A DNA stretch of 64,000 nt, taken from Magnetococcales bacterium (lineage in GTDB: Bacteria > Pseudomonadota > Magnetococcia > Magnetococcales > UBA8363). The stretch spans positions 1-64,000 of the forward strand of contig PEAK01000004.1 of the NCBI GenBank assembly GCA_002753515.1, read 5' to 3'. This document shows, piece by piece, positions 1 to 64,000 of this stretch. Under the pieces are notes generated by a model. That model saw nothing but the letters and a program-made list of their open reading frames with translations. It did no database searches and was not told where the DNA came from. Positions within the stretch are counted from its first letter, which is position 1; the number at the start of each line of letters is the position of its first letter. A program made the translations under genes and the position numbers.

Positions 1-956
1 TTGTGCGCCCTGGGATGGGCGGCGTCATAGATGCGCGCCAATCCCGCCCGGTCCAAGTGGGTATATTTTTGCGTGGTGGAAAGGCTGGCGTGACCCAACA
101 TTTCCTGGATGGCGCGTAAATCAGCCCCCGCCTGCAACAGATGGGTGGCAAAGGCATGACGCATGGCATGGGGCGTGGTTTTTTCCGGCAGGGAAAGCCA
201 TCTTCTGCGGTGTTGCAGCAAACGTTGAACTTGGCGCGGGTTGAGGCGGAGTTCCCGTTCGGGCCATTTTTGCCCAATGAACACCGGGTGATCGGGTTTC
301 AGGGGGCCTACAAGGGGGACCAGATGCTTGAAATAGTGTTCCAGGCACACTTGTGACACCGGACTGATGGGGACGATACGTTCTTTATTGCCTTTGCCAA
401 TCACCCGGATTTCCCGTAGCGCCAGGTTGAGGCGTCCATGGTCCAGGCCACACAATTCGCCAATACGTATTCCCGAGCCATAGAGCAATTCCATAATGGC
501 GGCGTCACGGGCCAACACCCACGCATGTTCGCTGTCCCGGTCGAGTTCCACCGGGGCGGGTGTTTCAACCAGTCGGGCGGTATCCTCTTCGCTGGGGGCG
601 CGTGGGAGACGGATCCCCAATTTGGGGGTGGCAATCCATTTGGCGGGATTGGTGGTGACAAGGCCACGGCGCTCCAGGAAAGTCAGCCAAGCGCGTATCG
701 CAGCGATGCGACGTTGCATGGTGGATTTGGCCAGTTTGGCGCGTAAACAATAACTTAAATAAGATCGCAAATGGTTGGGCCGCAGGGTGGTCGCATCGCT
801 CCGGGTCAGCTCTTTGCCGGTGGATGTGAACCAAAACTGTGAAAAATGTAATAAATCCTGGCGATAGGCGCAGCAGGTATTGCGAGCTGCCCCTTTTTCC
901 ACCTCCAGGCTTGTCAAAAAATCGGCGAACGGATGGGAAGGCGGCAAAGGGTCCAT
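1..956 (-). CDS. xerC: Tyrosine recombinase XerC, C-terminus cut by window edge
   Basis: Site-specific tyrosine recombinase of the XerC/XerD type, which resolves chromosome dimers at dif. The frame is open to the left edge, so the ORF track missed it. I read it from an ATG at 956 as MDPLPPSHPFADFLT..., about 318 residues before the edge. An N-terminal SAM-like core-binding domain precedes the catalytic domain. The catalytic Arg lies in GSGIRIGEL, the Lys in GKGNKER, and HAMRHAFATH with GHASLSTTQKYTH carries the remaining His/Arg/His. The nucleophilic Tyr is the Y of QKYTH. Only a few C-terminal residues should be missing. XerC rather than XerD is chosen from overall resemblance. It is divergent from the ArsR gene. 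Confidence 0.9.
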   Translation of the reverse strand, partial: MDPLPPSHPFADFLTSLEVEKGAARNTCCAYRQDLLHFSQFWFTSTGKELTRSDATTLRPNHLRSYLSYCLRAKLAKSTMQRRIAAIRAWLTFLERRGLVTTNPAKWIATPKLGIRLPRAPSEEDTARLVETPAPVELDRDSEHAWVLARDAAIMELLYGSGIRIGELCGLDHGRLNLALREIRVIGKGNKERIVPISPVSQVCLEHYFKHLVPLVGPLKPDHPVFIGQKWPERELRLNPRQVQRLLQHRRRWLSLPEKTTPHAMRHAFATHLLQAGADLRAIQEMLGHASLSTTQKYTHLDRAGLARIYDAAHPRAH

Positions 957-1054
957 GCGGGGAGATGGCCTGTTTTTTTGAGATGATGATCGCAAAAAAG
1001 GTATCGTGCAAGTTGGCTTTACGCATAATTCGTGCCGCTGGCAAGGAGGTGACA

Positions 1055-1135
1055 TTGGCTTCGATGGAGCAAGAAACAAAGGCTTACATCTTGAATTTGT
1101 GCGTATTTCAAGTGGGCAATTTTAAGAGATATTGA
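1055..1135 (+). CDS. Possible 26-residue small protein behind a full-length Shine-Dalgarno
   Basis: A short frame starting TTG GCT TCG ATG (MASMEQETKAYIL...) follows AAGGAGGTGA at 1043-1052, an unusually complete match to the anti-Shine-Dalgarno, 5 nt before the TTG. It ends just upstream of the arsR promoter. No family is recognised, and the site may be fortuitous or a decayed start. Confidence 0.25.
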   Translation: MASMEQETKAYILNLCVFQVGNFKRY

Positions 1136-1160
1136 CCTTTCCCCTAGGCTTTCATATTAT
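1132..1160 (+). promoter_or_regulatory. Sigma-70 promoter of the arsR-rhodanese unit
   Basis: TTGACC at 1132-1137 and TATTAT at 1155-1160 are separated by exactly 17 nt. This is close to the vegetative consensus and lies about 80 nt upstream of the regulator's GTG start. Confidence 0.7.
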
Positions 1161-1177
1161 TAGCAAAACCTGATAAT
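1156..1177 (+). promoter_or_regulatory. Candidate ArsR-family operator overlapping the -10
   Basis: An imperfect inverted repeat, ATTATTAG-N6-CTGATAAT (7 of 8 positions pair), overlaps the -10 box and the predicted transcription start. Size and position fit autorepression by the ArsR-type protein encoded immediately downstream. The assignment is inference. Confidence 0.55.
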
Positions 1178-1242
1178 CCAGGCAGCACTTTTAAAAAAAC
1201 GGTATTTCACGTAGGTTTCCACTACTCAGGAAGGATTGGGGC

Positions 1243-1539
1243 GTGCCCAACGCATTTGTTGATGATGACATAGAAAAGGTGGCGCGTTGCATGAAGGCTT
1301 TGGCTCATCCGCTGCGGTTGAAGATTTTGGTTGCCCTGAGTGATCAGGAAATGAGCGTCCAGGATTTGGTCGAGCGGGTAGGGACGACGCAATCCAATGT
1401 TTCCCAACATTTGACCATCATGCGGGATAAAAATATTTTGTCTTCCAGGCGCGAAGCCAATCAGGTGTTTTATCGGGTGGGTGATTGCAAAGTGTTGGAA
1501 TTGGTCGCCTTGACCAAGTCCATCTTTTGCACCCCGTGA
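1243..1539 (+). CDS. ArsR/SmtB-family transcriptional regulator, probably sulfur-responsive
   Basis: A 98-residue winged-helix repressor. The helix-turn-helix spans roughly residues 35-65 (MSVQDLVERVGTTQSNVSQHL), followed by a beta wing. The GTG start is set by AGGAAGGA seven nt upstream. Cys16 (VARCMKALAH) and Cys96 (SIFC at the C-terminus) are the candidate redox or metal sensing residues. Known family: ArsR proteins release DNA on metal binding or thiol modification, and YgaV/BigR/SqrR-type members respond to reactive sulfur. The next gene is a membrane-anchored rhodanese, the arrangement of E. coli ygaV-ygaP, so a persulfide-responsive role is favoured. The Cys spacing differs from my memory of BigR/SqrR, so the inducer is uncertain. 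Confidence 0.85.
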   Translation: MPNAFVDDDIEKVARCMKALAHPLRLKILVALSDQEMSVQDLVERVGTTQSNVSQHLTIMRDKNILSSRREANQVFYRVGDCKVLELVALTKSIFCTP

Positions 1540-1575
1540 TGGTTCACTCTTAATAGACGATGGACGGATTCGGTC

Positions 1576-1995
1576 ATGGCATGGTTGCAGGAAAACGGCT
1601 CGACGTTGCTGATGGTCATCATATTTCTGGCGCTGGCGTTTCGCGGACCGGCGCTGGCTTGGTATTACCGGGTTGGATCGTTGAGCGTGCATGATCTGTC
1701 GAAGCGTCTGGCAGACTCGCCACCGGTCGTTGTAATTGATGTTCGTACGCCAGGGGAGTATGCTCAAGGGCATGTGGCCGTTGCCCGGTTGTATCCTTTG
1801 AGCAGTTTGAAAAGCCAGATGGCGGAAATAAAAAAGGTGGTCCGCGATCAGGATGTTGCGGTCATTTGCCGATCAGGGAACCGCTCTTTGATGGGTTCGG
1901 TCATCCTGAAACGCTCGGGTTTGCAAAAGGTGTATAACGTGAACGGTGGCATGACTCATTGGGAATCGCAGGGCTATCCGGTCAGTCGGGGATAG
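1576..1995 (+). CDS. Membrane-anchored rhodanese (sulfurtransferase)
   Basis: A 139-residue protein with one N-terminal transmembrane segment (about residues 10-30) and a single rhodanese domain. VVVIDVRTPGEYAQGHV is the family entry motif, and the active-site loop CRSGNRS has the persulfide-forming Cys at about residue 107. Such domains move sulfane sulfur between thiols. It follows the ArsR-type gene by 36 nt and probably shares its promoter, which suggests induction by reactive sulfur. The topology differs from YgaP, whose membrane segments are C-terminal. Confidence 0.88.
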   Translation: MAWLQENGSTLLMVIIFLALAFRGPALAWYYRVGSLSVHDLSKRLADSPPVVVIDVRTPGEYAQGHVAVARLYPLSSLKSQMAEIKKVVRDQDVAVICRSGNRSLMGSVILKRSGLQKVYNVNGGMTHWESQGYPVSRG

Positions 1996-2050
1996 CACGG
2001 TGGAAGTGGGTGTGTGACCCTGGGAAGGCACTGTTGTTAAGGTGGGCAGC

Positions 2051-2710
2051 ATGACGGATGGTCAGGCGATCATGGAGAAGGAAGTCAAGTTGACCGCTGC
2101 CAACGCGGCGACTCTGGATGGTGTGATGCGCGATCCAGAGGTTTTGGCCAAGGCGGGTGGTAAGCCCTGGCGTTCCCGAACGCTGGTGAGTACCTACCTG
2201 GATACCCCGGGACAAGCGCTCTTAACCCATAAGTTTGGCTTTCGTTTTCGCCGGTTGAGCGAAACCGGGGAGTGGAAGGCTTGTTTGAAGGGCGAGGGCA
2301 AGCTTAAGGATGGGTATAGCGTTCGCAGTGAGTGGGAACAAAATGTTCCCGGTCCTGTGGATCGCTTTTCCTTGTTACCAGAGGGATCTTTACGGCAGCA
2401 GGTTTTGGCTGTGGCACCGGGGGGCGAGTTGTTGGTCCCTTTGGTGGAAACTGCATTTGTGCGTCATATCCTGGTTTTGAGTCTTGGGGACGATAGTTTG
2501 GCTGAATTGGCTTTGGATCAGGGGGAAATTCGTGCAGGCGGCAAAATTTTCCCCCTGTTTGAGGTGGAACTGGAACAAAAAGCAGGTCGGGTGGAACCGA
2601 TGCTCGATTTTGCCGACGCTTTGCGGCACCGCCATGCTCTCAAGGCGTCGCAACACTCCAAGTTTGCCCTGGGGTTGCAGTTGTTACACGGGGATTGGGG
2701 CCATTGGTGA
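2051..2710 (+). CDS. CYTH-domain protein (inorganic triphosphatase-like)
   Basis: About 219 residues with a CYTH fold. The N-terminal signature is EKEVKL (the ExExK motif that binds metal and triphosphate), followed by basic and acidic strand motifs such as GFRFRRL, WKACLKGEG and FEVELEQK. Family members include inorganic triphosphatases (YgiF) and class IV adenylate cyclases, and sequence alone does not choose between them. The track starts at GTG 2042. I prefer ATG 2051, which has AAGG about eight nt upstream. It lacks the CHAD domain often fused to CYTH in bacteria. Confidence 0.8.
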   Translation: MTDGQAIMEKEVKLTAANAATLDGVMRDPEVLAKAGGKPWRSRTLVSTYLDTPGQALLTHKFGFRFRRLSETGEWKACLKGEGKLKDGYSVRSEWEQNVPGPVDRFSLLPEGSLRQQVLAVAPGGELLVPLVETAFVRHILVLSLGDDSLAELALDQGEIRAGGKIFPLFEVELEQKAGRVEPMLDFADALRHRHALKASQHSKFALGLQLLHGDWGHW

Positions 2711-2767
2711 TGGTCGTAATGGACTTAAGGCCCTGAATGGTGAATTCGGATAAGGAGCCTTAAAAAA

Positions 2768-4147
2768 GTGAAGTATATCAGTACGCGGGGCGGTGTAGCC
2801 CCCATTCCTTTTTCCCAAGCGGTTACCATGGGGTTGGCGACGGACGGTGGTTTGCTTCTCCCTGAAACCATTCCCCTGATATCCCGGGCCACTCTGGAGC
2901 GTTGGTCGGGCTTGTCTTTTGTGGCCTTGGCACAGGCGGTAATCGGCCAATTCGTTGCCGGGGATGACATTCCCCGCGATGATCTCAATCTTTTGATTTC
3001 CAATGCATTCAGTACATTCTCCCACCCCGAGGTGACCCCTGTGGTCCCTGTGGGCGATCATTACGTTTTGGAATTGTTTCATGGCCCCACCTTGGCTTTC
3101 AAGGATGTTGCGCTGCAATTGTTGGGTAACTTGTTTGAATATTTGCTGAAACGGGATGGTGGTCGGCTGAATATTCTGGGTGCTACCTCGGGGGATACCG
3201 GTTCGGCGGCCATTCACGGCGTGCGTGGCAAGAAAGGGATGGAGATTTTTATCCTGCATCCGCATGGACGTGTCTCACCGATCCAGGAACGGCAGATGAC
3301 TACCGTATTGGATGCCAACGTCCATAATATTGCCATACGGGGGACGTTTGATGATGGTCAGGCGATTGTAAAAAGACTTTTCAACGATCTGGACTTTAAA
3401 AATAACTATAATTTGGGTGCGGTGAATTCCATTAACTGGGCGCGGATTGTGGCGCAGGTTGTCTATTATTTTTATGCTTGGGGGCGACTTTCAGGGGGGG
3501 ATTGTGAACGAAAGGTTGATTTTTCAGTGCCTACTGGCAACTTTGGCGATGTTTTTGCTGGGTACGTCGCCAAACGAATGGGATTGCCGATGGGAAAATT
3601 GTTATTGGCAACCAACCTCAACGATATCTTGACGCGGTTTTTCTCCACGGGTGGTTATTATCTGGGTCGTGTGCATCCGACCATGAGCCCATCAATGGAC
3701 ATTCAAGTTTCCTCGAACTTTGAACGATACTTATTCTACCTGTTGCACGAAGATCCCCGGGCTGTCCGGGAAAAGATGGCGGAACTGGAGTCGGGAAACG
3801 GTTTTGCAGTTTCTGAAGAGGTCATGCGGCGTACGGGTGATTTCCGGGCCGTGGCTGTGGGCGAGGTCGAAACGTTGGAGACCATTCGCAAGGTTTATCA
3901 GGCCCATGGTTACCTTCTGGATCCGCACACGGCGGTCGGTTTTGCAGCCGCCCTGGAAACACCAGGGGTGGTGTGCTTGGCGACTGCCCATCCGGCCAAA
4001 TTTGGCGATGCCGTCAAGCAGGCCATTGGTCGCGAGCCGGATCGACCGAAGTCGTTGGCGGGGCTTGAGCAATTACCGCGTCGGGTGGAAGTGCTGCCTG
4101 CTGATGTTAACGTGGTACGGAATTTTATCATGAGCAGGTTGGGTTGA
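2768..4147 (+). CDS. thrC: Threonine synthase
   Basis: A 459-residue PLP enzyme converting O-phospho-L-homoserine to L-threonine, the last step of threonine biosynthesis. The PLP lysine is in GPTLAFKDVALQLLG. GATSGDTGSAAIHG is the phosphate-binding and gating loop, and VPTGNFGDVFAGY is another conserved stretch. Length and the N-terminus MKYISTRGGVAP fit the long, E. coli/yeast-like form. The start is GTG. Its TGA overlaps the PilZ ATG by one base (TGATG), so the two are probably translationally coupled. Confidence 0.96.
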   Translation: MKYISTRGGVAPIPFSQAVTMGLATDGGLLLPETIPLISRATLERWSGLSFVALAQAVIGQFVAGDDIPRDDLNLLISNAFSTFSHPEVTPVVPVGDHYVLELFHGPTLAFKDVALQLLGNLFEYLLKRDGGRLNILGATSGDTGSAAIHGVRGKKGMEIFILHPHGRVSPIQERQMTTVLDANVHNIAIRGTFDDGQAIVKRLFNDLDFKNNYNLGAVNSINWARIVAQVVYYFYAWGRLSGGDCERKVDFSVPTGNFGDVFAGYVAKRMGLPMGKLLLATNLNDILTRFFSTGGYYLGRVHPTMSPSMDIQVSSNFERYLFYLLHEDPRAVREKMAELESGNGFAVSEEVMRRTGDFRAVAVGEVETLETIRKVYQAHGYLLDPHTAVGFAAALETPGVVCLATAHPAKFGDAVKQAIGREPDRPKSLAGLEQLPRRVEVLPADVNVVRNFIMSRLG

Positions 4148-4494
4148 TGTTGGCCCGCCTGTTTGGAGGCAAGAAAAAACCACGCAGCAACAACGAGAGG
4201 ATATTGTCCCGTTTTCCTCTTGCTGTTCGAGTTTCGCTGGTTTTGGAAAATGGTGCCGTGGTGCATGGCACCTTGAAAAATATGAGTACCCGGGGCCTGT
4301 TCATGAGTACCATGGATCGCCCGTTTGGACTGGAAACAGGAGAAGAAGGGGATGTTGGCTTGGAGGTTGATAATCCCGTCGATGGTTCACAAATGCGGTT
4401 TCCTTGCGAAGTGGTGCGCGTGGATCGTGAAGGGGTAGCGTTGCGTTTTCTCGTTCAAGCGGACAATCGGGGAGGGAGTTTTTACCCGGATTGA
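4147..4494 (+). CDS. PilZ-domain protein (c-di-GMP receptor type)
   Basis: About 115 residues. The PilZ signature is present: an Arg-rich entry (RFPLAVRV) and NMSTRGLF, matching the D/NxSxxG box that contacts cyclic-di-GMP. A beta barrel follows (FPCEVVRVDREGVALRF). ATG 4147 is chosen over the track's TTG 4144 because it forms the TGATG overlap with thrC. The target process is unknown. The basic N-terminus (GGKKKPR) may be disordered. Confidence 0.8.
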   Translation: MLARLFGGKKKPRSNNERILSRFPLAVRVSLVLENGAVVHGTLKNMSTRGLFMSTMDRPFGLETGEEGDVGLEVDNPVDGSQMRFPCEVVRVDREGVALRFLVQADNRGGSFYPD

Positions 4495-4584
4495 TTCTGG
4501 ATGCATATTTCGATGCCTTTCCTTTTATTGTTTGGATGAGGGCTTCTGCAGTTCCATGGTTGATGGCAGCACTATTGAAACCCA

Positions 4585-5304
4585 ATGAAGCGCGGCTCTT
4601 ACATGAAAATATCAAGGATTTTATGGCACGTTGGCGGCGCGATGTTATTCGCCGTCCTTTCCAACCACAGCACCGCCTGGGCTGATATATACACCTACGT
4701 GGATGCCCGGGGTGTGGTGCACTTGACGGATCGCCCTTCCGATCCACGTTACCAGCTTCTCATGCGTACCCAACCGGTAGCCAAAATTGAGGACCGCAAA
4801 ATCCAGCCTGTCAAAGGATACGGTTATGGCTATGGGACCAGGGGGTATGGCAACAACAGCTACGCCGATGCGACATATGGCAATGTCTATGATCCCTGGG
4901 GGTATTCTGTGGAACCTTATGTGGGGATCATCCGCGAGGCTTCCAAACGCACGGGTATCAACGATGCGTTGCTCAAGGCGGTGATTCGCGCCGAATCTTC
5001 GTTCAATCCCCTGGCTGTTTCCCGAAAAGGGGCGGTGGGTCTGATGCAGCTCATGCCGGATACCGCAAAACGATATGGTGTCAGGAACCGCCTGGATCCC
5101 AATGCCAATATTCATGGTGGTGCCCAGTTCCTGAAAGATCTCATGTACCAGTTTGACAACAATCTGACCTTATCCCTTGCCGCCTATAATGCCGGGGAAG
5201 GGGCGGTTCGCAAGCATGGCAACACCGTGCCCCCCTATCAGGAAACCAGACGTTACGTGGCCAAGGTGCTGCATTTCTATAACCAATATCGTTATTCGAT
5301 GTGA
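4585..5304 (+). CDS. Lytic transglycosylase, SLT family, with DUF4124-like N-terminal region
   Basis: Up to 239 residues. A signal peptide (ILWHVGGAMLFAVLSNHSTAWA) is followed by a DUF4124-like segment (DIYTYVDARGVVHLTDRPSDP), a Gly/Tyr-rich linker with YGYGYGTRGYG, and a goose-type SLT domain. The catalytic Glu is in AVIRAESSFNP, with GLMQLMPDTAKRYG and LAAYNAGEGAV also conserved. It cleaves peptidoglycan glycan strands to 1,6-anhydro products in the periplasm. ATG 4603 is an alternative start that still gives a signal peptide. The stop overlaps the next gene's GTG (GTGA). Confidence 0.9.
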   Translation: MKRGSYMKISRILWHVGGAMLFAVLSNHSTAWADIYTYVDARGVVHLTDRPSDPRYQLLMRTQPVAKIEDRKIQPVKGYGYGYGTRGYGNNSYADATYGNVYDPWGYSVEPYVGIIREASKRTGINDALLKAVIRAESSFNPLAVSRKGAVGLMQLMPDTAKRYGVRNRLDPNANIHGGAQFLKDLMYQFDNNLTLSLAAYNAGEGAVRKHGNTVPPYQETRRYVAKVLHFYNQYRYSM

Positions 5305-6434
5305 ACCACATGGGTGAAGCGGCGTTGATGCAGGACAGGAAACTTGGTGTATTGCCGGTACGGGAAAACGCCAAGAGATTAGGCAGGTCTGTTCTGTGCT
5401 GTCTTGGCCATCGGTTTGTTGTGGTGCTTGGACTCTTCTTGCAGGTTTTCTCTGGCGTTTCGTTTGCGGAAGAAAAATTTGCGGATGATTTCAATCGTCC
5501 CGAAGGAGCCGTCCTGGGGAATGGCTGGGAGGTCGTGCCACTGCAAAAGACATGCACCAATGTGGATGAAGAGTCGCAGAAGTCGGCGGATACCGATAAG
5601 GAGAGCAAAAAGGAGATGAAAGCCCGCGAGGGTGACGGGGCGGGTCAGCGACCGCAAGCCAAGGCGGAAGTGCCAGCGGGTGCTGCGATGGCGGAGATCA
5701 GCAATAGCATGTTGTATCTCCATTATGGCAATGGCCAAAGCCCGGTGATGGTGCAACGGTTGTTGGACAAGAAGGTAACGCGACTCTCCATGGATTTGAC
5801 CCCGTTGTATGCCATGGCTGGGGAGGATGACCGGGCGTCCATGGTGGCCAGGATGGCCTACCTGGATTATGGGGGACATGTATTGGGGGAAATTCAGTAT
5901 CACTATTATAACGTTGCTGCAGAAGTGGGCGCATCGTCCGACACGCTCCATATCATCAAGGAAAAAGGGGGATTTGAGGGGGAGATGCGCCACGTATCGA
6001 TTGATGCGGGGACGATTCTGCAACAAAAGCTACGCGGTGTGGATGCGCGCAAAATTGCCCGGACCCAACTCTCTTTCGCGATCTCCTCCGGGCTTTGTGG
6101 TGCCACCGTTGAGGGGTATGTCGATAATGTCGTTGCCACCCTGGCCGATGGCGTTGGTTTGATGCGTTTGAATAAAGAGGAAATCAAGGCGTTGGTGGAT
6201 GTGGGAATGCACTTGCATGGCAAGGAATCCCGTGACTTTGCCAAAACGTGGGTCGATGCCCTGATCAAAGCTTATGGTCGCGAAAAGGTTGTTGGTTGGC
6301 TCAGTGAAATTCCTCAGAGTGCCCGCACCAATCCCGACAAACTCCTCGCCTTGGTCAAGGACACTTACGGACTGTCGGGCCGTGAAGCCTTTGAAACCGC
6401 CTTTGCCATTCAATACCTGCTGCACGCCATGTGA
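5301..6434 (+). CDS. Secreted protein of unknown function with LamG-like entry motif
   Basis: A 377-residue protein not assigned to a named family. A hydrophobic segment near residues 38-57 ending SGVSFAEE looks like a signal peptide after a long n-region. The mature start FADDFNRPEGAVLGNGWEV resembles the D-F-x-R-x-G-x-x-x-G-x-x-W entry of concanavalin/LamG-like sandwiches that bind glycans. A charged Lys/Glu linker (about residues 90-125) interrupts it. The C-terminal 100 residues are helical (RLNKEEIKALVDVGMHL). Start GTG 5301 overlaps the transglycosylase stop by 4 bp, implying coupled translation and perhaps a cell-wall role. ATG 5310 is an alternative. Confidence 0.65.
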   Translation: MNHMGEAALMQDRKLGVLPVRENAKRLGRSVLCCLGHRFVVVLGLFLQVFSGVSFAEEKFADDFNRPEGAVLGNGWEVVPLQKTCTNVDEESQKSADTDKESKKEMKAREGDGAGQRPQAKAEVPAGAAMAEISNSMLYLHYGNGQSPVMVQRLLDKKVTRLSMDLTPLYAMAGEDDRASMVARMAYLDYGGHVLGEIQYHYYNVAAEVGASSDTLHIIKEKGGFEGEMRHVSIDAGTILQQKLRGVDARKIARTQLSFAISSGLCGATVEGYVDNVVATLADGVGLMRLNKEEIKALVDVGMHLHGKESRDFAKTWVDALIKAYGREKVVGWLSEIPQSARTNPDKLLALVKDTYGLSGREAFETAFAIQYLLHAM

Positions 6435-6487
6435 TGTGAGCGCAGGGTATCCAAAATATTTTTCCGTCTGAGCATGAGCCTTGAAAG

Positions 6488-6531
6488 GGCGGTGCGATGC
6501 CTGTTACGGCATCCCGCCTGCGTTTTTTTTT
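6488..6531 (+). terminator. Rho-independent terminator
   Basis: GGCGG...GATGCC / GGCATC...CCGCC folds into a hairpin with a small bulge, followed by a run of nine T. It ends the unit containing the transglycosylase and the secreted protein. Confidence 0.75.
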
Positions 6532-6540
6532 GCCGTGTCC

Positions 6541-6740
6541 CCACATTTTTTTTAAAAAAAATCACACTTCACCAAACCTGCATGTATCCTCAACCAATTC
6601 TATACCTTTCTCCTGGTACTGTCCTGGCGTCGTTCAGGTTAACAATCTGATCAGGTTTTCTTCGCTCCCGCAGTCATTGAGAATCAAACAATGGCCGCAG
6701 GGTTGAGAGACGCCCGATCACAACTATCTGAAAGGGTGCC
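6541..6740. other. Leader region of the SulP gene, no element identified
   Basis: About 200 nt before the SulP start begin with a self-complementary AT stretch (TTTTTTTTAAAAAAAA). I see no convincing promoter pair and no riboswitch I can name. Confidence 0.3.
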
Positions 6741-8534
6741 ATGTCTTCTCAAGCGATTGCTTTACGTCATTTGTTCCCCCTGTTGTACTGGTGGCCCATG
6801 GTCAACCGGGATAATCTAAAATCTGATTTGATGGCAGGGTTTACCGGGGCGGTCGCCGTCCTGCCACAGGGGGTGGCATTTGCCACCATTGCCGGCATGC
6901 CACCTGAATATGGCATCTATGCCGGTATCGTACCGGCGATCATTGCCGCACTTTTTGGTTCCTCATGGCATTTGGTTTCGGGTCCGACGACAGCCGCCTC
7001 GATTGTCATTTTTTCCGTCCTGTCCCCTCACGCCGAACCGGGTTCAACCCATTATGTCCAACTGGCCCTGACGTTGACTTTCATGGTGGGTCTGATCCAG
7101 TTGGGTCTGGGTATGGCGCGACTGGGCGTGTTGGTCAACTTTATCTCCCATTCGGTTGTCATCGGTTTCACAGCCGGGGCCGCCATCCTGATTGCCACCA
7201 ATCAGGTGAAACATTTCACTGGCCTGACCATCCCCAGGGGGGCGTCCTTTTCCGAAACGTGGATCCTTGTGATGCAGCACCTCACTGAGGCCAATCTTAC
7301 CTTGATCGCGATTGGTACCGTGACCCTCCTGTCAGGCATTATCACCAAACGGTTTTTTCCCAAACTGCCTTACATGATCGTGGCCCTGCTGGCCGGCAGC
7401 ATTCTCGGAGTGGTGTTGAGTCACCTCAATCCCAAGGTCGCCATCAGCACCGTAGGTGCGCTGCCCATCTCCCTTCCCCCCCTTTCGGCACCGCTTTTTT
7501 CGTTGAATGCCTTTCGCGAATTGTCTACCGGTGCCCTGGCCGTGGCCTTGTTGGCCTTGACCGAAGCGGTTTCCATAGCCAGGGCCCTGGGTGTGCGCTC
7601 CGGTCAGAACATCAATGGGAATCAGGAATTTATTGGACAGGGACTCTCCAATCTGTTTGGCTGCTTTTTCTCCAGTTATGTGGCCACCGGGTCATTCAAT
7701 CGCAGCGGTCTCAATTATGCGTCTGGTGCCAAAAGCCCCATGGCCTCAATTTTCTCGGGCGTCATGTTGCCTCCCATTCTGTTGTTGGTCGGACCCTGGA
7801 TCAACTACATGCCCAATGCCGCAATGGCTGGAATCCTCTTTCTGGTGGCCTGGGGCCTCATCGATTTGCATCATATCGCGCAAATCTTGCGTTCCGAGGC
7901 GGCTGAAAAAATCATCCTGATCACTACTTTCACCGGCACGATTCTCCTGGATTTGGAAGTGGCGATTTTGGTGGGGGTTTTCCTATCGCTGACCTTTTAT
8001 CTGGCCCGCACGTCCCGACCCCGGGTACTTTTCGGGGTTCCCGATGCCCAATGCCCTGTTAGAAGCTTTTCCACCGAACCTTATGTTACCGAATGCCCGC
8101 AATTGCGTATTGCCCGGGTTGATGGTTCTCTCTTTTTCGCTGCCGTCGATCACGTGCGCGAATCCCTGCAACAGGGATGTGGTGACGTCAAACACTTGGC
8201 CATCATCGCCTCAGGTATCAATTTTGTCGATCTCGCAGGTGCCGAATTCCTTGCCCGGGAGGCCCATAGACGCCGTCAACAAGGGGGTGGTCTCTACATT
8301 ATCGGTGCCAAGGATCAGGTTTGGGAAATCCTCGCAAAAGGGGGTTACCTGGATATTCTCGGCAGCAACAATATGTTCCAGACCAAAGGGGTTGCCATTC
8401 GCCTCATCCACGAAAAATTGCGCCACGAGCAATGCCAAATTTGCGATAAGAAAATATTTCTCGAATGTCTCGGCCAAACGAACCAGGATCAGTTGCAAAG
8501 CAACCTTTCCAACACCCAATCAACACACCATTGA
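6741..8534 (+). CDS. SulP-family inorganic anion transporter with STAS domain
   Basis: A 597-residue SLC26/SulP protein. The membrane domain (about residues 20-425) opens with a SulP signature (LPQGVAFATIAGMPPEYGIYAGI) and has 10-14 hydrophobic segments. A cytoplasmic STAS domain follows (about 455-560). Substrates in the family include sulfate, bicarbonate and dicarboxylates, and the sequence does not decide. The C-terminal tail carries CQICDKKIFLEC, a small Cys cluster. ATG follows GAAAGGG. The UspA gene starts 17 nt downstream, so they are probably co-transcribed, as is common for SulP/Usp pairs. Confidence 0.92.
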   Translation: MSSQAIALRHLFPLLYWWPMVNRDNLKSDLMAGFTGAVAVLPQGVAFATIAGMPPEYGIYAGIVPAIIAALFGSSWHLVSGPTTAASIVIFSVLSPHAEPGSTHYVQLALTLTFMVGLIQLGLGMARLGVLVNFISHSVVIGFTAGAAILIATNQVKHFTGLTIPRGASFSETWILVMQHLTEANLTLIAIGTVTLLSGIITKRFFPKLPYMIVALLAGSILGVVLSHLNPKVAISTVGALPISLPPLSAPLFSLNAFRELSTGALAVALLALTEAVSIARALGVRSGQNINGNQEFIGQGLSNLFGCFFSSYVATGSFNRSGLNYASGAKSPMASIFSGVMLPPILLLVGPWINYMPNAAMAGILFLVAWGLIDLHHIAQILRSEAAEKIILITTFTGTILLDLEVAILVGVFLSLTFYLARTSRPRVLFGVPDAQCPVRSFSTEPYVTECPQLRIARVDGSLFFAAVDHVRESLQQGCGDVKHLAIIASGINFVDLAGAEFLAREAHRRRQQGGGLYIIGAKDQVWEILAKGGYLDILGSNNMFQTKGVAIRLIHEKLRHEQCQICDKKIFLECLGQTNQDQLQSNLSNTQSTHH

Positions 8535-8551
8535 CCAAGGAATGAAACACC

Positions 8552-9040
8552 ATGTCCTATTATCGTAAACACTTCGCAATCATCGAACTGAACGAAAAAG
8601 GGGTACTCACCGCACGGCATGCGTGGAAGCTGGCCTGTTCTCTCCAAGCGGAACTGGCCATTTCCGTAGTGGTGGATTATACTCCCGGATGGGAAGGTGG
8701 CTACGCTCCTTTCCTCACGCCACGACAAATGAAGTCCGAGATCATGAAAGATATTGCCAAACGCCTGGATGCCATGTTGGAGGATATTGGTATTACCGGC
8801 GTCGAACAAATCATTATTGAAGGCCCTGTTCCGCGCAGTATCCTCGAGATTGCCGGGTCATGGGGGGCCGATCTGTTGGTGGTCGGATCCAACGCTTCCT
8901 ACGGGCTCAATCAGGGTGCCAGCGGGATCAGGGCCCTGCGCATGCATGGGTTCTCCATGGATCTGCTGACCCTTAATACCGCCAATGTTGAAACGGGATG
9001 GCGGGGACGTCTGGTTCACGCCTTATCAGGCGTTTTCTGA
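8552..9040 (+). CDS. Universal stress protein (UspA) family
   Basis: A 162-residue alpha/beta protein with the Usp fold. The N-terminus KHFAIIEL is strand 1, and the nucleotide-loop area is ADLLVVGSNASYGLN, where the usual G-x2-G-x9-G(S/T) pattern is only partly kept (GSNASYG...). AAGGAATG precedes the ATG. Adjacent to and probably co-transcribed with the SulP transporter, it may modulate that transporter. The weakened ATP motif makes nucleotide binding uncertain. Confidence 0.75.
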   Translation: MSYYRKHFAIIELNEKGVLTARHAWKLACSLQAELAISVVVDYTPGWEGGYAPFLTPRQMKSEIMKDIAKRLDAMLEDIGITGVEQIIIEGPVPRSILEIAGSWGADLLVVGSNASYGLNQGASGIRALRMHGFSMDLLTLNTANVETGWRGRLVHALSGVF

Positions 9041-9085
9041 TCTCCATGATACTATCGGATATTGTCCCCAGGAGATTATAGATCC

Positions 9086-9775
9086 GTGCGCTTGCTGATC
9101 ATCGAAGACAATCAGGATCTGGCAATCAGTCTCCTGGAATATTTTTCCGAGCATGATCATGTGGTTGATACCGCCGGCGATGGCCTGACGGGTCTGCATC
9201 TGGCGGTGGTCAATGAATATGACGCCATCATCCTCGATATCATGTTACCAGGGATGGATGGTCTTAAACTTTGCCGCAAATTGCGGGAGCAAGCGGGTAA
9301 AACGACCCCGATCCTCATCCTGACCGCACGGGATACCTTGGATGATAAAATCATCGGTCTGGATGCGGGTGCCGATGACTACATGGTCAAACCATTTGCC
9401 CTGCGGGAAGTGGAAGCGCGTTTGCGTTCTATTGTCCGACGTAACCAGCCACAAGGGGTGTTACCAGTATTGACCGTTGGCGATCTGATTTTCGATACGA
9501 CAACTTTTCTGGTTACGCGGGCCAATCAACGCATCGAGCTGCCACCCATTCCGCTCAAATTACTGGAACTTTTGATGCGTCATTCCCCCAAAGTCGTCAG
9601 CAAAAGCGAAATGGAGGCGGCGATTTGGGGGGACGATCCCCCCGACAGCGATGTCCTGAAAACCCATTTGCATGTCCTGCGCAACGCCATCGACAAACCG
9701 TATTCCCGGGATTTGTTGCATACCGTGCGGGGGATCGGTTATCGCCTGGTGGCCGACAGTGCGCCTCTCTCATAG
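9086..9775 (+). CDS. OmpR/PhoB-family response regulator
   Basis: 229 residues from GTG 9086, chosen because AGGAGA lies 10 nt upstream and the receiver then starts MRLLIIEDNQD; the track's TTG 9062 lies before this ribosome site. The receiver has acidic ED, the phospho-acceptor Asp in AIILDIMLPGMDG, Thr in LTARD and Lys in YMVKPF. A winged-helix effector follows (about residues 130-225, VLKTHLHVLRNAIDKP, TVRGIGYRL). The next gene is its cognate kinase, overlapping by 17 nt. Confidence 0.93.
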   Translation: MRLLIIEDNQDLAISLLEYFSEHDHVVDTAGDGLTGLHLAVVNEYDAIILDIMLPGMDGLKLCRKLREQAGKTTPILILTARDTLDDKIIGLDAGADDYMVKPFALREVEARLRSIVRRNQPQGVLPVLTVGDLIFDTTTFLVTRANQRIELPPIPLKLLELLMRHSPKVVSKSEMEAAIWGDDPPDSDVLKTHLHVLRNAIDKPYSRDLLHTVRGIGYRLVADSAPLS

Positions 9776-11060
9776 CTTGCGGACCCGTGTTGCCCTGACC
9801 TTTGCCTGGTTCGGTGCCCTCGGGAGCTTATTGTTGGCGGTGGGCGTCTTTCTTGGTGCCCATGATGTCAGTCGCCGCCTCATGGATGAAACCCTGCGTG
9901 CCGAAATGGATGACTACACGGCGCGACGTGGACGTAATCCCGCTTCCCTACCCCCTGCGACAGTTTCCTTGCTGGGCTTCGTTGACACGCAGCAGAAAAC
10001 AGGAGCGGTTCCTGAAACCATCTCTATCCTCGATCCCGGCCCGGAAAGGAAATCTTTCTATGATATTGTCTATAATAATACCAACTACCGGGTTTTGGTG
10101 AACCGTCTGGGTCAGGACACCTATTATTTACTATTCAACAAGGAACGACAACGGGCCCGGGAGGAGCGCTTCTTTTTCTATCTGTTGTGTTCGCTATTGC
10201 TCGTGACCTCTTTGGCGTCCGTGGCAGGGTGGTGGTTGGCAGGCCGGGTCACGGCACCAATCATTGATCTGGCCCACAAGGTGGCTTCGTCCGACCCCGA
10301 GGATCCCTTGCCAATCCTGGACCCCAAGCGCCAGGGCGATGAAGTGACGTTGATGGCTCAGGCGTTTGACCGTTATATCGGTCGCCTGCGAGCCTTTGGT
10401 GAGCGGGAGCGTGCCTTCATCTCCTATGCCAACCATGAATTTCGTACTCCTCTGGCTGTCATCCGCAGTTGCACCGAACTTCTGTTGGCCGACCAGACCC
10501 TGAATGAACGTCAGCGCCGGCGGGTTGATCGGATCGATCGAGCAGCATGGGAAATGTCCAGTATGTCGGAGGCCCTGCTCCATTTGGCCCGGGAGGAGAA
10601 TGCCAGACCCACCCGTCAGACCCTGTGTGACATGAAACAACTGGTTATGGAAGTTGTTGAAAATTATAGCCGTCTGACCCGGGATCGAACCATTGATGTC
10701 GAAACCCATTGCCATGCGGCTCCGCAACTGGCTGTGGAACGTTCCTTGGCCATGGTGGTGGTAAGTAATTTGATCCGTAACGCCATTACCCATTCCCAGG
10801 GCAACAGGGTACAAATCGTACTGGCAGAGAATCATCTGGAGGTTTCAGACCGGGGGCCTGGCATTGCTAAGGAAGAAATTCCTTTGATTTTTCAGCACTA
10901 TTATCGTGGATCTACCAGTAGTGGCCATGGTATTGGCCTCTCCCTGGTCAAACGTATTTGCGACGTTTATGGCTGGAACGTCAAGATAGAGAGCGGATTT
11001 GGTGAGGGGACCACGGTATATCTCACTTTTCATGCTGCAAACGGAGCAGAGGCGGGGTAA
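9759..11060 (+). CDS. Membrane sensor histidine kinase
   Basis: About 433 residues from GTG 9759, overlapping the response-regulator stop. The track start 9672 lies inside the regulator and is unlikely. Order: TM1 (about 12-33), a periplasmic domain of roughly 110 residues, TM2 (about 145-168), HAMP, HisKA with the phospho-His in NHEFRTPLAVI (an F replaces the more usual L of HELRTPL), then HATPase with an N box (NLIRNAITHS), a G1 box (DRGPGIAKEE) and GHGIGLSLVKRI. The signal sensed cannot be read. The downstream hairpin at 11131 may end this transcript. Confidence 0.92.
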   Translation: MRLSHSLRTRVALTFAWFGALGSLLLAVGVFLGAHDVSRRLMDETLRAEMDDYTARRGRNPASLPPATVSLLGFVDTQQKTGAVPETISILDPGPERKSFYDIVYNNTNYRVLVNRLGQDTYYLLFNKERQRAREERFFFYLLCSLLLVTSLASVAGWWLAGRVTAPIIDLAHKVASSDPEDPLPILDPKRQGDEVTLMAQAFDRYIGRLRAFGERERAFISYANHEFRTPLAVIRSCTELLLADQTLNERQRRRVDRIDRAAWEMSSMSEALLHLAREENARPTRQTLCDMKQLVMEVVENYSRLTRDRTIDVETHCHAAPQLAVERSLAMVVVSNLIRNAITHSQGNRVQIVLAENHLEVSDRGPGIAKEEIPLIFQHYYRGSTSSGHGIGLSLVKRICDVYGWNVKIESGFGEGTTVYLTFHAANGAEAG

Positions 11061-11130
11061 CGGAGGTTTGTCCCCGAGGCAGGAGAACCATTCCAACCTG
11101 TTGTAGTGACAGGTTCGGGTTGTCGGTTCT

Positions 11131-11169
11131 GGATTCCCGCCCTCGCAAACTGTGTCAGGGCGGGAATCC
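11131..11169. terminator. Perfect 13-bp stem between convergent genes, likely bidirectional terminator
   Basis: GGATTCCCGCCCT and its exact complement AGGGCGGGAATCC flank a 13-nt loop between the histidine kinase and transketolase ends. No long T run follows on either strand. The outer bases resemble the inner hairpin of the window's 150-bp repeat (GGATTCCCGC), so it may instead be a repeat relic. Confidence 0.5.
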
Positions 11170-11184
11170 GAAAAACCCGGGCCA

Positions 11185-13203
11185 TTAGCCCTTTAGTAAC
11201 AGTTTGAGGGCTTTTTCCAATGCAACTTTGACGCTTATACCCAAATTTTCCATGACCAATTTGTAGGGAGCGGAAGCGCCATAGCGGTTGAGGCCGACAA
11301 CTTCACCACGGTTACCGACCCATTCGCGCCATCCCAACGAGACACCGGCCTCAATAGCCAGGCGAGAATGGATGTGACTGGGGATGACCTCCTCCTGGTA
11401 CGATTCCGGTTGCTCACGAAACAATTCCCAGGACGGCATGGAAACGACGCGAATGTGCTTGTGGCCGAGTTTGGCCAATTCCTGCTTGGTTTCCATGGCC
11501 AGATGGACTTCGGAACCGCTGGCCAGGATGATGAGTTTGGGCTCGCCGTCACAGTTGTCGAGGATGTAGGCCCCTTTGGCTACCATCTCCCGTGAACGTT
11601 CGGTCAACACCGGGACGGCTTGGCGGGTCAGGCACAGCGCGACCGGTTTTTTGTTGGCGATGGCAACTCTCCAGGCCCCAGCCGTTTCAAAAGCGTCTGC
11701 CGGTCTGAGAGTTGTCAAGTGGGGGATCAACCTCAGGCTCATGACATGTTCGATGGGTTGGTGCGTAGGCCCGTCTTCACCAACACCGATGCTGTCGTGG
11801 CTCAGAATAAAGATGGTATGCGTCCCCATCACTGCGGCCATACGGATAGACCCACGCATGTAGTCGGAAAAGACCAGGAAGGTGCCGCAAAAGGCGACCG
11901 TCCCGCCGTGTCTGGCGATACCATTGGTGATGGCCCCCATGGCATGTTCACGGATACCGAAATGGATATAGCGATCATCGGAATCCCAAATCCAGGTTTG
12001 GTTGGAATCGGTCAGGTCGGCAGAGCCGCCGATCATGGCGGGCAAGCGACGCGCAATGGCGTTGAGAGCCTTGCCAGAGGCTTGCCGGGTAGTGACCATG
12101 GTGCCACCAAAATCGATGCGGTTCAGCCCCTGGTCCCAACCATCGGGGAGGCGACCGGCCAACCAGTCTTGCAGCTTTTGCGCTTCCTGGGGAAAGCGGG
12201 AAGCGAAAGCTCCCATGCGCGCCTCCCACTCGGCCATATATTCCCGACCGCGCTTAACCATCTTTCGACAGTGCTGCAAGGCTTCCGGAGGAACATGAAA
12301 AGGTGTCTCTGGCCAGTTATAAAATTTGCGGGTAATGGCTTGGTCCACCGGACCCAGTGGGGCGCCATGGCTGGCGCTGGTTCCCGCCTTGGGAGAGCCG
12401 TAGCCGATTTGCGTGCGTACCATGATCAGGGAGGGACGCTCCTCTTCGGCCTGGGCCAGACGTACCGCCCGCTCGATGGCTTCCATGTCTTCGCCGTTGT
12501 CAACTCTCAGTACCTGCCATTGGTAGGCTTCATAACGGGCTTTGACATCCTCGCTGAAGGAAAGGCTGGTGGGTCCATCGATGGTGACACCGTTATCGTC
12601 GTAGAGGTAGATCAGTTTGCCCAGGCACAGGTGTCCCGCCAGGGAAGCGGCTTCGCAACCCAGACCCACCATGAGGTCGCCGTCGGAAACGATGGCGTAG
12701 GTGAAATGATCGACGATGGGAAGGAATTCCTGGCGATTAAAATTTTGTGCCAAATAGCGTTCGGCAATAGCCATGCCCACGCCCATGGCAAAACCTTGTC
12801 CCAGGGGGCCGGTTGTTGTTTCAACACCGGGCGTGACCCCGAATTCAGGGTGTCCCGGGGTGCGACTGCCCCATTGACGAAATTGTTTCAGTTCATCCAA
12901 TTCCAGGCCAAAGCCGGTCATGTACAGGAGACCGTACAGCAGGGCTGAGCCATGACCCGGGGAAAGGATGAAACGGTCGCGGTCGGGCCATTCCGGATTT
13001 TCAGGATTGTAGCGCATGATCCGGGACCACAGGACATAGGCCATGGGGGCGGCCCCCAAGGGCATTCCTGGATGCCCGGAACGCGCCTGTTCCACCTGAT
13101 CAGCAGCCAACATGCGCAGGGTCGTGACGCAGAGGCGATCCAGTTCGGTATAAGCGGGTGGGGGGAGGTCAGTTGCGACGGCGTGGGAAGGTTTGACTTT
13201 CAT
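11185..13203 (-). CDS. tkt: Transketolase
   Basis: About 672 residues from ATG 13203 (MKVKPSHAV...). The track's 719-residue version carries an N-terminal extension not typical of the family. This thiamine-diphosphate enzyme transfers two-carbon units in the pentose-phosphate pathway. Conserved parts are [32 protein letters not shown], the ThDP motif GDG-like [19 protein letters not shown] with the Asn at [12 protein letters not shown], and [18 protein letters not shown]. The C-terminal domain is intact. Its start overlaps a 14-codon upstream ORF (ATGA), described separately. Confidence 0.96.
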
Positions 13204-13244
13204 TTTTGATCCAAAACAATCTGTAGAATCGTCGTTTTTAACAT
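13200..13244 (-). CDS. Possible 14-codon leader ORF overlapping the tkt start
   Basis: ATG TTA AAA ACG ... CAA AAA TGA encodes [22 protein letters not shown] lies seven nt upstream. Its TGA overlaps the tkt ATG (ATGA), while tkt itself has only a weak ribosome site. This looks like a coupling or leader peptide. It could also be chance. Confidence 0.35.
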
Positions 13245-13569
13245 GAGGGGTTCCTCTCTTAAGGATGCCTTGACACGTCTGGTGTGCATACCAATCTCTT
13301 GCCAAGGGCATCCACGACAGGAAACGATCATACTCCGGCATCATGGCCGTTGGTCGAAAAAAGGTTCAACGTAACCCAAATATTCTTGGTAGGTCCAGGT
13401 TAGAAATGATGTGTCGCTTTTTTTTTTTGTGTTGCTGGATACCGGGGCCGTCTGCATGTGTCAGCGAATGCGAGGAGAAGTGATGCAGGGGGCTTTGCGC
13501 AACAAATTTTCTCTTGAATGATTGGCACCCCTTCAATAATGTGGAAATAATGTTTACAGTAGTGACGCC

Positions 13570-14496
13570 ATGTTTCGTGCCCAAAACATACCGATCCATC
13601 TTGAGTCTGATTTCCGCTATTGCCGGGAGATCGCACGTAAAACGTCCGATCAACACTCCCTGGGATCCCTGCTGGTCCCGCGCAAGCTGCGCCCTTTTCT
13701 GTATGCCATATTTGCCTTCGCCAAAACCGCAGATGATTTTACCGGCCTGCCTGGACGCGACGATTCTGTGAAACTTCGCCTGTTGGATGATTGGTCGCGT
13801 CGCCTGCTGCAGGCGGAATCGGGAGAGCCGGATCATCCCACGTTTCGGGCCTTGGCTCACACACTGGATGTCACGGCCCTGCCATCGATCTATCTGCATG
13901 AGCTGTTGATCGCGTGTCGTATGAACGTGACCAACAAGCGTTACGACAGCATTAACGAATTGGAAGAGTATTGTCGGTATGCGGCCAATCCCATAGGTCG
14001 AATTGTCCTGCATCTTGCCGATGAGGTCATTCCAGAACCGCGTCAGCCAACGCCGGTCAAGATTCGTTTTTCCGATGCCATTTGCACCGGAATGATGCTG
14101 ACCCATCTTTGGCAAAATCTGGGTCAGGATCCCTGGAGTGGTCGGCCCCTTTATCTCCCTGTCGAGGAAATGCAGCGTTTTGGTGTCACCGAGGAGATGA
14201 TTCTGGCACGGCGCTTCACACCCGTGATGGGTGACCTCATGTTGTTTCTGGTCGCGGAAACGCGCCAATTGTTCGACTATGGCCAACAATTGCTCGACAT
14301 GGTGCAATGGCCGATTCGCCTGGAGCTGGCCGCCATGTTGGAACAGGGGCGGGCGATTTTGGATAAAATTGAGGAAAACGGGGGTAATACATTGCGCTTT
14401 AGACCGCAACTCTCTCCCTGGACCCGAGCCAGTTGTCTGTGGCGGGCTTTCAGTCGTTCCACCTCATCGTCCGCTTCCAATAATCAGGATTGGTAA
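13570..14496 (+). CDS. hpnC: HpnC-like squalene/phytoene synthase family protein
   Basis: A 308-residue trans-isoprenyl diphosphate synthase head-to-head family member, closest in pattern to HpnC (hydroxysqualene synthase of the HpnCDE hopanoid route): SLLVPRKLRPFLYAIFAFAKTADDF, then YCRYAANPIGRIVLHL and LWQNLGQDPWSGRPLYLP. The first Asp-rich motif, normally DDxxD, reads DDFTG, and the second reads QNLGQD, so metal binding may be altered. A second family member lies convergent downstream. No hpnE or squalene-hopene cyclase is in the window. The symbol rests on pattern, not a search. Confidence 0.75.
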   Translation: MFRAQNIPIHLESDFRYCREIARKTSDQHSLGSLLVPRKLRPFLYAIFAFAKTADDFTGLPGRDDSVKLRLLDDWSRRLLQAESGEPDHPTFRALAHTLDVTALPSIYLHELLIACRMNVTNKRYDSINELEEYCRYAANPIGRIVLHLADEVIPEPRQPTPVKIRFSDAICTGMMLTHLWQNLGQDPWSGRPLYLPVEEMQRFGVTEEMILARRFTPVMGDLMLFLVAETRQLFDYGQQLLDMVQWPIRLELAAMLEQGRAILDKIEENGGNTLRFRPQLSPWTRASCLWRAFSRSTSSSASNNQDW

Positions 14497-14501
14497 GTGC
14501 G

Positions 14502-14528
14502 GCGTCTTCCTTGAGAGACGCTGTTTCT
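14502..14528. terminator. Short hairpin between convergent synthase genes
   Basis: GCGTCT and AGACGC form a six-bp stem around an eight-nt loop, followed by CTGTTTCTT on the plus strand. A weak candidate terminator shared by the two converging genes. Confidence 0.4.
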
Positions 14529-14530
14529 TG

Positions 14531-15409
14531 TCATTCCTTGGCAGAATGCGCCAGCATCTCGTCACAATGGCTGGTGTAGTGATGGACGAGTTTTTTAAGG
14601 ATTTGTCTCTCCAGGAAGGGCAGGGAAATGTCACGCATCAAGGGATCCATGCCACGGTCACGGCATGCCTTGGCCTGATCGAGTAACAGGCGTCTGAGTG
14701 GCGCGATGCGTTGTGGTTCCGTATGAATCCATTGCGCCAGGAGAGCTTTGTCGAGACCGGCATCCCGAAGTATATCCTCGGGGATGGTGACCAACTGCGG
14801 GGATCGCGCCACATCGTGGGCCAGGTCACGAAGGATGTGAATCAAATAACAAAAAATGGCCATATCTCGAACTTTCTCGCGATAAAAATCGATGCTTTCC
14901 GGGGTGGTATAACGACCGTCACGGAAGCGGCACGCGAGTATGTAGGCAAAAACGGCAGCGGGGGCTACGGTCGCTCCCTCAGAGTACGCCAAAAAATCAT
15001 CCCAGGTTTTCAGGGGACGTTTCTCAATATCGGCACGCATGGCATCGGCCAGGGCTCTCCAAGGCCACTCTCCAAGGTTGGACCGGCCCACTGTATGATC
15101 GAGGGCGGTAAATACCAAAGGTTCGTAAGCGTCTGCTGACGATTGAAATGCGCCATTGGCGGCATCACATGCCTGGGCTTGCCAACGTTCGACGCGACTG
15201 TGGAGGAGTGCCGCCATGTTTGGGTCTTGCGACCCGGTATCCTGATCGTGTTCGTCCACCAGATCATCCACCAGACGCATGGCGGCATAGGCTGCTAAAA
15301 AAAGTCTCCTTTTGGCCTGGGGAAACAATCGAGAAACCTGAAACAGGGGGGACTGGTTTTGCGCAGCGATCTGGAAACATCTGTCGAAAGGTTTTGTGTC
15401 CATGGCCAT
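14531..15409 (-). CDS. Squalene/phytoene synthase family protein
   Basis: A 292-residue family member with an intact first Asp-rich motif (MRLVDDLVDE) and second motif (LRDLAHD). AYSEGATVAPAAVFAYI corresponds to the conserved helix between them. The reaction would be head-to-head condensation of farnesyl or geranylgeranyl diphosphate to squalene- or phytoene-type products. It might act with the neighbouring HpnC-like protein, but I do not see a clear HpnD signature. ATG 15403 (MDTKPF) is an alternative start. Confidence 0.8.
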   Translation of the reverse strand: MAMDTKPFDRCFQIAAQNQSPLFQVSRLFPQAKRRLFLAAYAAMRLVDDLVDEHDQDTGSQDPNMAALLHSRVERWQAQACDAANGAFQSSADAYEPLVFTALDHTVGRSNLGEWPWRALADAMRADIEKRPLKTWDDFLAYSEGATVAPAAVFAYILACRFRDGRYTTPESIDFYREKVRDMAIFCYLIHILRDLAHDVARSPQLVTIPEDILRDAGLDKALLAQWIHTEPQRIAPLRRLLLDQAKACRDRGMDPLMRDISLPFLERQILKKLVHHYTSHCDEMLAHSAKE

Positions 15410-15464
15410 GGAGTTATGAACGATGAGGGGTCCCGGGGATCACAAGATTGGCCTTTCTTCAGGA

Positions 15465-16466
15465 TTAAGGCTGGGCGGGATGCGGGTCGGGGAGAAAACG
15501 ATCCCGGAGAAAAAACATCATCAAGCCCGGCAGTGTAGCTAGAATGGTAAAAAGTCGGTTAATCAAAAAGACGGTACCAAAAGAGGCGGCTATTTGGTCC
15601 GGCATCAACCATTGACAAATCTGGTCGAAGGCGGCTTCGCCCACGCCGAGGCCTCCCGGGGAAACAGGGAGAATATTGGCGATCCAGGACCAGGGTGTTG
15701 CCAGGAAAAAATTATGCTCGGGAAAGTGGATGGACAGATTGAACGCGATCCATAAAAAAGATCCCACGGCAATACATTGTCCCATCAGAGAAATCAGGAT
15801 GGCAGCAAAAACATATTTTTTCCTTGAATGGAAATAATGGGCAAACTGTTCAACCAAAAGGAATATCTTGTTTAATTGGCTTCCAGTGTTTCCTTTGATC
15901 CAATCGGGCAAGTGGTGGGTACGGCGCATCAGCCACAGCACGAAAATGGTTATTGGCGGGGCAGCGCCAACCAGGGAGAGGGTGGAGTAGGCCAACAAGA
16001 GGAGAGGAGGAGATGCTTTCACCTGGTCAAAATACAGTATCGAGGATGTTCCGGCGATCAAAAGCATGGAATACAGCCCTAAAAAACGATCCATGATGAT
16101 GGTCAATACGGTTTTTCCTCTATGGGAGCCGGAACGTTTCAGCACGAAGGCGATGCGCAATGCATCGCCCCCAATGCCGCCTGGGATAAAATTATTAAAG
16201 AAAACAGTAATGTAGGTTAGATTATGGGCAAAATGCAATGGTAACGAGACGCCCTGTCCCTTGAGGAGCAGATACCAGCGAACTGCGGATGATGAGACTA
16301 ATGTTATATTGCACAGGACGCCGATAGCAATGACCATAGGGGCCAGGGTTCCTTCCAGAATCAGCCCCCAATTCAGCTTGCCACTTTTAAAGAGCCAAAA
16401 CATGACGGCACCGGCAACAAGAAGCTTTACAACTGGGAAGAGCCAGCGGGGCAAAAAATTTTTCAT
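15465..16466 (-). CDS. Lysylphosphatidylglycerol synthase TM region / UPF0104-type membrane protein
   Basis: A 333-residue integral membrane protein with about eight hydrophobic segments. Family marks are FNNFIPGGIGGDALRI and ILPVSPGGLGVGEAAF, seen in the flippase-like domain of MprF and in free-standing UPF0104 proteins. Free-standing members are often found beside lipid or hopanoid genes, and here it lies 54 nt downstream of the start of a squalene/phytoene synthase-family gene on the same strand. A role in moving or anchoring a lipid is inference. Confidence 0.85.
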   Translation of the reverse strand: MKNFLPRWLFPVVKLLVAGAVMFWLFKSGKLNWGLILEGTLAPMVIAIGVLCNITLVSSSAVRWYLLLKGQGVSLPLHFAHNLTYITVFFNNFIPGGIGGDALRIAFVLKRSGSHRGKTVLTIIMDRFLGLYSMLLIAGTSSILYFDQVKASPPLLLLAYSTLSLVGAAPPITIFVLWLMRRTHHLPDWIKGNTGSQLNKIFLLVEQFAHYFHSRKKYVFAAILISLMGQCIAVGSFLWIAFNLSIHFPEHNFFLATPWSWIANILPVSPGGLGVGEAAFDQICQWLMPDQIAASFGTVFLINRLFTILATLPGLMMFFLRDRFLPDPHPAQP

Positions 16467-16568
16467 GGTATGGGATTCTCAGACATTATGCAGAAGGTCG
16501 CCGTTTTCAAGGTGCTTGTTTCCCGATCTTTTAAACTTGGCTTGAAGGTGGTGACCAGGGAAAAACGA

Positions 16569-16997
16569 TCAACGCAAGGTTTTCAACCAGGCAACCAAGT
16601 CGCGACGATTCGCTGCACTGTCCATGCCATCAAAGGCAAACGGGTGTTCAACAGTATGTTGGGCCATGCGGATTTGCGGAATAAACAATCCCGGATTGGC
16701 CAGGAAGCGTTCGAGATTGTCCTCGCTCCAAACAATGGGATTCGCACGGACATGATTCAGAAAAGGGCCGCTGTAGGGAAAGTCCACGGATCCTGCTGGT
16801 CGGTTGACGATGCCCCACAAATAAGGTCCTTTCTCGTTTTTCATGGCCCGGGTCAGATCGTGACAGACATTGCAATTGTTTTTTGCCAAACGTTCGCCAA
16901 TCTGGAGATCGGCACGAGAACGGATCCAGAAACCCGCAGCAACGACCAGCAAAGCCAAACTGATCAGGCCTACGACAAGGCTACGCCACTTTTTCAC
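16569..16997 (-). CDS. Membrane-anchored class I cytochrome c
   Basis: About 142 residues from GTG 16997, chosen because AGAGGGGA lies eight nt upstream; the track start at 17060 adds an unconvincing leader. One N-terminal hydrophobic anchor (SLVVGLISLALLVVAAGFW) is followed by a haem-binding CNVCH. A candidate distal Met lies in IRMAQH or FDGMDS. It resembles class I c-type cytochromes (KGPYLWGIVNRPAG is a known stretch). It would act in periplasmic electron transfer. Partner not evident. Confidence 0.85.
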   Translation of the reverse strand: MKKWRSLVVGLISLALLVVAAGFWIRSRADLQIGERLAKNNCNVCHDLTRAMKNEKGPYLWGIVNRPAGSVDFPYSGPFLNHVRANPIVWSEDNLERFLANPGLFIPQIRMAQHTVEHPFAFDGMDSAANRRDLVAWLKTLR

Positions 16998-17103
16998 CAG
17001 GTTTTCCCCTCTTTTCGGTGTGTCACAAGCCGTCCCCCCCCGAATTATTGACGCTACCAAACGTGGGAGTATGCCATGAAATCGGATTGGGAATAAATGG
17101 CAT

Positions 17104-17784
17104 TTACCATTGCGGGCATTGTTGTTGGGTTTTTTTTAAGTTGCGTGGGTCGTCAAGTCGGGCGTGCTGGGCTTCCAGACGTGTTTTGAGTGCGGAGAGG
17201 AGGGGTCTGGTTTCCTGGTCGATTTTTGTCAGCAACCGTTGTTGGGTTGATTGCGGTGACCGGGTCGGTGTTGGTGGGATAGCGGCGGCAATGGCATGAA
17301 GCTTTTGTTCAATGGATCGTTGCATGAGCTGTCCCTCGCGGTTGAGTATGGCGACATGGGCGTTTTCATGGCTGAGAGTGGCTTGGTAGGGGCATGTCCC
17401 CGGTTGGTAGCGCTGGTCGATGAAAACAGGTGTGGGACCGAAACCGTAATCCAGGGTGATGCTGGCGAGCAGGACGCAGGATTCTTGGCGGTTGCTGCTG
17501 GTGTCGAGTCTGAAACGGGTAACAATCTTCCAATGCAGATTGGATTGGGTCAGGCCTACCGAATGGGTACCAGGTCCTTTCCCAGGGGCCATGGATTCGA
17601 TTTTGCTGCGGGGCAACAGATTGTTGTAACTGGGCTGGGCCGATGTAAAGCGTACCTTGACCGGGACTTCGGGAGATCTTGTTGGACAGGGGTTTGATGC
17701 ATGGTTGGGCGGGGCACCGAAAGCGGGAAACAAGACCATCATGCAGACCGAACTGGCGGCCATGAAGATCTTGATATCAGTCAC
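17104..17784 (-). CDS. Secreted protein with HExxH motif, possible metallopeptidase
   Basis: I start it at GTG 17784, which gives a signal peptide (IFMAASSVCMMVLFPAFGA). The track's 252-residue version begins 26 codons earlier. The centre holds TLSHENAHVAILNREGQL: HENAH fits HExxH, and the helix context recalls DUF922-type putative peptidases, though I cannot confirm the family. A Pro/Thr-rich and helical tail ends the protein with a Gln/Lys-rich stretch. The product is probably periplasmic. Start and function are uncertain. Confidence 0.55.
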   Translation of the reverse strand: MTDIKIFMAASSVCMMVLFPAFGAPPNHASNPCPTRSPEVPVKVRFTSAQPSYNNLLPRSKIESMAPGKGPGTHSVGLTQSNLHWKIVTRFRLDTSSNRQESCVLLASITLDYGFGPTPVFIDQRYQPGTCPYQATLSHENAHVAILNREGQLMQRSIEQKLHAIAAAIPPTPTRSPQSTQQRLLTKIDQETRPLLSALKTRLEAQHARLDDPRNLKKTQQQCPQW

Positions 17785-17886
17785 TATGGATCGTATCGGT
17801 TGCGTTGACACTGAGGTATCAAATTGCGCAGGTTGATTGCAAGAGTGGGTTTTTCTAAACAATGGAATAGCAGTGCATTCAGGTGA

Positions 17887-18903
17887 TCAACCCATGAGAA
17901 TATCCAAAGGCGGCTCTTCCATCGCAATGATTTGCTCCTGTAAAGCCTGGATGTGATTGTCCCAGAAACGACCCTCGGCAAACCAGGGAAAAGCTTTGGG
18001 GAAGGCAGGGTCGTGCCACCGCTTGGCTATCCAGGCGGTGTGGTGAATCATCCGAAGTGTGCGTAAAGGTTCAATCAGGCATAGAGACTTGAGTGGAAAG
18101 GTGTGAAATTGTTGATAGCCTGTCAATAAGGCCTGCATTTGCAAGGTCCGTTCTTCCCGAGATCCTGACAGACACATCCATAAATCCTGTACAGGTGGTC
18201 CCATACGGGCATCATCAAAGTCGACAAAACAGGGGCCCGTGTCGGTCCAAAGCATATTTCCAGCGTGGCAGTCGCCATGCAGACGCATGGCCTGAAAAGG
18301 GGAGGCCTGCTGAAAGCCTTTGTCGATCAGTGCCAACAGATGCGTAAGCAACTCCTTGTAACTTTGGACCCAATTGGCGGGAATCATGCCGCTTTGCAGC
18401 AGGAATTGGCTGGTTTGGACGCCAAAGGCCTCGGTGTTCAGATGTGGGCGGTGGACAAAAGGGCGTGTTTTTGCCACGGCATGGATGCGACCGATGAAGC
18501 GCCCCAATCGTTCCAGGATGGCCACATCTTCAAGATCGGGGGTCCGTCCCCCTTGTCGCGGCGTGACGGAAAAACGGAAACCATAGGCGTGATGCAAGGT
18601 TTTGCCGTGGATGACGAGGGGAGGGATAGCGGCAATTTCCAATTCTGCCAATTCCAGGCAGAAAAGATGCTCTTCGATGATGGCGTCGTCACTCCAGCGA
18701 CCAGGGCGATAAAATTTAACCACGACCGGGGGGTGGTCCTCCAAACCAACCTGATACACGCGATTTTCATAACTGTTGAGTCCCATCAAATGGCCATCGC
18801 AACGCCATCCCAAGGTTTCTACGGCATTTAATATGACTTCGGGCCGTAGTTCGCTGTAGGGAATACTTGCGGCGGTATGGGAAGAATCGTGGTGATTATT
18901 CAT
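17887..18903 (-). CDS. srkA: Stress response kinase A (SrkA/YihE/RdoA family)
   Basis: A 338-residue Ser/Thr kinase of the APH-like fold. Conserved marks are NSYENRVYQVG (glycine loop region), VVVKFYRPGRWS (the ATP lysine), MRLHGDCHAGNML with the catalytic Asp, and CFVDFDDARMGPPVQDLW as the metal-binding loop. Length equals E. coli SrkA. Known role: counteracts stress-induced death, substrates poorly defined. It lies 26 nt downstream of uup on the same strand and may share its transcript. Confidence 0.93.
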   Translation of the reverse strand: MNNHHDSSHTAASIPYSELRPEVILNAVETLGWRCDGHLMGLNSYENRVYQVGLEDHPPVVVKFYRPGRWSDDAIIEEHLFCLELAELEIAAIPPLVIHGKTLHHAYGFRFSVTPRQGGRTPDLEDVAILERLGRFIGRIHAVAKTRPFVHRPHLNTEAFGVQTSQFLLQSGMIPANWVQSYKELLTHLLALIDKGFQQASPFQAMRLHGDCHAGNMLWTDTGPCFVDFDDARMGPPVQDLWMCLSGSREERTLQMQALLTGYQQFHTFPLKSLCLIEPLRTLRMIHHTAWIAKRWHDPAFPKAFPWFAEGRFWDNHIQALQEQIIAMEEPPLDILMG

Positions 18904-18929
18904 CGTTGCAGTCGTTTCATTCGTAATCC

Positions 18930-20774
18930 CTAATCGGGAATGGCCTCAAGGGTTTCCCAGCGCTGGTAGGCGTCGGCCAAAGCTTGTTCCAATTGTTGCG
19001 CCTGCTGTTGTATGGCGGTGACTTCTTGTCCCGTGCCATTTTTGTAAAAATGGGGGTCCGACATGGTTTGGTGCAGGACGGACAATTCACTCTCCAAGGT
19101 TTCTATCCGGGAAGGAAGGAGGGCAAGTTCCTTTTTCTCGGCAAGATTTTTTCGGCGGGACCGATTTTTATCGACAGGTTTTTTCTTCTTTTCGATTGGT
19201 TTTTCCCGGATGACCTCCTCGGGTGGGGGGCGTTGCATCAGCCAGTCGTCGTAGCCACCCGCATAGTCACCGATCTTTCCATGGCCCTCAAAAACCAAAG
19301 TGGAGGTGACGACATTGTTCAGAAAGGTGCGGTCATGCGATACCAGGATCAAGGTTCCGGCAAAGTCACCCACCACCCCTTCGAGCAGTTCCAATGTTTC
19401 CACATCCAGATCGTTGGTGGGTTCATCCATGACCAGGAGGTTGGCGGGTTGTAAAAACAGTCGGGCCAACAGCAGGCGGTTGCGTTCGCCGCCGGAGAGG
19501 GCCTTGACGGGCATGCGGGCGCGATCAGGAGCAAAGAGGAAATCTTCCAGGTAGCTGATGATATGGCGGCTGCGACCTGAGAATTCAATCTGTTGCCGTC
19601 CATTGGCCACGTTGTCGGCTACCGATTTTTCTTCATCAAGGGCGGTGCGCATTTGGTCAAAATAGGCGACTTCCAGACGCGTTCCCTGACGCACGTGGCC
19701 GGTGTGCGGGGTCAGCCGGCCTAGAAGGAGACCGAGTAGCGTGCTTTTGCCGCAACCATTGGGACCGATGATGCCCACACGATCCCCGCGTTGGATGATG
19801 GTGGAAAAATGATCAATGATGGAAACGCCATCGTATTGATAGCTGACATCCTCGACTTCGATGACAAGTTGACCTGATTTTTCCGCTTCTTCCAGGCGCA
19901 GGCGCACGTTGCCCATTCGTTCCCGCCGGGCGTGCCTGAGGTCGCGCAATCTTTCCAGGGCACGAACACGCCCCATATTGCGGGTACGCCGGGCCTTGAT
20001 GCCCTGGCGGATCCAGGCCTCCTCTTCTTTCAGTTTTTTATCAAACAACGCCTCCTGTTGCGCTTCAGTCTGGGCTTTCAAATCACGCAAACGCACAAAT
20101 TCTGCATAATGGCCCGGCCAGTCGGACAACTGACCGCGGTCCAACTCGAAAATTCGCGTCGCGACCTTGTCGGCAAACATGCGATCATGGGTGACGAAGA
20201 TCAGACAGCCGGGAAAGTCGAGAAACATTTTTTCCAAGCCGGCGATGGCGGTGATATCCAAATGGTTGGTAGGCTCATCCAGGAGAAGGATTTCCGGGTT
20301 GCTGACCAGGGCGCGGGCCAAAAGCACCCGGCGTTTCAAACCACCGGAGAGTGTGCTGAAATCCAGGTCGCCATCCAGGTTGAGCCGGGAATGGATCGTT
20401 TCAACCAATACCTCCCGGTTCCATTCCTGATCCGCTGCCGGGATGGATACTGTGTGATCTTCACCTGACGTGGGATTGTGTTGGGGGAAGGGGGATTCTT
20501 CCAGGCCGGAAGCAACGACTTCCCGGACAAGTCCCGATAAAGTGACCGGGATTTCCTGAGGCAGATAGCGGATCCGGCTTCCCGGTTTGACGAATATGCG
20601 TCCGTTATCGGGAGACAAATGGCCCGCCAGGAGTCGCAACAAGGTACTCTTGCCAACGCCGTTTCGCCCCACCAGACAGACGCGATCTTTTGCTTCGATC
20701 GCAAAGTGAACGCCATCCAACAGAGGCGGGCCACCAAGACTGATACTTACATTTTGTGCTTTGATCCAGGTCAT
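18930..20774 (-). CDS. uup: ABC-F family ATPase Uup
   Basis: A 614-residue soluble protein with two ABC domains and no membrane segments. Walker A sequences are GRNGVGKSTLL and GPNGCGKSTLL, signatures LSGGLKRR and LSGGERNR, Walker B LLLDEPTNHLD and LVMDEPTNDLD. The linker (RGIKARRTRNMGRVRAL) and a C-terminal coiled coil (ETLESELSVLHQTM) are typical of Uup, which acts on ribosomes or branched DNA. Members with this coiled coil are separated from EttA-like proteins. Confidence 0.92.
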   Translation of the reverse strand: MTWIKAQNVSISLGGPPLLDGVHFAIEAKDRVCLVGRNGVGKSTLLRLLAGHLSPDNGRIFVKPGSRIRYLPQEIPVTLSGLVREVVASGLEESPFPQHNPTSGEDHTVSIPAADQEWNREVLVETIHSRLNLDGDLDFSTLSGGLKRRVLLARALVSNPEILLLDEPTNHLDITAIAGLEKMFLDFPGCLIFVTHDRMFADKVATRIFELDRGQLSDWPGHYAEFVRLRDLKAQTEAQQEALFDKKLKEEEAWIRQGIKARRTRNMGRVRALERLRDLRHARRERMGNVRLRLEEAEKSGQLVIEVEDVSYQYDGVSIIDHFSTIIQRGDRVGIIGPNGCGKSTLLGLLLGRLTPHTGHVRQGTRLEVAYFDQMRTALDEEKSVADNVANGRQQIEFSGRSRHIISYLEDFLFAPDRARMPVKALSGGERNRLLLARLFLQPANLLVMDEPTNDLDVETLELLEGVVGDFAGTLILVSHDRTFLNNVVTSTLVFEGHGKIGDYAGGYDDWLMQRPPPEEVIREKPIEKKKKPVDKNRSRRKNLAEKKELALLPSRIETLESELSVLHQTMSDPHFYKNGTGQEVTAIQQQAQQLEQALADAYQRWETLEAIPD

Positions 20775-20851
20775 GGGCTCGTAGTTCCGGTCACAAGAGA
20801 TGACGGGGTCATCGTTTCAATCGTATCATAAGATCGGAAGGACAACTGAAG

Positions 20852-21751
20852 TCAATCGTTTGTGCCCAACATGTGTCGCAGTTCGCGTCGAACGCCGTCT
20901 TGCCAGGGCGGCAAGTGCAAGGAGAAGGTCTTGCGAAACAGCTGGGTATCCAGACGCGAATTGGCGGGTCGTCGAGCTGGGGTTGGGTATTCGGCGCTGG
21001 TGATCGGGACCACGTCCTGGGGTTGGACCTTTAAAGGTTGATTTTTGGCCAAGGCTTCGCTGATGACAAGGCGGGCATAGTCGTACCAATTGGTTTCGCC
21101 GGAGGGGGCGACGTGGTAGATTCCAAAGGGGAAAGATGATGGACCCGTAAGTTGGTAACGTTGAACGAGCAAAGCGGTTAAATCGGCCAGCAAGGTGGCG
21201 GAAGTGGGTACGCCGATCTGGTCGGATACAATGCGCAAATGATCCCGCGTAGCAGCCAAACGCAGAATGGTCTTGGCAAAGTTGGCCCCATGTGCCCCGA
21301 CAACCCAACTGGTGCGCAAAATGAGGAATCGGGATGTGGCTTGTGCCAGGAGGAGTTCCCCCTTGAGCTTGCTTTGCCCGTAGGTATTGAGGGGGTTGGT
21401 AGCATCGGTTTCCCGGTATGGGCTTTGTTGGCTGCCATCGAAAACATAGTCGGTGGAATAATGCACCACCAGGGCACCTGTCTTGGCAGCTTCCTGAGCC
21501 AAAATGCCCGTGGCCGTGGCATTGACGGCAAACGCCAAATCCGGGTTCGTTTCCAACTGGTCCACTGCAGTGGCTGCTGCGGCATTGACAATGATATCGG
21601 GTTGAACCTGCTGTACCAGCCGGGCAACCGATGCCCCCTGGGCGAGATTGCAGTCTTCCTGGTCAACGGCGATGACCTGGCCCAGTATCGCCAGGGAGCG
21701 TTGCAGTTCAAAGCCAACCTGACCATTCTTGCCTGTGAGCAATAGTTTCAC
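20852..21751 (-). CDS. rfbD: dTDP-4-dehydrorhamnose reductase
   Basis: A 299-residue short-chain dehydrogenase performing the final NAD(P)H step of dTDP-L-rhamnose synthesis. The Rossmann motif GKNGQVG lies at the N-terminus, YSTDYVFDG and the catalytic YGQSKLKGE follow. Other rhamnose genes (rfbBAC) lie at 25.8-28.3 kb on the opposite strand, so the usual four-gene set is split around two glycosyltransferases and the RfaH-like gene. rfbD is therefore outside any ops-controlled transcript. Confidence 0.94.
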   Translation of the reverse strand: MKLLLTGKNGQVGFELQRSLAILGQVIAVDQEDCNLAQGASVARLVQQVQPDIIVNAAAATAVDQLETNPDLAFAVNATATGILAQEAAKTGALVVHYSTDYVFDGSQQSPYRETDATNPLNTYGQSKLKGELLLAQATSRFLILRTSWVVGAHGANFAKTILRLAATRDHLRIVSDQIGVPTSATLLADLTALLVQRYQLTGPSSFPFGIYHVAPSGETNWYDYARLVISEALAKNQPLKVQPQDVVPITSAEYPTPARRPANSRLDTQLFRKTFSLHLPPWQDGVRRELRHMLGTND

Positions 21752-22084
21752 GAAAACAACTCCATGGTGTGTGGCGATGCCTATGCGACAACCACCAGCT
21801 GATGTACGGCTTTAAGAATCGATGTTTTTTCCCTTCCCGGGACACCATGATCAAGAATAATAACCAATTCCTGTTCATTTTAAATGGGAAAATCGTTATG
21901 CTTGGTAGGCACTATTGAGAGTACGGCTTCGTAAACAGGCAACGGGCGGTTGGGGGATGGTGTGTGCTGTCGGGGTATGAAATGGCCATCCGCTGTGGTC
22001 GATAATGTTTCAGAAAGGGACCATCGTCGGTTGGCATGATGGGTGTGGAATGGTCCAACACGCTGGTCTTGGAGGATATGTTCA
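21752..22084. other. Divergent intergenic region, no element recognised
   Basis: About 330 nt between rfbD (minus) and the PP0621-type gene (plus). It must hold promoters for both directions, but I find no convincing box pair, repeat or RNA fold. Confidence 0.4.
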
Positions 22085-22309
22085 ATGTTACGTTATCTTC
22101 TTTACGGGATCCTTTCCTATGTGGGGTATCGTCTGATCATGCATTTCCTCTTTGGTCAGAAACCTGAAAAAAAAAGGGATGCCTCTGGGATGAAGAGTGG
22201 GGATGATGTGCTGGTTTCCTGTGCTGTTTGCCGAACGCGTGTTCCCAGGCAGTTGATGGTACAACGACCGCATGGGCTTTTTTGCAGCTTGGCCTGTGCC
22301 GATTCTTAA
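22085..22309 (+). CDS. PP0621-like small membrane protein with zinc-ribbon motif
   Basis: 74 residues from ATG 22085, fixed by GGAGG nine nt upstream; the track start at 22043 lies ahead of this site. One N-terminal membrane segment (YLLYGILSYVGYRLIMHF) and a C-terminal CAVC...CSLAC pair, a likely metal-binding ribbon, match the PP0621 family pattern. Function unknown. It stands before the first glycosyltransferase. Confidence 0.75.
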   Translation: MLRYLLYGILSYVGYRLIMHFLFGQKPEKKRDASGMKSGDDVLVSCAVCRTRVPRQLMVQRPHGLFCSLACADS

Positions 22310-22358
22310 GTCCAAGTAAAAGTCATTGAGGAATTCCCCACGTAAAAGGTAACGCGTT

Positions 22359-23255
22359 ATGTCGGCATCACCACCCGAGGTGACCCTGGTATTGCCCGCT
22401 TACAATGAAGCGATGGTGATCAATTCGGTCATTGCTGCACTGAAGGCGACTTATCCAGACTGGGAAATTCTGGTGGTGGACGATGGTTCTTCGGATGCTA
22501 CGCATGATGCCGCCTTGCAGGCGGGAGCGCGGGTGATTCGCCACCCGAAAAACATGGGCAATGGAGCTGCGGTTAAAACTGGGGCTCGGCACGCACGGGG
22601 GCATTATTTAATTTTCATGGATGCCGATGGGCAGCATGGAGTGGAGTTGCCCGGGCAAATGCTGCCCTTTCTCCATGAGGGTTACGATATGGTGGTGGGG
22701 GCCAGGGCGCGGGAAACTCATGCTGGATTGCCTCGGCGTTTGGGTAATGCCGCCCTTAATCGATTTGCTTCACTGATGACGGGCCAACCCATTCCTGATT
22801 TGACTTCTGGCGTGCGGGCGGTGCATGGCGCTACTTTCAGACGCTTTTTGTATCTGTTGCCCAATGGTTTTTCCTATCCGACAACCATCACCATGGCATT
22901 CATGCGTTCGGGACTTTCCGTGGTTTTTCACCCCATTCGGGCCAAGCCGCGCAAAGGGGTCAGCAAGATCAAATTTTTGCGTGATGGCAGCCGATTTTTG
23001 ATCATTATCATGAAAGTGGTTACGCTCTATTCGCCGATGCGCATCTTTTTGCCGGTGAGCCTTGCTTTTTTCGGGACTGCTTTGGGATGGTACATCCATG
23101 TCTACTTGGCGTCAGGGCGTTTGACCAATATGCCGGTGCTGTTGTTTACCGTGGCCGTGATGGCGTTCTTGATCGGTTTGGTTTCGGAACAGATTACGGC
23201 TTTGCATTTGTCTCTGTCGCATTTGGGCAGAGAGGAGGAAGAGAAGGGCGGGTGA
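22359..23255 (+). CDS. Glycosyltransferase family 2, DPM1-like
   Basis: A 298-residue GT-A enzyme. VLPAYNEAMVINSVIAAL is the nucleotide-sugar entry, VVDDGSSDAT follows, and FMDADGQHG is the DxD-type metal site. LRDGSRFLIIIMKV matches dolichyl-phosphate mannose synthase-like proteins. Two C-terminal membrane helices (about residues 225-250 and 260-280) suggest transfer to a polyprenyl phosphate or anchoring. It is 24 nt upstream of the next glycosyltransferase. Confidence 0.9.
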   Translation: MSASPPEVTLVLPAYNEAMVINSVIAALKATYPDWEILVVDDGSSDATHDAALQAGARVIRHPKNMGNGAAVKTGARHARGHYLIFMDADGQHGVELPGQMLPFLHEGYDMVVGARARETHAGLPRRLGNAALNRFASLMTGQPIPDLTSGVRAVHGATFRRFLYLLPNGFSYPTTITMAFMRSGLSVVFHPIRAKPRKGVSKIKFLRDGSRFLIIIMKVVTLYSPMRIFLPVSLAFFGTALGWYIHVYLASGRLTNMPVLLFTVAVMAFLIGLVSEQITALHLSLSHLGREEEEKGG

Positions 23256-23279
23256 CAGCGTGACAATGTCTAATCCTGT

Positions 23280-24362
23280 ATGGCTGCCATGACTCCTTCT
23301 GGAAGACCCCACAGTGTCTGTTATTTGTTGGCTTACCGCGAGCCTGACTATATCCGCACCCGCACCATCGTATCGGCTTTGCAAACCGTTCCAGGTTTGC
23401 GCACGCTGAGAGTAATCAATCGTTCTCGAGGTTGGTGGCGTTATTGCGAATTGTTATGGGGTCTGATGATGATTCGTATGCGTCAGGATCCTGAGACCTA
23501 CATTCTTGGGTTTCGTGGCCATGAAATGTTTTGGCCGGTACGTTGGCTGACCTGGGGCCGTGTATTGATTTTTGATGCCATGATGTCTCCCTATGGAGCC
23601 ATTCGCGATGAGGGCAAATTGGGAAAATGGGGCTACCTGTTGGCGGGTGTGGTCAAACTGCTGGAACGGGGAATCCTGAAACATGCGGACCAAATATGGA
23701 CTGATACCCGACGGCATCGTTGTTGGATGATGGAAACCTTTGCAATCCCGGGAGAGCGCATCGTGGTTGTCCCGGTTGGGGCGGTGGAGGGGTTGTCAAT
23801 TCGCGAACAACCGATGAAAGAGGCCCCATTTAACGTCCTTTTTTACGGTACCTTTCTCCCGTTGCACGGGGTTGAGACCATTTTCAAGGCGGCTTGGCTT
23901 TTGCGTGATCAACAGGTTCGTTTTACTATTATTGGTGGTCGTCCTGATTTGGCCCAGTGGATTCGTCAGGAGGTGAAACGCTGCGAAGGGTGTGTTGACT
24001 ATCGGGAGCGGGTGCCATTTGCTGATTTGATCAATTGTTATATTCCCGGGTCTGATCTTTGTTTGGGTGGGCCGTTTGGTGATACCCCCCAAGCGGCCCG
24101 GGTTGTGACCGGTAAGACACAGCAATGCTTGGCATTGGGTAAACCAGTTGTTCTGGCGCACCCGGATCCCGAAGATGGGTTTAGGGATCGTTATAATTGC
24201 TTGGTTGTTCCCCCGGCAAATCCTGATGCCCTTGCAGCGGCGATTGCATGGGCCAGGGATCATCCTGCAGAATTGTTGGCTATTTCTCGCAGGGGATTGT
24301 CGTTATACGAACACCATTTCAGTATCAATGTAGTTCGCAGAATGATCGAGACGCACGTTTAG
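23280..24362 (+). CDS. Glycosyltransferase family 4/1-type
   Basis: A 360-residue GT-B enzyme. The N-terminal half has YLLAYREPDYIRTRTIV, the C-terminal half NVLFYGTFLPLHGVETIFKAAW, GRPDLAQWIRQEV and a degenerate sugar-nucleotide region (CLALGKPVVLAHPDPEDGFRDRYN). The usual EP-x3-E of GT4 enzymes is not clear. It likely adds a sugar to the surface polysaccharide or another glycan. It probably belongs to one unit with the preceding GT2 gene. Confidence 0.8.
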   Translation: MAAMTPSGRPHSVCYLLAYREPDYIRTRTIVSALQTVPGLRTLRVINRSRGWWRYCELLWGLMMIRMRQDPETYILGFRGHEMFWPVRWLTWGRVLIFDAMMSPYGAIRDEGKLGKWGYLLAGVVKLLERGILKHADQIWTDTRRHRCWMMETFAIPGERIVVVPVGAVEGLSIREQPMKEAPFNVLFYGTFLPLHGVETIFKAAWLLRDQQVRFTIIGGRPDLAQWIRQEVKRCEGCVDYRERVPFADLINCYIPGSDLCLGGPFGDTPQAARVVTGKTQQCLALGKPVVLAHPDPEDGFRDRYNCLVVPPANPDALAAAIAWARDHPAELLAISRRGLSLYEHHFSINVVRRMIETHV

Positions 24363-24669
24363 CATGGGATGGTGTTGTATTTCCCCCGATCGGCATGCTG
24401 ACATGATATGGCGGGGGATGACGTTCATTTCTTATGTTGCCAATGGCATAGTCAATGCTCCAAAATCATGGACAATCATGCAATGGAACCGTTTTGGCTT
24501 TGATTCTTTTGTCCAATGGGCGTAATGTCCACTTGCTAGAATGTCGTGTTTTTGTTTGAAACTGCGCAGTTCTTGGTTGTGTGGTCTCGTGTTCGTGCCT
24601 TGTTACCCATCGGGTACGCTTCTATCGCAAGGTGCTGACGATGGGAAACATAATGTCAGGAGATGCCCG
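24363..24669. other. Region upstream of the RfaH-type gene
   Basis: Holds a seven-bp inverted repeat (TCCCCCG at 24382 / CGGGGGA at 24412) with no T run, possibly a weak terminator or processing hairpin. I see no well-spaced promoter, though one must lie here or upstream. Confidence 0.35.
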
Positions 24670-25227
24670 TTGAATTCCGTGCCAACAGATTCTTCTTCCA
24701 CAGAAAAATGGTATGTTATCCGTACTAAGCCACGTCAGGAACACGTGGCGGTACGTAATCTTGAGGACCAGGGATATCACTGTTTTTTTCCCAGAATTCA
24801 AGCGCGGCGTACACGGCGGACCAAGCGAGTGTTCCTATTGGAGCCTTTTTTCACCAGTTATCTTTTTGTCCATTTGGATCTGGATCAGGTCAATACCGCG
24901 CCGATCCGTTCAACCCCGGGGGTGGCGGGTTTTGTGCGTTTTGGCAGCTATGTACCGCCAGTCAGCGACGAACTGGTCAATGATTTGATTGAGCGAGCAG
25001 ACGAGAACGGTGTTTTGTCCCTGCCGGAACCAGATTTTTTGCCTGGCCAGGTTGTGACGATTATGGACGGACCCATCGCTGGATATGAAGCCATTTTTCA
25101 GAGCAGAAACGGTCATGATCGTGCGATGCTCTTGATTGGAATGCTTGGCGGAGAAATCAAAGTTCAAGTCCCTGTCGCCGTACTTAGCCCCCAGCCGACG
25201 CTGAAAAATTGTGATGCCATTCCTTGA
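24670..25227 (+). CDS. rfaH: RfaH-type transcription antitermination factor (NusG paralogue)
   Basis: 185 residues from TTG 24670, set by AGGAG seven nt upstream; the track start at 24541 adds an atypical 43-residue leader. The NGN domain reads EKWYVIRTKPRQEHVAV, FFPRI, FTSYLFVHLDLD and IRSTPGVAGFVRFG. The KOW domain reads PGQVVTIMDGPIAGYEAIFQSR and MLLIGMLGGEIKVQV, the pattern of RfaH-like specialised NusG proteins. Known role: loads onto RNA polymerase paused at ops sites and suppresses termination in long surface-polysaccharide operons. An exact ops sequence lies 245 nt downstream of this gene. Confidence 0.92.
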   Translation: MNSVPTDSSSTEKWYVIRTKPRQEHVAVRNLEDQGYHCFFPRIQARRTRRTKRVFLLEPFFTSYLFVHLDLDQVNTAPIRSTPGVAGFVRFGSYVPPVSDELVNDLIERADENGVLSLPEPDFLPGQVVTIMDGPIAGYEAIFQSRNGHDRAMLLIGMLGGEIKVQVPVAVLSPQPTLKNCDAIP

Positions 25228-25253
25228 CATGATGAACAGATTGCTGGTATATT
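25224..25253 (+). promoter_or_regulatory. Sigma-70 promoter for the polysaccharide operon leader
   Basis: TTGACA (25224-25229) and TATATT (25248-25253) are separated by 18 nt. The -35 overlaps the stop codon of the RfaH-type gene. Transcription would start near 25260 and pass the ops site after roughly 215 nt. Confidence 0.65.
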
Positions 25254-25793
25254 TAACGTTTGCCAGTACGCAATTTACATATTTTTTATTTTCAAGCGAT
25301 GAGTTTTGTTTAATAATCTTAATGTCTAAACAAGAGCGACAGCGTATTAAGTTGGTAAAATCGTTCGCCTTGACCCCTAAGAAGTACATGGGGGAAGTTT
25401 GAAGTTATAGTGATTTTACAGAGATTTTCTTAACTATCCCACGTAACTGCACTTGCCGAACTGATGCAGTATGGCGGTAGCGTGCCTGAGACACTGGTTT
25501 GTTTCGCATATTAAGAGGAGTGCCCCTCAGTTATAATTCGGAATAAAAAGAACGGAGTCTATTTTTTTTATTAGTTTTGCTTAATCGTTGTAACAAAAAA
25601 TACATTGAAATACGTGCTTTAAATTTGAGCGAAAGTGCTATTGTTTGCGAAATATTCAATATAATGGGTGCGGTAAATCCATCAACTACAGTAGCTATGA
25701 ACCCACAGGTTATGATGAATAAGCGCTGTCTCACCAATACCGATTTTCAATAAACCACCGCCCCATGAAGAGTGACTCTCAAATATTTTCTGT
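25254..25793 (+). other. Long untranslated leader before rfbB
   Basis: About 540 nt, AT-rich and without a supported gene, between the predicted promoter and rfbB. Besides ops I see only short T runs that might act as intrinsic stops (for example around 25560-25570). The leader length fits antiterminator-controlled operons. Confidence 0.5.
25473..25484 (+). promoter_or_regulatory. ops element (RfaH loading/pause site)
   Basis: GGCGGTAGCGTG is an exact match to the 12-nt operon polarity suppressor consensus of enterobacterial RfaH operons. It lies on the coding strand in a gene-free leader, between the RfaH-type gene and rfbB, downstream of a good promoter. CCTGAG follows, recalling the 3' part of JUMPstart. 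Confidence 0.85.
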
Positions 25794-26861
25794 ATGAAAA
25801 CCGTCTTCATCACTGGAGGCGCTGGCTTCATCGGCTCTGCGTTGGTGCGTCTTTTGATTGCCGAAGGCAACTGGAGGATCGTTAATATCGACAAACTGAC
25901 CTACGCCGGTAACCTGGAGTCATTGGCCTCGGTTTCCGACTCCCCGCGATATTGCTTTGTCCACGCAGATATCTGTGACCGTGCTACCATGAATATCCTG
26001 TTCTCCGAGCATCAACCTGATGGTATTATCCATCTTGCCGCCGAATCCCACGTTGATCGCTCCATTCACGGACCCGGAGATTTCGTCCAGACCAATATTA
26101 CCGGCACCTATACCTTGCTCGAAGTTGCCAGGGGCTACTGGTCCGGTCTCTCGGGTGAAGCGAAGTCCCAGTTCCGTTTTCACCATGTATCTACCGATGA
26201 AGTCTATGGATCTTTGGGGGAAACCGGACTCTTCACCGAAATTACTCCCTATCAACCCAACTCTCCGTATTCGGCTTCCAAAGCTGCTTCCGACCATCTT
26301 GTTCGTGCTTGGCACCATACCTATGGGTTTCCAGTCGTAACCACCAATTGCTCCAACAATTACGGTCCTTGCCAATTTCCGGAAAAGCTCATTCCCCTGA
26401 TGATCCACAACGCCGTCAGCGGTAAGCCATTACCCATTTATGGCAAAGGGGACAACATTCGCGACTGGCTTTATGTTGATGATCACGTACGCGCCCTGTG
26501 CCTTGTTTTTGAAAAAGGAACTTTGGGCGAGGTCTATAATATCGGTGGCCATAACGAAAAGACCAACCTGGAGGTTGTCGATACCCTCTGCGCCCTTCTG
26601 GATGAACTTTGTCCCAGGGCAGATGGCCTACACTATAGTGCCCTCAAGACCTATGTTGCTGATCGCCCCGGTCACGACAAACGTTACGCCATTGACGCCA
26701 GCAAAATTGGTCGTGATCTGGGCTGGAAGCCGCAGGAAACTTTTGAGACCGGGCTCAAGAAAACCGTCCAGTGGTACCTCGATAACCCCAAGTGGGTCGC
26801 TCGCGTTGTCTCCGGTGAATACAAAACCTGGACCGACAAGAATTATGGGAGCCGAGTATGA
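25794..26861 (+). CDS. rfbB: dTDP-glucose 4,6-dehydratase
   Basis: A 355-residue extended SDR enzyme making dTDP-4-keto-6-deoxy-D-glucose. The NAD motif is [14 protein letters not shown], the active site has [10 protein letters not shown] and [12 protein letters not shown], and [19 protein letters not shown] and [16 protein letters not shown] are family signatures. First gene after the ops leader. Its stop overlaps rfbA (ATGA). Confidence 0.97.
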
Positions 26862-27769
26862 AACGCAAAGGTCTCATCCTCGCGGGCGGGTCTGGCAGCC
26901 GACTGCATCCGGTGACCCTAGCTGTTTCCAAGCAATTGCTGCCGGTGTACGACAAGCCAATGATCTACTACCCGCTGACCACACTCATGCTGGCCGGGAT
27001 CCAGGATATCCTGCTCATCTCCACCCCGCAAGATACCCCTCGCTATCAGCAACTATTGGGGGATGGCAGTCAATGGGGAATCAACCTTCAATACGCCGTC
27101 CAACCCAGACCGGATGGACTGGCGCAGGCCTTCATCGTTGGCCGGGAGTTCGTTGGTAATAATCTCAGCGCCCTGATACTTGGCGACAATCTATTTTATG
27201 GTCATGATTTTGCGGATCAACTGCAGTCAGCGGCAAAAGTTGACGTAACCGATAGGAATCCCCATGAGGCAGTGGGTGCTACAGTATTCGCGTATGCTGT
27301 GAGAGACCCGGAACGTTATGGTGTTGTTGCCTTTGACGCAACCGGCAGGGCGATCAGCATTGAAGAGAAACCCAAGCAGCCCAAGTCACGTTATGCGGTC
27401 GTAGGTCTTTATTTCTACGATCAGCAAGTCTGCGATATTGCCAAGAATCTGAAACCATCCCCTCGTGGTGAGTTGGAGATCACTGACGTCAACCGGGTGT
27501 ATTTGGAGAAAGGTCAACTCCGGGTTGAAATTATGGGTCGGGGAATGGCCTGGCTGGATACGGGTACGCACGAGTCTTTACTTGCCGCAAGTCATTTTAT
27601 CCAGACGATCGAAACCCGTCAGGGGCTCAAAGTGGCTTGTCCGGAAGAGGTGGCTTGGCGGCAGAAATGGATCGATGATGACAAACTTGCCCGGTTGGCG
27701 GAGCCATTGGCCAAGAGCCAGTATGGAAAATATCTGCATGGCCTTCTCTATGATAAGGTGTATGGATGA
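26858..27769 (+). CDS. rfbA: Glucose-1-phosphate thymidylyltransferase
   Basis: 303 residues, forming dTDP-glucose from glucose-1-phosphate and dTTP. The nucleotide loop is [13 protein letters not shown], where Ser replaces the usual Thr of [34 protein letters not shown] and [11 protein letters not shown] are conserved. It overlaps rfbB by four bases and rfbC by four bases, indicating a tight operon. Confidence 0.97.
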
Positions 27770-28308
27770 AGGCTATTCCAAGTGCTATCCGGGATGTGAT
27801 CCTGCTTGAACCGAAAATTTTTGGTGACGAACGCGGCTATTTTTACGAGAGTTGGAACCATCGTACGTTGAAAGAACTCGGTATCGAAGCGAACTTTGTG
27901 CAAGACAATCACAGTAAGTCGGTCAAAAACGTGCTGCGAGGGCTGCACTATCAGATCAAGAATCCACAGGGGAAGTTGGTGCGGGTGATTGCCGGTGAGG
28001 TCTACGATGTGGCGGTGGACTTGCGTAAGTCGTCATCAACATTTGGTCAATACGTTGGCTTCACGCTTTCCGTGGAAAACAAACGCATGGCGTGGATTCC
28101 GCCAGGATTTGCTCATGGTTTTTGTGTAACCTCCGAGTCTGCTGAATTCCTCTATAAGACGACCGACTTTTGGTTTCCAGAGTTTGAGCGTACACTGTTG
28201 TGGAACGATCCTTATCTGAAAATTGATTGGCCTCTAACAGTACCTCCGGAACTGGCCGCAAAAGATGCAAATGGCGTCCAATTTGTGGATTGTGAAACGT
28301 ATGACTAA
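27766..28308 (+). CDS. rfbC: dTDP-4-dehydrorhamnose 3,5-epimerase
   Basis: A 180-residue cupin-fold epimerase. [13 protein letters not shown], the catalytic His in [18 protein letters not shown], and [12 protein letters not shown] are present. Length is typical. It converts the rfbB product before reduction by RfbD, which is encoded 4 kb upstream on the other strand. Gene-dense organisation stops here and a scarred region follows. Confidence 0.97.
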
Positions 28309-28939
28309 ATGAAAGATCCTGCGGCATTCGCTGTATCATGTGTATGCTGGAGTGGATGACGTTCAAGTATTGGAAAAACAAAATTTTCGATTAGATATAA
28401 ACCACGCCCAGATTGAAATTTGTAGTTCTTTTTTTTCGGACGTGGCATCCTTCAACAACTTGTAATTTCGGAAAAATGGTGCACCTGGTAAAGGTCAACC
28501 TCGTTGGTTGGAACCAATCGCCGGATGATTTTCGGATTCTGTCATTAAATATTTGGACCCGGTAGATTTTATACTGAGGAAGAGCTACCCACTGTTTCTT
28601 GCTAGGGAGGCTATTAACGAAATGTTTGGCCTCGTGAACAGGGGTGTTTTAAACCTCAAGGTACCGATTGAAACGGAGGTGGTCAATGCTGGGGAGCAAA
28701 TCGCCGAGGGATAAATTGTTTGGGTTCATAGAGTCGATATATAATGCGAGAGGAGAGGAGGCATCACATCTGCATTCCACCCATCGGATAGTTACCCAAA
28801 ATTCCTTATAAAACGCAGTCCGACGATTTAAGAGGGCGTCAGGAATGCAGCTAATAGTGATTTGTTCGCGATGGCTGTTTGTAACATTCATGCTGAAGCA
28901 GCACAAAAATCTCTGAAGCCTATTGCTTAACGCGCCAAG
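28309..28939. other. Decayed intergenic region without supported genes
   Basis: About 630 nt with frequent stops in all frames. I cannot identify the parent sequences, although short stretches look like worn coding DNA. A 22-nt stretch near 28364 (AGTATTGGAAAAACAAAATTTT) nearly repeats one near 30390. It leads into the degenerate intron end. Confidence 0.45.
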
Positions 28940-29029
28940 CCCGATGAGGAAACATCTAATTGGAGAGTCGTGTGTGGGAGTACCGCCGGCACGTTTCGCT
29001 GGGTGGGGTGACGAAATTCTCGCTACCAC
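28940..29029 (+). mobile_element. Degenerate 3' end of a group II intron (domains V-VI)
   Basis: GAGTCGTGTGTGGGAGTACC...GGCACGTTTC aligns with the intact domain V at 31176-31208 with several substitutions, some disrupting stem pairs. The domain VI part (GGGGTGACGAAATTCTCGCTACCAC) also matches. The preceding GATGAGGAAACATC resembles the intact GGTGATGAAACCACC. A decayed second insertion or duplication. Confidence 0.6.
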
Positions 29030-29049
29030 TATCTTGAAAGTCATTAATT

Positions 29050-29868
29050 ATGATTAGATATATTGCAAATAAAATACACTGGATATTATCAAGTCAGTTT
29101 GGATTTGATTTTCTAAAATTTATGAAATCAGTGCGTGGATTGCCTATATTTCTACGGGATTGGATAATATTCCGAAAAAGGTTTGATGGGAATATGAGAT
29201 TCATGCCCTGTTTGCATGACCGCTATGAGGAAGGTGGTACAACCAAGAGTGAATATTTCTGGCAGGATTTGTCAGTTGCGCAGGCTATTTATGCTGCAAA
29301 TCCAATTAAACATGTAGATATTGGTTCGAGGATAGACGGTTTTGTAGCGCATATTGCCAGTTTTCGCAATTGTGAGGTTTTCGATATACGGCCTGTCAGC
29401 ACGATAATCCCCGGCGTAGTGTTCTGTCAGGCCGACCTGATGGCGTCAGAGCCGCTGCCGATGGCTGAAGATGGTGGTTATTGCGATTCGCTATCATGCT
29501 TGCATGCGATTGAGCACTTTGGCCTTGGTCGCTATGGTGACAAGCTTGATCCAAAAGGGTATCAGCAAGGAATTGGCAATATGGCCTTACTATTACGGCC
29601 TGGAGGAACATTTTATCTTTCTACTCCAATTGGACATGAGAGAGTTGAGTTTAATGCGAATTGGGTATTTGAACCTCTAACAATAGTTCGCTGTGCCGAA
29701 GGTTTTGGTTTAGCGTTAACAAAACTTATTGTAATTACTCCATTATATGGTGCCCAAGAGTCAGCAATTGATGTCGATACGTTAGCTAACCTAGCTACGG
29801 TGCGTTACCAACTCGGTTTATTTATTTTCACTAAAGAGGCTAAACTGCACCCAGCACGGGAAACGTAG
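29050..29868 (+). CDS. DUF268-like / SAM methyltransferase-like protein
   Basis: 272 residues. The centre reads HVDIGSRIDGFVAHI, FDIRPVSTIIPGVVFCQADLM and DSLSCLHAIEHFGLGRYGD, a pattern I associate with DUF268 proteins that share the class I methyltransferase fold and occur in polysaccharide loci. LLLRPGGTFYLSTPIG matches motif post III. The last eight residues or so (KLHPARET) and the stop codon lie inside the 150-bp repeat at 29841, so the native C-terminus has been replaced. Possibly still functional because the core fold is complete. Confidence 0.75.
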   Translation: MIRYIANKIHWILSSQFGFDFLKFMKSVRGLPIFLRDWIIFRKRFDGNMRFMPCLHDRYEEGGTTKSEYFWQDLSVAQAIYAANPIKHVDIGSRIDGFVAHIASFRNCEVFDIRPVSTIIPGVVFCQADLMASEPLPMAEDGGYCDSLSCLHAIEHFGLGRYGDKLDPKGYQQGIGNMALLLRPGGTFYLSTPIGHERVEFNANWVFEPLTIVRCAEGFGLALTKLIVITPLYGAQESAIDVDTLANLATVRYQLGLFIFTKEAKLHPARET

Positions 29869-29990
29869 TTTCCCGGCGTCATCCCCGCGAAAGCGGGGAT
29901 CCAGAAAGTCAGGGAAGGTAGAAAAGTCCTCTGGATCCCCGCTTTTGCGGGGATGACAATAACTACACATTCCAAGATAGCTGCGGTTTA
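29841..29990 (-). repeat. 150-bp palindromic MITE-like repeat, copy 1
   Basis: Starts TAAACTGCA, ends TGCGGTTTA. Two inner hairpins are built from GTCATCCCCGCGAAAGCGGGGATCC and GGATCCCCGCTTTTGCGGGGATGAC. The end reading ATTCCAAGATAGCTGCGGTTTA is on the right, opposite to copies 2 and 3. It overlaps the end of the DUF268-like gene. TA at both ends suggests a TA target duplication. Confidence 0.85.
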
Positions 29991-30223
29991 ACTATAAATC
30001 CAAACGCTTGATAGCTTGAAGTATCAGAAAGCAATTTATCCGACTCTGGCTGTGTTTTTGGTAGCTTTTGGCTTACAGTTTTTGCTTACGGTGTGATTTG
30101 ACGCTTCGTGGCGGAAGAATTCACTTGAAGAGTTCTGGACAGCGTGAAAAATGAACAAGAACCAACTTCAGGGCGAACTTCTCATGGGGTCACGGCATCA
30201 CCCGAAAATAAGGTTTTACCTAT
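29991..30223. other. Intergenic remnant without supported genes
   Basis: About 230 nt between the 150-bp repeat and the small 155-bp element. No frame, repeat or RNA recognised; the 70-residue ORF here runs into the element and is not credible. Confidence 0.4.
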
Positions 30224-30394
30224 TAAAGTATTTCGCTACCGGACACTTTTTCAAGTGGGTCATTTGTTTCCATTTTAATATCAACGCGTTGTCTTTCTGT
30301 GTGGGTGACCAAAAGCCTGATATCGGAAAACGGAACTATTTCAAGCTGTTAAGGCATTGCTAACCAAAAAAGTGTCCGGTAGTGGGTAAAGTAT
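30224..30394. mobile_element. 155-bp MITE-like element with 8-bp direct repeats
   Basis: CTACCGGACACTTTTT (30236-30251) and its exact complement AAAAAGTGTCCGGTAG (30367-30382) form 16-bp inverted repeats. Four nt outside each, TAAAGTAT occurs directly repeated (30224-30231 and 30387-30394), consistent with an 8-bp target duplication. The interior codes for nothing. The parent insertion sequence is not identified. Confidence 0.7.
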
Positions 30395-30593
30395 CTGAAA
30401 AACAAAATTTTATAACAGATCTGATCATGGAAAACAAAATAAACTATATGCCGATGCTCACAGGGGAAATCGGTCGGTTTGGATCTCATGCGCATGCTAT
30501 AAGGTTGAATGGACTTGATTTTTGGGTTTTGCCTTTGATTCCGGTTTTGACTTTTTTTTGCCCGAAGGGTATCATACTTTTGCATCCTAAGGC

Positions 30594-31240
30594 GTTGCAC
30601 CAGCACGGTGAGAGTCCGTGCCATGGCTTGCCACAGCCATGTAACTGAAGGTAATTGCGTAGCCGTGAGGCTGGGTGGGGAGCAACCGGAAGCGAACTAT
30701 CGGTCCGTAGGATGACGAACTCGATTCGGCGGGGTGTTGCGGCGAACCTGTACATGTATGGCGAAGCCTGGAATTAATCGATCACGCTGTTGTTGGCGGA
30801 TAAAGCGGTGATCGGGCGCACTTTGTAATTGGAGGTGGAACGATGGGAAGATGCGGCGTTTAAGCAGGGATACCTGGGATGTGTAGATTTAACCCCAGGA
30901 GTCAGAACACTTATAGTACCGCAAATGGGTTATATCTATGGAAAAGCGCTGGTTAGCAAAGCCGCGCCGAGGGAAGGGGGGTAGAAAAGTGGTTACTTTA
31001 TGTTGGAAAGGCGCAAAAGAAGTCCCGTAGTGCGGTCTCTGCTATTACGCGGGGCAGGGTCTCCCGAACCAGTGTGGGGAAGGAGAGAAGCGTCAATCCT
31101 ATCAGAGGGTATGATGGCAAAACCGGTAACGGGGTTTGTTTGATTCCGTCCCTGGTGATGAAACCACCAACAGGAGAGCCGTGTGCGGGAGAACTGCTTG
31201 CACGGTTCGGAGGGAGGGGAGACGAAATCTTCCCTACCCC
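30594..31240 (+). mobile_element. ORF-less group II intron (remnant)
   Basis: Domain V is clear: GAGCCGTGTGCGGGAG at 31176 pairing with GCACGGTTC, followed by a domain VI hairpin (GGAGGGAGGGG...TCCCTACCCC). Upstream, GCACGGTGAGAGTCCGTGCC and GTAACTGAAGGTAATTGCG resemble domain I parts of bacterial introns. The whole is only about 650 nt, so the reverse transcriptase/maturase ORF is absent. The 5' boundary is approximate; no GTGYG start was found. It lies in the same orientation as the operon, 57 nt before rfbF. Confidence 0.75.
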
Positions 31241-31296
31241 TGTTCAGATTGAATGGATCGAGCAACAATTGAGCTTCAAGCAAATTGGAAATATCA

Positions 31297-32070
31297 ATGA
31301 AAGCTGTTATTCTCGCAGGTGGTCTTGGTACACGTATATCCGAGGAAACCCATCTTAAACCCAAGCCCATGATCGAAATCGGTGGCAGGCCAATTTTGTG
31401 GCACATCATGAAAATCTATTCGTCGCATGGCGTGCATGACTTCATCGTATGTTGTGGCTACAAGGGTTACCTGATCAAGGAATACTTTGCCAACTATTTC
31501 TTGCACATGTCTGATGTTACCTTCGATATGACGCACAACCGGATGGAAGTCCACCACAAAAAGAGTGAGCCATGGCGTGTGACACTGGTGGATACTGGCG
31601 ACGAAACCATGACGGGTGGCCGACTCAAGCGTGTTTCAGGCTTTATCAAGGATGAAGAATTTTTTTTCTTTACTTATGGTGATGGTGTCTCGGATATCAA
31701 TATTACGATGCAAATCGCCTTTCACCGCCATCACCATAAGTTGGCTACCGTGACCGCTGTGCAACCGCCTGGTCGTTATGGTGCATTGGTCCGAGAAGGT
31801 ACCACCGTATTTGGTTTTCAGGAAAAACCCCCCGGTGATGGTGCGTGGATCAATGGCGGCTTCTTTGTTCTCAATCCGAAGGTGATCGACTTTATCGAAG
31901 GCGACCAAAGTATATGGGAGGGCAACCCTTTGGGAACACTTGCTGCTCAAGGCCAGCTTGAAGCCTTTGAACATAGGGGATTTTGGCAGCCGATGGATAC
32001 CTTGCGAGACAAGACGCATCTCGAAGAACTTTGGAATACCGGCAATGCTCCATGGAAATCCTGGGAGTGA
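31297..32070 (+). CDS. rfbF: Glucose-1-phosphate cytidylyltransferase
   Basis: 257 residues from ATG 31297; the track's TTG 31285 is four codons earlier and less likely. It makes CDP-glucose. [37 protein letters not shown] is the nucleotidyltransferase entry, and [19 protein letters not shown] and [12 protein letters not shown] are typical of RfbF. The next gene uses the product and overlaps this one. Confidence 0.96.
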
Positions 32071-33146
32071 GGCTGTTTGCTGACATATATCGTGGCAAGC
32101 GAGTCCTTGTAACTGGGCACACCGGATTCAAAGGTAGCTGGCTCACGCTTTGGTTACATGAATTGGGTGCAGAGGTTACCGGCGTATCCTTGCCGCCCGA
32201 TGCACAATCTAATCACTGGAACCTGCTTCAGCAGCCTATCGACGACCATCACCTTGACATTCGCGATATCGTAAAGCTTCAGCAGGTATTCAAAGAAAAA
32301 CCACCTGAAATTGTTTTCCACCTTGCTGCCCAACCTCTGGTTCGACGTTCGTATCGTGATCCGCTGGAAACTTGGTCTACCAACGTTATGGGCACGGCCA
32401 ACATATTGGAGGCATGTCGCCAAACATCTGAGGTGCGGGCCATTGTTGCCATTACAACCGACAAATGTTATGAAAATTGTGAATGGCCATGGGGCTATCG
32501 CGAGAATGATCGCTTGGGTGGGCACGACCCCTACAGTGCATCGAAGGCAGGGGCGGAACTGGTTGCTGCGAGTTATCGCAGTGCATTTTTCAATACAGAA
32601 ACAGCACCTTTGTTGGCGACAGCAAGGGCTGGCAACGTTATAGGTGGGGGCGACTGGTCTGAAGACCGCCTCATACCTGATCTGATTCGTGCGCTTGAAC
32701 GGCAACAGTCTCTCGAAATTCGCTCGCCCCATGCCACACGTCCGTGGCAGCATGTGTTAGAGTCCTTGAGTGGCTATCTGATGTTGGGGCAGAAACTGCT
32801 TGCGGGTGATAAGAATTTTGCTGAAGCTTGGAATTTCGGTCCAGAGCTGGAAGGCAACCGAACGGTATCCGAAATACTTGGCAAGTTAAACCTCCGGTGG
32901 GAGAATATGCGCTGGCATATCACTGAAAGACCACAGCCTCATGAAGCCATATTGCTCTATCTTGACAGTTCCAAGGCACGAAGTCGTTTGCACTGGCAAC
33001 CTGTTTGGAACATAGACACCACGTTGGAAAAAACAGCGGAATGGTACCGGGTTTGGTTGCAATTTGGGCAAATCATCAGTCGCCAGCAATTAACTGATTA
33101 TATCTCCTCTGCCGTCCAAGGCGATATTGAGTGGGCAAAGCTGTAA
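32052..33146 (+). CDS. rfbG: CDP-glucose 4,6-dehydratase
   Basis: An extended SDR of about 364 residues making CDP-4-keto-6-deoxyglucose. [16 protein letters not shown], the NAD-binding entry peculiar to RfbG, comes first. [17 protein letters not shown] and [13 protein letters not shown] hold the catalytic Tyr/Lys. ATG 32052 overlaps rfbF by 19 nt. GTG 32067 ([11 protein letters not shown]) overlaps by four (GTGA) and gives a length closer to relatives, so it may be the true start. Downstream enzymes for CDP-dideoxysugars are missing; only an epimerase fragment follows. Confidence 0.95.
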
Positions 33147-33148
33147 AT

Positions 33149-33337
33149 ATGCAGCCAACGCCCTTATTTGTTTTCAAGGTGGTTGATACCTCTACCTCTA
33201 AAAATATTCGCAGCACATTCGCCCGTCTCTATTGCGAGCGTGAATTGGGTCATGTTATCGGACCGCGTCGCATTGTGAAAATTAACCTTGCGCGTACCAC
33301 CATGGCTTGTGGTGTTCGCAAGGTTTACCTACGGTAG
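33149..33337 (+). pseudogene. Truncated dTDP/CDP-sugar 3,5-epimerase family gene
   Basis: The 62-residue frame MQPTPLFVFKVVDTS... matches the N-terminal third of RmlC-like epimerases: VVDTS, FARLYCERELGHVIG, RRIVKIN, and VRKVYLR standing where VRGLHYQ with the catalytic His would be. The His is lost, the frame stops at once, and the remaining two thirds are gone or unreadable up to 33459. Its place after rfbFG suggests it once epimerised the CDP-4-keto-6-deoxy sugar. Confidence 0.7.
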
Positions 33338-33459
33338 TATGTGGCCATGCACGAATGGGTGCATATCCTCCAGAAAGTGATGCTGAAATTCCCCGGAATT
33401 TTATGCGGCGTCACACGATTTGCAACATGAGCGCAAATCACCAAACATGGTAATTGATA

Positions 33460-34167
33460 ATGCTTGAATCTAAAAATGAATTTGAACGCCAAGCATGGCT
33501 GAAGGCAACTCTTGCTGCCTTAATGCCAGGATTGAAAATTTTGGACGCAGGTGCAGGTGAACTGAAAAATAGGAGATATTGTGAGCATCTGGAGTACATC
33601 TCTCAAGATTTTTGTCAATATAAAGGAATTTCGGGGGGGGGGGAATGCGAAGGTTTGCAGTCAATGGAATGGGATACCTCACGGATTGATTTGGTATGCG
33701 ACATCACCGCGATACCCGCACCAAATGGTAGTTTTGATGCCATTCTTTGTAGCGAGGTACTGGAACATATTCCCGAACCAACCCACGCCCTGGACGAATT
33801 TTCTCGGTTACTGAAACCTGGTGGATACTTAATCTTGACTGCTCCATTCGCCTCCAACGTCCATATGGCACCCTACTATTTTTGTAGCGGATTCTCAAAG
33901 TATTGGTATCAGTATCATTTGGTGAAAAAAGGTTTTAAGATCATAGAAATTACCAGCCATGGTGATTGGTTTTCATTATTGGAGCAGGAAATCATGCGTT
34001 TAGGTGGTTTAGAGAGGCAGCGTGGTAATTGGATATGGCCATTGGCTTATATTTATGCGTTGTTAGGAGTTATTTACTTTAAGATTCGCTTCAAGAAAAG
34101 AGCCGAAGATATTGCCAGTTTTGGTTGGCATGTGGTTGCGCAGAAACTTGATAATAATATAAACTAA
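33460..34167 (+). CDS. SAM-dependent methyltransferase, class I, with 11-G tract
   Basis: 235 residues from ATG 33460. ILDAGAGELKNRRYC is motif I, DLVCDITAIPAPNGSFDAILCSEVLEHIPEP covers motifs II-III, and FSRLLKPGGYLILTAPF is the post-motif. A C-terminal hydrophobic stretch (IWPLAYIYALLGVIYFKI) may associate with the membrane. It probably methylates a sugar or glycan end. Codons 58-61 contain a run of eleven G (33633-33643), a candidate slippage site in an active frame. Confidence 0.85.
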   Translation: MLESKNEFERQAWLKATLAALMPGLKILDAGAGELKNRRYCEHLEYISQDFCQYKGISGGGECEGLQSMEWDTSRIDLVCDITAIPAPNGSFDAILCSEVLEHIPEPTHALDEFSRLLKPGGYLILTAPFASNVHMAPYYFCSGFSKYWYQYHLVKKGFKIIEITSHGDWFSLLEQEIMRLGGLERQRGNWIWPLAYIYALLGVIYFKIRFKKRAEDIASFGWHVVAQKLDNNIN

Positions 34168-34197
34168 TAACATTTCATAGTTGGAGTGATTGGTTGA

Positions 34198-35022
34198 ATG
34201 ATTAATAAAATTATAAAACAACTTGTCGAGGAATTTCCGAAATTAGCTCAATTCTACCGCAGCAGTAGAGATCAAATGGATAGAAATCAACCTGCAATAC
34301 GAACGCCATGGGGATTTAAATTTTCTGGGCATGTTGCTATGGCGCAAGGAAAATTTGAACCAGAAGAGACTGAAATAATAAGAAAACTCCTTCGCGATGT
34401 CGATATCTTTGTAAATATTGGTGCAAATGTTGGTTATTACTGCTGCCACGCTCTCAGTATGGGAAAGCCCGTTATCGCCATTGAGCCCATTGCAAGGAAT
34501 CTTCATTATCTCATGCGTAACATTCAGGAAAATGGTTGGTCAGAAAGTGTTCAGATATTTCCCGTCGCACTTGGTGCAAAGGCAAATATCATGAAGATGT
34601 GGGGGGGAAGTACAGGTGCATCAATGGTTAAAGGTTGGGCAGAGATTCCCGAATCATATGTTACGCAGGTTCCCGTTCTTACGCTGGATTGTATTCTTCA
34701 AGGTAATACCCTGGTAGATGGAAAAAGAGTGTTAATGCTCGTTGATGTAGAAGGTGCGGAATATGCATTGTTGCAAGGTGCTGCACAAAGTCTCTGCCTT
34801 GAACCGAGGCCGATCTGGATGGTAGAAATTGGTTCAACGATGCATCAACCCGAAGGCGTGAAAGTGAATCCGCATTTGGTACCAACTTTTGAGATGTTTT
34901 TTAAACAAGGATATGTTGCTACAACTGCAGACTCTGTTCAGGTGTCGGTTGATTCTAAATATGTACATGCTGTATCTGAGGGCACTTCTGAATTTTCAAC
35001 TCATAATTTTTTATTCAAGTAG
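34198..35022 (+). CDS. FkbM-family methyltransferase
   Basis: 274 residues. FVNIGANVGYYCCHAL is the FkbM motif I variant, KPVIAIEPIARNLHYLMRNIQENG motif II, and LVDVEGAEYALLQGAA the FkbM-specific DVEGxE box. These enzymes O-methylate sugars or polyketides. Base composition is AT-rich like its neighbours. It starts 30 nt after the previous methyltransferase. Confidence 0.9.
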   Translation: MINKIIKQLVEEFPKLAQFYRSSRDQMDRNQPAIRTPWGFKFSGHVAMAQGKFEPEETEIIRKLLRDVDIFVNIGANVGYYCCHALSMGKPVIAIEPIARNLHYLMRNIQENGWSESVQIFPVALGAKANIMKMWGGSTGASMVKGWAEIPESYVTQVPVLTLDCILQGNTLVDGKRVLMLVDVEGAEYALLQGAAQSLCLEPRPIWMVEIGSTMHQPEGVKVNPHLVPTFEMFFKQGYVATTADSVQVSVDSKYVHAVSEGTSEFSTHNFLFK

Positions 35023-35569
35023 CCCTTGTAATTATGGATGCTATCCATCAAGGGATGATTTTGTTGTGCAATTTCAGCTAATATCCTGTGATGCAGGCAA
35101 TTTTAGCGACTCTGAACATCCATCGGACAATTGACATCACACACCCTAGTTAACATTATCTAAGCATTCGCATTAAATATATTTTGTCCACAAAATATCT
35201 CGCTCATGATAGGAAGGTAATGAAGATGGTAGAATTTTAGTATGTACTCTTGGAGTAATTTGAATAAGTATTGGAAAATTATATTGTATACGGAGTGGAG
35301 GATCATTTCTTAATCTTTTCTAGTGCATTTACTATGGCATCCAGTATCCATTGAGATCAGGCTATCAGTGGGAGTGGTTTAACGTGTTAGCGTGGCGTTT
35401 CAATGAATTCATTGCTTCGGTTCTATACACAACGATGTTTATTTAAGCACGGCAGATTGCATTTGCTCTGCTAGTTAACGAATGAACATTCAATAATCGC
35501 ATTCACCATTGAGATTTCAACAAATCTTGCCCTTCTGGAGTTAAAAATGTAAAGGAGGAAATTTATAAT
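35023..35569. other. AT-rich gene-free stretch
   Basis: About 550 nt without a plausible frame, before repeat copy 2 and the Wzy-like gene. No clear promoter. Probably eroded or spacer DNA from locus rearrangement. Confidence 0.4.
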
Positions 35570-35719
35570 TAAACCGCAGCTATCTTGGAATGTGCAGTTA
35601 TTGTCATCCCCGCGAAAGCGGGGATCCAGAGAACCTTCCTACTTTCCCTGATTTTCTGGATTCCCGCTTTCGCGGGAATGACGCAGGAAAACTACGTATC
35701 CCGCGATGGTTGCGGTTTA
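35570..35719 (+). repeat. 150-bp palindromic MITE-like repeat, copy 2
   Basis: Begins TAAACCGCAGCTATCTTGG and ends GATGGTTGCGGTTTA. Inner hairpins carry GTCATCCCCGCGAAAGCGGGGATCC and GGATTCCCGCTTTCGCGGGAATGAC. Same orientation as copy 3. Located 91 nt before the Wzy-like gene. Confidence 0.88.
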
Positions 35720-35810
35720 GATTGTGATAACGTTAAATGAATACATGATCTTAACGAATAATTGTAGAAGCTTGATATATAATATAATTGAAAAAGTGAT
35801 TGAGATGTAA

Positions 35811-37274
35811 ATGACGGCGCTATCCTTTATATTATTTGCTATGATTGGGGTGATTTCCGTAGTGCTTTTTTTCAATGGCATTTATTATCCCATCTGGCTA
35901 TCGTCACTGATTTTGTTTATTGAAACATCTTTATTAGTATGGCAGTATCGTCAGAACAGGCTCGGAGTGTTAATGCTTTTGATGTGGTTGGTATATGCAC
36001 TTCCGTTTATACATATTCCACCATATATTTTGTTTGATTTTAATAGTGATCCAGTTTTGCTTTGGGGGTTGACAGTAAACCCATATATGGTTGATGAAAG
36101 GGTAATTCAATTAACAGGTATGATAGGTGCGGTTGGTGGTATTGGTTTTGTATTGGGAGTTACTTTCCGTAGCAGGAAAGTACATCGCGACCTGGGACAA
36201 AATCCTGATGGAAGCCGACGCGTTTTTCGTACCATGGCAATGCAATTATGGTTAGTTTGGGTAGTCATTGGCGTTATTCTTTCCGCTTTGAGTGCTCCAC
36301 AGGAAACCATCTTAACTACGAGTTACACGGGATCCAAGCCTGTTCTTGAAAATTTTGGTTCAGCGTGGATGATTTCATATATTATTCTGAGTTTTGCATA
36401 TTCCGACGCTCTGCTTGAAAATAATTTATCTGTGAAAAATAAAAAGAAATATATAATATTTATTGCCATAATAATTACTATAATATTCTTCAATTTAATG
36501 AGGGGAAAACGTGATTCTGTGCCCTGGGTGTTTGGATTGGCACTAATTAATTATTATTGGGCTGCAGGGATTACACAACGTCGAGATTTCACCTTACCAT
36601 GGATGAAGCTTTCAATAGTAGCGTTTTTATTGGTCTGTTTAAGCTTAATTCTAGGAATACTGCGAACCGAGTTGGCAGGTGTATCTTTATCCGATGCTGC
36701 GACTTTGATCGAGAGCTTATATGAATCTGAAAGGATTGGTTTAGCTGACCTACTTCATGGTACATGGTCTGCTGTATTGCTTACGCCATTGTCGGTGTCA
36801 GGTGATCATATCTATGACTTGTTGAAATTAGGCTTGGGACAGGATTATCTTGATTTGTTACTCTCTACAATTCCCGGATTTGTAGCCGATGCAATAGGCT
36901 ATATCCGCCCGATTGATGGGGCACACGGCCCCTCCTGGGAAATGCGATATGGGCTGGGTGGAACCCATGCTACGGTTGTTCCGTTCATGAACTTTAGAAT
37001 GATTGGCGTATTGCTCATTCCCGCAATTTGGTCATTTTATCTTTGTAATTTTGAAAAGTCCGTGCTTACAAAAATTGATGTGATTAGATTGAGTTTTTTA
37101 GTTTCGCTCGCCTTGGCGGCACCCCAATGGCTATGGTATGGTGAGAAGAGCGGCTTAAATGCTGTGGTAATATGGATAATTCTTTCCTTTTTCTACCGAG
37201 TATCACTTGGTTTAACACGTTCGTCGAGAATGAATTTTAATATGATGACAACGCGTGAGTGTAAAAATGCGTGA
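35811..37274 (+). CDS. Polytopic membrane protein, putative O-antigen polymerase (Wzy-like)
   Basis: 487 residues with about eleven hydrophobic segments and larger hydrophilic loops (about residues 120-145 and 290-385). Wzy proteins are poorly conserved; the call rests on topology, on a large loop (GLGQDYLDLLLSTIPGFVADAIG, GGTHATVVPFMNF) and on the setting among glycosyltransferases. No Wzx flippase or ABC exporter is seen in the window. Very AT-rich, with AAATAAAAAGAAATATATAA stretches, unlike the flanking housekeeping genes. Confidence 0.65.
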   Translation: MTALSFILFAMIGVISVVLFFNGIYYPIWLSSLILFIETSLLVWQYRQNRLGVLMLLMWLVYALPFIHIPPYILFDFNSDPVLLWGLTVNPYMVDERVIQLTGMIGAVGGIGFVLGVTFRSRKVHRDLGQNPDGSRRVFRTMAMQLWLVWVVIGVILSALSAPQETILTTSYTGSKPVLENFGSAWMISYIILSFAYSDALLENNLSVKNKKKYIIFIAIIITIIFFNLMRGKRDSVPWVFGLALINYYWAAGITQRRDFTLPWMKLSIVAFLLVCLSLILGILRTELAGVSLSDAATLIESLYESERIGLADLLHGTWSAVLLTPLSVSGDHIYDLLKLGLGQDYLDLLLSTIPGFVADAIGYIRPIDGAHGPSWEMRYGLGGTHATVVPFMNFRMIGVLLIPAIWSFYLCNFEKSVLTKIDVIRLSFLVSLALAAPQWLWYGEKSGLNAVVIWIILSFFYRVSLGLTRSSRMNFNMMTTRECKNA

Positions 37275-38160
37275 TTCAAGGGTTATCACACGTATTTTCG
37301 GTGGCCTTGGCAACCAGCTTTTTTGTTATGGTGCCGCCAGACGACTTGCCTTAGTTAACAATGCTGAACTGGTTATCGATGATGTCAGTGGCTTTGTCCA
37401 TGATACTGCTTATCAACGACATTACCAGTTGGATCACTTTGCAATAGCCAGTCGAAAGGCCACACCAGCCGAGAGGTTAGAGCCGTTTTCTAAGCTTCGT
37501 CGCATACTCAAAAAAAAGTGGAATAAGCGTTTATCCTTTGAACAGCGTAATTATTTGGTCCAAGAAAGTGTAGATTATGATTCACGTCTACTGCACTTCA
37601 AACCTCAGGGCACGGTCTATTTGGAAGGATATTGGCAAAGCGAGGGATATTTCAAGGATATAGAAGCTACCATCCGCGAAGACCTTAAGATAAAGCCGCC
37701 GAACGATGATGCTAATATTGCTCTAGCAAAACAGATACTTAACTGTACGTCGGTCGCAGTGCATGTTCGATTCTTTGATGAGCCTTACGGCGATGCCTTC
37801 AATAACGCTCCTGGCGACTACTATACACGTGCTATTGGATTTATGGAATACCATGCACCAGGTGCGCATTACTTCATTTTTTCAGATCAGGTTGATGCCG
37901 CTCGCACCAATATCAACCTTCCTGATGCTCGAATTACTTTGGTGGCGCATAATCATGGTGATGAACACGCTTATGCTGATCTATGGTTAATGACATTATG
38001 TCAGCACTTTATTATTGCTAATAGTACTTTTAGTTGGTGGGGTGCATGGCTTGCGGCAAATTCTACAAAGATGGTCATTGTACCGGGATATGAAAAGCGT
38101 GATGGGAAAATGTGGTGGGGATTTAAGGGATTGTTGCCTGATTCATGGATAAAATTATAA
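37267..38160 (+). CDS. Glycosyltransferase family 11 (alpha-1,2-fucosyltransferase type)
   Basis: 297 residues from ATG 37267, which overlaps the Wzy-like stop; GTG 37255 is an alternative. IFGGLGNQLFCYGAARRLA is the GT11 N-terminal signature and ANSTFSWWGAWLA the C-terminal one. The HxRRxD motif is AVHVRFFDE, with both its second Arg and the usual spacing altered. It would transfer L-fucose or a related 6-deoxysugar. No GDP-fucose genes are in the window, so the donor may be another 6-deoxysugar. Confidence 0.88.
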   Translation: MRDSRVITRIFGGLGNQLFCYGAARRLALVNNAELVIDDVSGFVHDTAYQRHYQLDHFAIASRKATPAERLEPFSKLRRILKKKWNKRLSFEQRNYLVQESVDYDSRLLHFKPQGTVYLEGYWQSEGYFKDIEATIREDLKIKPPNDDANIALAKQILNCTSVAVHVRFFDEPYGDAFNNAPGDYYTRAIGFMEYHAPGAHYFIFSDQVDAARTNINLPDARITLVAHNHGDEHAYADLWLMTLCQHFIIANSTFSWWGAWLAANSTKMVIVPGYEKRDGKMWWGFKGLLPDSWIKL

Positions 38161-38173
38161 TGATACAAGAAAA

Positions 38174-39211
38174 ATGAAAATATTAGTAGTGGGTGATGGG
38201 CGTTCGACTATTCACGAAGTTGCTGTAGTTGCAGCCTTCAAAAAGTTGGGGCATCATGTTGAGCCATTTTACTGGCAATCCTATTTTGTTTCTCGATACC
38301 CATTGGTACGTCTGTGGCTTCGGTTCCAAAATAAGTTTCTTATTGGCCCAACTCTAATTAAATTAAATTCAGACCTGATCAAAATGGCTGATCAGTTTGA
38401 GCCTAGGTTAGTATTTGTCTACCGTGGTACGCATATTACGCCACAAACTATCACCGAAATTAAACGAAGATTGCCTGACTGCATGGTTTATGGTTATAAT
38501 AATGATGATCCTTTTGCAACCGGACATCCTCCATGGCTTTGGAGGAATTTTCTACAATGTGTGCCCATTTATGATATAGTATTTTCTTATCGCAAGCACA
38601 ATATTCCTGAATATAGCGAGTATGATGCGCAAAGAGTTGAGCTATTAATGCCATGGTTTAATCCAGCGAAGGATTTTCCGAGAGCGTTAGGCGTGCCTCA
38701 TAATGACAAATTCGATGTCATATTTGTTGGTCATTATGAAAATGATGATAGGATTGACCACATAAAGCGAATTGCTGAAAGCAACATTATTTTTGGCCTT
38801 TTTGGACCTGATTGGGAGCGTGCGCCAAAATTGGATTGGTTGGAGAAATATCTGCCTATCATACCAGTTAGAGATCAATTGTACCGCGAAACTATTATCC
38901 AGTCAAAGATTGCACTCTGTTTTCTATCAAAACTAAACCGTGACACCTACACAAGGCGTTGTTTTGAGATCCCAGCTATGGGAGTGTTTATGCTTTGCCA
39001 ATATTCTGAAGATTTATCTCACTTATTTGAAGATGGTGTTGATGTTGTTTTTTTTCACAATCCCGACGATATGATGGAAAAAATTGACTTTTATATGCGC
39101 CATAGCAAGTTGCGTGAACAAATTTCAGAAAATGGCTTAATGCGTGTAATTCGTGATAAACATGATATAATTTCGCGTATGGATTATGTATTAAATTTCT
39201 TGAAAAGGTAG
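38174..39211 (+). CDS. CgeB-like glycosyltransferase
   Basis: 345 residues. VYGYNNDDPFATGHPPWLW and YDIVFSYRKHNIPEY match the N-terminal DUF3880-like half, and VIFVGHYENDDRIDHIKRI with RRCFEIPAMGVFMLCQYSEDL the GT1-like C-terminal half of CgeB-type proteins. Function would be sugar transfer in glycan assembly. Starts 13 nt after the GT11 gene. Confidence 0.8.
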   Translation: MKILVVGDGRSTIHEVAVVAAFKKLGHHVEPFYWQSYFVSRYPLVRLWLRFQNKFLIGPTLIKLNSDLIKMADQFEPRLVFVYRGTHITPQTITEIKRRLPDCMVYGYNNDDPFATGHPPWLWRNFLQCVPIYDIVFSYRKHNIPEYSEYDAQRVELLMPWFNPAKDFPRALGVPHNDKFDVIFVGHYENDDRIDHIKRIAESNIIFGLFGPDWERAPKLDWLEKYLPIIPVRDQLYRETIIQSKIALCFLSKLNRDTYTRRCFEIPAMGVFMLCQYSEDLSHLFEDGVDVVFFHNPDDMMEKIDFYMRHSKLREQISENGLMRVIRDKHDIISRMDYVLNFLKR

Positions 39212-39218
39212 ATTCAAC

Positions 39219-40061
39219 GTGGAAGTAATAATAAAAAGAATAATGTGGTCGCTACGCCGTTTGAATTTGAGAATCCCTCATCATGCACTGGTTCTGGAGG
39301 TGGGTTCTGGAGGAAATCCTTACCCGAGGGCCAATGTACTCTTGGATGCTTATGAAGAGACGCGAGAGCGGCACTGGGATGCTCTAGTTCATGATCGCCA
39401 AACTGTTTTGTCATTTGGCGAGAACCTACCATTCAAAGATAAAGCTTTTGATTATGTAATTGCTGCACATGTTTTGGAACACACACCTTATCCAGAGAAA
39501 TTCTTGGCTGAGTTGCAGCGCGTAGCGCGAGCTGGCTATATTGAAACACCGGATGCTTTTATGGAACGAATTAATCCCTATAGGGATCATAGGCTTGAGG
39601 TCACAGTGCGGGATGATGGTTTGGTTATTCGCAAAAAACCTGCATGGATCTATGACGCTGACTTAGTTGAACTCTATGAAGATCGTGCAAAATCCATTAT
39701 TACTCGTGAGACTATACCATGGCATGCTGATGATTTTCATATGCGTTATTTTTGGCAAGATACAATTAAGTATACTATCATTAATCCTGAGGTGGATGCG
39801 GCCTGGGTGCCGCCATTTTCTTTACCTGATCTCTCAGTTCAAAAAATGGGTAAGAAAGCCATATTTCGATTGTTGATGCTAAATATTATTAGGAGAATGT
39901 TTTCTCAAAATAGTAGGAATGCTAAACTGGATATAGTGCCATTAATGCGTTGCCCAAAATGTTATTTATCTGATCTTAAGCGGGCTTCTGAGTATGATAT
40001 TTTTTGTAGGGTGTGTGGGGTGAAGTATAAAATAGATCGTAATATTTACCATGTATACTAA
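39219..40061 (+). CDS. Methyltransferase with C-terminal Trm112-like zinc ribbon
   Basis: 280 residues. VLEVGSGGNPYPRANVLLD is motif I, PFKDKAFDYVIAAHVLEHTPYPEKFLAEL motifs II-III of class I methyltransferases. The C-terminal 40 residues carry RCPKCYLSDL and FCRVCGVKYKID, a two-CxxC ribbon like Trm112 that usually activates or binds methyltransferases, here fused in one chain. Start GTG 39219; ATG 39243 possible. Confidence 0.82.
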   Translation: MEVIIKRIMWSLRRLNLRIPHHALVLEVGSGGNPYPRANVLLDAYEETRERHWDALVHDRQTVLSFGENLPFKDKAFDYVIAAHVLEHTPYPEKFLAELQRVARAGYIETPDAFMERINPYRDHRLEVTVRDDGLVIRKKPAWIYDADLVELYEDRAKSIITRETIPWHADDFHMRYFWQDTIKYTIINPEVDAAWVPPFSLPDLSVQKMGKKAIFRLLMLNIIRRMFSQNSRNAKLDIVPLMRCPKCYLSDLKRASEYDIFCRVCGVKYKIDRNIYHVY

Positions 40062-40074
40062 TTGGTTTTGATTC

Positions 40075-41100
40075 ATGAATGCGCCATTTCTTTCCGTCTG
40101 TATTCCAAGCTATAACAGGCCTAAACAGATTGAGAATCTACTTGCTTCTATAGATTGTAATCCAGATGATATTGAGGTTGTTATTTGTGAGGACCATGCG
40201 CCCAAACGGCTTGAGGTGCGTGCTATTGTCAATGCGTTTGCTGATAATTCTTCTTATACAACGCACTATCATGAAAATACGATCAATCGTGGTTTCGATG
40301 GTAATATACGTCGCTTGGTCGAGTGTGCTTCAGGTGAGTATGTTATGTTCATGGGAGACGATGATTTATTTGTGCCAAACGCATTAAATAATTTCATTGA
40401 TTTTCTTAAAAAGAATCGTGACAAACCCTATGTACTACGAACATATTTAACCGAACATCCTGATGGAAGTATAGAATATTTCCGTTATTTGCCAAAGACT
40501 TCATTATTGAATCGTGGCGAGGCCACAGTTTCGTGGCTTTTCAAGCGCAGCGTAACTATTTGTGGGTTTACAGTGTCAAGGTCTGAAGCGCTGAAATATT
40601 CAACTGATGAGTTGGATGGCACATTGCTCTATCAGGTTTATCTCATGGCGCAGGTGTGTTTACGGCATGATGCAATTTATTGTGATATTCCAGTTGTCCA
40701 TGCAGTACAGACGTTTCGTGATGATATACAAATGTTTGGATCATCTGAAGCTGAAAAGAGTCGCTTTACGCCTGGCAGTGTTTCCCACGACAATTCAATT
40801 AATTTTACCTTAGCGTATTTTGAGGTTACTGCGTATCTGGATAAGCAGCATGGGACGAATCTTACCAAACTAGTACGTTTTGACCTTTCTAAATATTCGT
40901 ACCCGTTTCTTTCCATTCAGCGTAAGCGAGGCATTCCTTCATTTCTGAGCTATGCCAAGCGCCTGGAAAATGAGGCGGGTTTTGGTTGCACTTCTTATTA
41001 TTATATTTACAAATGGGCTTTGGTGCTGCTTGGAGAGAAAACATGTGATCGGATTATTGCTGGTATCAAGCGTGTTCTTGGGCATACGCCAAATTTTTAA
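40075..41100 (+). CDS. Glycosyltransferase family 2
   Basis: 341 residues, GT-A fold. LSVCIPSYNRPKQIENLLASI is the N-terminal nucleotide-sugar site, GFDGNIRRLVECASGEYVMFMGDDDLF includes a DDD metal site, and a long C-terminal part follows (SRFTPGSVSHDNSI). Acceptor and donor cannot be read. 34 nt separate it from asnB. Confidence 0.9.
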   Translation: MNAPFLSVCIPSYNRPKQIENLLASIDCNPDDIEVVICEDHAPKRLEVRAIVNAFADNSSYTTHYHENTINRGFDGNIRRLVECASGEYVMFMGDDDLFVPNALNNFIDFLKKNRDKPYVLRTYLTEHPDGSIEYFRYLPKTSLLNRGEATVSWLFKRSVTICGFTVSRSEALKYSTDELDGTLLYQVYLMAQVCLRHDAIYCDIPVVHAVQTFRDDIQMFGSSEAEKSRFTPGSVSHDNSINFTLAYFEVTAYLDKQHGTNLTKLVRFDLSKYSYPFLSIQRKRGIPSFLSYAKRLENEAGFGCTSYYYIYKWALVLLGEKTCDRIIAGIKRVLGHTPNF

Positions 41101-41134
41101 TATTGTATATAGATAATATTGGTAGATCTTTGCA

Positions 41135-42997
41135 ATGTGCGGAATTGTCGGAATAGTCTCCATTTCTTCAATGATTAACCGGTCATGGTTGATCAAGGGC
41201 CGCGATGCTATGATTCATCGCGGTCCGGATGATGCAGGTGAGTGGTGGTCTGATGATGGTCGGGTGGGGTTGGCCCAGAGGCGTCTCTCGATTATTGATT
41301 TATCGCCTGCAGGACATCAGCCCATGCTTGATGCGTCTGGATCTTTATGTATTGTATTTAATGGAGAAATTTATAATTTTGTCAATTTGCGTGATGAAAT
41401 GGCTGCCAAAGGCTATAGCTTTCAATCGCATTCGGATACTGAAGTTATTTTGACTGCATATCGTGAATGGGGGACACAATGTCTGACACGATTGAATGGT
41501 ATGTTTGCCTTTGCGCTTTACGATGCACGGAAACAAACAGTATTTTTGGCGCGAGACCGTGCCGGTGAGAAGCCACTGTTTTATCATCAGGCGGGTGGAA
41601 TTTTACATTTCGCTTCTGAGTTGAAGGCTTTGTTGGCTGACCCAGCATTACCACGGGATATATCGTCTGAGGCCTTGGATTGTTATTTGGCCATGGGATA
41701 TGTGCCGGGTGAACGCTGCGTATTGCAGGGTTACAACAAGCTGCCACCGGCACATGCGTTGCTATTTGACCTGCAATCCGGTCAATCCAATTTGTGGCGT
41801 TACTGGCAATTGCCCGAGTTGATCAGGGCTCAGGTGTCGTTGGATGAAGCAGCCCTATTGGATGAACTGGAATCCTTGTTGGAAGATGCTGTGCGGCGGC
41901 AGATGGTGGCTGATGTGCCGGTTGGCGTATTACTGAGTGGTGGAGTGGATTCAAGTTTAATTACGGCCATGGCTGTTCGGGCTTCAAGCCAAGTGCGAAC
42001 ATTTACTATTGGATTCCCTGGTCACGGCAAGTTGGATGAGACTGAACATGCGCGTCTGATCGCGCGTCATTTTGGAACCCGTCATACCGAACTGATGGCT
42101 GAGGATGTTACAGTAGATCTGTTGCCACAATTGGCTCGCCAGTTTGATGAGCCCATGGTCGATTCGTCGATGATCCCAACTTTTTTGGTGAGTCAGTTGG
42201 TGCGTCAGCATTGTACGGTGGCATTGGGCGGTGATGGTGGCGATGAATTGTTTGGTGGCTATGGGCATTACAGTCGCTTGCAATGGATGCAGAAAAAATT
42301 GGGGCCTATCCCTCGTTACCTGCGAAACGGGATTGCGTTAGCTGCAGAGAAGCTGTTGCCGGTTGGTTTAAAAGGTCGTAATTGGTTGCAAGGTCTGGGT
42401 GTGGATTTGGACAATGGTCTTCCATTGATTGCGTCTTATTTTGATTCCACAGTGCGCAGGCGTTTATTAACCAAGCAATCTGCCCGGTCATTGGTTGCAG
42501 AGACTGTGTTGAAAAGTCGGATGCCGGTACACTCCGATTTGTTACAACGCGCTACCCGCATGGATTTTTCCAATTATCTGGCAGAGGATATTTTGGTCAA
42601 GGTGGATCGCGCAAGTATGCTGAATTCACTAGAGGTGCGAGCGCCATTGTTGGATTATCGTTTGATCGAGTTTGCTTTTGGCAAGGTACCATCGCAACTT
42701 AAAGCGACTCAAACAGAAAAGAAGATATTGCTCAAGCGTATGACCACACGTGTGCTGCCCCCTGGGTTTGATCGGCAGCGTAAGCAAGGATTTTCCATCC
42801 CTTTAGGGGAATGGCTCAGGGGGGGGGCATTTCGGAAACTGTTTCATGAAGTGCTGCGTGATCCGGATTGCTGTTTTGATTCGGTTACGGTCGATAGCCT
42901 TTTGCGCGGTCAAGACCGGGGACGCAGTAATGGTGAACGTTTGTTTGCATTGGTATTGTTCGAGTTATGGCGGCGGGAATATGCAGTTACCTTTTAG
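41135..42997 (+). CDS. asnB: Asparagine synthase (glutamine-hydrolysing) type amidotransferase
   Basis: 620 residues. Cys2 of MCGIVGIV is the glutaminase nucleophile, followed by RGPDDAGEWW and FNGEIYN. The synthetase domain has the PP-loop LLSGGVDSSLITAM and GGDGGDELFGGY. In polysaccharide loci such enzymes often amidate a uronic acid rather than aspartate; that use is inferred from context. A run of nine G (42819-42827) lies in the C-terminal third. Confidence 0.9.
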   Translation: MCGIVGIVSISSMINRSWLIKGRDAMIHRGPDDAGEWWSDDGRVGLAQRRLSIIDLSPAGHQPMLDASGSLCIVFNGEIYNFVNLRDEMAAKGYSFQSHSDTEVILTAYREWGTQCLTRLNGMFAFALYDARKQTVFLARDRAGEKPLFYHQAGGILHFASELKALLADPALPRDISSEALDCYLAMGYVPGERCVLQGYNKLPPAHALLFDLQSGQSNLWRYWQLPELIRAQVSLDEAALLDELESLLEDAVRRQMVADVPVGVLLSGGVDSSLITAMAVRASSQVRTFTIGFPGHGKLDETEHARLIARHFGTRHTELMAEDVTVDLLPQLARQFDEPMVDSSMIPTFLVSQLVRQHCTVALGGDGGDELFGGYGHYSRLQWMQKKLGPIPRYLRNGIALAAEKLLPVGLKGRNWLQGLGVDLDNGLPLIASYFDSTVRRRLLTKQSARSLVAETVLKSRMPVHSDLLQRATRMDFSNYLAEDILVKVDRASMLNSLEVRAPLLDYRLIEFAFGKVPSQLKATQTEKKILLKRMTTRVLPPGFDRQRKQGFSIPLGEWLRGGAFRKLFHEVLRDPDCCFDSVTVDSLLRGQDRGRSNGERLFALVLFELWRREYAVTF

Positions 42998-43059
42998 TGC
43001 TGGTGGAGATCGTTTGTGAAAACTGAATTGCTCGAACTGCTACGTTTCCCGAGAAAGTG

Positions 43060-44226
43060 ATGTCTGCTAAAAAAATAACGATCGGGATTGACGCTGCCAA
43101 TTTGCGTCGTGGTGGCGGCGTAACCCATTTGGTGGAACTGCTTCGCGCAGCACAACCCTTGCAACTAGGTATTGAGCGTGTTGTGGTCTGGGGGGGGGCG
43201 ACTACGCTCAACATAGTGGATGATCGACCATGGATCGACAAACATAATCCACCTGCATTGGGTAAAGGTCTGCTCCATCGCACTCTTTGGCAACGTTATA
43301 GTTTGTCGCAAGCAGCTCGGGATACTGGATGCGATGTTCTTTTTGTGCCAGGTGGCAGCTATGCAGGGAATTTCCATCCGGTGGTTACGATGAGTCAAAA
43401 TCTTCTTCCATTTGAGCTGACGGAATTGTGGCGTTATGGCTGGTCTATGTTTACGCTCAAGTTGTTGTTGTTGCGATGGACGCAGTCGCGTTCCTATCAT
43501 AAAGCGGATGGACTGATTTTTTTGACGGATTATGCGCGTCGGGTAGTTTTGGATGTTACAGGTGACTTGCATTGTAAAACCTGCACCATTCCCCATGGGT
43601 TGAATCCGCGTTTCAATCAAGCGCCAAGATTGCAGCGCACCATCGAAAGTTATGATGATGCAAATCCGTATCGGTTATTGTACGTTTCAATCATTGATCA
43701 CTATAAACATCAGTGGGTTGTCGTAGAAGCTGTAGCTGCTTTGCGCAAGCAGGGTTTTCCTGTGGTACTGGATTTGGTCGGACCGGCTTATCCATCTGCG
43801 CTCAAGCGATTGAATGAAACCGTTGATCGTCTGGATAATGCTCGGCTTTGGGTTCGTTATCACGGTGCAATACCTTTTGATGAATTGCACCTTCAATATG
43901 CGCAGGCAGATTTGGGGTTGTTCGCATCAAGTTGTGAGAATATGCCGAACATCCTTATGGAAACCATGGCTTCAGGATTACCCATCGCCTGCTCAAACCG
44001 AGGTCCGATGACGGAAGTCTTGGGTACAGGTGGCATTTATTTTGACCCGGAAAATTCGGAGGATATGAGTCGTGCCTTGCATAAAATAATTACGTCTCCT
44101 CACTTGCGTGCTGAGTTGGCTCAAGTGAGTTACCAACGGGCGCAGCAGTATTCGTGGCAACGCTGTGCCGATGAGACATTTCAATTTTTGGTTGCGGTCA
44201 CACAGCACAAAAGAGGAAATAATTGA
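43060..44226 (+). CDS. Glycosyltransferase family 4
   Basis: 388 residues from ATG 43060. GT-B fold: GIDAANLRRGGGVTHLVELL at the N-terminus, YRLLYVSIIDHYKHQWVVVEAVAAL in the middle and FASSCENMPNILMETMASGLPIACSNRGPMTEVL, the EP/EN-x7-E donor motif. A nine-G run (43190-43198) lies near codon 44, early enough that slippage would truncate the enzyme. Its TGA overlaps the next ATG (TGATG). Confidence 0.9.
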   Translation: MSAKKITIGIDAANLRRGGGVTHLVELLRAAQPLQLGIERVVVWGGATTLNIVDDRPWIDKHNPPALGKGLLHRTLWQRYSLSQAARDTGCDVLFVPGGSYAGNFHPVVTMSQNLLPFELTELWRYGWSMFTLKLLLLRWTQSRSYHKADGLIFLTDYARRVVLDVTGDLHCKTCTIPHGLNPRFNQAPRLQRTIESYDDANPYRLLYVSIIDHYKHQWVVVEAVAALRKQGFPVVLDLVGPAYPSALKRLNETVDRLDNARLWVRYHGAIPFDELHLQYAQADLGLFASSCENMPNILMETMASGLPIACSNRGPMTEVLGTGGIYFDPENSEDMSRALHKIITSPHLRAELAQVSYQRAQQYSWQRCADETFQFLVAVTQHKRGNN

Positions 44227-45254
44227 TGTTCTTAGGAAAAATATTATTAATCACAGGTGGAACCGGATCCTTTGGCAATGCTGTCCTTCGTCGTTTTCTG
44301 GATTCTGACCTGCGCGAAATTCGCATTTTGAGCCGGGATGAGAAAAAGCAAGATGATATGCGCAAGCAATACAACAACCCGAAGATAAAGTTTTATATCG
44401 GGGATGTGCGCGATTACCAATCGGTGCTGAACGCAGTTCGGGGTGTTGATTTCATTTTTCATGCGGCTGCGTTAAAACAGGTGCCTTCTTGCGAATTCCA
44501 TCCGCTGGAAGCGGTAAAGACAAATGTACTTGGCACAGAGAATGTTTTGGAAGCGGCGATTTCTTGTGGCGTTAAGCGCGTGGTTTGTCTGAGTACCGAC
44601 AAGGCGGTGTATCCGATAAATGCCATGGGAATTTCCAAAGCGATGATGGAGAAGGTGATTGTTGCCAAATCCCGCAGTAGCAGTGTCACGGTGATTTGTG
44701 CAACGCGTTACGGCAATGTCATGGCATCCCGGGGCTCGGTGATTCCGTTGTTTGTGGACCAAATTCGCGCTGGCAAGCCGATCACGATTACCGATCCGAA
44801 TATGACTCGTTTCATGATGACATTGGATGATGCGGTGAATTTGGTGATCTACGCTTTCGAGCACGGCAAGCCAGGGGAAATTTTTGTACAGAAAGCGCCT
44901 GCTGCTACGATCGAAACACTGGCTCATGCGTTGACGGACCTGCTGGGTGTACCGCAACATGAAATCCGCATCATTGGCACCCGACATGGCGAAAAGCTTT
45001 TTGAAGCGCTACTCAGTCGCGAGGAAATGGTTGCGGCGGATGACTTGGGAGAGTATTACCGGGTACCTCCGGACTTGCGTGATTTGAACTACGGCAAGTT
45101 TGTTGAGCAAGGGGAGACCAAGATTAGCGAGGCGGTGGATTATAATTCGCACAATACGATGCGTCTGGATAAGGGGGGAATGCAGACGTTACTGATGAAA
45201 CTTCGCTTTATCCGGGCGATTCTGAAGGGGGAGCAGGCTGAGCTTGAGGAGTGA
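44226..45254 (+). CDS. wbjB: UDP-GlcNAc 4,6-dehydratase / 5-epimerase (FnlA/WbjB/CapE)
   Basis: 342 residues from ATG 44226, with GAGGA eight nt upstream. First enzyme to UDP-N-acetyl-L-fucosamine. TGGTGSFGNAVLRRFL binds NADP. The catalytic stretch STDKAVYPINAMGISKAMMEK has Met where SDR enzymes usually have Tyr, which is characteristic of the CapE/FnlA group rather than a defect. RYGNVMASRGSVIPLF follows. It is the first of a conserved block wbjB-wbjC-wbjD-wbuB-wbuC. Confidence 0.95.
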   Translation: MFLGKILLITGGTGSFGNAVLRRFLDSDLREIRILSRDEKKQDDMRKQYNNPKIKFYIGDVRDYQSVLNAVRGVDFIFHAAALKQVPSCEFHPLEAVKTNVLGTENVLEAAISCGVKRVVCLSTDKAVYPINAMGISKAMMEKVIVAKSRSSSVTVICATRYGNVMASRGSVIPLFVDQIRAGKPITITDPNMTRFMMTLDDAVNLVIYAFEHGKPGEIFVQKAPAATIETLAHALTDLLGVPQHEIRIIGTRHGEKLFEALLSREEMVAADDLGEYYRVPPDLRDLNYGKFVEQGETKISEAVDYNSHNTMRLDKGGMQTLLMKLRFIRAILKGEQAELEE

Positions 45255-45259
45255 AGCCG

Positions 45260-46402
45260 GTGCCAATAATGAATAAGAAGATATTAATAACGGGCGCTAA
45301 CGGATTCATTGGTAAAAACCTGAAATTGCATCTCGCTGAGCGAAAAGATATACAACTGGTCTGCTTTACACGCGATCATGCAGTCGATCAACTTGCGGAG
45401 TTGTTGCAGGGGGTGGATTTTGTGTTTCATTTGGCGGGTATTAACCGTCCGGAGGATCCGCATGAATTCGTTACCGGCAATGCAAACCTTACCCGGACAC
45501 TCTGTGATATTCTAGAGAATATTGCTGTTATTTCTGGAAAAAAGGTGCCTGTGGTGTGCGCATCATCGATTCAGGCGGTACGTGACAATCCTTATGGCCT
45601 CAGTAAACGTGCCGCTGAGAATGCGCTGTTTTCCTTGCAACGCAACCATGGGGTGCCTGTGCATGTATTTCGCTTGCCGAATGTGTTCGGTAAGTGGTGC
45701 AAGCCCAATTATAACTCGGCTGTAGCCACGTTTTGCCATAATATTGCGCGTGACCTGCCGATTCAGATTAACGATCCGGATGCGTCCGTGACTCTGGTTT
45801 ATGTGGATGATGTAATCAGTCGTTTCATGCAATTACTGGATGGTGCCGATGCTGTAGTGGATAGGAATGGTTTTGCCACGGTGACGCCGCAATATACCAG
45901 TACTGTTGGAGAGTTGGCGCGATTGATTCAGGCCTTCAAAGAAAGTCGCAGCACCCTCATGAATGAGCGCGTCGGGTCGGGTTTGATACGGGCACTTTAT
46001 GCGACCTATGTCAGTTATCTGCCGGCAGAGTTGTTTGTCTATGCCGTTCCCCAGCATGGCGATCCGCGCGGCGTGTTCGTGGAAATGTTGAAAACCCCTG
46101 ATTGTGGGCAATTTTCTTATTTTACCGCTCATCCGGGCATTACTCGAGGCGGCCACTACCACCACACCAAAACGGAAAAATTTCTCGTCATCAAGGGACA
46201 GGCCCGGTTCAAGTTCAGACACATGCAGACGGGTGAGACCTATGAATTGGTTGTTCGTGGTGACAAGGCTGAAATAGTCGAGACCGTACCTGGTTGGACG
46301 CATGACATCACCAATGTCGGTGATGATGAACTGGTGGTGATGCTATGGGCAAACGAGGTGTTCGACCGGAATCGTCCGGATACGTTTGCTTGTGAGGTAT
46401 GA
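45260..46402 (+). CDS. wbjC: Bifunctional epimerase-reductase CapF/FnlB/WbjC
   Basis: About 380 residues. The N-terminal SDR domain (ITGANGFIGKNLKLHL, SSIQAVRDNPYGLSKRAAE) reduces C-4 and the C-terminal cupin (GGHYHHTKTEKFLVIKG, VPGWTHDITNVGDDE) epimerises C-3, giving UDP-2-acetamido-2,6-dideoxy-L-talose. GAGGAG sits nine nt before GTG 45260, the start chosen; GTG 45251 overlaps the preceding stop, ATG 45269 is also possible. Confidence 0.93.
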   Translation: MPIMNKKILITGANGFIGKNLKLHLAERKDIQLVCFTRDHAVDQLAELLQGVDFVFHLAGINRPEDPHEFVTGNANLTRTLCDILENIAVISGKKVPVVCASSIQAVRDNPYGLSKRAAENALFSLQRNHGVPVHVFRLPNVFGKWCKPNYNSAVATFCHNIARDLPIQINDPDASVTLVYVDDVISRFMQLLDGADAVVDRNGFATVTPQYTSTVGELARLIQAFKESRSTLMNERVGSGLIRALYATYVSYLPAELFVYAVPQHGDPRGVFVEMLKTPDCGQFSYFTAHPGITRGGHYHHTKTEKFLVIKGQARFKFRHMQTGETYELVVRGDKAEIVETVPGWTHDITNVGDDELVVMLWANEVFDRNRPDTFACEV

Positions 46403-46403
46403 A

Positions 46404-47534
46404 ATGAAAAAACTTAAAGTAGTGACCGTGGTTGGCACGCGGCCTGAAATAATTCGCCTGTCCCGTGTGTTGGCCAAACTGGATGAGCATTGCAATCATG
46501 TGCTCGTACATACCGGACAGAATTACGACTATGAACTGAACCAGATTTTTTTTGATGACTTGGGCATTCGCAAGCCGGATCATTTCCTGAATGCGGCCGG
46601 TGCCAGTGGGTCGGAAACCATCGGTAAGGTAATCATTGCCGTTGACGGCGTGTTGGCGGCAGAAATGCCCGATGCGATGCTGGTATTGGGTGATACCAAC
46701 AGCTGCATGGCGATTATACCTGCCAAACGGCGCAAGATTCCGACCTTTCACATGGAAGCGGGCAATCGTTGTTTTGATATGCGCGTGCCTGAGGAAATCA
46801 ACCGGCGCATCGTGGATCATACGGCGGATATCAACTTGACCTATAGTTCCATCGCCCGGGAATATTTGCTGCGCGAAGGTTTGCCCCCCGATATGGTCAT
46901 CAAGACCGGCAGCCCGATGAACGAGGTTTTGAATTGCTACCGCAAGGGTATTGAGGCGTCCGATGTCTTGGCACGTCTGGACCTGGATGCGGAACAATTT
47001 TTCGTGGTTAGTGCCCATCGGGAAGAAAATATCGATGCAGATAGTAATTTTGGCAAACTGGTCCGTGTTTTAAACGGTATGTCCGAGGTTTATAAGTTGC
47101 CGGTCATTGTGTCGACGCACCCCAGGACACAAAAGCGGATCGATGCCGTTGGGGCTACCTTTAATCCGTTGGTCCGACTATTGAAACCCATGGGATTCAA
47201 GGATTACAATAAACTGCAATTGACTGCCCGTGCTGTGTTGTCGGACAGTGGGACGATAAACGAAGAGTCCTCTATTCTGAATATACCGGCATTGAATCTG
47301 CGCGAGGCACATGAACGTCCGGAAGGGATGGAAGAGGCTGCCGTGATGATGGTTGGTCTGGAAGTGGATCGTGTGATGCAAGCCTTGGCAATACTTGAGA
47401 GCCAACCCAGGGGGGGAGAGCGTCTCTTGCAACAGGTGGGTGATTACAGCATGCCAAATGTTTCAGACAAGGTGGTGCGCATCATTCACAGTTACACTGA
47501 TTATGTGAATCGTGTGGTTTGGAAAAAGTATTGA
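46404..47534 (+). CDS. wbjD: UDP-N-acetyl sugar 2-epimerase (FnlC/WbjD/CapG)
   Basis: 376 residues from ATG 46404 (GAGG six nt upstream). WecB-like non-hydrolysing 2-epimerase: VVTVVGTRPEIIRLSRVL, VLGDTNSCMAI, HMEAGNRCFD, REENID and DSGTINEESSILNIPALNLR are conserved. In this gene order it makes UDP-L-FucNAc from the talose isomer. WecB alone would give ManNAc, but the position after wbjC decides the call. Confidence 0.94.
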   Translation: MKKLKVVTVVGTRPEIIRLSRVLAKLDEHCNHVLVHTGQNYDYELNQIFFDDLGIRKPDHFLNAAGASGSETIGKVIIAVDGVLAAEMPDAMLVLGDTNSCMAIIPAKRRKIPTFHMEAGNRCFDMRVPEEINRRIVDHTADINLTYSSIAREYLLREGLPPDMVIKTGSPMNEVLNCYRKGIEASDVLARLDLDAEQFFVVSAHREENIDADSNFGKLVRVLNGMSEVYKLPVIVSTHPRTQKRIDAVGATFNPLVRLLKPMGFKDYNKLQLTARAVLSDSGTINEESSILNIPALNLREAHERPEGMEEAAVMMVGLEVDRVMQALAILESQPRGGERLLQQVGDYSMPNVSDKVVRIIHSYTDYVNRVVWKKY

Positions 47535-47547
47535 TGGTCCGTGGTCC

Positions 47548-48738
47548 ATGCGAATTGCCTTGATTGCAGATGCATTTCCGCCGTTACGTTCCTCTGGTGC
47601 CGTTCAGTTGCGCGATCTGTCGCTTGAATTTGTGAATCAGAAACATGACGTGACCATGTTTGTTGCTGCGCCAGGGTTGGATGTGTCTTTTCGTATCGAG
47701 AATTGGCGTGGCGTTCGTGTTGTGCGGCTCAAAGCCCTTCAGACAAAAGATGTTGGATACGTGCGCCGAACGGTCAACGAGTTCTTGATGCCGTTTGTGA
47801 TGCTGCGTAATTTGCGCAAGAGTCCTTTGGCAACGGAACGATGGGATGGAATCGCTTGGTATTCGCCTACGATTTTTCTCGGCCCGATTGTGAGATCATT
47901 AAAGTATGCCAGTGCGTGTCGCAGCTATCTCATTATTCGCGATATTTTTCCCGAGTGGGCAGCGGATATGGGGTTGATGAGCAGAGGCTTGCCTTACTGG
48001 ATATTCAAGGCGATTGCAAACTATCAGTATTCAGTGGCCGATGTGATCGGAGTTCAGACGCAAGGTAATCGGGTTTATTTTACGGATTGGCTCACTGGTG
48101 CCAGCCGACGGGTGGAGGTGCTGCAAAACTGGTTGGCTCATGCACCTGTAACCGGATGCAGTATTTCCGTCGACAAAACGAGTCTGGCTGGTCGAAAAAT
48201 ATTTGTTTATGCGGGCAATATGGGTGTAGCGCAGGGCATGGTCATTTTGCTTGATTTGGCTGAGTGTTTGAAACATAGGCCGGATCTTGGTTTTTTGTTC
48301 GTCGGACGCGGAAGCGATGCCCAACGTTTGCGTGAGGATGCCAAGCAGCGTGATTTGGATAATGTCGTGTTTTCCGATGAAATTGATCCAGATGAAATTC
48401 CAGGATTATATGAACAATGTCACATTGGTTTGGTGGCACTGGATCCCCGCCACAAAACGCACAACATTCCCGGTAAGTTTCTATCCTACATGCAAGCGGG
48501 TTTGCCGGTATTGGCAAGCATCAACCCCGGTAATGATCTGGTGGAACTGATTGCGACGGAGCGGGTTGGGCGGGTTTGTCGCGATACCTCAGCGGCGTTG
48601 ATGGCGGTTGAGGCATTGGAACTGTTGGAAGCTGTAAGCCTGGATGCGGGTTACAAAAAACGTTGTCTTGCCCTTGCTGCGCGATTGTTTTCTCCCGAGG
48701 TCGCGGTAAAACAAATCGTCAATGCGTTGCAGGTATGA
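47548..48738 (+). CDS. wbuB: Glycosyltransferase family 4, WbuB type
   Basis: 396 residues from ATG 47548 (MRIALIADAFPPLRSSGAV); the track start overlaps wbjD. GT-B fold with IFVYAGNMGVAQGMVILLDLA, FVGRGSDAQRLREDA and PGKFLSYMQAGLPVLASINPGNDLVELI. In E. coli O26-like loci WbuB follows fnlC and is the proposed L-FucNAc transferase. Same order here. Confidence 0.88.
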   Translation: MRIALIADAFPPLRSSGAVQLRDLSLEFVNQKHDVTMFVAAPGLDVSFRIENWRGVRVVRLKALQTKDVGYVRRTVNEFLMPFVMLRNLRKSPLATERWDGIAWYSPTIFLGPIVRSLKYASACRSYLIIRDIFPEWAADMGLMSRGLPYWIFKAIANYQYSVADVIGVQTQGNRVYFTDWLTGASRRVEVLQNWLAHAPVTGCSISVDKTSLAGRKIFVYAGNMGVAQGMVILLDLAECLKHRPDLGFLFVGRGSDAQRLREDAKQRDLDNVVFSDEIDPDEIPGLYEQCHIGLVALDPRHKTHNIPGKFLSYMQAGLPVLASINPGNDLVELIATERVGRVCRDTSAALMAVEALELLEAVSLDAGYKKRCLALAARLFSPEVAVKQIVNALQV

Positions 48739-49217
48739 TGTTGAAAATCTTTTCGGCTGAATATTTGGATTCCCTGGTTGCGGAAGCGGAGCAATCACCC
48801 CGTATACGGCAGCACCGCAACATTCACGAGGGATTTGGCGAATCCTGTCAGCGTCTATTGAATGCCATTGGCACGGACAGCTATATCCGCCCTCACCGGC
48901 ACTCATTGGATCCCAAAGCGGAAACACTGATTGCCGTACGTGGCCAATTTGCATTGGTTTCGTTTGATGATGCCGGAATGGTAATGGATATCGTGTTATT
49001 CGGTACTGAGAGGGTGGATGTGGCACTACCGGTGGGGGTCGAACTCGCGTCTGGAACTTGGCATACGATTATTGCACTGGTCGCCGGGTCGATTCTCCTG
49101 GAACTGAAAGCCGGTCCGTTCAATCCAGATGCTGCGAAAGAGCCGGCTCCCTGGGCACCAGAAGAGGGAACACAAGCTGGGAATGCGTATTTTCAGCGGT
49201 TGCGCCAGATGATTTGA
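48735..49217 (+). CDS. wbuC: WbuC-family cupin-fold metalloprotein
   Basis: 160 residues from ATG 48735 (ATGATG, overlapping the wbuB stop); ATG 48738 is equivalent. Cupin motifs RPHRHSLDPKAETLIAVRG and LASGTWHTIIAL hold likely metal-binding His and Glu. RQHRNIHEGFGESCQRLLNAI is the family's N-terminal signature. The reaction is unknown; it accompanies WbuB in several O-antigen loci. Last gene of the polysaccharide locus. Confidence 0.9.
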   Translation: MMLKIFSAEYLDSLVAEAEQSPRIRQHRNIHEGFGESCQRLLNAIGTDSYIRPHRHSLDPKAETLIAVRGQFALVSFDDAGMVMDIVLFGTERVDVALPVGVELASGTWHTIIALVAGSILLELKAGPFNPDAAKEPAPWAPEEGTQAGNAYFQRLRQMI

Positions 49218-49395
49218 CCGTACAATATAGGTGACTTTGGCGAGATGGTGCCTGGTGGGATGATGCGTGTTCCCACGGGCAAGTTTCTGCTGGCATTTGT
49301 TTACAAGGATGGGTGGAGCGGTCCCTGATATTTTCTAAGATTCGGTAACTGAAACTTGACAAGGCTCCGATGTGAAGGTAAAAGTAGCGCACCAT

Positions 49396-49469
49396 TGGCG
49401 GATCGTCTAACGGTAGGACAGAGGATTCTGGCTCCTCCAGTCCAGGTTCGAATCCTGGTCCGCCAGCCA
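49396..49469 (+). tRNA. tRNA-Gln (anticodon CTG)
   Basis: A full cloverleaf: acceptor TGGCGGA/TCCGCCA, D arm GTCT-AACGGTA-GGAC, anticodon arm GAGGA-TTCTGGC-TCCTC, T arm CCAGG-TTCGAAT-CCTGG, discriminator G and encoded CCA. Reads CAG codons. It marks the right boundary of the polysaccharide locus and could serve as an integration site, though no attachment repeat was seen. Confidence 0.97.
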
Positions 49470-49483
49470 TGAATTTCGATCAA

Positions 49484-49512
49484 AGCTGCACGTTGCCGTG
49501 CGGCTTTTTTTT
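49484..49512 (+). terminator. Rho-independent terminator after tRNA-Gln
   Basis: GCTGCACG-TTGC-CGTGCGGC forms a tight hairpin (one G-U pair) followed by eight T. Ends the tRNA transcript. Confidence 0.85.
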
Positions 49513-49563
49513 ATGGGGGGAGCGGATGGAAGAGGGGGGGCGTCAGCTTCAGCAAGGGGTGAA

Positions 49564-52080
49564 TCACGGTTTGCCCACCTGGGATTTGATACAATCCACC
49601 AGTTCCTTGGCCAACTCAATGCAACTGCCAAAGCGTTGGCTGGGATCGGGTTTCAGGCATCTGGTGATGATCCGTATCAGGCATTGAGGGACTTTGGGGG
49701 GGAAGTGTTCGGGCAGTGCCGAGGACGTTTGGAGGCGTGTACCGGTGGTCAGTTGCAGGAAAATCATACCCAAGGCATAGATATCCCAAAGAAGTGATGG
49801 TTTTTCGCCAGGGAGTTGTTCAGGGGGCATGGTGCGGGTATTGTGCTTCCAGGGACGATCGCTAGCGGCGTTGGAGGATGCTTCCATGAGCATGGTTTGA
49901 CAAAATCCGGTCAACTTGATTTCTTGGGTTTGCTCATTGAAGAGGATGTTTCCGGGTTTGAGCCCACCATGAACAATGTTGAGGCGATGCGCATGGTCCA
50001 GGGTCATGGCGGTTTTGGCAATGAGTTGAATGACCAAGGGAAGTGGCAGGAGCTTGCCAGGTTCGGTGTGGCGTTCCAGGTTGTGACCAGCGAAGTATTC
50101 CATGACCAATATCCCTTTGCCGTTCAGGATCTGGGCCTCTTCGGTCCTGATAATGTTGTGATGGCGAAGGCTTGCACGGGACTCGGCCATGCGGGTGAAG
50201 ATGGTTTTGGCCTGGAGGAATGATTTGTCATCGGGGAAACGCTCTTGGAGGGGGATGATCTTGATGGCGACTTCCCGGTGGGTGTTATCCTCATGGCCGT
50301 GCCAAACGGTTCCAAACACTCCCCTGCCCAACTCTTCCTCAAGGCGGTAGCGATCCATGAGGGCCGGCGTTTTAGGGAGTGGGGCGAATGGGGATTGCGC
50401 CGATGTCTCCCGCTGAGGGTCCCCTTTGGCCATATTGCGGTAAGATTCCAGGCGTTTGACGCAATCACGATAATCCGTTCTTTTTTGCCCGATATATTCC
50501 AGGACGGCAGTGGCACCGATGAAATCGCGGCTCTCTTCAAAATCGATGGCCAGGTGATACAATAGATTGATGGTCAGTTCGTCGGGCTGGCATTGGCGAA
50601 ATCGTTCAAAGGCGAGGTCCAAGCGTCTCTGTCCTTGGAGGGCCAGGCCGAGCATGCGGTTACTGTCATCGATTTCCGATTGCGAATGGATGCGTTGCGG
50701 TTTTTTATGGTGCCGGTTCGGTACGACATACCCCAAGGTTGCCAACAGTGTCATCAAGGCGGGGGCCATGGTGGGGAACCAATAGGAATGCTTGAGCATC
50801 AGGAAGAAGTGTGCGCCGAGCAGACTCGAGGTCAGGAGTAATCCCAGGATCAATCCAAGGATTCCGGGAAGCCGGCTCGGGGCGGCAATGGCGAAAAGCC
50901 CGACAGCCAAATAAAGGAGGTATTTGGCTTTTGCGGACCATGCGGGTGATTTGAAGGCATCCTGGTTGAGAATGGTTGCGACTTCATGGGCCAGTATTTC
51001 AACAGGTGTCAGGGATTGTTTCAAGGGGGTCGGTAGTTGGGGCGTCAGTCCCGGGGCCGTGAAGCCGATCAGAACGATTTGTTTACGAAAAATCTCCGCT
51101 GGAATTTTATTTTCCAGGATATCGACGAAAGAATAACTGGGAAAGATACTCTGACCTTTGGGATTGTGGTAGAAACGGGTCAACATGGTGAAGCGGGGAC
51201 CATGGGGGATGACCCATTGCCCCAGGGCGAGGGGGGTGTTGGGGTGGAATTGGAGTTCTTGCAGTTGGATGTTGAAATGTTTGGCGGCAATGACGAGGGC
51301 CATTGACGGGAAGATATGGTCGGAAATTTTAAAGCCCAGGGTGGCGGTGCGTACGGTGTTCAGGGCGTTGGGGGCCATGAGGAGTCCCAGGGCCGTGGCT
51401 TGGGCGGCATTTTCCGGGGATGGTATACGTGAGATGGCCAATCGGGGTAGTTTGGCGGTTGTTTCGATCGGGATGCTGTGTTTGGTAACCCCGTTGGGGA
51501 GGGGTAGCGATGGCGTGTCAATGGAACGGTGAGGTGTACCCTCCAGGGGCAGGATGATGTTGCCGGCTCGTCCAATGGCTTTGGTATATTCTCCTGCAAT
51601 ATCGAGTTGTCTGACTCCATCGATGAGGAGTGTTTCCAATTCTGACAGGGCTTGTGTACGTTCGGGATTATCATTGGCATCAGTGTGCCGAGGGATGGTG
51701 CGGGTGCTTTCAAGTTTTTTTCTTGCCCTGTTCAGGATTTCCACAGCGATTTTATCATTTTTCACCTCAACGAATCGCGTGTCTACGATTAATTTTGGGC
51801 TGTAGGCGGAGAGGTTGGCGAGCAGTTTCACTTCGTATTGGCCATCCCAGGGCCAGTTGCCCAGGGTGTCGATCGATCTCTTGTCCACGGTGATCAAAAC
51901 AATGCGTTTGTCGGCAGGCCGGTTTGATGACATGACACCGAGGTCGTAGATTTTTGCTTCCAATTCCTGGAACCATCCGGCACGCTCCGCTAGCAGGAAA
52001 CTGGTGGTCAGTATGATCAGGAAAATGCGTCGGTAAGTGAAGTAATGTGCCACGTTGGTCCGCGGGTGGTTGATTGACAT
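49564..52080 (-). CDS. CHASE2-domain protein with C-terminal kinase-like domain lacking catalytic residues
   Basis: 838 residues. An N-terminal membrane segment (IFLIILTTSFLLA) precedes an extracytoplasmic CHASE2 sensor (about residues 40-380; DKRIVLITVDKRSIDTLGNWPW), two to three membrane helices (about 390-460), a helical linker with TPR-like content (about 480-560) and a Hanks-type kinase fold (about 570-838). The glycine loop (LGRGVFGTVW) and ATP lysine (EVAIKII) are present. The catalytic HRD loop reads VHGGLKPGN and the DFG motif reads KLTGFCQ, so both essential Asp are gone. Predicted pseudokinase sensor. Confidence 0.9.
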   Translation of the reverse strand: MSINHPRTNVAHYFTYRRIFLIILTTSFLLAERAGWFQELEAKIYDLGVMSSNRPADKRIVLITVDKRSIDTLGNWPWDGQYEVKLLANLSAYSPKLIVDTRFVEVKNDKIAVEILNRARKKLESTRTIPRHTDANDNPERTQALSELETLLIDGVRQLDIAGEYTKAIGRAGNIILPLEGTPHRSIDTPSLPLPNGVTKHSIPIETTAKLPRLAISRIPSPENAAQATALGLLMAPNALNTVRTATLGFKISDHIFPSMALVIAAKHFNIQLQELQFHPNTPLALGQWVIPHGPRFTMLTRFYHNPKGQSIFPSYSFVDILENKIPAEIFRKQIVLIGFTAPGLTPQLPTPLKQSLTPVEILAHEVATILNQDAFKSPAWSAKAKYLLYLAVGLFAIAAPSRLPGILGLILGLLLTSSLLGAHFFLMLKHSYWFPTMAPALMTLLATLGYVVPNRHHKKPQRIHSQSEIDDSNRMLGLALQGQRRLDLAFERFRQCQPDELTINLLYHLAIDFEESRDFIGATAVLEYIGQKRTDYRDCVKRLESYRNMAKGDPQRETSAQSPFAPLPKTPALMDRYRLEEELGRGVFGTVWHGHEDNTHREVAIKIIPLQERFPDDKSFLQAKTIFTRMAESRASLRHHNIIRTEEAQILNGKGILVMEYFAGHNLERHTEPGKLLPLPLVIQLIAKTAMTLDHAHRLNIVHGGLKPGNILFNEQTQEIKLTGFCQTMLMEASSNAASDRPWKHNTRTMPPEQLPGEKPSLLWDIYALGMIFLQLTTGTRLQTSSALPEHFPPKVPQCLIRIITRCLKPDPSQRFGSCIELAKELVDCIKSQVGKP

Positions 52081-52240
52081 TCAAATGGGTGGAACGGGTG
52101 ATGCGGGATGGTACGGTTAAAACATTGGCGAAAATGCTCATGATAAACCAAGCTGCCGCACTTAGACAATCCCAACCATGCGTCGTCGTTGAACACGGAC
52201 TGACCGTCTGGATGGTTGGATCGATACCGAGAGGGGTGTG

Positions 52241-53272
52241 ATGATTCGAATCCAAAAGGAAGATTTTTCGCTCGATGCGGAAATGACCCGGTTGCTGCGC
52301 GGGAAAAAGTCGGTGGGTGGAGTGGTTGCGTTTGTCGGTACGGTCCGGGATTTGACGGTTGGTTCCAATCAGGATCAGGCGGTGGTGGCGCTGGAGTTGG
52401 AACATTATCCGGGCATGACCGAGGGGCAACTGGAAAAGATTGTTGCCACGGCCCGATCCCGTTTCAATCTGGAGGCGTTGTTGGTGGTGCATCGGGTGGG
52501 ACGGCTGACTTTGGAGGACAATATCGTCCTGGTCATCGCTGCTGCGGCGCACCGGGCCGAGGCTTTTGATGGTTGCCGCTATGTCATCGATTATTTAAAA
52601 ATTTTGGCCACTTTTTGGAAAAAGGAGATCCTGGCATCCGGGGTGGAACGCTGGATCCATTCCTGTCCGGGATGCGAGGCGGCGGCCAGCCGCTGGGAGG
52701 ATCGGGATACGGTAGCGCATCGCAACGATCACCATTGTCACCGGGGTGGGCAGCAAGCCGAGAGCAAGAAAACGGCGATGGAGGGGGTGGATTGGCGTGG
52801 TTTGACGGTGGGGATTCTGACATTATCCGATTCAAGGAGTTTGGTTTCGGACAAGAGTGGGGATGGATTGGAGGCCATGGTAACCGGGTTTGGCGCTCAG
52901 AGGATCGTGCGTCTGGTACTGCGCGACGAATTGGAGGACATCGCCGGCACGTTACGTTCTTGGGCGGATGAGGAAAAAATGGACGTGATCCTGACAACGG
53001 GTGGAACGGGACCGGGACCGCGGGATGTGACGCCCGAGGCGACGCGCATGGTGACCCAACGTGAACTGCCGGGTTTATCCGAAACCATGCGTCGGGAAGG
53101 ATTGCAACAGGTGCGTTCCGCGCTGTTGACTCGTGGTATTGCCGCTTTTCGCGGTCAGACGTTGATCATCAATCTGCCCGGATCGACGCGGGGTGCGGTG
53201 TACAGTTTGGGGGTGGTGGCGGATTTGGTGCCCCATGCCCTGTCGATGGCCAAGGGAGGCGGACATGGGTGA
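52241..53272 (+). CDS. MoaE-MogA/MoaB fusion, molybdopterin synthase large subunit with adenylyltransferase-like domain
   Basis: 343 residues from ATG 52241 (GAGGGG upstream). Residues 1-150 are MoaE: AFVGTVRD, LELEHYPGM, VVHRVGRL and DYLKILATFWKKE with the active-site lysines, Thr standing in for the usual Pro. A short His-rich linker (RNDHHCHRGG) joins a MogA/MoaB domain (about 185-340): VGILTLSDSRS, TTGGTGPGPRDVTPEAT, NLPGSTRGA. The first domain inserts dithiolene sulfur, the second adenylates molybdopterin, so two steps of one pathway sit in one chain. No moaD is in the window. Confidence 0.9.
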   Translation: MIRIQKEDFSLDAEMTRLLRGKKSVGGVVAFVGTVRDLTVGSNQDQAVVALELEHYPGMTEGQLEKIVATARSRFNLEALLVVHRVGRLTLEDNIVLVIAAAAHRAEAFDGCRYVIDYLKILATFWKKEILASGVERWIHSCPGCEAAASRWEDRDTVAHRNDHHCHRGGQQAESKKTAMEGVDWRGLTVGILTLSDSRSLVSDKSGDGLEAMVTGFGAQRIVRLVLRDELEDIAGTLRSWADEEKMDVILTTGGTGPGPRDVTPEATRMVTQRELPGLSETMRREGLQQVRSALLTRGIAAFRGQTLIINLPGSTRGAVYSLGVVADLVPHALSMAKGGGHG

Positions 53273-54503
53273 CAAAGAGACTGGAGCCGGGGGGGGGATG
53301 ATCCCTTTTGATGTCGCGGGGGAGCGCATCCTCGCGGGTATCCAGGCGGTGACTGAGTCGGAATATGTGGAACTGGACAACTTGCTGGGGCGTATCCTCG
53401 CCGAGGATGTGATCGCCGGTATCAACGTGCCCAACCATGACAATTCCGCCATGGACGGCTATGCGGTCCGGAGCGTCGATTTGGCGGGGTCGGGGGAGAT
53501 CGTCCTCAAGGTGGTGTTCGATCTGGCGGCGGGGGGCTGGTTCGAGAGCACCCTGGGATCTGGCGAGGCGATACGCATCATGACCGGGGCACCCATCCCC
53601 GCCGGGGTGGATGCCGTGGTGATGCAGGAGGTTTGTCGCCGAGAAGGCGAATGGGTGGCAATGCCGGCGGGTGTCAAAGTGGGGGACCACATTCGTCGCG
53701 CCGGGGAGGATATGCGCTCGGGAGCGCATGTGTTCCAGCGCGGCAGACGCCTGGGTCCGGTGGATGTGGGGGTGCTGGCATCCCTTGGGATTGGGCGAGT
53801 ACGGGTGTTTCGTCGGGTGCGGGTTGCGGTTTTGTCTACCGGCAATGAGGTGGTGGAAGTCGGGGAGCCCCTCGGACCCGGACAGGTGTACAACAGCAAT
53901 CGTGCCGGTCTTAAAGCGGCTTTGGCCAAAATGGGGTGTGAGGTGCTGGATTGGGGTATTATCGGCGACACCTTGGAAGAGGTCGAGGCGGCACTGGTGC
54001 GGGCCGGGAATGAAGCGGATGCCATCATCAGCACAGGCGGGGTCTCGGTGGGTGACTACGATTGGGTACGCTTGGCCTTGGAAAAACGCGGCCATTGCGA
54101 TTTTTGGAAAGTGGCCATGAAACCCGGTAAACCTTTGGCTTATGGTCGTATGGGACAGGCCGTTTTTTTGGGGCTTCCTGGCAATCCTGTTTCGGCATTG
54201 ACCGTCTTCTATCTCTTGATCCGCCCCGCCCTGTTTGCCCTCATGGGCCGAGAGGTGGTTCCAAAAATAAGTTTCCAAGCCAAATTTCAGGGCCATTTCT
54301 CCAAGAAACACGGTCGCAGGGAATTCCTGCGGGGGAGAGTCGCCTTTCTTGCGGATGGCGTCGAAGTAGCCATGACGGGTGCCCAGGGCTCGGGTATCCT
54401 GACAAGTTTGGCGCGAGCCAATGCCTTTATTGTGTTACCCGAGGGTCCGGTCACGCTATCAACCGGTGATCTGGTTTCCGTATGGATGATCGACGATGAA
54501 TAA
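53265..54503 (+). CDS. moeA: Molybdopterin molybdenumtransferase
   Basis: 412 residues from ATG 53265 (GGAGG upstream), overlapping the fusion gene by eight nt. MoeA inserts molybdate into adenylated molybdopterin. NVPNHDNSAMDGYAV, MTGAPIPAGVDAVVMQE, RRVRVAVLSTGNEVVEVG, TGGVSVGDYDWVR and GLPGNPVSALTVFYLL are diagnostic. A nine-G run (53289-53297) lies near codon 10. It overlaps moaC by eight nt. Confidence 0.96.
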   Translation: MGDKETGAGGGMIPFDVAGERILAGIQAVTESEYVELDNLLGRILAEDVIAGINVPNHDNSAMDGYAVRSVDLAGSGEIVLKVVFDLAAGGWFESTLGSGEAIRIMTGAPIPAGVDAVVMQEVCRREGEWVAMPAGVKVGDHIRRAGEDMRSGAHVFQRGRRLGPVDVGVLASLGIGRVRVFRRVRVAVLSTGNEVVEVGEPLGPGQVYNSNRAGLKAALAKMGCEVLDWGIIGDTLEEVEAALVRAGNEADAIISTGGVSVGDYDWVRLALEKRGHCDFWKVAMKPGKPLAYGRMGQAVFLGLPGNPVSALTVFYLLIRPALFALMGREVVPKISFQAKFQGHFSKKHGRREFLRGRVAFLADGVEVAMTGAQGSGILTSLARANAFIVLPEGPVTLSTGDLVSVWMIDDE

Positions 54504-54984
54504 AACCGAAGGATTGACCCACTTTGATGCCCATGGGGCGAGTCGCATGGTGGATGTGACGGCCAAACCGGTTACGGATCGCTTGGCGGTGGCGGTGGGG
54601 CGGGTGCGCATGCGTCACGAAACGTTAAGCTTGATTCTGGATCGCAAAATGGCCAAGGGGGATGTGTTGGAAGTGGCACGGCTGGCGGGCATCATGGCGG
54701 CCAAACGGGTCGATGAATTGATCCCGTTGTGTCATTCCTTGAACCTTTCGGCTGTGGACATTGCCTTTGAACCCGATGCCCCTTCTGGAATGATCAAGAT
54801 TACGGCTCGCGTTCGCTGCCAAGGTTCCACGGGCGTTGAGATGGAAGCCCTGACGGCGGTATCCGTGGCGGGATTGACCATTTATGACATGTGCAAGGCG
54901 GTGGATCGGGATATGATGTTGGAAGGGGTCTGCCTGCTGGAAAAATCGGGGGGGCGGAGCGGGCATTATGTACGGGTATTGTAA
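54496..54984 (+). CDS. moaC: Cyclic pyranopterin monophosphate synthase
   Basis: 162 residues, completing cPMP formation after MoaA. LTHFDAHGASRMVDVTAKPVT opens the protein, and ELIPLCHSLNLSAVDIAF and GVEMEALTAVSVAGLTIYDMCKAVDR hold the catalytic Lys/His region. Overlaps moeA; part of one operon with the MoaE-MogA fusion, and probably moaA beyond the hemerythrin gene. Confidence 0.97.
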   Translation: MNKTEGLTHFDAHGASRMVDVTAKPVTDRLAVAVGRVRMRHETLSLILDRKMAKGDVLEVARLAGIMAAKRVDELIPLCHSLNLSAVDIAFEPDAPSGMIKITARVRCQGSTGVEMEALTAVSVAGLTIYDMCKAVDRDMMLEGVCLLEKSGGRSGHYVRVL

Positions 54985-55052
54985 TGGACCCTTGTTGTTA
55001 AGATAACCCACAAGCGAAAAAAAATTCTGGAGGGGATTGGTTCCCAGCAATC

Positions 55053-55496
55053 ATGGAAGCGAAGGTCGTTCACGTCATCATCGCCCTGCTCAAGGAGCAA
55101 CATGCGGAAATTGTTCTGGATATGGAACATTTGCAGGAAATGCTGAGGCATCCCGTATGTCTGGAGTGCGAGCAGAATGTGCGCAAGTTGATGAAAATCC
55201 TGGATCAACGGGTCATCCTGCATTTGGTCCAGGAGGATCAGTTGCTGTATCCGAAGCTGTTGCAGTCGGGGTATGCCCCCATCCAGGACATGGCACGGCG
55301 GTTCATCCAGGAAATGGGTGGGATGGCGGTGGAATTTTCTCGATACATGCAACAATGGCAGTCGGCAGATGAGTTGGTGACCCACTGGGAACAGTTTGTC
55401 GAACAAACACGTCAACTGGCGGACAGGTTGATCAGGCGCATTTCGCGTGAAGAAAATGAGCTGTTTCCTTTGATCGATTCCCTGGATAGGGAGTAA
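55053..55496 (+). CDS. Hemerythrin-like (HHE) domain protein with incomplete ligand set
   Basis: 147 residues, four-helix HHE type. Ligand-like EQHAEI, HLVQEDQLLYP and EENELFPLI are present. The fourth-helix HxxxE reads RISRE and the third helix lacks the expected His, so a standard diiron site may not form. It lies between moaC and moaA in the same direction, 69 nt after moaC and 34 nt before moaA. A redox, NO or iron-repair role for the Fe-S enzyme MoaA is inference. Confidence 0.75.
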   Translation: MEAKVVHVIIALLKEQHAEIVLDMEHLQEMLRHPVCLECEQNVRKLMKILDQRVILHLVQEDQLLYPKLLQSGYAPIQDMARRFIQEMGGMAVEFSRYMQQWQSADELVTHWEQFVEQTRQLADRLIRRISREENELFPLIDSLDRE

Positions 55497-55530
55497 AGGC
55501 GATGGGCTGGATAGTAGGAGGGGACCCAAC

Positions 55531-56529
55531 ATGGCCCTGATTGATTCCTTTGGGCGCAAAATCACCTATCTTCGCGTCTCGGTGACCGACCGATGCAATC
55601 TGAAGTGCTTCTATTGCCGTGTCGGGGATGACCGAATGGTGGTGGAAAGCCAGGAGTTGCTGACTTTTGAGGAATTGACACGCGTTATACGTATTTTCTC
55701 GGAGTTGGGGATAGAAAAGATTCGCATTACGGGCGGCGAGCCGCTGTTGCGAAAAAATGTGATGACGCTGATTCGTGATCTGGCCAAGTTGCCCGGAATA
55801 TCCGAGGTATCCCTGTCGACGAATGCTTTGCTCCTGGAACGGTTTGCCCATGATCTCGCCCATGCGGGCCTCAGGCGGGTTAATATTTCTCTGGACTCAC
55901 TGAAGCCGGAAACCTTTGCCAGGATCACCCGGGGTGGCCAGGTGGATGGGGTGTTGCGGGGGATCAAGGCTGCTGTGACTGCCGGATTGCATCCGGTCAA
56001 GGTGAATATGGTGGTGATGCGGGGGGTCAATGATGATGAAATTCCGGACATGGTGGCCTTTGCCAGGGATCATGGCCTGATATTGCGCTTCATTGAGACC
56101 ATGCCGATAGGGGAGGCGGGCTTGCAGGCGGATGTGAATCACATGCCGGCGGCGGAAATCCTGGCCAAGGTGCAGTCCAGTCTGGGGCGGGGTGAGGAAC
56201 TCGTTGCCGAATCGGGTGGGGTTGGCAATGGGCCGGCCAATTATTTCGGTCACCTGCCAAGTGGGACAGCTATTGGTATCATCTCGGCCAAATCGCGCAA
56301 TTTTTGTGCCTCGTGCAATCGGATGCGTATTTCGTCACGGGGAGCATTGGTATTCTGCCTTGGCAGTTCGGGGCAAACCGATCTGAAAGGCTCACTCAGA
56401 TCGGGGATCAGTGATGCGGAATTGAGGGCGTTAATCGTGCGATCCGTGCAGCTCAAGCCTTCCGGACACATGTTTCAGAATGAGGAACAGGAGGGCTTGG
56501 GGCATTGGATGTCACGGTTGGGGGGGTGA
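55531..56529 (+). CDS. moaA: GTP 3',8-cyclase
   Basis: 332-residue radical-SAM enzyme starting molybdopterin synthesis from GTP. The N-terminal cluster is DRCNLKCFYCRV, GGEPLLR is the SAM-binding motif, and the C-terminal cluster CASCNRMRIS...CL binds the second [4Fe-4S]. The C-terminal GG is kept (SRLGG). AGGAGGGG precedes the ATG by seven nt. Confidence 0.97.
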   Translation: MALIDSFGRKITYLRVSVTDRCNLKCFYCRVGDDRMVVESQELLTFEELTRVIRIFSELGIEKIRITGGEPLLRKNVMTLIRDLAKLPGISEVSLSTNALLLERFAHDLAHAGLRRVNISLDSLKPETFARITRGGQVDGVLRGIKAAVTAGLHPVKVNMVVMRGVNDDEIPDMVAFARDHGLILRFIETMPIGEAGLQADVNHMPAAEILAKVQSSLGRGEELVAESGGVGNGPANYFGHLPSGTAIGIISAKSRNFCASCNRMRISSRGALVFCLGSSGQTDLKGSLRSGISDAELRALIVRSVQLKPSGHMFQNEEQEGLGHWMSRLGG

Positions 56530-56551
56530 TTCCCGCTTTGTGACAGTTGTA

Positions 56552-57031
56552 TCATGGTTTGGGTTCCGTCTTGATATCCCCCTTTCCCGCTTCGGGTGGG
56601 ACGGGCTCGGTTTTGTCGACTTTATCGATTTTGTCAGGTTCCGGCTTGGCTTCGTCCGGTCGGGTCACCCCGGGTACCGGTACTCTGGGCTTGGGAACTT
56701 TGGCTTTGGATGTGTGGGATGGAATGGCCGTTGTCGGGCGCGACATGTAGCCTTCCTGAAGGGGTTTGAACTGCGCCAGGGGTACTCTGATCCAGGCGGC
56801 TTCATGGTTTCTGTCCTGGGTGAGGATCCACACGCGACCCAACTGGCTGTCCAGCATCAAGGTGGCCCCCCCTTCGGCACCCCGGACTTGGCCTTGGTAG
56901 ATCTGATAGCGACCAACGTTGGCAGGAGGTTCACTGTTTTCGACGACTGGTGGGGTGGCCAGGAGCTGGGAACAAAACCCCAACGTACAGAAAAAAGCCA
57001 CCAGACCCGGGCGGTGTTCGCGAAAACTCAT
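56552..57031 (-). CDS. Secreted Pro/Lys-rich protein of unknown function
   Basis: 159 residues from ATG 57031, chosen for AAAGGGGTC seven nt upstream; the track start is 11 codons earlier. Signal peptide (LVAFFCTLGFCSQLLA), a small beta-rich domain (YQIYQGQVRGAEGGATLMLDSQLGRVWILTQ) like those that read an enzyme-bound cofactor-free label sequence, and a C-terminal tail of Pro/Lys/Glu repeats (about residues 110-159) that is probably disordered. Not recognised. Confidence 0.65.
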   Translation of the reverse strand: MSFREHRPGLVAFFCTLGFCSQLLATPPVVENSEPPANVGRYQIYQGQVRGAEGGATLMLDSQLGRVWILTQDRNHEAAWIRVPLAQFKPLQEGYMSRPTTAIPSHTSKAKVPKPRVPVPGVTRPDEAKPEPDKIDKVDKTEPVPPEAGKGDIKTEPKP

Positions 57032-57202
57032 GATTCTAGACCCCTTTACGTAAACAGAATTCAATAGTGTTGATCTTTCCCACCCCCTTTGACATGGCCG
57101 ACGGAATGCGGCAACGTCTCTTCCTTAGGTTTCCTTCATTGAGACAGGGCAGGGGTAGCCACGACAAGCACCATCAATTTTTGCCATGGCTACCCCGGTT
57201 GG

Positions 57203-57943
57203 TCAACGGATATTGGGTATAATTTCCACCCGACGATTTTTTGCTCGTCCGTCACGGGTGTTATTGCTGGCCACCGGACTTTCGGCACCCATGCTGGTTG
57301 TGGTGAGACGGCTCTTGGCAATACCGTTCATGATGAGATAGTTCATGACGGCTTTGGCTCGTCTTTCCGCAAGCTTGTTGTTCAATCGTTTGCGGCCTGA
57401 ATTGTCGGTGAACCCTTGGATGGCCACGGAAACGTGGGGATTATCCTTGAGAACGAGCAACAATTCCTTGAGAACCCTTTGCGAGCTGCGGTTCAGTTTG
57501 GAACTGCGGGAGCCGAAATGGACCGCCGGCAAGGTCCAGCAACCGTGGACATCCACTTTGGCGCCAACGGGGGTGTTGGGGCAGCGATCACCATTTTCGG
57601 GAATACCATCACGATCGTTGTCGATATTCAACGGGCAACCGCGGATGTCAACCGGGACCCCAATGGGGGTATTCGGGCATTCATCGACGCTGTTGGGCAC
57701 CCCATCGCCGTCGTTGTCGGGTTCAACGAATTTCAGGGGGCGTTCCGGTTTGTCGACGGTGGTTGGGGCGCAAAAAAAGCATTGTGTGCCCACCGTGGCC
57801 AGAGGGGTATCCCCGGATTGGGGGTGCCATTGCTGGAAGCCTTTATACGCCCAATCATCCTGGGTGGACATGGGTGCGCAGGCGGTAAGGGTCAGGGCCA
57901 GCGATCCCCATGTCGCGATGGCCAGTAGTTTGTTTTTTCGCAC
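57203..57943 (-). CDS. OmpA-family lipoprotein with thrombospondin type 3 repeats
   Basis: 246 residues. The lipobox LTAC makes Cys22 the lipidated residue. Two calcium-binding TSP3 repeats follow (DNDGDGVPNSVDECPNTPIG, DNDRDGIPENGDRCPNTPVG), then an OmpA C-terminal domain (IQGFTDNSGRKRLNNKLAERRAKAV) that binds peptidoglycan. It anchors outer membrane to wall. An inverted repeat GGGGTAGCC/GGCTACCCC (57152-57196) lies past its end but has no T run. Confidence 0.92.
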   Translation of the reverse strand: MRKNKLLAIATWGSLALTLTACAPMSTQDDWAYKGFQQWHPQSGDTPLATVGTQCFFCAPTTVDKPERPLKFVEPDNDGDGVPNSVDECPNTPIGVPVDIRGCPLNIDNDRDGIPENGDRCPNTPVGAKVDVHGCWTLPAVHFGSRSSKLNRSSQRVLKELLLVLKDNPHVSVAIQGFTDNSGRKRLNNKLAERRAKAVMNYLIMNGIAKSRLTTTSMGAESPVASNNTRDGRAKNRRVEIIPNIR

Positions 57944-57991
57944 AGGTGGTAACTCCTTGTTGCAATGGTGTTGATAATTCTAACTGATTGC

Positions 57992-58141
57992 TAAACCGCA
58001 GCCATCTTGGAATGTGTAGTTATTGTCATCCCCGCGAAAGCGGGGATCCAGAGGGCATTTCTACTTCCCCTGACTTTCTGGATTCCCGCTTTCGCGGGAA
58101 TGACACTGGAAAGCTATGTTTCCCGTGTTGGTTGTGGTTTA
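57992..58141 (+). repeat. 150-bp palindromic MITE-like repeat, copy 3
   Basis: TAAACCGCAGCCATCTTGG to GGTTGTGGTTTA, same orientation as copy 2 and with the same inner hairpin sequences. Lies between the divergent/convergent OmpA lipoprotein and TerC genes, 45 nt past the TerC stop. Confidence 0.88.
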
Positions 58142-58185
58142 GGTCGCCTTTCTGGAGGATCCCATGAGCTGATTTTGAGAGGGGA

Positions 58186-58818
58186 TCACACCAAGTTGAG
58201 GTTGGGGGCTATCTGGAGATAACCTCGCCAAGTCATGTCCATGGCCACATAGAGGATAATGGCGAGTCCAATCCAGGCGATCCAAGGTTTTTTCTGGATC
58301 AGTTGTGCGATGTAATTGGCGGCAAAGGCCATCATGACAACGGCGAGGACAAGGCCTGCAACCAGGATCCCGGGGTGATCCTTGGCGGCTCCGGCCACTG
58401 CGAGGACGTTGTCCAGGGACATGGAGAGATCGGCCAAAGCGACTTGCCATACCGCTGAAGCGACCGATTTTTTTATCGATGTATCGCCCTGGAGTTTTTG
58501 GTCGTTGTCGGAATTATTCTGGCTATGGGTTCGCAGGTCACGAAACATTTGCCAAGCCACATAAAGCAGAAGCAGGCCACCGGCCAATTTCAGCCCAACG
58601 ATCTGGAGCAATTGCAGGGTGATCAGGGCGAACAGAACGCGTAGCAGAATGGCTGCTCCGGTGCCCAGAACAATGACCTGGCGTCGGTTCTCCGGGGGAA
58701 CCGATGCCGCTGCCATACCGACAACGATGGCGTTATCCCCTGCCAGTACCAGGTCGATAAAGACGATTTGCACGAAAGCGGTCAACTGTACGAGCCATTC
58801 CGTTTCCACGAGGGTCAT
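58186..58818 (-). CDS. TerC-family integral membrane protein
   Basis: 210 residues, about six to seven membrane helices. FIDLVLAGDNAIVVGMAA and ADLSMSLDNVLAVAGAA carry the paired acidic residues typical of TerC/YjbE/Alx, linked to Mn or other metal export during secretion of metalloproteins. A charged loop (THSQNNSDNDQKLQG) splits the two halves. CGGAGA seven nt upstream supports the start. No recognisable yybP-ykoY riboswitch precedes it. Confidence 0.9.
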   Translation of the reverse strand: MTLVETEWLVQLTAFVQIVFIDLVLAGDNAIVVGMAAASVPPENRRQVIVLGTGAAILLRVLFALITLQLLQIVGLKLAGGLLLLYVAWQMFRDLRTHSQNNSDNDQKLQGDTSIKKSVASAVWQVALADLSMSLDNVLAVAGAAKDHPGILVAGLVLAVVMMAFAANYIAQLIQKKPWIAWIGLAIILYVAMDMTWRGYLQIAPNLNLV

Positions 58819-59073
58819 GCACGATCTCCGGTTACCAGCAAGGTCAGGCTACGTTACGAACCAGACACGTTTGTATGATCTGGGAGCAAAGGACCATTGG
58901 TTAAATCAAGTCGCATGTTGAAAGTTACCCTGCAACGGAGGGCCATGCCTTTCAGTCAGGGTGCAACTTACCTTAATTTGCCTTACAATCACAAGTTGAT
59001 ATTTTGTATCGTGCCTTCATCAAGTATCGGAGCCTCTGGTGGGGCGAGGCTGACAGCGTTTATTTTTTTATCT
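58819..59073. other. Region upstream of terC, no element recognised
   Basis: About 255 nt. I looked for a manganese riboswitch, which often precedes terC-type genes, but the conserved core is not there. GCCTGACCTTGC near 58840 on the minus strand is only a weak resemblance. Confidence 0.35.
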
Positions 59074-59224
59074 TAAACCGCAACCAGCGCGGGATACGTA
59101 GTTTTCTAGCGTCATCCCCGCGAAAGCGGGGATCCAGGGAGTCTACACACCTTTCCCTGACTTTCTGGATCCCCGTTTTTGCGGGGATGACAAGAACTGC
59201 GCATCCCAAGATAGCTGCGGTTTA
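59074..59224 (-). repeat. 150-bp palindromic MITE-like repeat, copy 4
   Basis: Starts TAAACCGCAACCAGCGCGGG, ends GATAGCTGCGGTTTA, orientation as copy 1. Inner GTCATCCCCGCGAAAGCGGGGATCC and GGATCCCCGTTTTTGCGGGGATGAC. One base longer than the others. Ends 31 nt before the AAC(3)-like start. Confidence 0.87.
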
Positions 59225-59255
59225 ATGCATTGCTATTGCGGGAGGGACCAGAGGG

Positions 59256-60116
59256 GTGCTGACCAGATTGAAACACCAACTCAAGTTGCGCCATGGACAG
59301 GTACGTTTGGCGCTGATACGCCGCTTCCAAGGGTTTGATGTGCCGGAGTTGCAGCGTTTTTTGCAACGCATGGGGGAGGGGCGTGGGCGGGTGGTGATGG
59401 TTCACTGTTCGTGGGATGGCTTTACCGGGTTCACGGGAACGCCACGTGACCTGATCGATGTCTTGCAGCATTGGGTTGGGGATGGCGGGACCCTCTTGAT
59501 GCCCACCTTGCCTTTTACGGGGTTGGCACGGGATTGGGCCGAAAGTGGTCAGGTGTTTGATGTACGGCGGACGCCCAGTCAAACCGGGGTGGTGTCGGAA
59601 ATGTTCCGCCGCAGCCGTGGGGTGGTTCGGAGTGTTCATCCCACCCATTCCGTTGCGGCTTGGGGGGCCTTGGCGGCGGAAATGATACGGGATCATCAGG
59701 GCTGCCGTACGCCATGCGGTCAGGGGTCACCGTATGCCAAAATGTTGGAACACGACGGTTTGAATTTGTTATTGGGCGTGGATATCCGTGCCCTGACATT
59801 CTTTCATGCCGTTGAGGAGATGATTCGACCTTGGCTCCCTTTTGACCCGTTCACCCGGGAGACATGGGATTTGCAGAGCCGTGATGTTGCGGGACAAAGC
59901 TGGACAACGACAACGCATCTGTTTGACCCCAATTGGTCACGGCGACGGGATTTGCGCCTGATCATTCCCGATTTACAGGCGCGTGGCCACTACCACAGAC
60001 ACACCCTGCACCGACTGGAAGCCGTCTTGTTAGGGTGCCGTGATGTGCTGCAAACCTTGGAGGAACTGGCACGTCAGGGTCGTACCTGCTACCGGGATAC
60101 ACCGGATCACGTTTGA
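59256..60116 (+). CDS. AAC(3)-like acetyltransferase family protein
   Basis: 286 residues from GTG 59256 (GGAGG upstream). VVMVHCSWDGF, GTLLMPTLPFTG, SQTGVVSEMFRRSRGVVRSVHPTHSVAAWG and CGQGSPYAKMLEHDGLNLLLGVD match the antibiotic N-acetyltransferase (AAC(3)) fold that uses acetyl-CoA; many chromosomal members act on sugars or unknown amines rather than aminoglycosides. The stop overlaps the end of the opposing MCP gene by ten bases. Confidence 0.85.
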   Translation: MLTRLKHQLKLRHGQVRLALIRRFQGFDVPELQRFLQRMGEGRGRVVMVHCSWDGFTGFTGTPRDLIDVLQHWVGDGGTLLMPTLPFTGLARDWAESGQVFDVRRTPSQTGVVSEMFRRSRGVVRSVHPTHSVAAWGALAAEMIRDHQGCRTPCGQGSPYAKMLEHDGLNLLLGVDIRALTFFHAVEEMIRPWLPFDPFTRETWDLQSRDVAGQSWTTTTHLFDPNWSRRRDLRLIIPDLQARGHYHRHTLHRLEAVLLGCRDVLQTLEELARQGRTCYRDTPDHV

Positions 60117-62908
60117 CCGCGTTGCTTGACATGGTCAACGTACAGCATGTCGGTGTGCATGATATGTCCCACCAGCCAGTCTTTGGCCAACGCCAGCAGA
60201 TCCATGACTACGGTGAACTCTCCATGGGTATACCGGTTTGACAGTTCCTTCAGTTTATTCACGAGGAGAACGTGTTTTTCCCCATGATTTTTCAGATCGG
60301 GGTAGCCGTGATCGCGAAGCATGGCGATCTCCCGAGTGAAATGCGTTTCGGCGTAGGTGACAAATCCGTCAATGATGGCCCCAACCTTGGTTGACCCCTC
60401 TTCATCCTTCATGGCCTGGTGGAGATCGTTGACCATATCGACCAATTTGCGATGATCATCATCGACGAACCGGACGCTTGTTTCCAGCTCGTGGCTCCAG
60501 GGGAAAAAGGTGCGGCGGTTGTCATTGCTGGCAAAGTTGGCCAAATATATTTTATTCAGGAGAGTGAATATTTCTTTCCTGCTTGCCAGGAATTGTTGCA
60601 ACTTTTGATCTGCCGCATCGCGTCCTTCCCAACCTTGCTCAGCCATGATGGTAATGGCTTGCCGGGCATGTTCATGCAGTTTGTTGAGGAGGTTTTTGAC
60701 CTCTTCAACCAAGTGCTTGGGCTGAAAATCCTGGGCTTGCGGGGTTTTGAGCCACTGACCCAGGGGTGTTTCCGATGTTTCCGTGAGGGCTTTCAGATCT
60801 GGCGGCGTTCTCCCCTGGATGATTTGCTCCAGCAAGGCCTGGGTTACCAGGAAATCGCCCTTGATCTGCCGCATGGGAAACAGCGGTGCCCCGGTATTCA
60901 TTTCCATATGAGAAGCGAAGAGGGCACCTGTCATGTCTTGCAGCACCGCACCCATACGTTGAAACTGCATGGCGGATCCCAAGGCTTGATGCGATATTTT
61001 GGTTGCTTCCTGCATTTTTTCCTGGACGGTTTTTGAAGCGGCCTCGGTGGCTTCGGCAGAGCTGCGAATGGCTTTGGACATTTCTTCTGCGGCGGAACTT
61101 TCCCGGGCGACCGATTCGGCACCCGATGCGACTTCCGAAGCGGTGCGGGCTACTTCCGCAGTACCCAAAGCGGCTTCCTGGGCGGACCGGGCAACTTCCT
61201 GGGCAGCAAAATTGAGTTCGCTGGCATTTTGCGTGACCGATGCGGCACTTTGTGCCACGGTGTTGATGGCATCGGAAATGGTATGAACGGTGCGGTTTTG
61301 TTGTTCAACCGACAGGGTGATTTCCACGTTGGATTGGTTGATACGCGAAATAGCCTTGCCGATCTCGCTGTTGGCGAAGGCGGCCTCGCGGGTGTTGGCC
61401 TGGATGCCATGAATCTTGTCGGAGATCATGTGGGTTGCCTGGGCGGTTTGCCGTGCCAGTTCCTTGACCTCATTGGCAACCACGGCAAATCCTTTTCCGG
61501 ACTCACCCGCCCCGGCGGCTTCGATGGAAGCGTTGAGGGCCAGCATGTTGGTTTGTTCGGCAATATTGTTAATGACTTCAACCACCTGGCCGATTTCCTT
61601 GGCCGATTGTGACAATCTTTCCATGATGGATTGTGTTTGTTCGGCCAATTCTTTGGCTTTGCCCGATTCCAGGCTGGCCCCCTCGCACAGGTCGCTGACG
61701 CCTCCCAGGGCTTTAGACATGTCGTGGATGGAGGCGGCGACATCCTGAACCGATTGGTCGACCAGGCTGAGGCTTTGGTTGACGCCGGCCAAATTGGCGG
61801 TGATTTGTTCCGCCGCCGCCGCCATGGTGGAAATATTGGCGCTGGCTTCTTCGGCACCCGAGGCGATGGTCGATACGTTGCCGGACACCTGATAAGCGGC
61901 ACCGGAAACGGCCTGAATATTGCCGCTGATCAGACCGATCTTTTCGGTGATGGAGATGATTTCCCGGGTCAGGAGTTCGTTGTGTTGCGACACTTCTTGA
62001 CCAATTTGGCTGGACGTGTTGGCATCCGATACAACCAAATTGCGAATTTTGACCAGCTCCCCGGCGCAAGCGCTGATGCTGCCGGAGTGCAAGGCGATGA
62101 CCTGCATGACCTCGTTCAAGCTGTCGGCCAGATCGTTGATGGCCCGTCCAATGCCCTCTTCGGATCGTCCTTTGGCGGTGTGGACCCGGACGGTCATGTT
62201 GCCGGCGGCCAGGCTGGTGACGGAATCAAGGAGCGGAACGATTTCGGCACCCAATTGTTTGAGGATGCTCCGGGCGATCATGGTTGATGTCGACAACAGA
62301 ATGATCGCGACAACCAGGAGGTCTTCCAAAAGGAAGATGAGGTTGGAAAAAAAGCTGGCATCCACGTCATCGACATAAATGCCGCTGCCGATGATCCACT
62401 GCCAAGGGGTGAAACCCTTCACGAAGGTCACCTTGGGGACCGGTTTGGCGGCACCCGGTTTGGGCCACATGTAATGGACGAATCCCGCACCTTGTTGCCG
62501 GACAATGTCCACCATGGCCACGAAAAGCTTGTTGCCCGTTGGATCGGCAAAGTTGGCCAGGCTGGTCCCATTCATCTCGGGTTTGAAGGGATGCATGACC
62601 ATTGTTGGGGTGAAATCGTTGATCCAGAAATAATCTTCGTGGCCGTAGCGCAGGCTTTTGATTTGTTCCATGGCCTGAGCCTGGGCCGCTTCCTGAGTCA
62701 TGGCACCAGCGCGTTGACGTTCATGGTAATAGGTTATGATGCCGAAAGCGGTTTCCACGACATTTTGGACTTCATGCTTCCGGTCATCCATCATTTCCGT
62801 TTTCATGGAATATACGGGAATGATCCCGGAGACCACGACCGCGAGAGCGGCGATGGAAATCAATAAAATGACCCGGTTTCTCAGGCTTATTTTGTACAAA
62901 AAACGCAT
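60107..62908 (-). CDS. Methyl-accepting chemotaxis protein with Cache sensor and C-terminal hemerythrin domain
   Basis: 933 residues. TM1 (about 10-30), a single-Cache sensor (about 35-185; GHEDYFWINDFTPTMVMHPF), TM2 (about 190-212), HAMP, and a long coiled signalling domain with the tip [37 protein letters not shown]. Then comes a helical region resembling CZB but lacking its Cys and some His (SETPLGQWLK, LHEHARQA). A complete hemerythrin follows (about 780-925) with WSHE, DDDH, HFTREIAML, NHGEKH and HIMHTD ligands. The receptor could report both a periplasmic ligand and cytoplasmic O2 or NO. Confidence 0.95.
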   Translation of the reverse strand: MRFLYKISLRNRVILLISIAALAVVVSGIIPVYSMKTEMMDDRKHEVQNVVETAFGIITYYHERQRAGAMTQEAAQAQAMEQIKSLRYGHEDYFWINDFTPTMVMHPFKPEMNGTSLANFADPTGNKLFVAMVDIVRQQGAGFVHYMWPKPGAAKPVPKVTFVKGFTPWQWIIGSGIYVDDVDASFFSNLIFLLEDLLVVAIILLSTSTMIARSILKQLGAEIVPLLDSVTSLAAGNMTVRVHTAKGRSEEGIGRAINDLADSLNEVMQVIALHSGSISACAGELVKIRNLVVSDANTSSQIGQEVSQHNELLTREIISITEKIGLISGNIQAVSGAAYQVSGNVSTIASGAEEASANISTMAAAAEQITANLAGVNQSLSLVDQSVQDVAASIHDMSKALGGVSDLCEGASLESGKAKELAEQTQSIMERLSQSAKEIGQVVEVINNIAEQTNMLALNASIEAAGAGESGKGFAVVANEVKELARQTAQATHMISDKIHGIQANTREAAFANSEIGKAISRINQSNVEITLSVEQQNRTVHTISDAINTVAQSAASVTQNASELNFAAQEVARSAQEAALGTAEVARTASEVASGAESVARESSAAEEMSKAIRSSAEATEAASKTVQEKMQEATKISHQALGSAMQFQRMGAVLQDMTGALFASHMEMNTGAPLFPMRQIKGDFLVTQALLEQIIQGRTPPDLKALTETSETPLGQWLKTPQAQDFQPKHLVEEVKNLLNKLHEHARQAITIMAEQGWEGRDAADQKLQQFLASRKEIFTLLNKIYLANFASNDNRRTFFPWSHELETSVRFVDDDHRKLVDMVNDLHQAMKDEEGSTKVGAIIDGFVTYAETHFTREIAMLRDHGYPDLKNHGEKHVLLVNKLKELSNRYTHGEFTVVMDLLALAKDWLVGHIMHTDMLYVDHVKQRGQT

Positions 62909-63002
62909 AATGAAACCCTTGATAGTGTGTCATTGACCATGAAGGTGGGGTACATCCCTGAGACCATGCAGCATCCCGGTGCCACGGGGGTGTCGTTCGG
63001 GA

Positions 63003-63476
63003 CTACTGGGCATCTGCGGAATCCTTGGCGACCTGCATGATTTCGGCGTTGGAGTCACGGATTTTATCGATACTTTGGGTGATTTCCTGGGCGGTATTGG
63101 AGGCTTCGGCGGTATTTTTCTGGATTTCACCCATTTTTTGGGAGATCAGGTTGGTCGCCTCGGCGGTTTGCCGGGCCAAGTCTTTGACTTCGTTGGCGAC
63201 GACCGCGAATCCCTTGCCGGCTTCCCCGGCCCCTGCGGCTTCGATGGCGGCGTTCAGGGCCAGCATGTTGGTTTGGCCGGCAATGTTTTTAATCATTTTG
63301 ACGGCTTGTCCGATCTCCTGGGCCGAAGCCGCCAATTTTTCGATGACCTGGGCATTCTTCCGAGAAAAGGCTTTGGCGTGTTCCAGTTCAGCGCTGGCCT
63401 CATTGACCTTGCTCACGAGTTCCTCAATGAGCAGTTGTGCCTCATCGACAGATTTGACTTGGGGTATTTTATACAT
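63003..63476 (-). CDS. Very short soluble MCP signalling-domain protein
   Basis: 157 residues from ATG 63476 ([14 protein letters not shown]); the track start adds 45 unlikely residues. No membrane segment or sensor. It consists of a coiled coil and the highly conserved tip ([41 protein letters not shown]) ending soon after. It is 94 nt upstream of the large MCP on the same strand and nearly identical at the tip. It may act as a decoy, scaffold or partner in mixed arrays. Confidence 0.82.
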
Positions 63477-63659
63477 GAGCGTGTACCTGTTCGAGGGTAT
63501 GGTCTGGTATCCTGGTGCGCCGAACAGAGGACCAGCGATACGAAACGGATTTGAATTTTGATTGATGCAACGAATCTTACATCTATACCAGCATCTTCCA
63601 TAATAGTACACGGGGATTGGGGAAAAGGGGAGGTTTTATGCGACGATCAGGACACAGTT

Positions 63660-64000
63660 TTACGACCATCCGCCAAGCTCGTCCAAAATAATGGCTTTCA
63701 AGGCGGCCAGCCATGTGGGGGATTGGTTCAGGCAGGGGACGTATGCGAACGATTTACCGCCGTGATCCATGAATGTTTTCTGGCCGGCGATGGCGATTTC
63801 TTCAAGGGTTTCCAGGCAGTCGGCGACGAATCCCGGGCAGATGACCGCCAAATCGGTCATGCCTTGGCCGGGAAGTGTTTTGAGGAGCGTTTGCGTATTG
63901 GGTTCCAACCAGGCCTGGGGACCGAAGCGCGACTGGAACGACAGGGTCCATTGTTGCGATTGCAAGGGGATGGCCCGGGCCAGCAGGTTGGCCGTGGCGC
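63660..64000 (-). CDS. hemH: Ferrochelatase, C-terminal part, cut by window edge
   Basis: The minus-strand frame is open to the right edge; the ATG at 63965 is internal. SQQWTLSFQSRFGPQAWLEPNT, the catalytic-side LAVICPGFVADCLETLEEI and HGGKSFAYVPCLNQSPTWLAAL are characteristic of ferrochelatase, which inserts Fe2+ into protoporphyrin IX to give protohaem. About 113 C-terminal residues are visible. No C-terminal extension or Cys cluster. Confidence 0.93.
   Translation of the reverse strand, partial: ATANLLARAIPLQSQQWTLSFQSRFGPQAWLEPNTQTLLKTLPGQGMTDLAVICPGFVADCLETLEEIAIAGQKTFMDHGGKSFAYVPCLNQSPTWLAALKAIILDELGGWS

Follow-up and report, generated by a model that had tools for sequence, protein, structure and literature searches.

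RfaH of E. coli is encoded away from its targets (hly, rfa/waa, rfb and tra) and reaches them through ops, a 12-nucleotide site in their non-coding leaders. The protein contacts ops through K10, H20, R23 and R73 (PMC5995543), all by their side chains, and its targets lack a Shine-Dalgarno sequence (PMC7819879). A conserved stem-loop is part of the JUMPstart elements of Gammaproteobacteria, as described by Weinberg and colleagues (PMC2864571). Several specialised NusG paralogues are encoded within or beside their own operons, including UpxY of Bacteroides, LoaP, TaA and ActX, the last two of which we compare by published descriptions alone. RfaH proteins of groups CL2-CL8 (Wang et al. 2020, PMC7593976) and the monomorphic RfaH proteins (PMC13015549) likewise lie beside envelope or polysaccharide operons; the portions of these two papers available to us mention no ops separating the gene from the operon, and they describe recruitment as unknown or ops-independent. 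For specialised NusG paralogues other than E. coli RfaH, a 2019 review states that there was no information on recruitment (PMC6391919).

The locus described here lies in a 64,000-nucleotide stretch of DNA from a Magnetococcales bacterium (contig PEAK01000004.1), called the window below. On its + strand, an rfaH-type gene (24670-25227) is followed by an exact ops element, GGCGGTAGCGTG (25473-25484), and then by a run of polysaccharide genes that begins at 25794. The ops element is 245 nt past the rfaH stop codon and 309 nt ahead of rmlB, in a gene-free, AT-rich leader of 566 nt (37% GC) in which no open frame of more than 41 codons covers it. It is the sole match to GGCGGTAGCNTG at fewer than two mismatches within the window. 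A motif scan together with TIGR01955, PDB and Pfam matches thus bears out the original prediction of an exact ops after an RfaH-like gene and before the rml genes, with regulator, cis site and target adjoining one another. That prediction had also set the linkage of gene and target against the unlinked rfaH of E. coli; the linkage is real, but it is not unusual, being found as well in RfaH CL2-CL8 (PMC7593976) and in most of the monomorphic RfaH clade (PMC13015549). An ops element between rfaH and the operon is what appears new relative to the literature available to us, and an earlier mention elsewhere is possible.

The presumed target begins with rmlB, rmlA and rmlC (25794-28308, + strand, by Pfam) and continues through polysaccharide genes of the same direction (29050-48738, + strand, by gene order, Pfam and low GC) that encode glycosyltransferases, methyltransferases, an AsnB-like protein and CapE/CapF/WecB-type proteins. 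The run extends over about 23 kb, all of its genes pointing one way, and has mostly 39-49% GC compared with 53-55% in the flanks. The one-directional order is observed, and we presume that it is read as a single transcript of more than 20 kb. The locus resembles E. coli RfaH/ops in protein family score, in an identical 12-nt site within a non-coding leader, in a long low-GC polysaccharide target, and in a first gene without a Shine-Dalgarno sequence, the last being weak evidence as start choices in this MAG are unverified. It differs in that the gene sits beside its target, in having one candidate site in the genome, and in the replacement of H20, R23 and R73 by N, D and P. Within the cluster, a 487-aa protein (35811-37274) has no Pfam match at E 0.001 and could, by its position, be a flippase or polymerase.

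The product of the rfaH-type gene, a NusG paralogue of 185 aa, probably starts at the TTG at 24670, where AGGAG lies 7 nt upstream; this start agrees with the coordinate first proposed. The protein has a NusG N-terminal domain (Pfam), and its top PDB matches are E. coli RfaH structures (6e-22). Its TIGR01955 score is 144.4 bits by hmmscan, against a cut-off of 144.5, and 144.6 bits in a genome search that includes the neighbouring frame. Scores for UpxY (81 bits, cut-off 100) and LoaP (52 bits, cut-off 125) fall far below their cut-offs, and the NusG score is 47. A second NusG-domain gene in the same genome (G000:C11) is a separate housekeeping nusG. The closest named relative of the rfaH gene, in JADGCN010000092.1, is 93% identical. 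AlphaFold2, run on the window protein and two relatives (three sequences), gave a pLDDT of 45.7 and no usable model of the C-terminal fold. By family score the window protein is of the RfaH type, on the curated cut-off line, and it departs from the E. coli type in its DNA-reading residues.

The association of ops with rfaH recurs across the phylum. We collected RfaH homologues at E values up to 1e-20 from a sample of 399 genomes of the phylum and scanned the surroundings of 91 loci, counting families by the family codes of the genome set. The motif [GT]GCGG[TA]AGCNTG is present on the same strand within 600 bp downstream at 25 of the 91 loci, in 14 families, and exact GGCGGTAGCNTG at 15; linked ops is absent at the other 66. 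Over the same 91 loci, the opposite strand and the next 600 bp hold zero sites, and the stretches upstream of rfaH hold no exact copy and one with a single mismatch. Two thousand permuted motifs gave a mean of 0.015 loci and a maximum of 2. The mismatch distribution is two-humped: a locus has a site with 0-1 mismatch or, with few exceptions, nothing near it. A count made without any prior motif finds GCGGTAGCGT to be the commonest 10-mer in the downstream stretches, in 21 genomes. The leaders of the 25 loci are otherwise unlike one another, and those of their proteins that come from outside the order share 25-41% identity with that of the window. A conserved ops behind relatives of the gene, the absence of which the original prediction had named as grounds for its own refutation, is therefore found.

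Wherever the sequence is long enough, ops and the first open frame that follows it share a strand. Twenty such first genes were tested, and nearly all are polysaccharide genes: seven encode a UDP-sugar dehydrogenase and four a Wza-type export protein, with Wzi, a Wzb-type phosphatase, an epimerase or nucleotidyltransferase, a Wzy-like protein and others among the remainder. The assignment is less certain for one radical-SAM protein and one porin-like protein. As judged from sequence, rfaH, ops and polysaccharide genes form a cis-linked module that recurs in at least 14 bacterial families; the window is an instance of it and extends RfaH/ops to Magnetococcales.

We propose that the locus is a self-contained RfaH/ops antitermination module that acts on the adjacent polysaccharide operon, a reading that the comparison among genomes supports well and to which we assign a probability of roughly 0.8. 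RNA polymerase would start in the leader, probably at a promoter on the rfaH stop codon, or would read through from rfaH. The candidate promoter (TTGACA-18-TATATT with an extended TG, 25224-25253, + strand) matches 11 of 12 positions in a consensus scan, overlaps the stop codon and is the best sigma-70-like candidate of the region; a congener (G001) keeps TTGACA and TAGAAT at the matching positions. The stretch from rfaH to rmlB showed no terminator-like site. Polymerase would then pause at ops, perhaps with the help of an immediately preceding RNA hairpin, and would expose on its surface the GGTA loop of the ops hairpin in the non-template strand. RfaH made from the neighbouring gene could bind there, displace NusG, exclude Rho and couple ribosomes, so that the 23-kb run, with its first gene lacking a Shine-Dalgarno sequence, would be expressed to its end. 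Pausing, binding, antitermination and ribosome recruitment are all inferred by analogy with E. coli RfaH.

The putative RNA hairpin of the window (stem ACTGCA / TGCAGT, 25446-25470, + strand) ends 2 nt before ops. Its folding by itself is weak (z about -1), so the case for it rests on position across 24 leaders. In nearly every leader a stem ends 0-3 nt upstream of ops; its sequence varies and its place is conserved. The stem score directly before ops averages 13.7, compared with 5.8 elsewhere in the same leaders (z 7.6). With a pause at ops position 11, the hairpin would sit at the usual pause-hairpin distance. The arrangement is like that of JUMPstart RNA (RF01707), which has a hairpin directly upstream of GCGGUAGCGUG in polysaccharide leaders, but the stem in the window has another sequence and loop, and its leader scores 16.9 bits against the Rfam model, below the 35-bit gathering cut-off. 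Among the other ops-linked loci, 4 of 13 pass this model.

The binding step of the proposed module meets an unexpected difference. At the four ops-contacting positions known from E. coli RfaH, the residues are K, N, D and P in the window protein, so that K10 alone is kept, and K, N, N and L in the protein of a genome from another family of the order (G043). With H20, R23 and R73 changed, binding of ops by the window protein is not assured; the 66 homologues with no linked ops, an rfaH of the window's genus that lacks the site (G005) and the family score on the cut-off line also weigh against the module. Of the 25 ops-linked proteins, 5 retain R23, 8 retain H20 and 12 retain R73, whereas Q24, T72, G74 and R138 are invariant. 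The autoinhibition positions E48, I93, F130, R138 and L142 read E, V, F, R and L in the window protein, I93V being conservative.

These residues bear on the strongest alternative, in which the protein is a monomorphic, NusG-like RfaH recruited by its synthesis nearby, and ops is a pause site or relic that the protein does not read. The loss of H20, R23 and R73 would suit such a protein, as would the lack of E48 in 16 of the 25 ops-linked proteins, and PMC13015549 describes monomorphic homologues that lie beside long operons and are active without ops. However, the window protein keeps E48 and R138, and the central GCGG[TA]AGC, the part that RfaH reads, is as conserved across 14 families as the pause bases are. 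We consider this explanation unlikely.

In a second alternative, the protein works chiefly in trans and, like RfaH of E. coli, serves a number of operons, the nearby ops being one of many. In its favour, the window protein retains E48 and R138, by which the trans-acting E. coli protein is held in its autoinhibited state, but the genome (4.33 Mb, 97% complete) contains no second exact GGCGGTAGCGTG. Its three copies of GGCGGTAGCCTG are all inside open frames of 335-469 codons, and its other KGCGGWAGCNTG sites are in frames of at least 322 codons, except for one TGCGGTAGCGTG. That near-ops site (G000:C133:289) was set aside, as the 123-codon frame that contains it is close to the end of a contig and no recognisable target was seen with it. 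Throughout 48 Magnetococcales genomes, exact ops copies are fewer than those of a reversed control motif, and no genome-wide excess that would signal a trans regulon is seen in the window's own genome or in the 48. The signal is therefore the association with rfaH and not the count. The three exact copies behind rfaH (window, G001 and G043) are all non-coding; nearly all the others in the order are inside long ORFs, one being in a 129-codon frame of a genome with no detected rfaH. Predominantly trans action is, in our judgment, very improbable. A chance 12-mer without function could be argued from the 17 exact copies in the 48 genomes of the order, which are mostly coding. As an explanation for the ops of the window it is hardly credible, because the site recurs in 14 families at a matching position after rfaH, is absent from control stretches and is identical in G001 and G043.

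Within Magnetococcales the gene is sporadic, being present in 5 of 48 genomes. The congener G001 shares an identical ops block with the window, the rest of its leader having diverged, and ops is kept in G043, where the leader is otherwise different. Two genomes have rfaH without ops. In G047 the contig ends 161 bp after the gene, and in G005, which belongs to the genus of the window, an opposed open frame lies behind it. The G005 protein (L070; G005:C140, 1812-2291) is 50% identical to that of the window and could be a natural unlinked or decaying case.

The suggestion that the cassette might be horizontally mobile is weakly supported. Similarity between the DNA of the window and that of G001 is limited to 24490-28310 (rfaH, leader and rmlBAC), at 91% identity, and outside this block the genes differ. 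This difference in flanks and the sporadic occurrence of rfaH speak for movement. However, the products identified, which cover part of the window genes, include no transposase or integrase with the block, and no attachment site was recognised there. The pattern fits an exchange of polysaccharide blocks by recombination. Among phage records, rfaH matches came only from Salmonella genomic contigs that had been deposited as phage. None of five rfaH loci on plasmids (Diaphorobacter, Agrobacterium, Marinobacter, Bradyrhizobium and Aestuarium) is closely followed by an ops with 1 mismatch or fewer; on the Agrobacterium plasmid, TGCGGTAGCTTG occurs 2.2 kb downstream. The conjugative plasmid pDCB1 of Diaphorobacter sp. 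JS3051 (L129) carries its own rfaH, without ops nearby, whose protein is 44% identical to that of the window. The polysaccharide block of pDCB1 contains FucNAc-type (CapE/CapF/WecB-type) genes with about 73% DNA identity to window positions 44316-48509, and rfaH is oppositely oriented.

The wide occurrence of linked ops is relevant to how RfaH recruitment arose. In the published view, ops reading and autoinhibition are placed late, and cis-encoded paralogues may be recruited by nearness (PMC7593976, PMC7819879, PMC6391919, PMC13015549); the late origin of ops reading is inferred in PMC7593976. In a quick maximum-likelihood tree, in which many inner forks are weak, ops-linked proteins are on every main branch, including the deepest, the unlinked enterobacterial type is nested, and the pattern calls for no fewer than 15 changes of state. 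This distribution favours an early, cis-linked ops, and repeated transfer could also lie behind it. The recurrent order of rfaH, ops and operon offers a concrete and cheap test both of the recruitment question and of late ops reading.

That ops is nearly unchanged despite the loss of reading residues could mean that an invariant core and backbone contacts read it, that another surface does, or that it is conserved mainly as a pause signal. This third reading is less probable, as the loop and stem bases of ops are as conserved as its pause bases. It is tempting to go further and suppose both that ops-dependent recruitment is ancestral to the RfaH family, having begun as a cis-linked module in the reverse of the published order, and that a core made up of Q24, T72, G74 and mostly K10 recognises the invariant ops hairpin and can do without H20, R23 and R73. 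We offer this combined proposal tentatively and put it at somewhat less than an even chance. The ops-linked proteins supply natural variants in which the DNA site is kept and the supposed reading residues are changed. At the eight loci where ops begins with T (TGCGGTAGC), R73 is found in none, compared with 12 of 17 for those with G at this position; these loci share clades, so no covariation is claimed. Two further ops-linked loci (L078 and L083, in G341 and G233) have GGCGGAAGCGTG, in which the flipped-out base T6 is changed to A, and their RfaH proteins could reveal a joint change of site and reading pocket.
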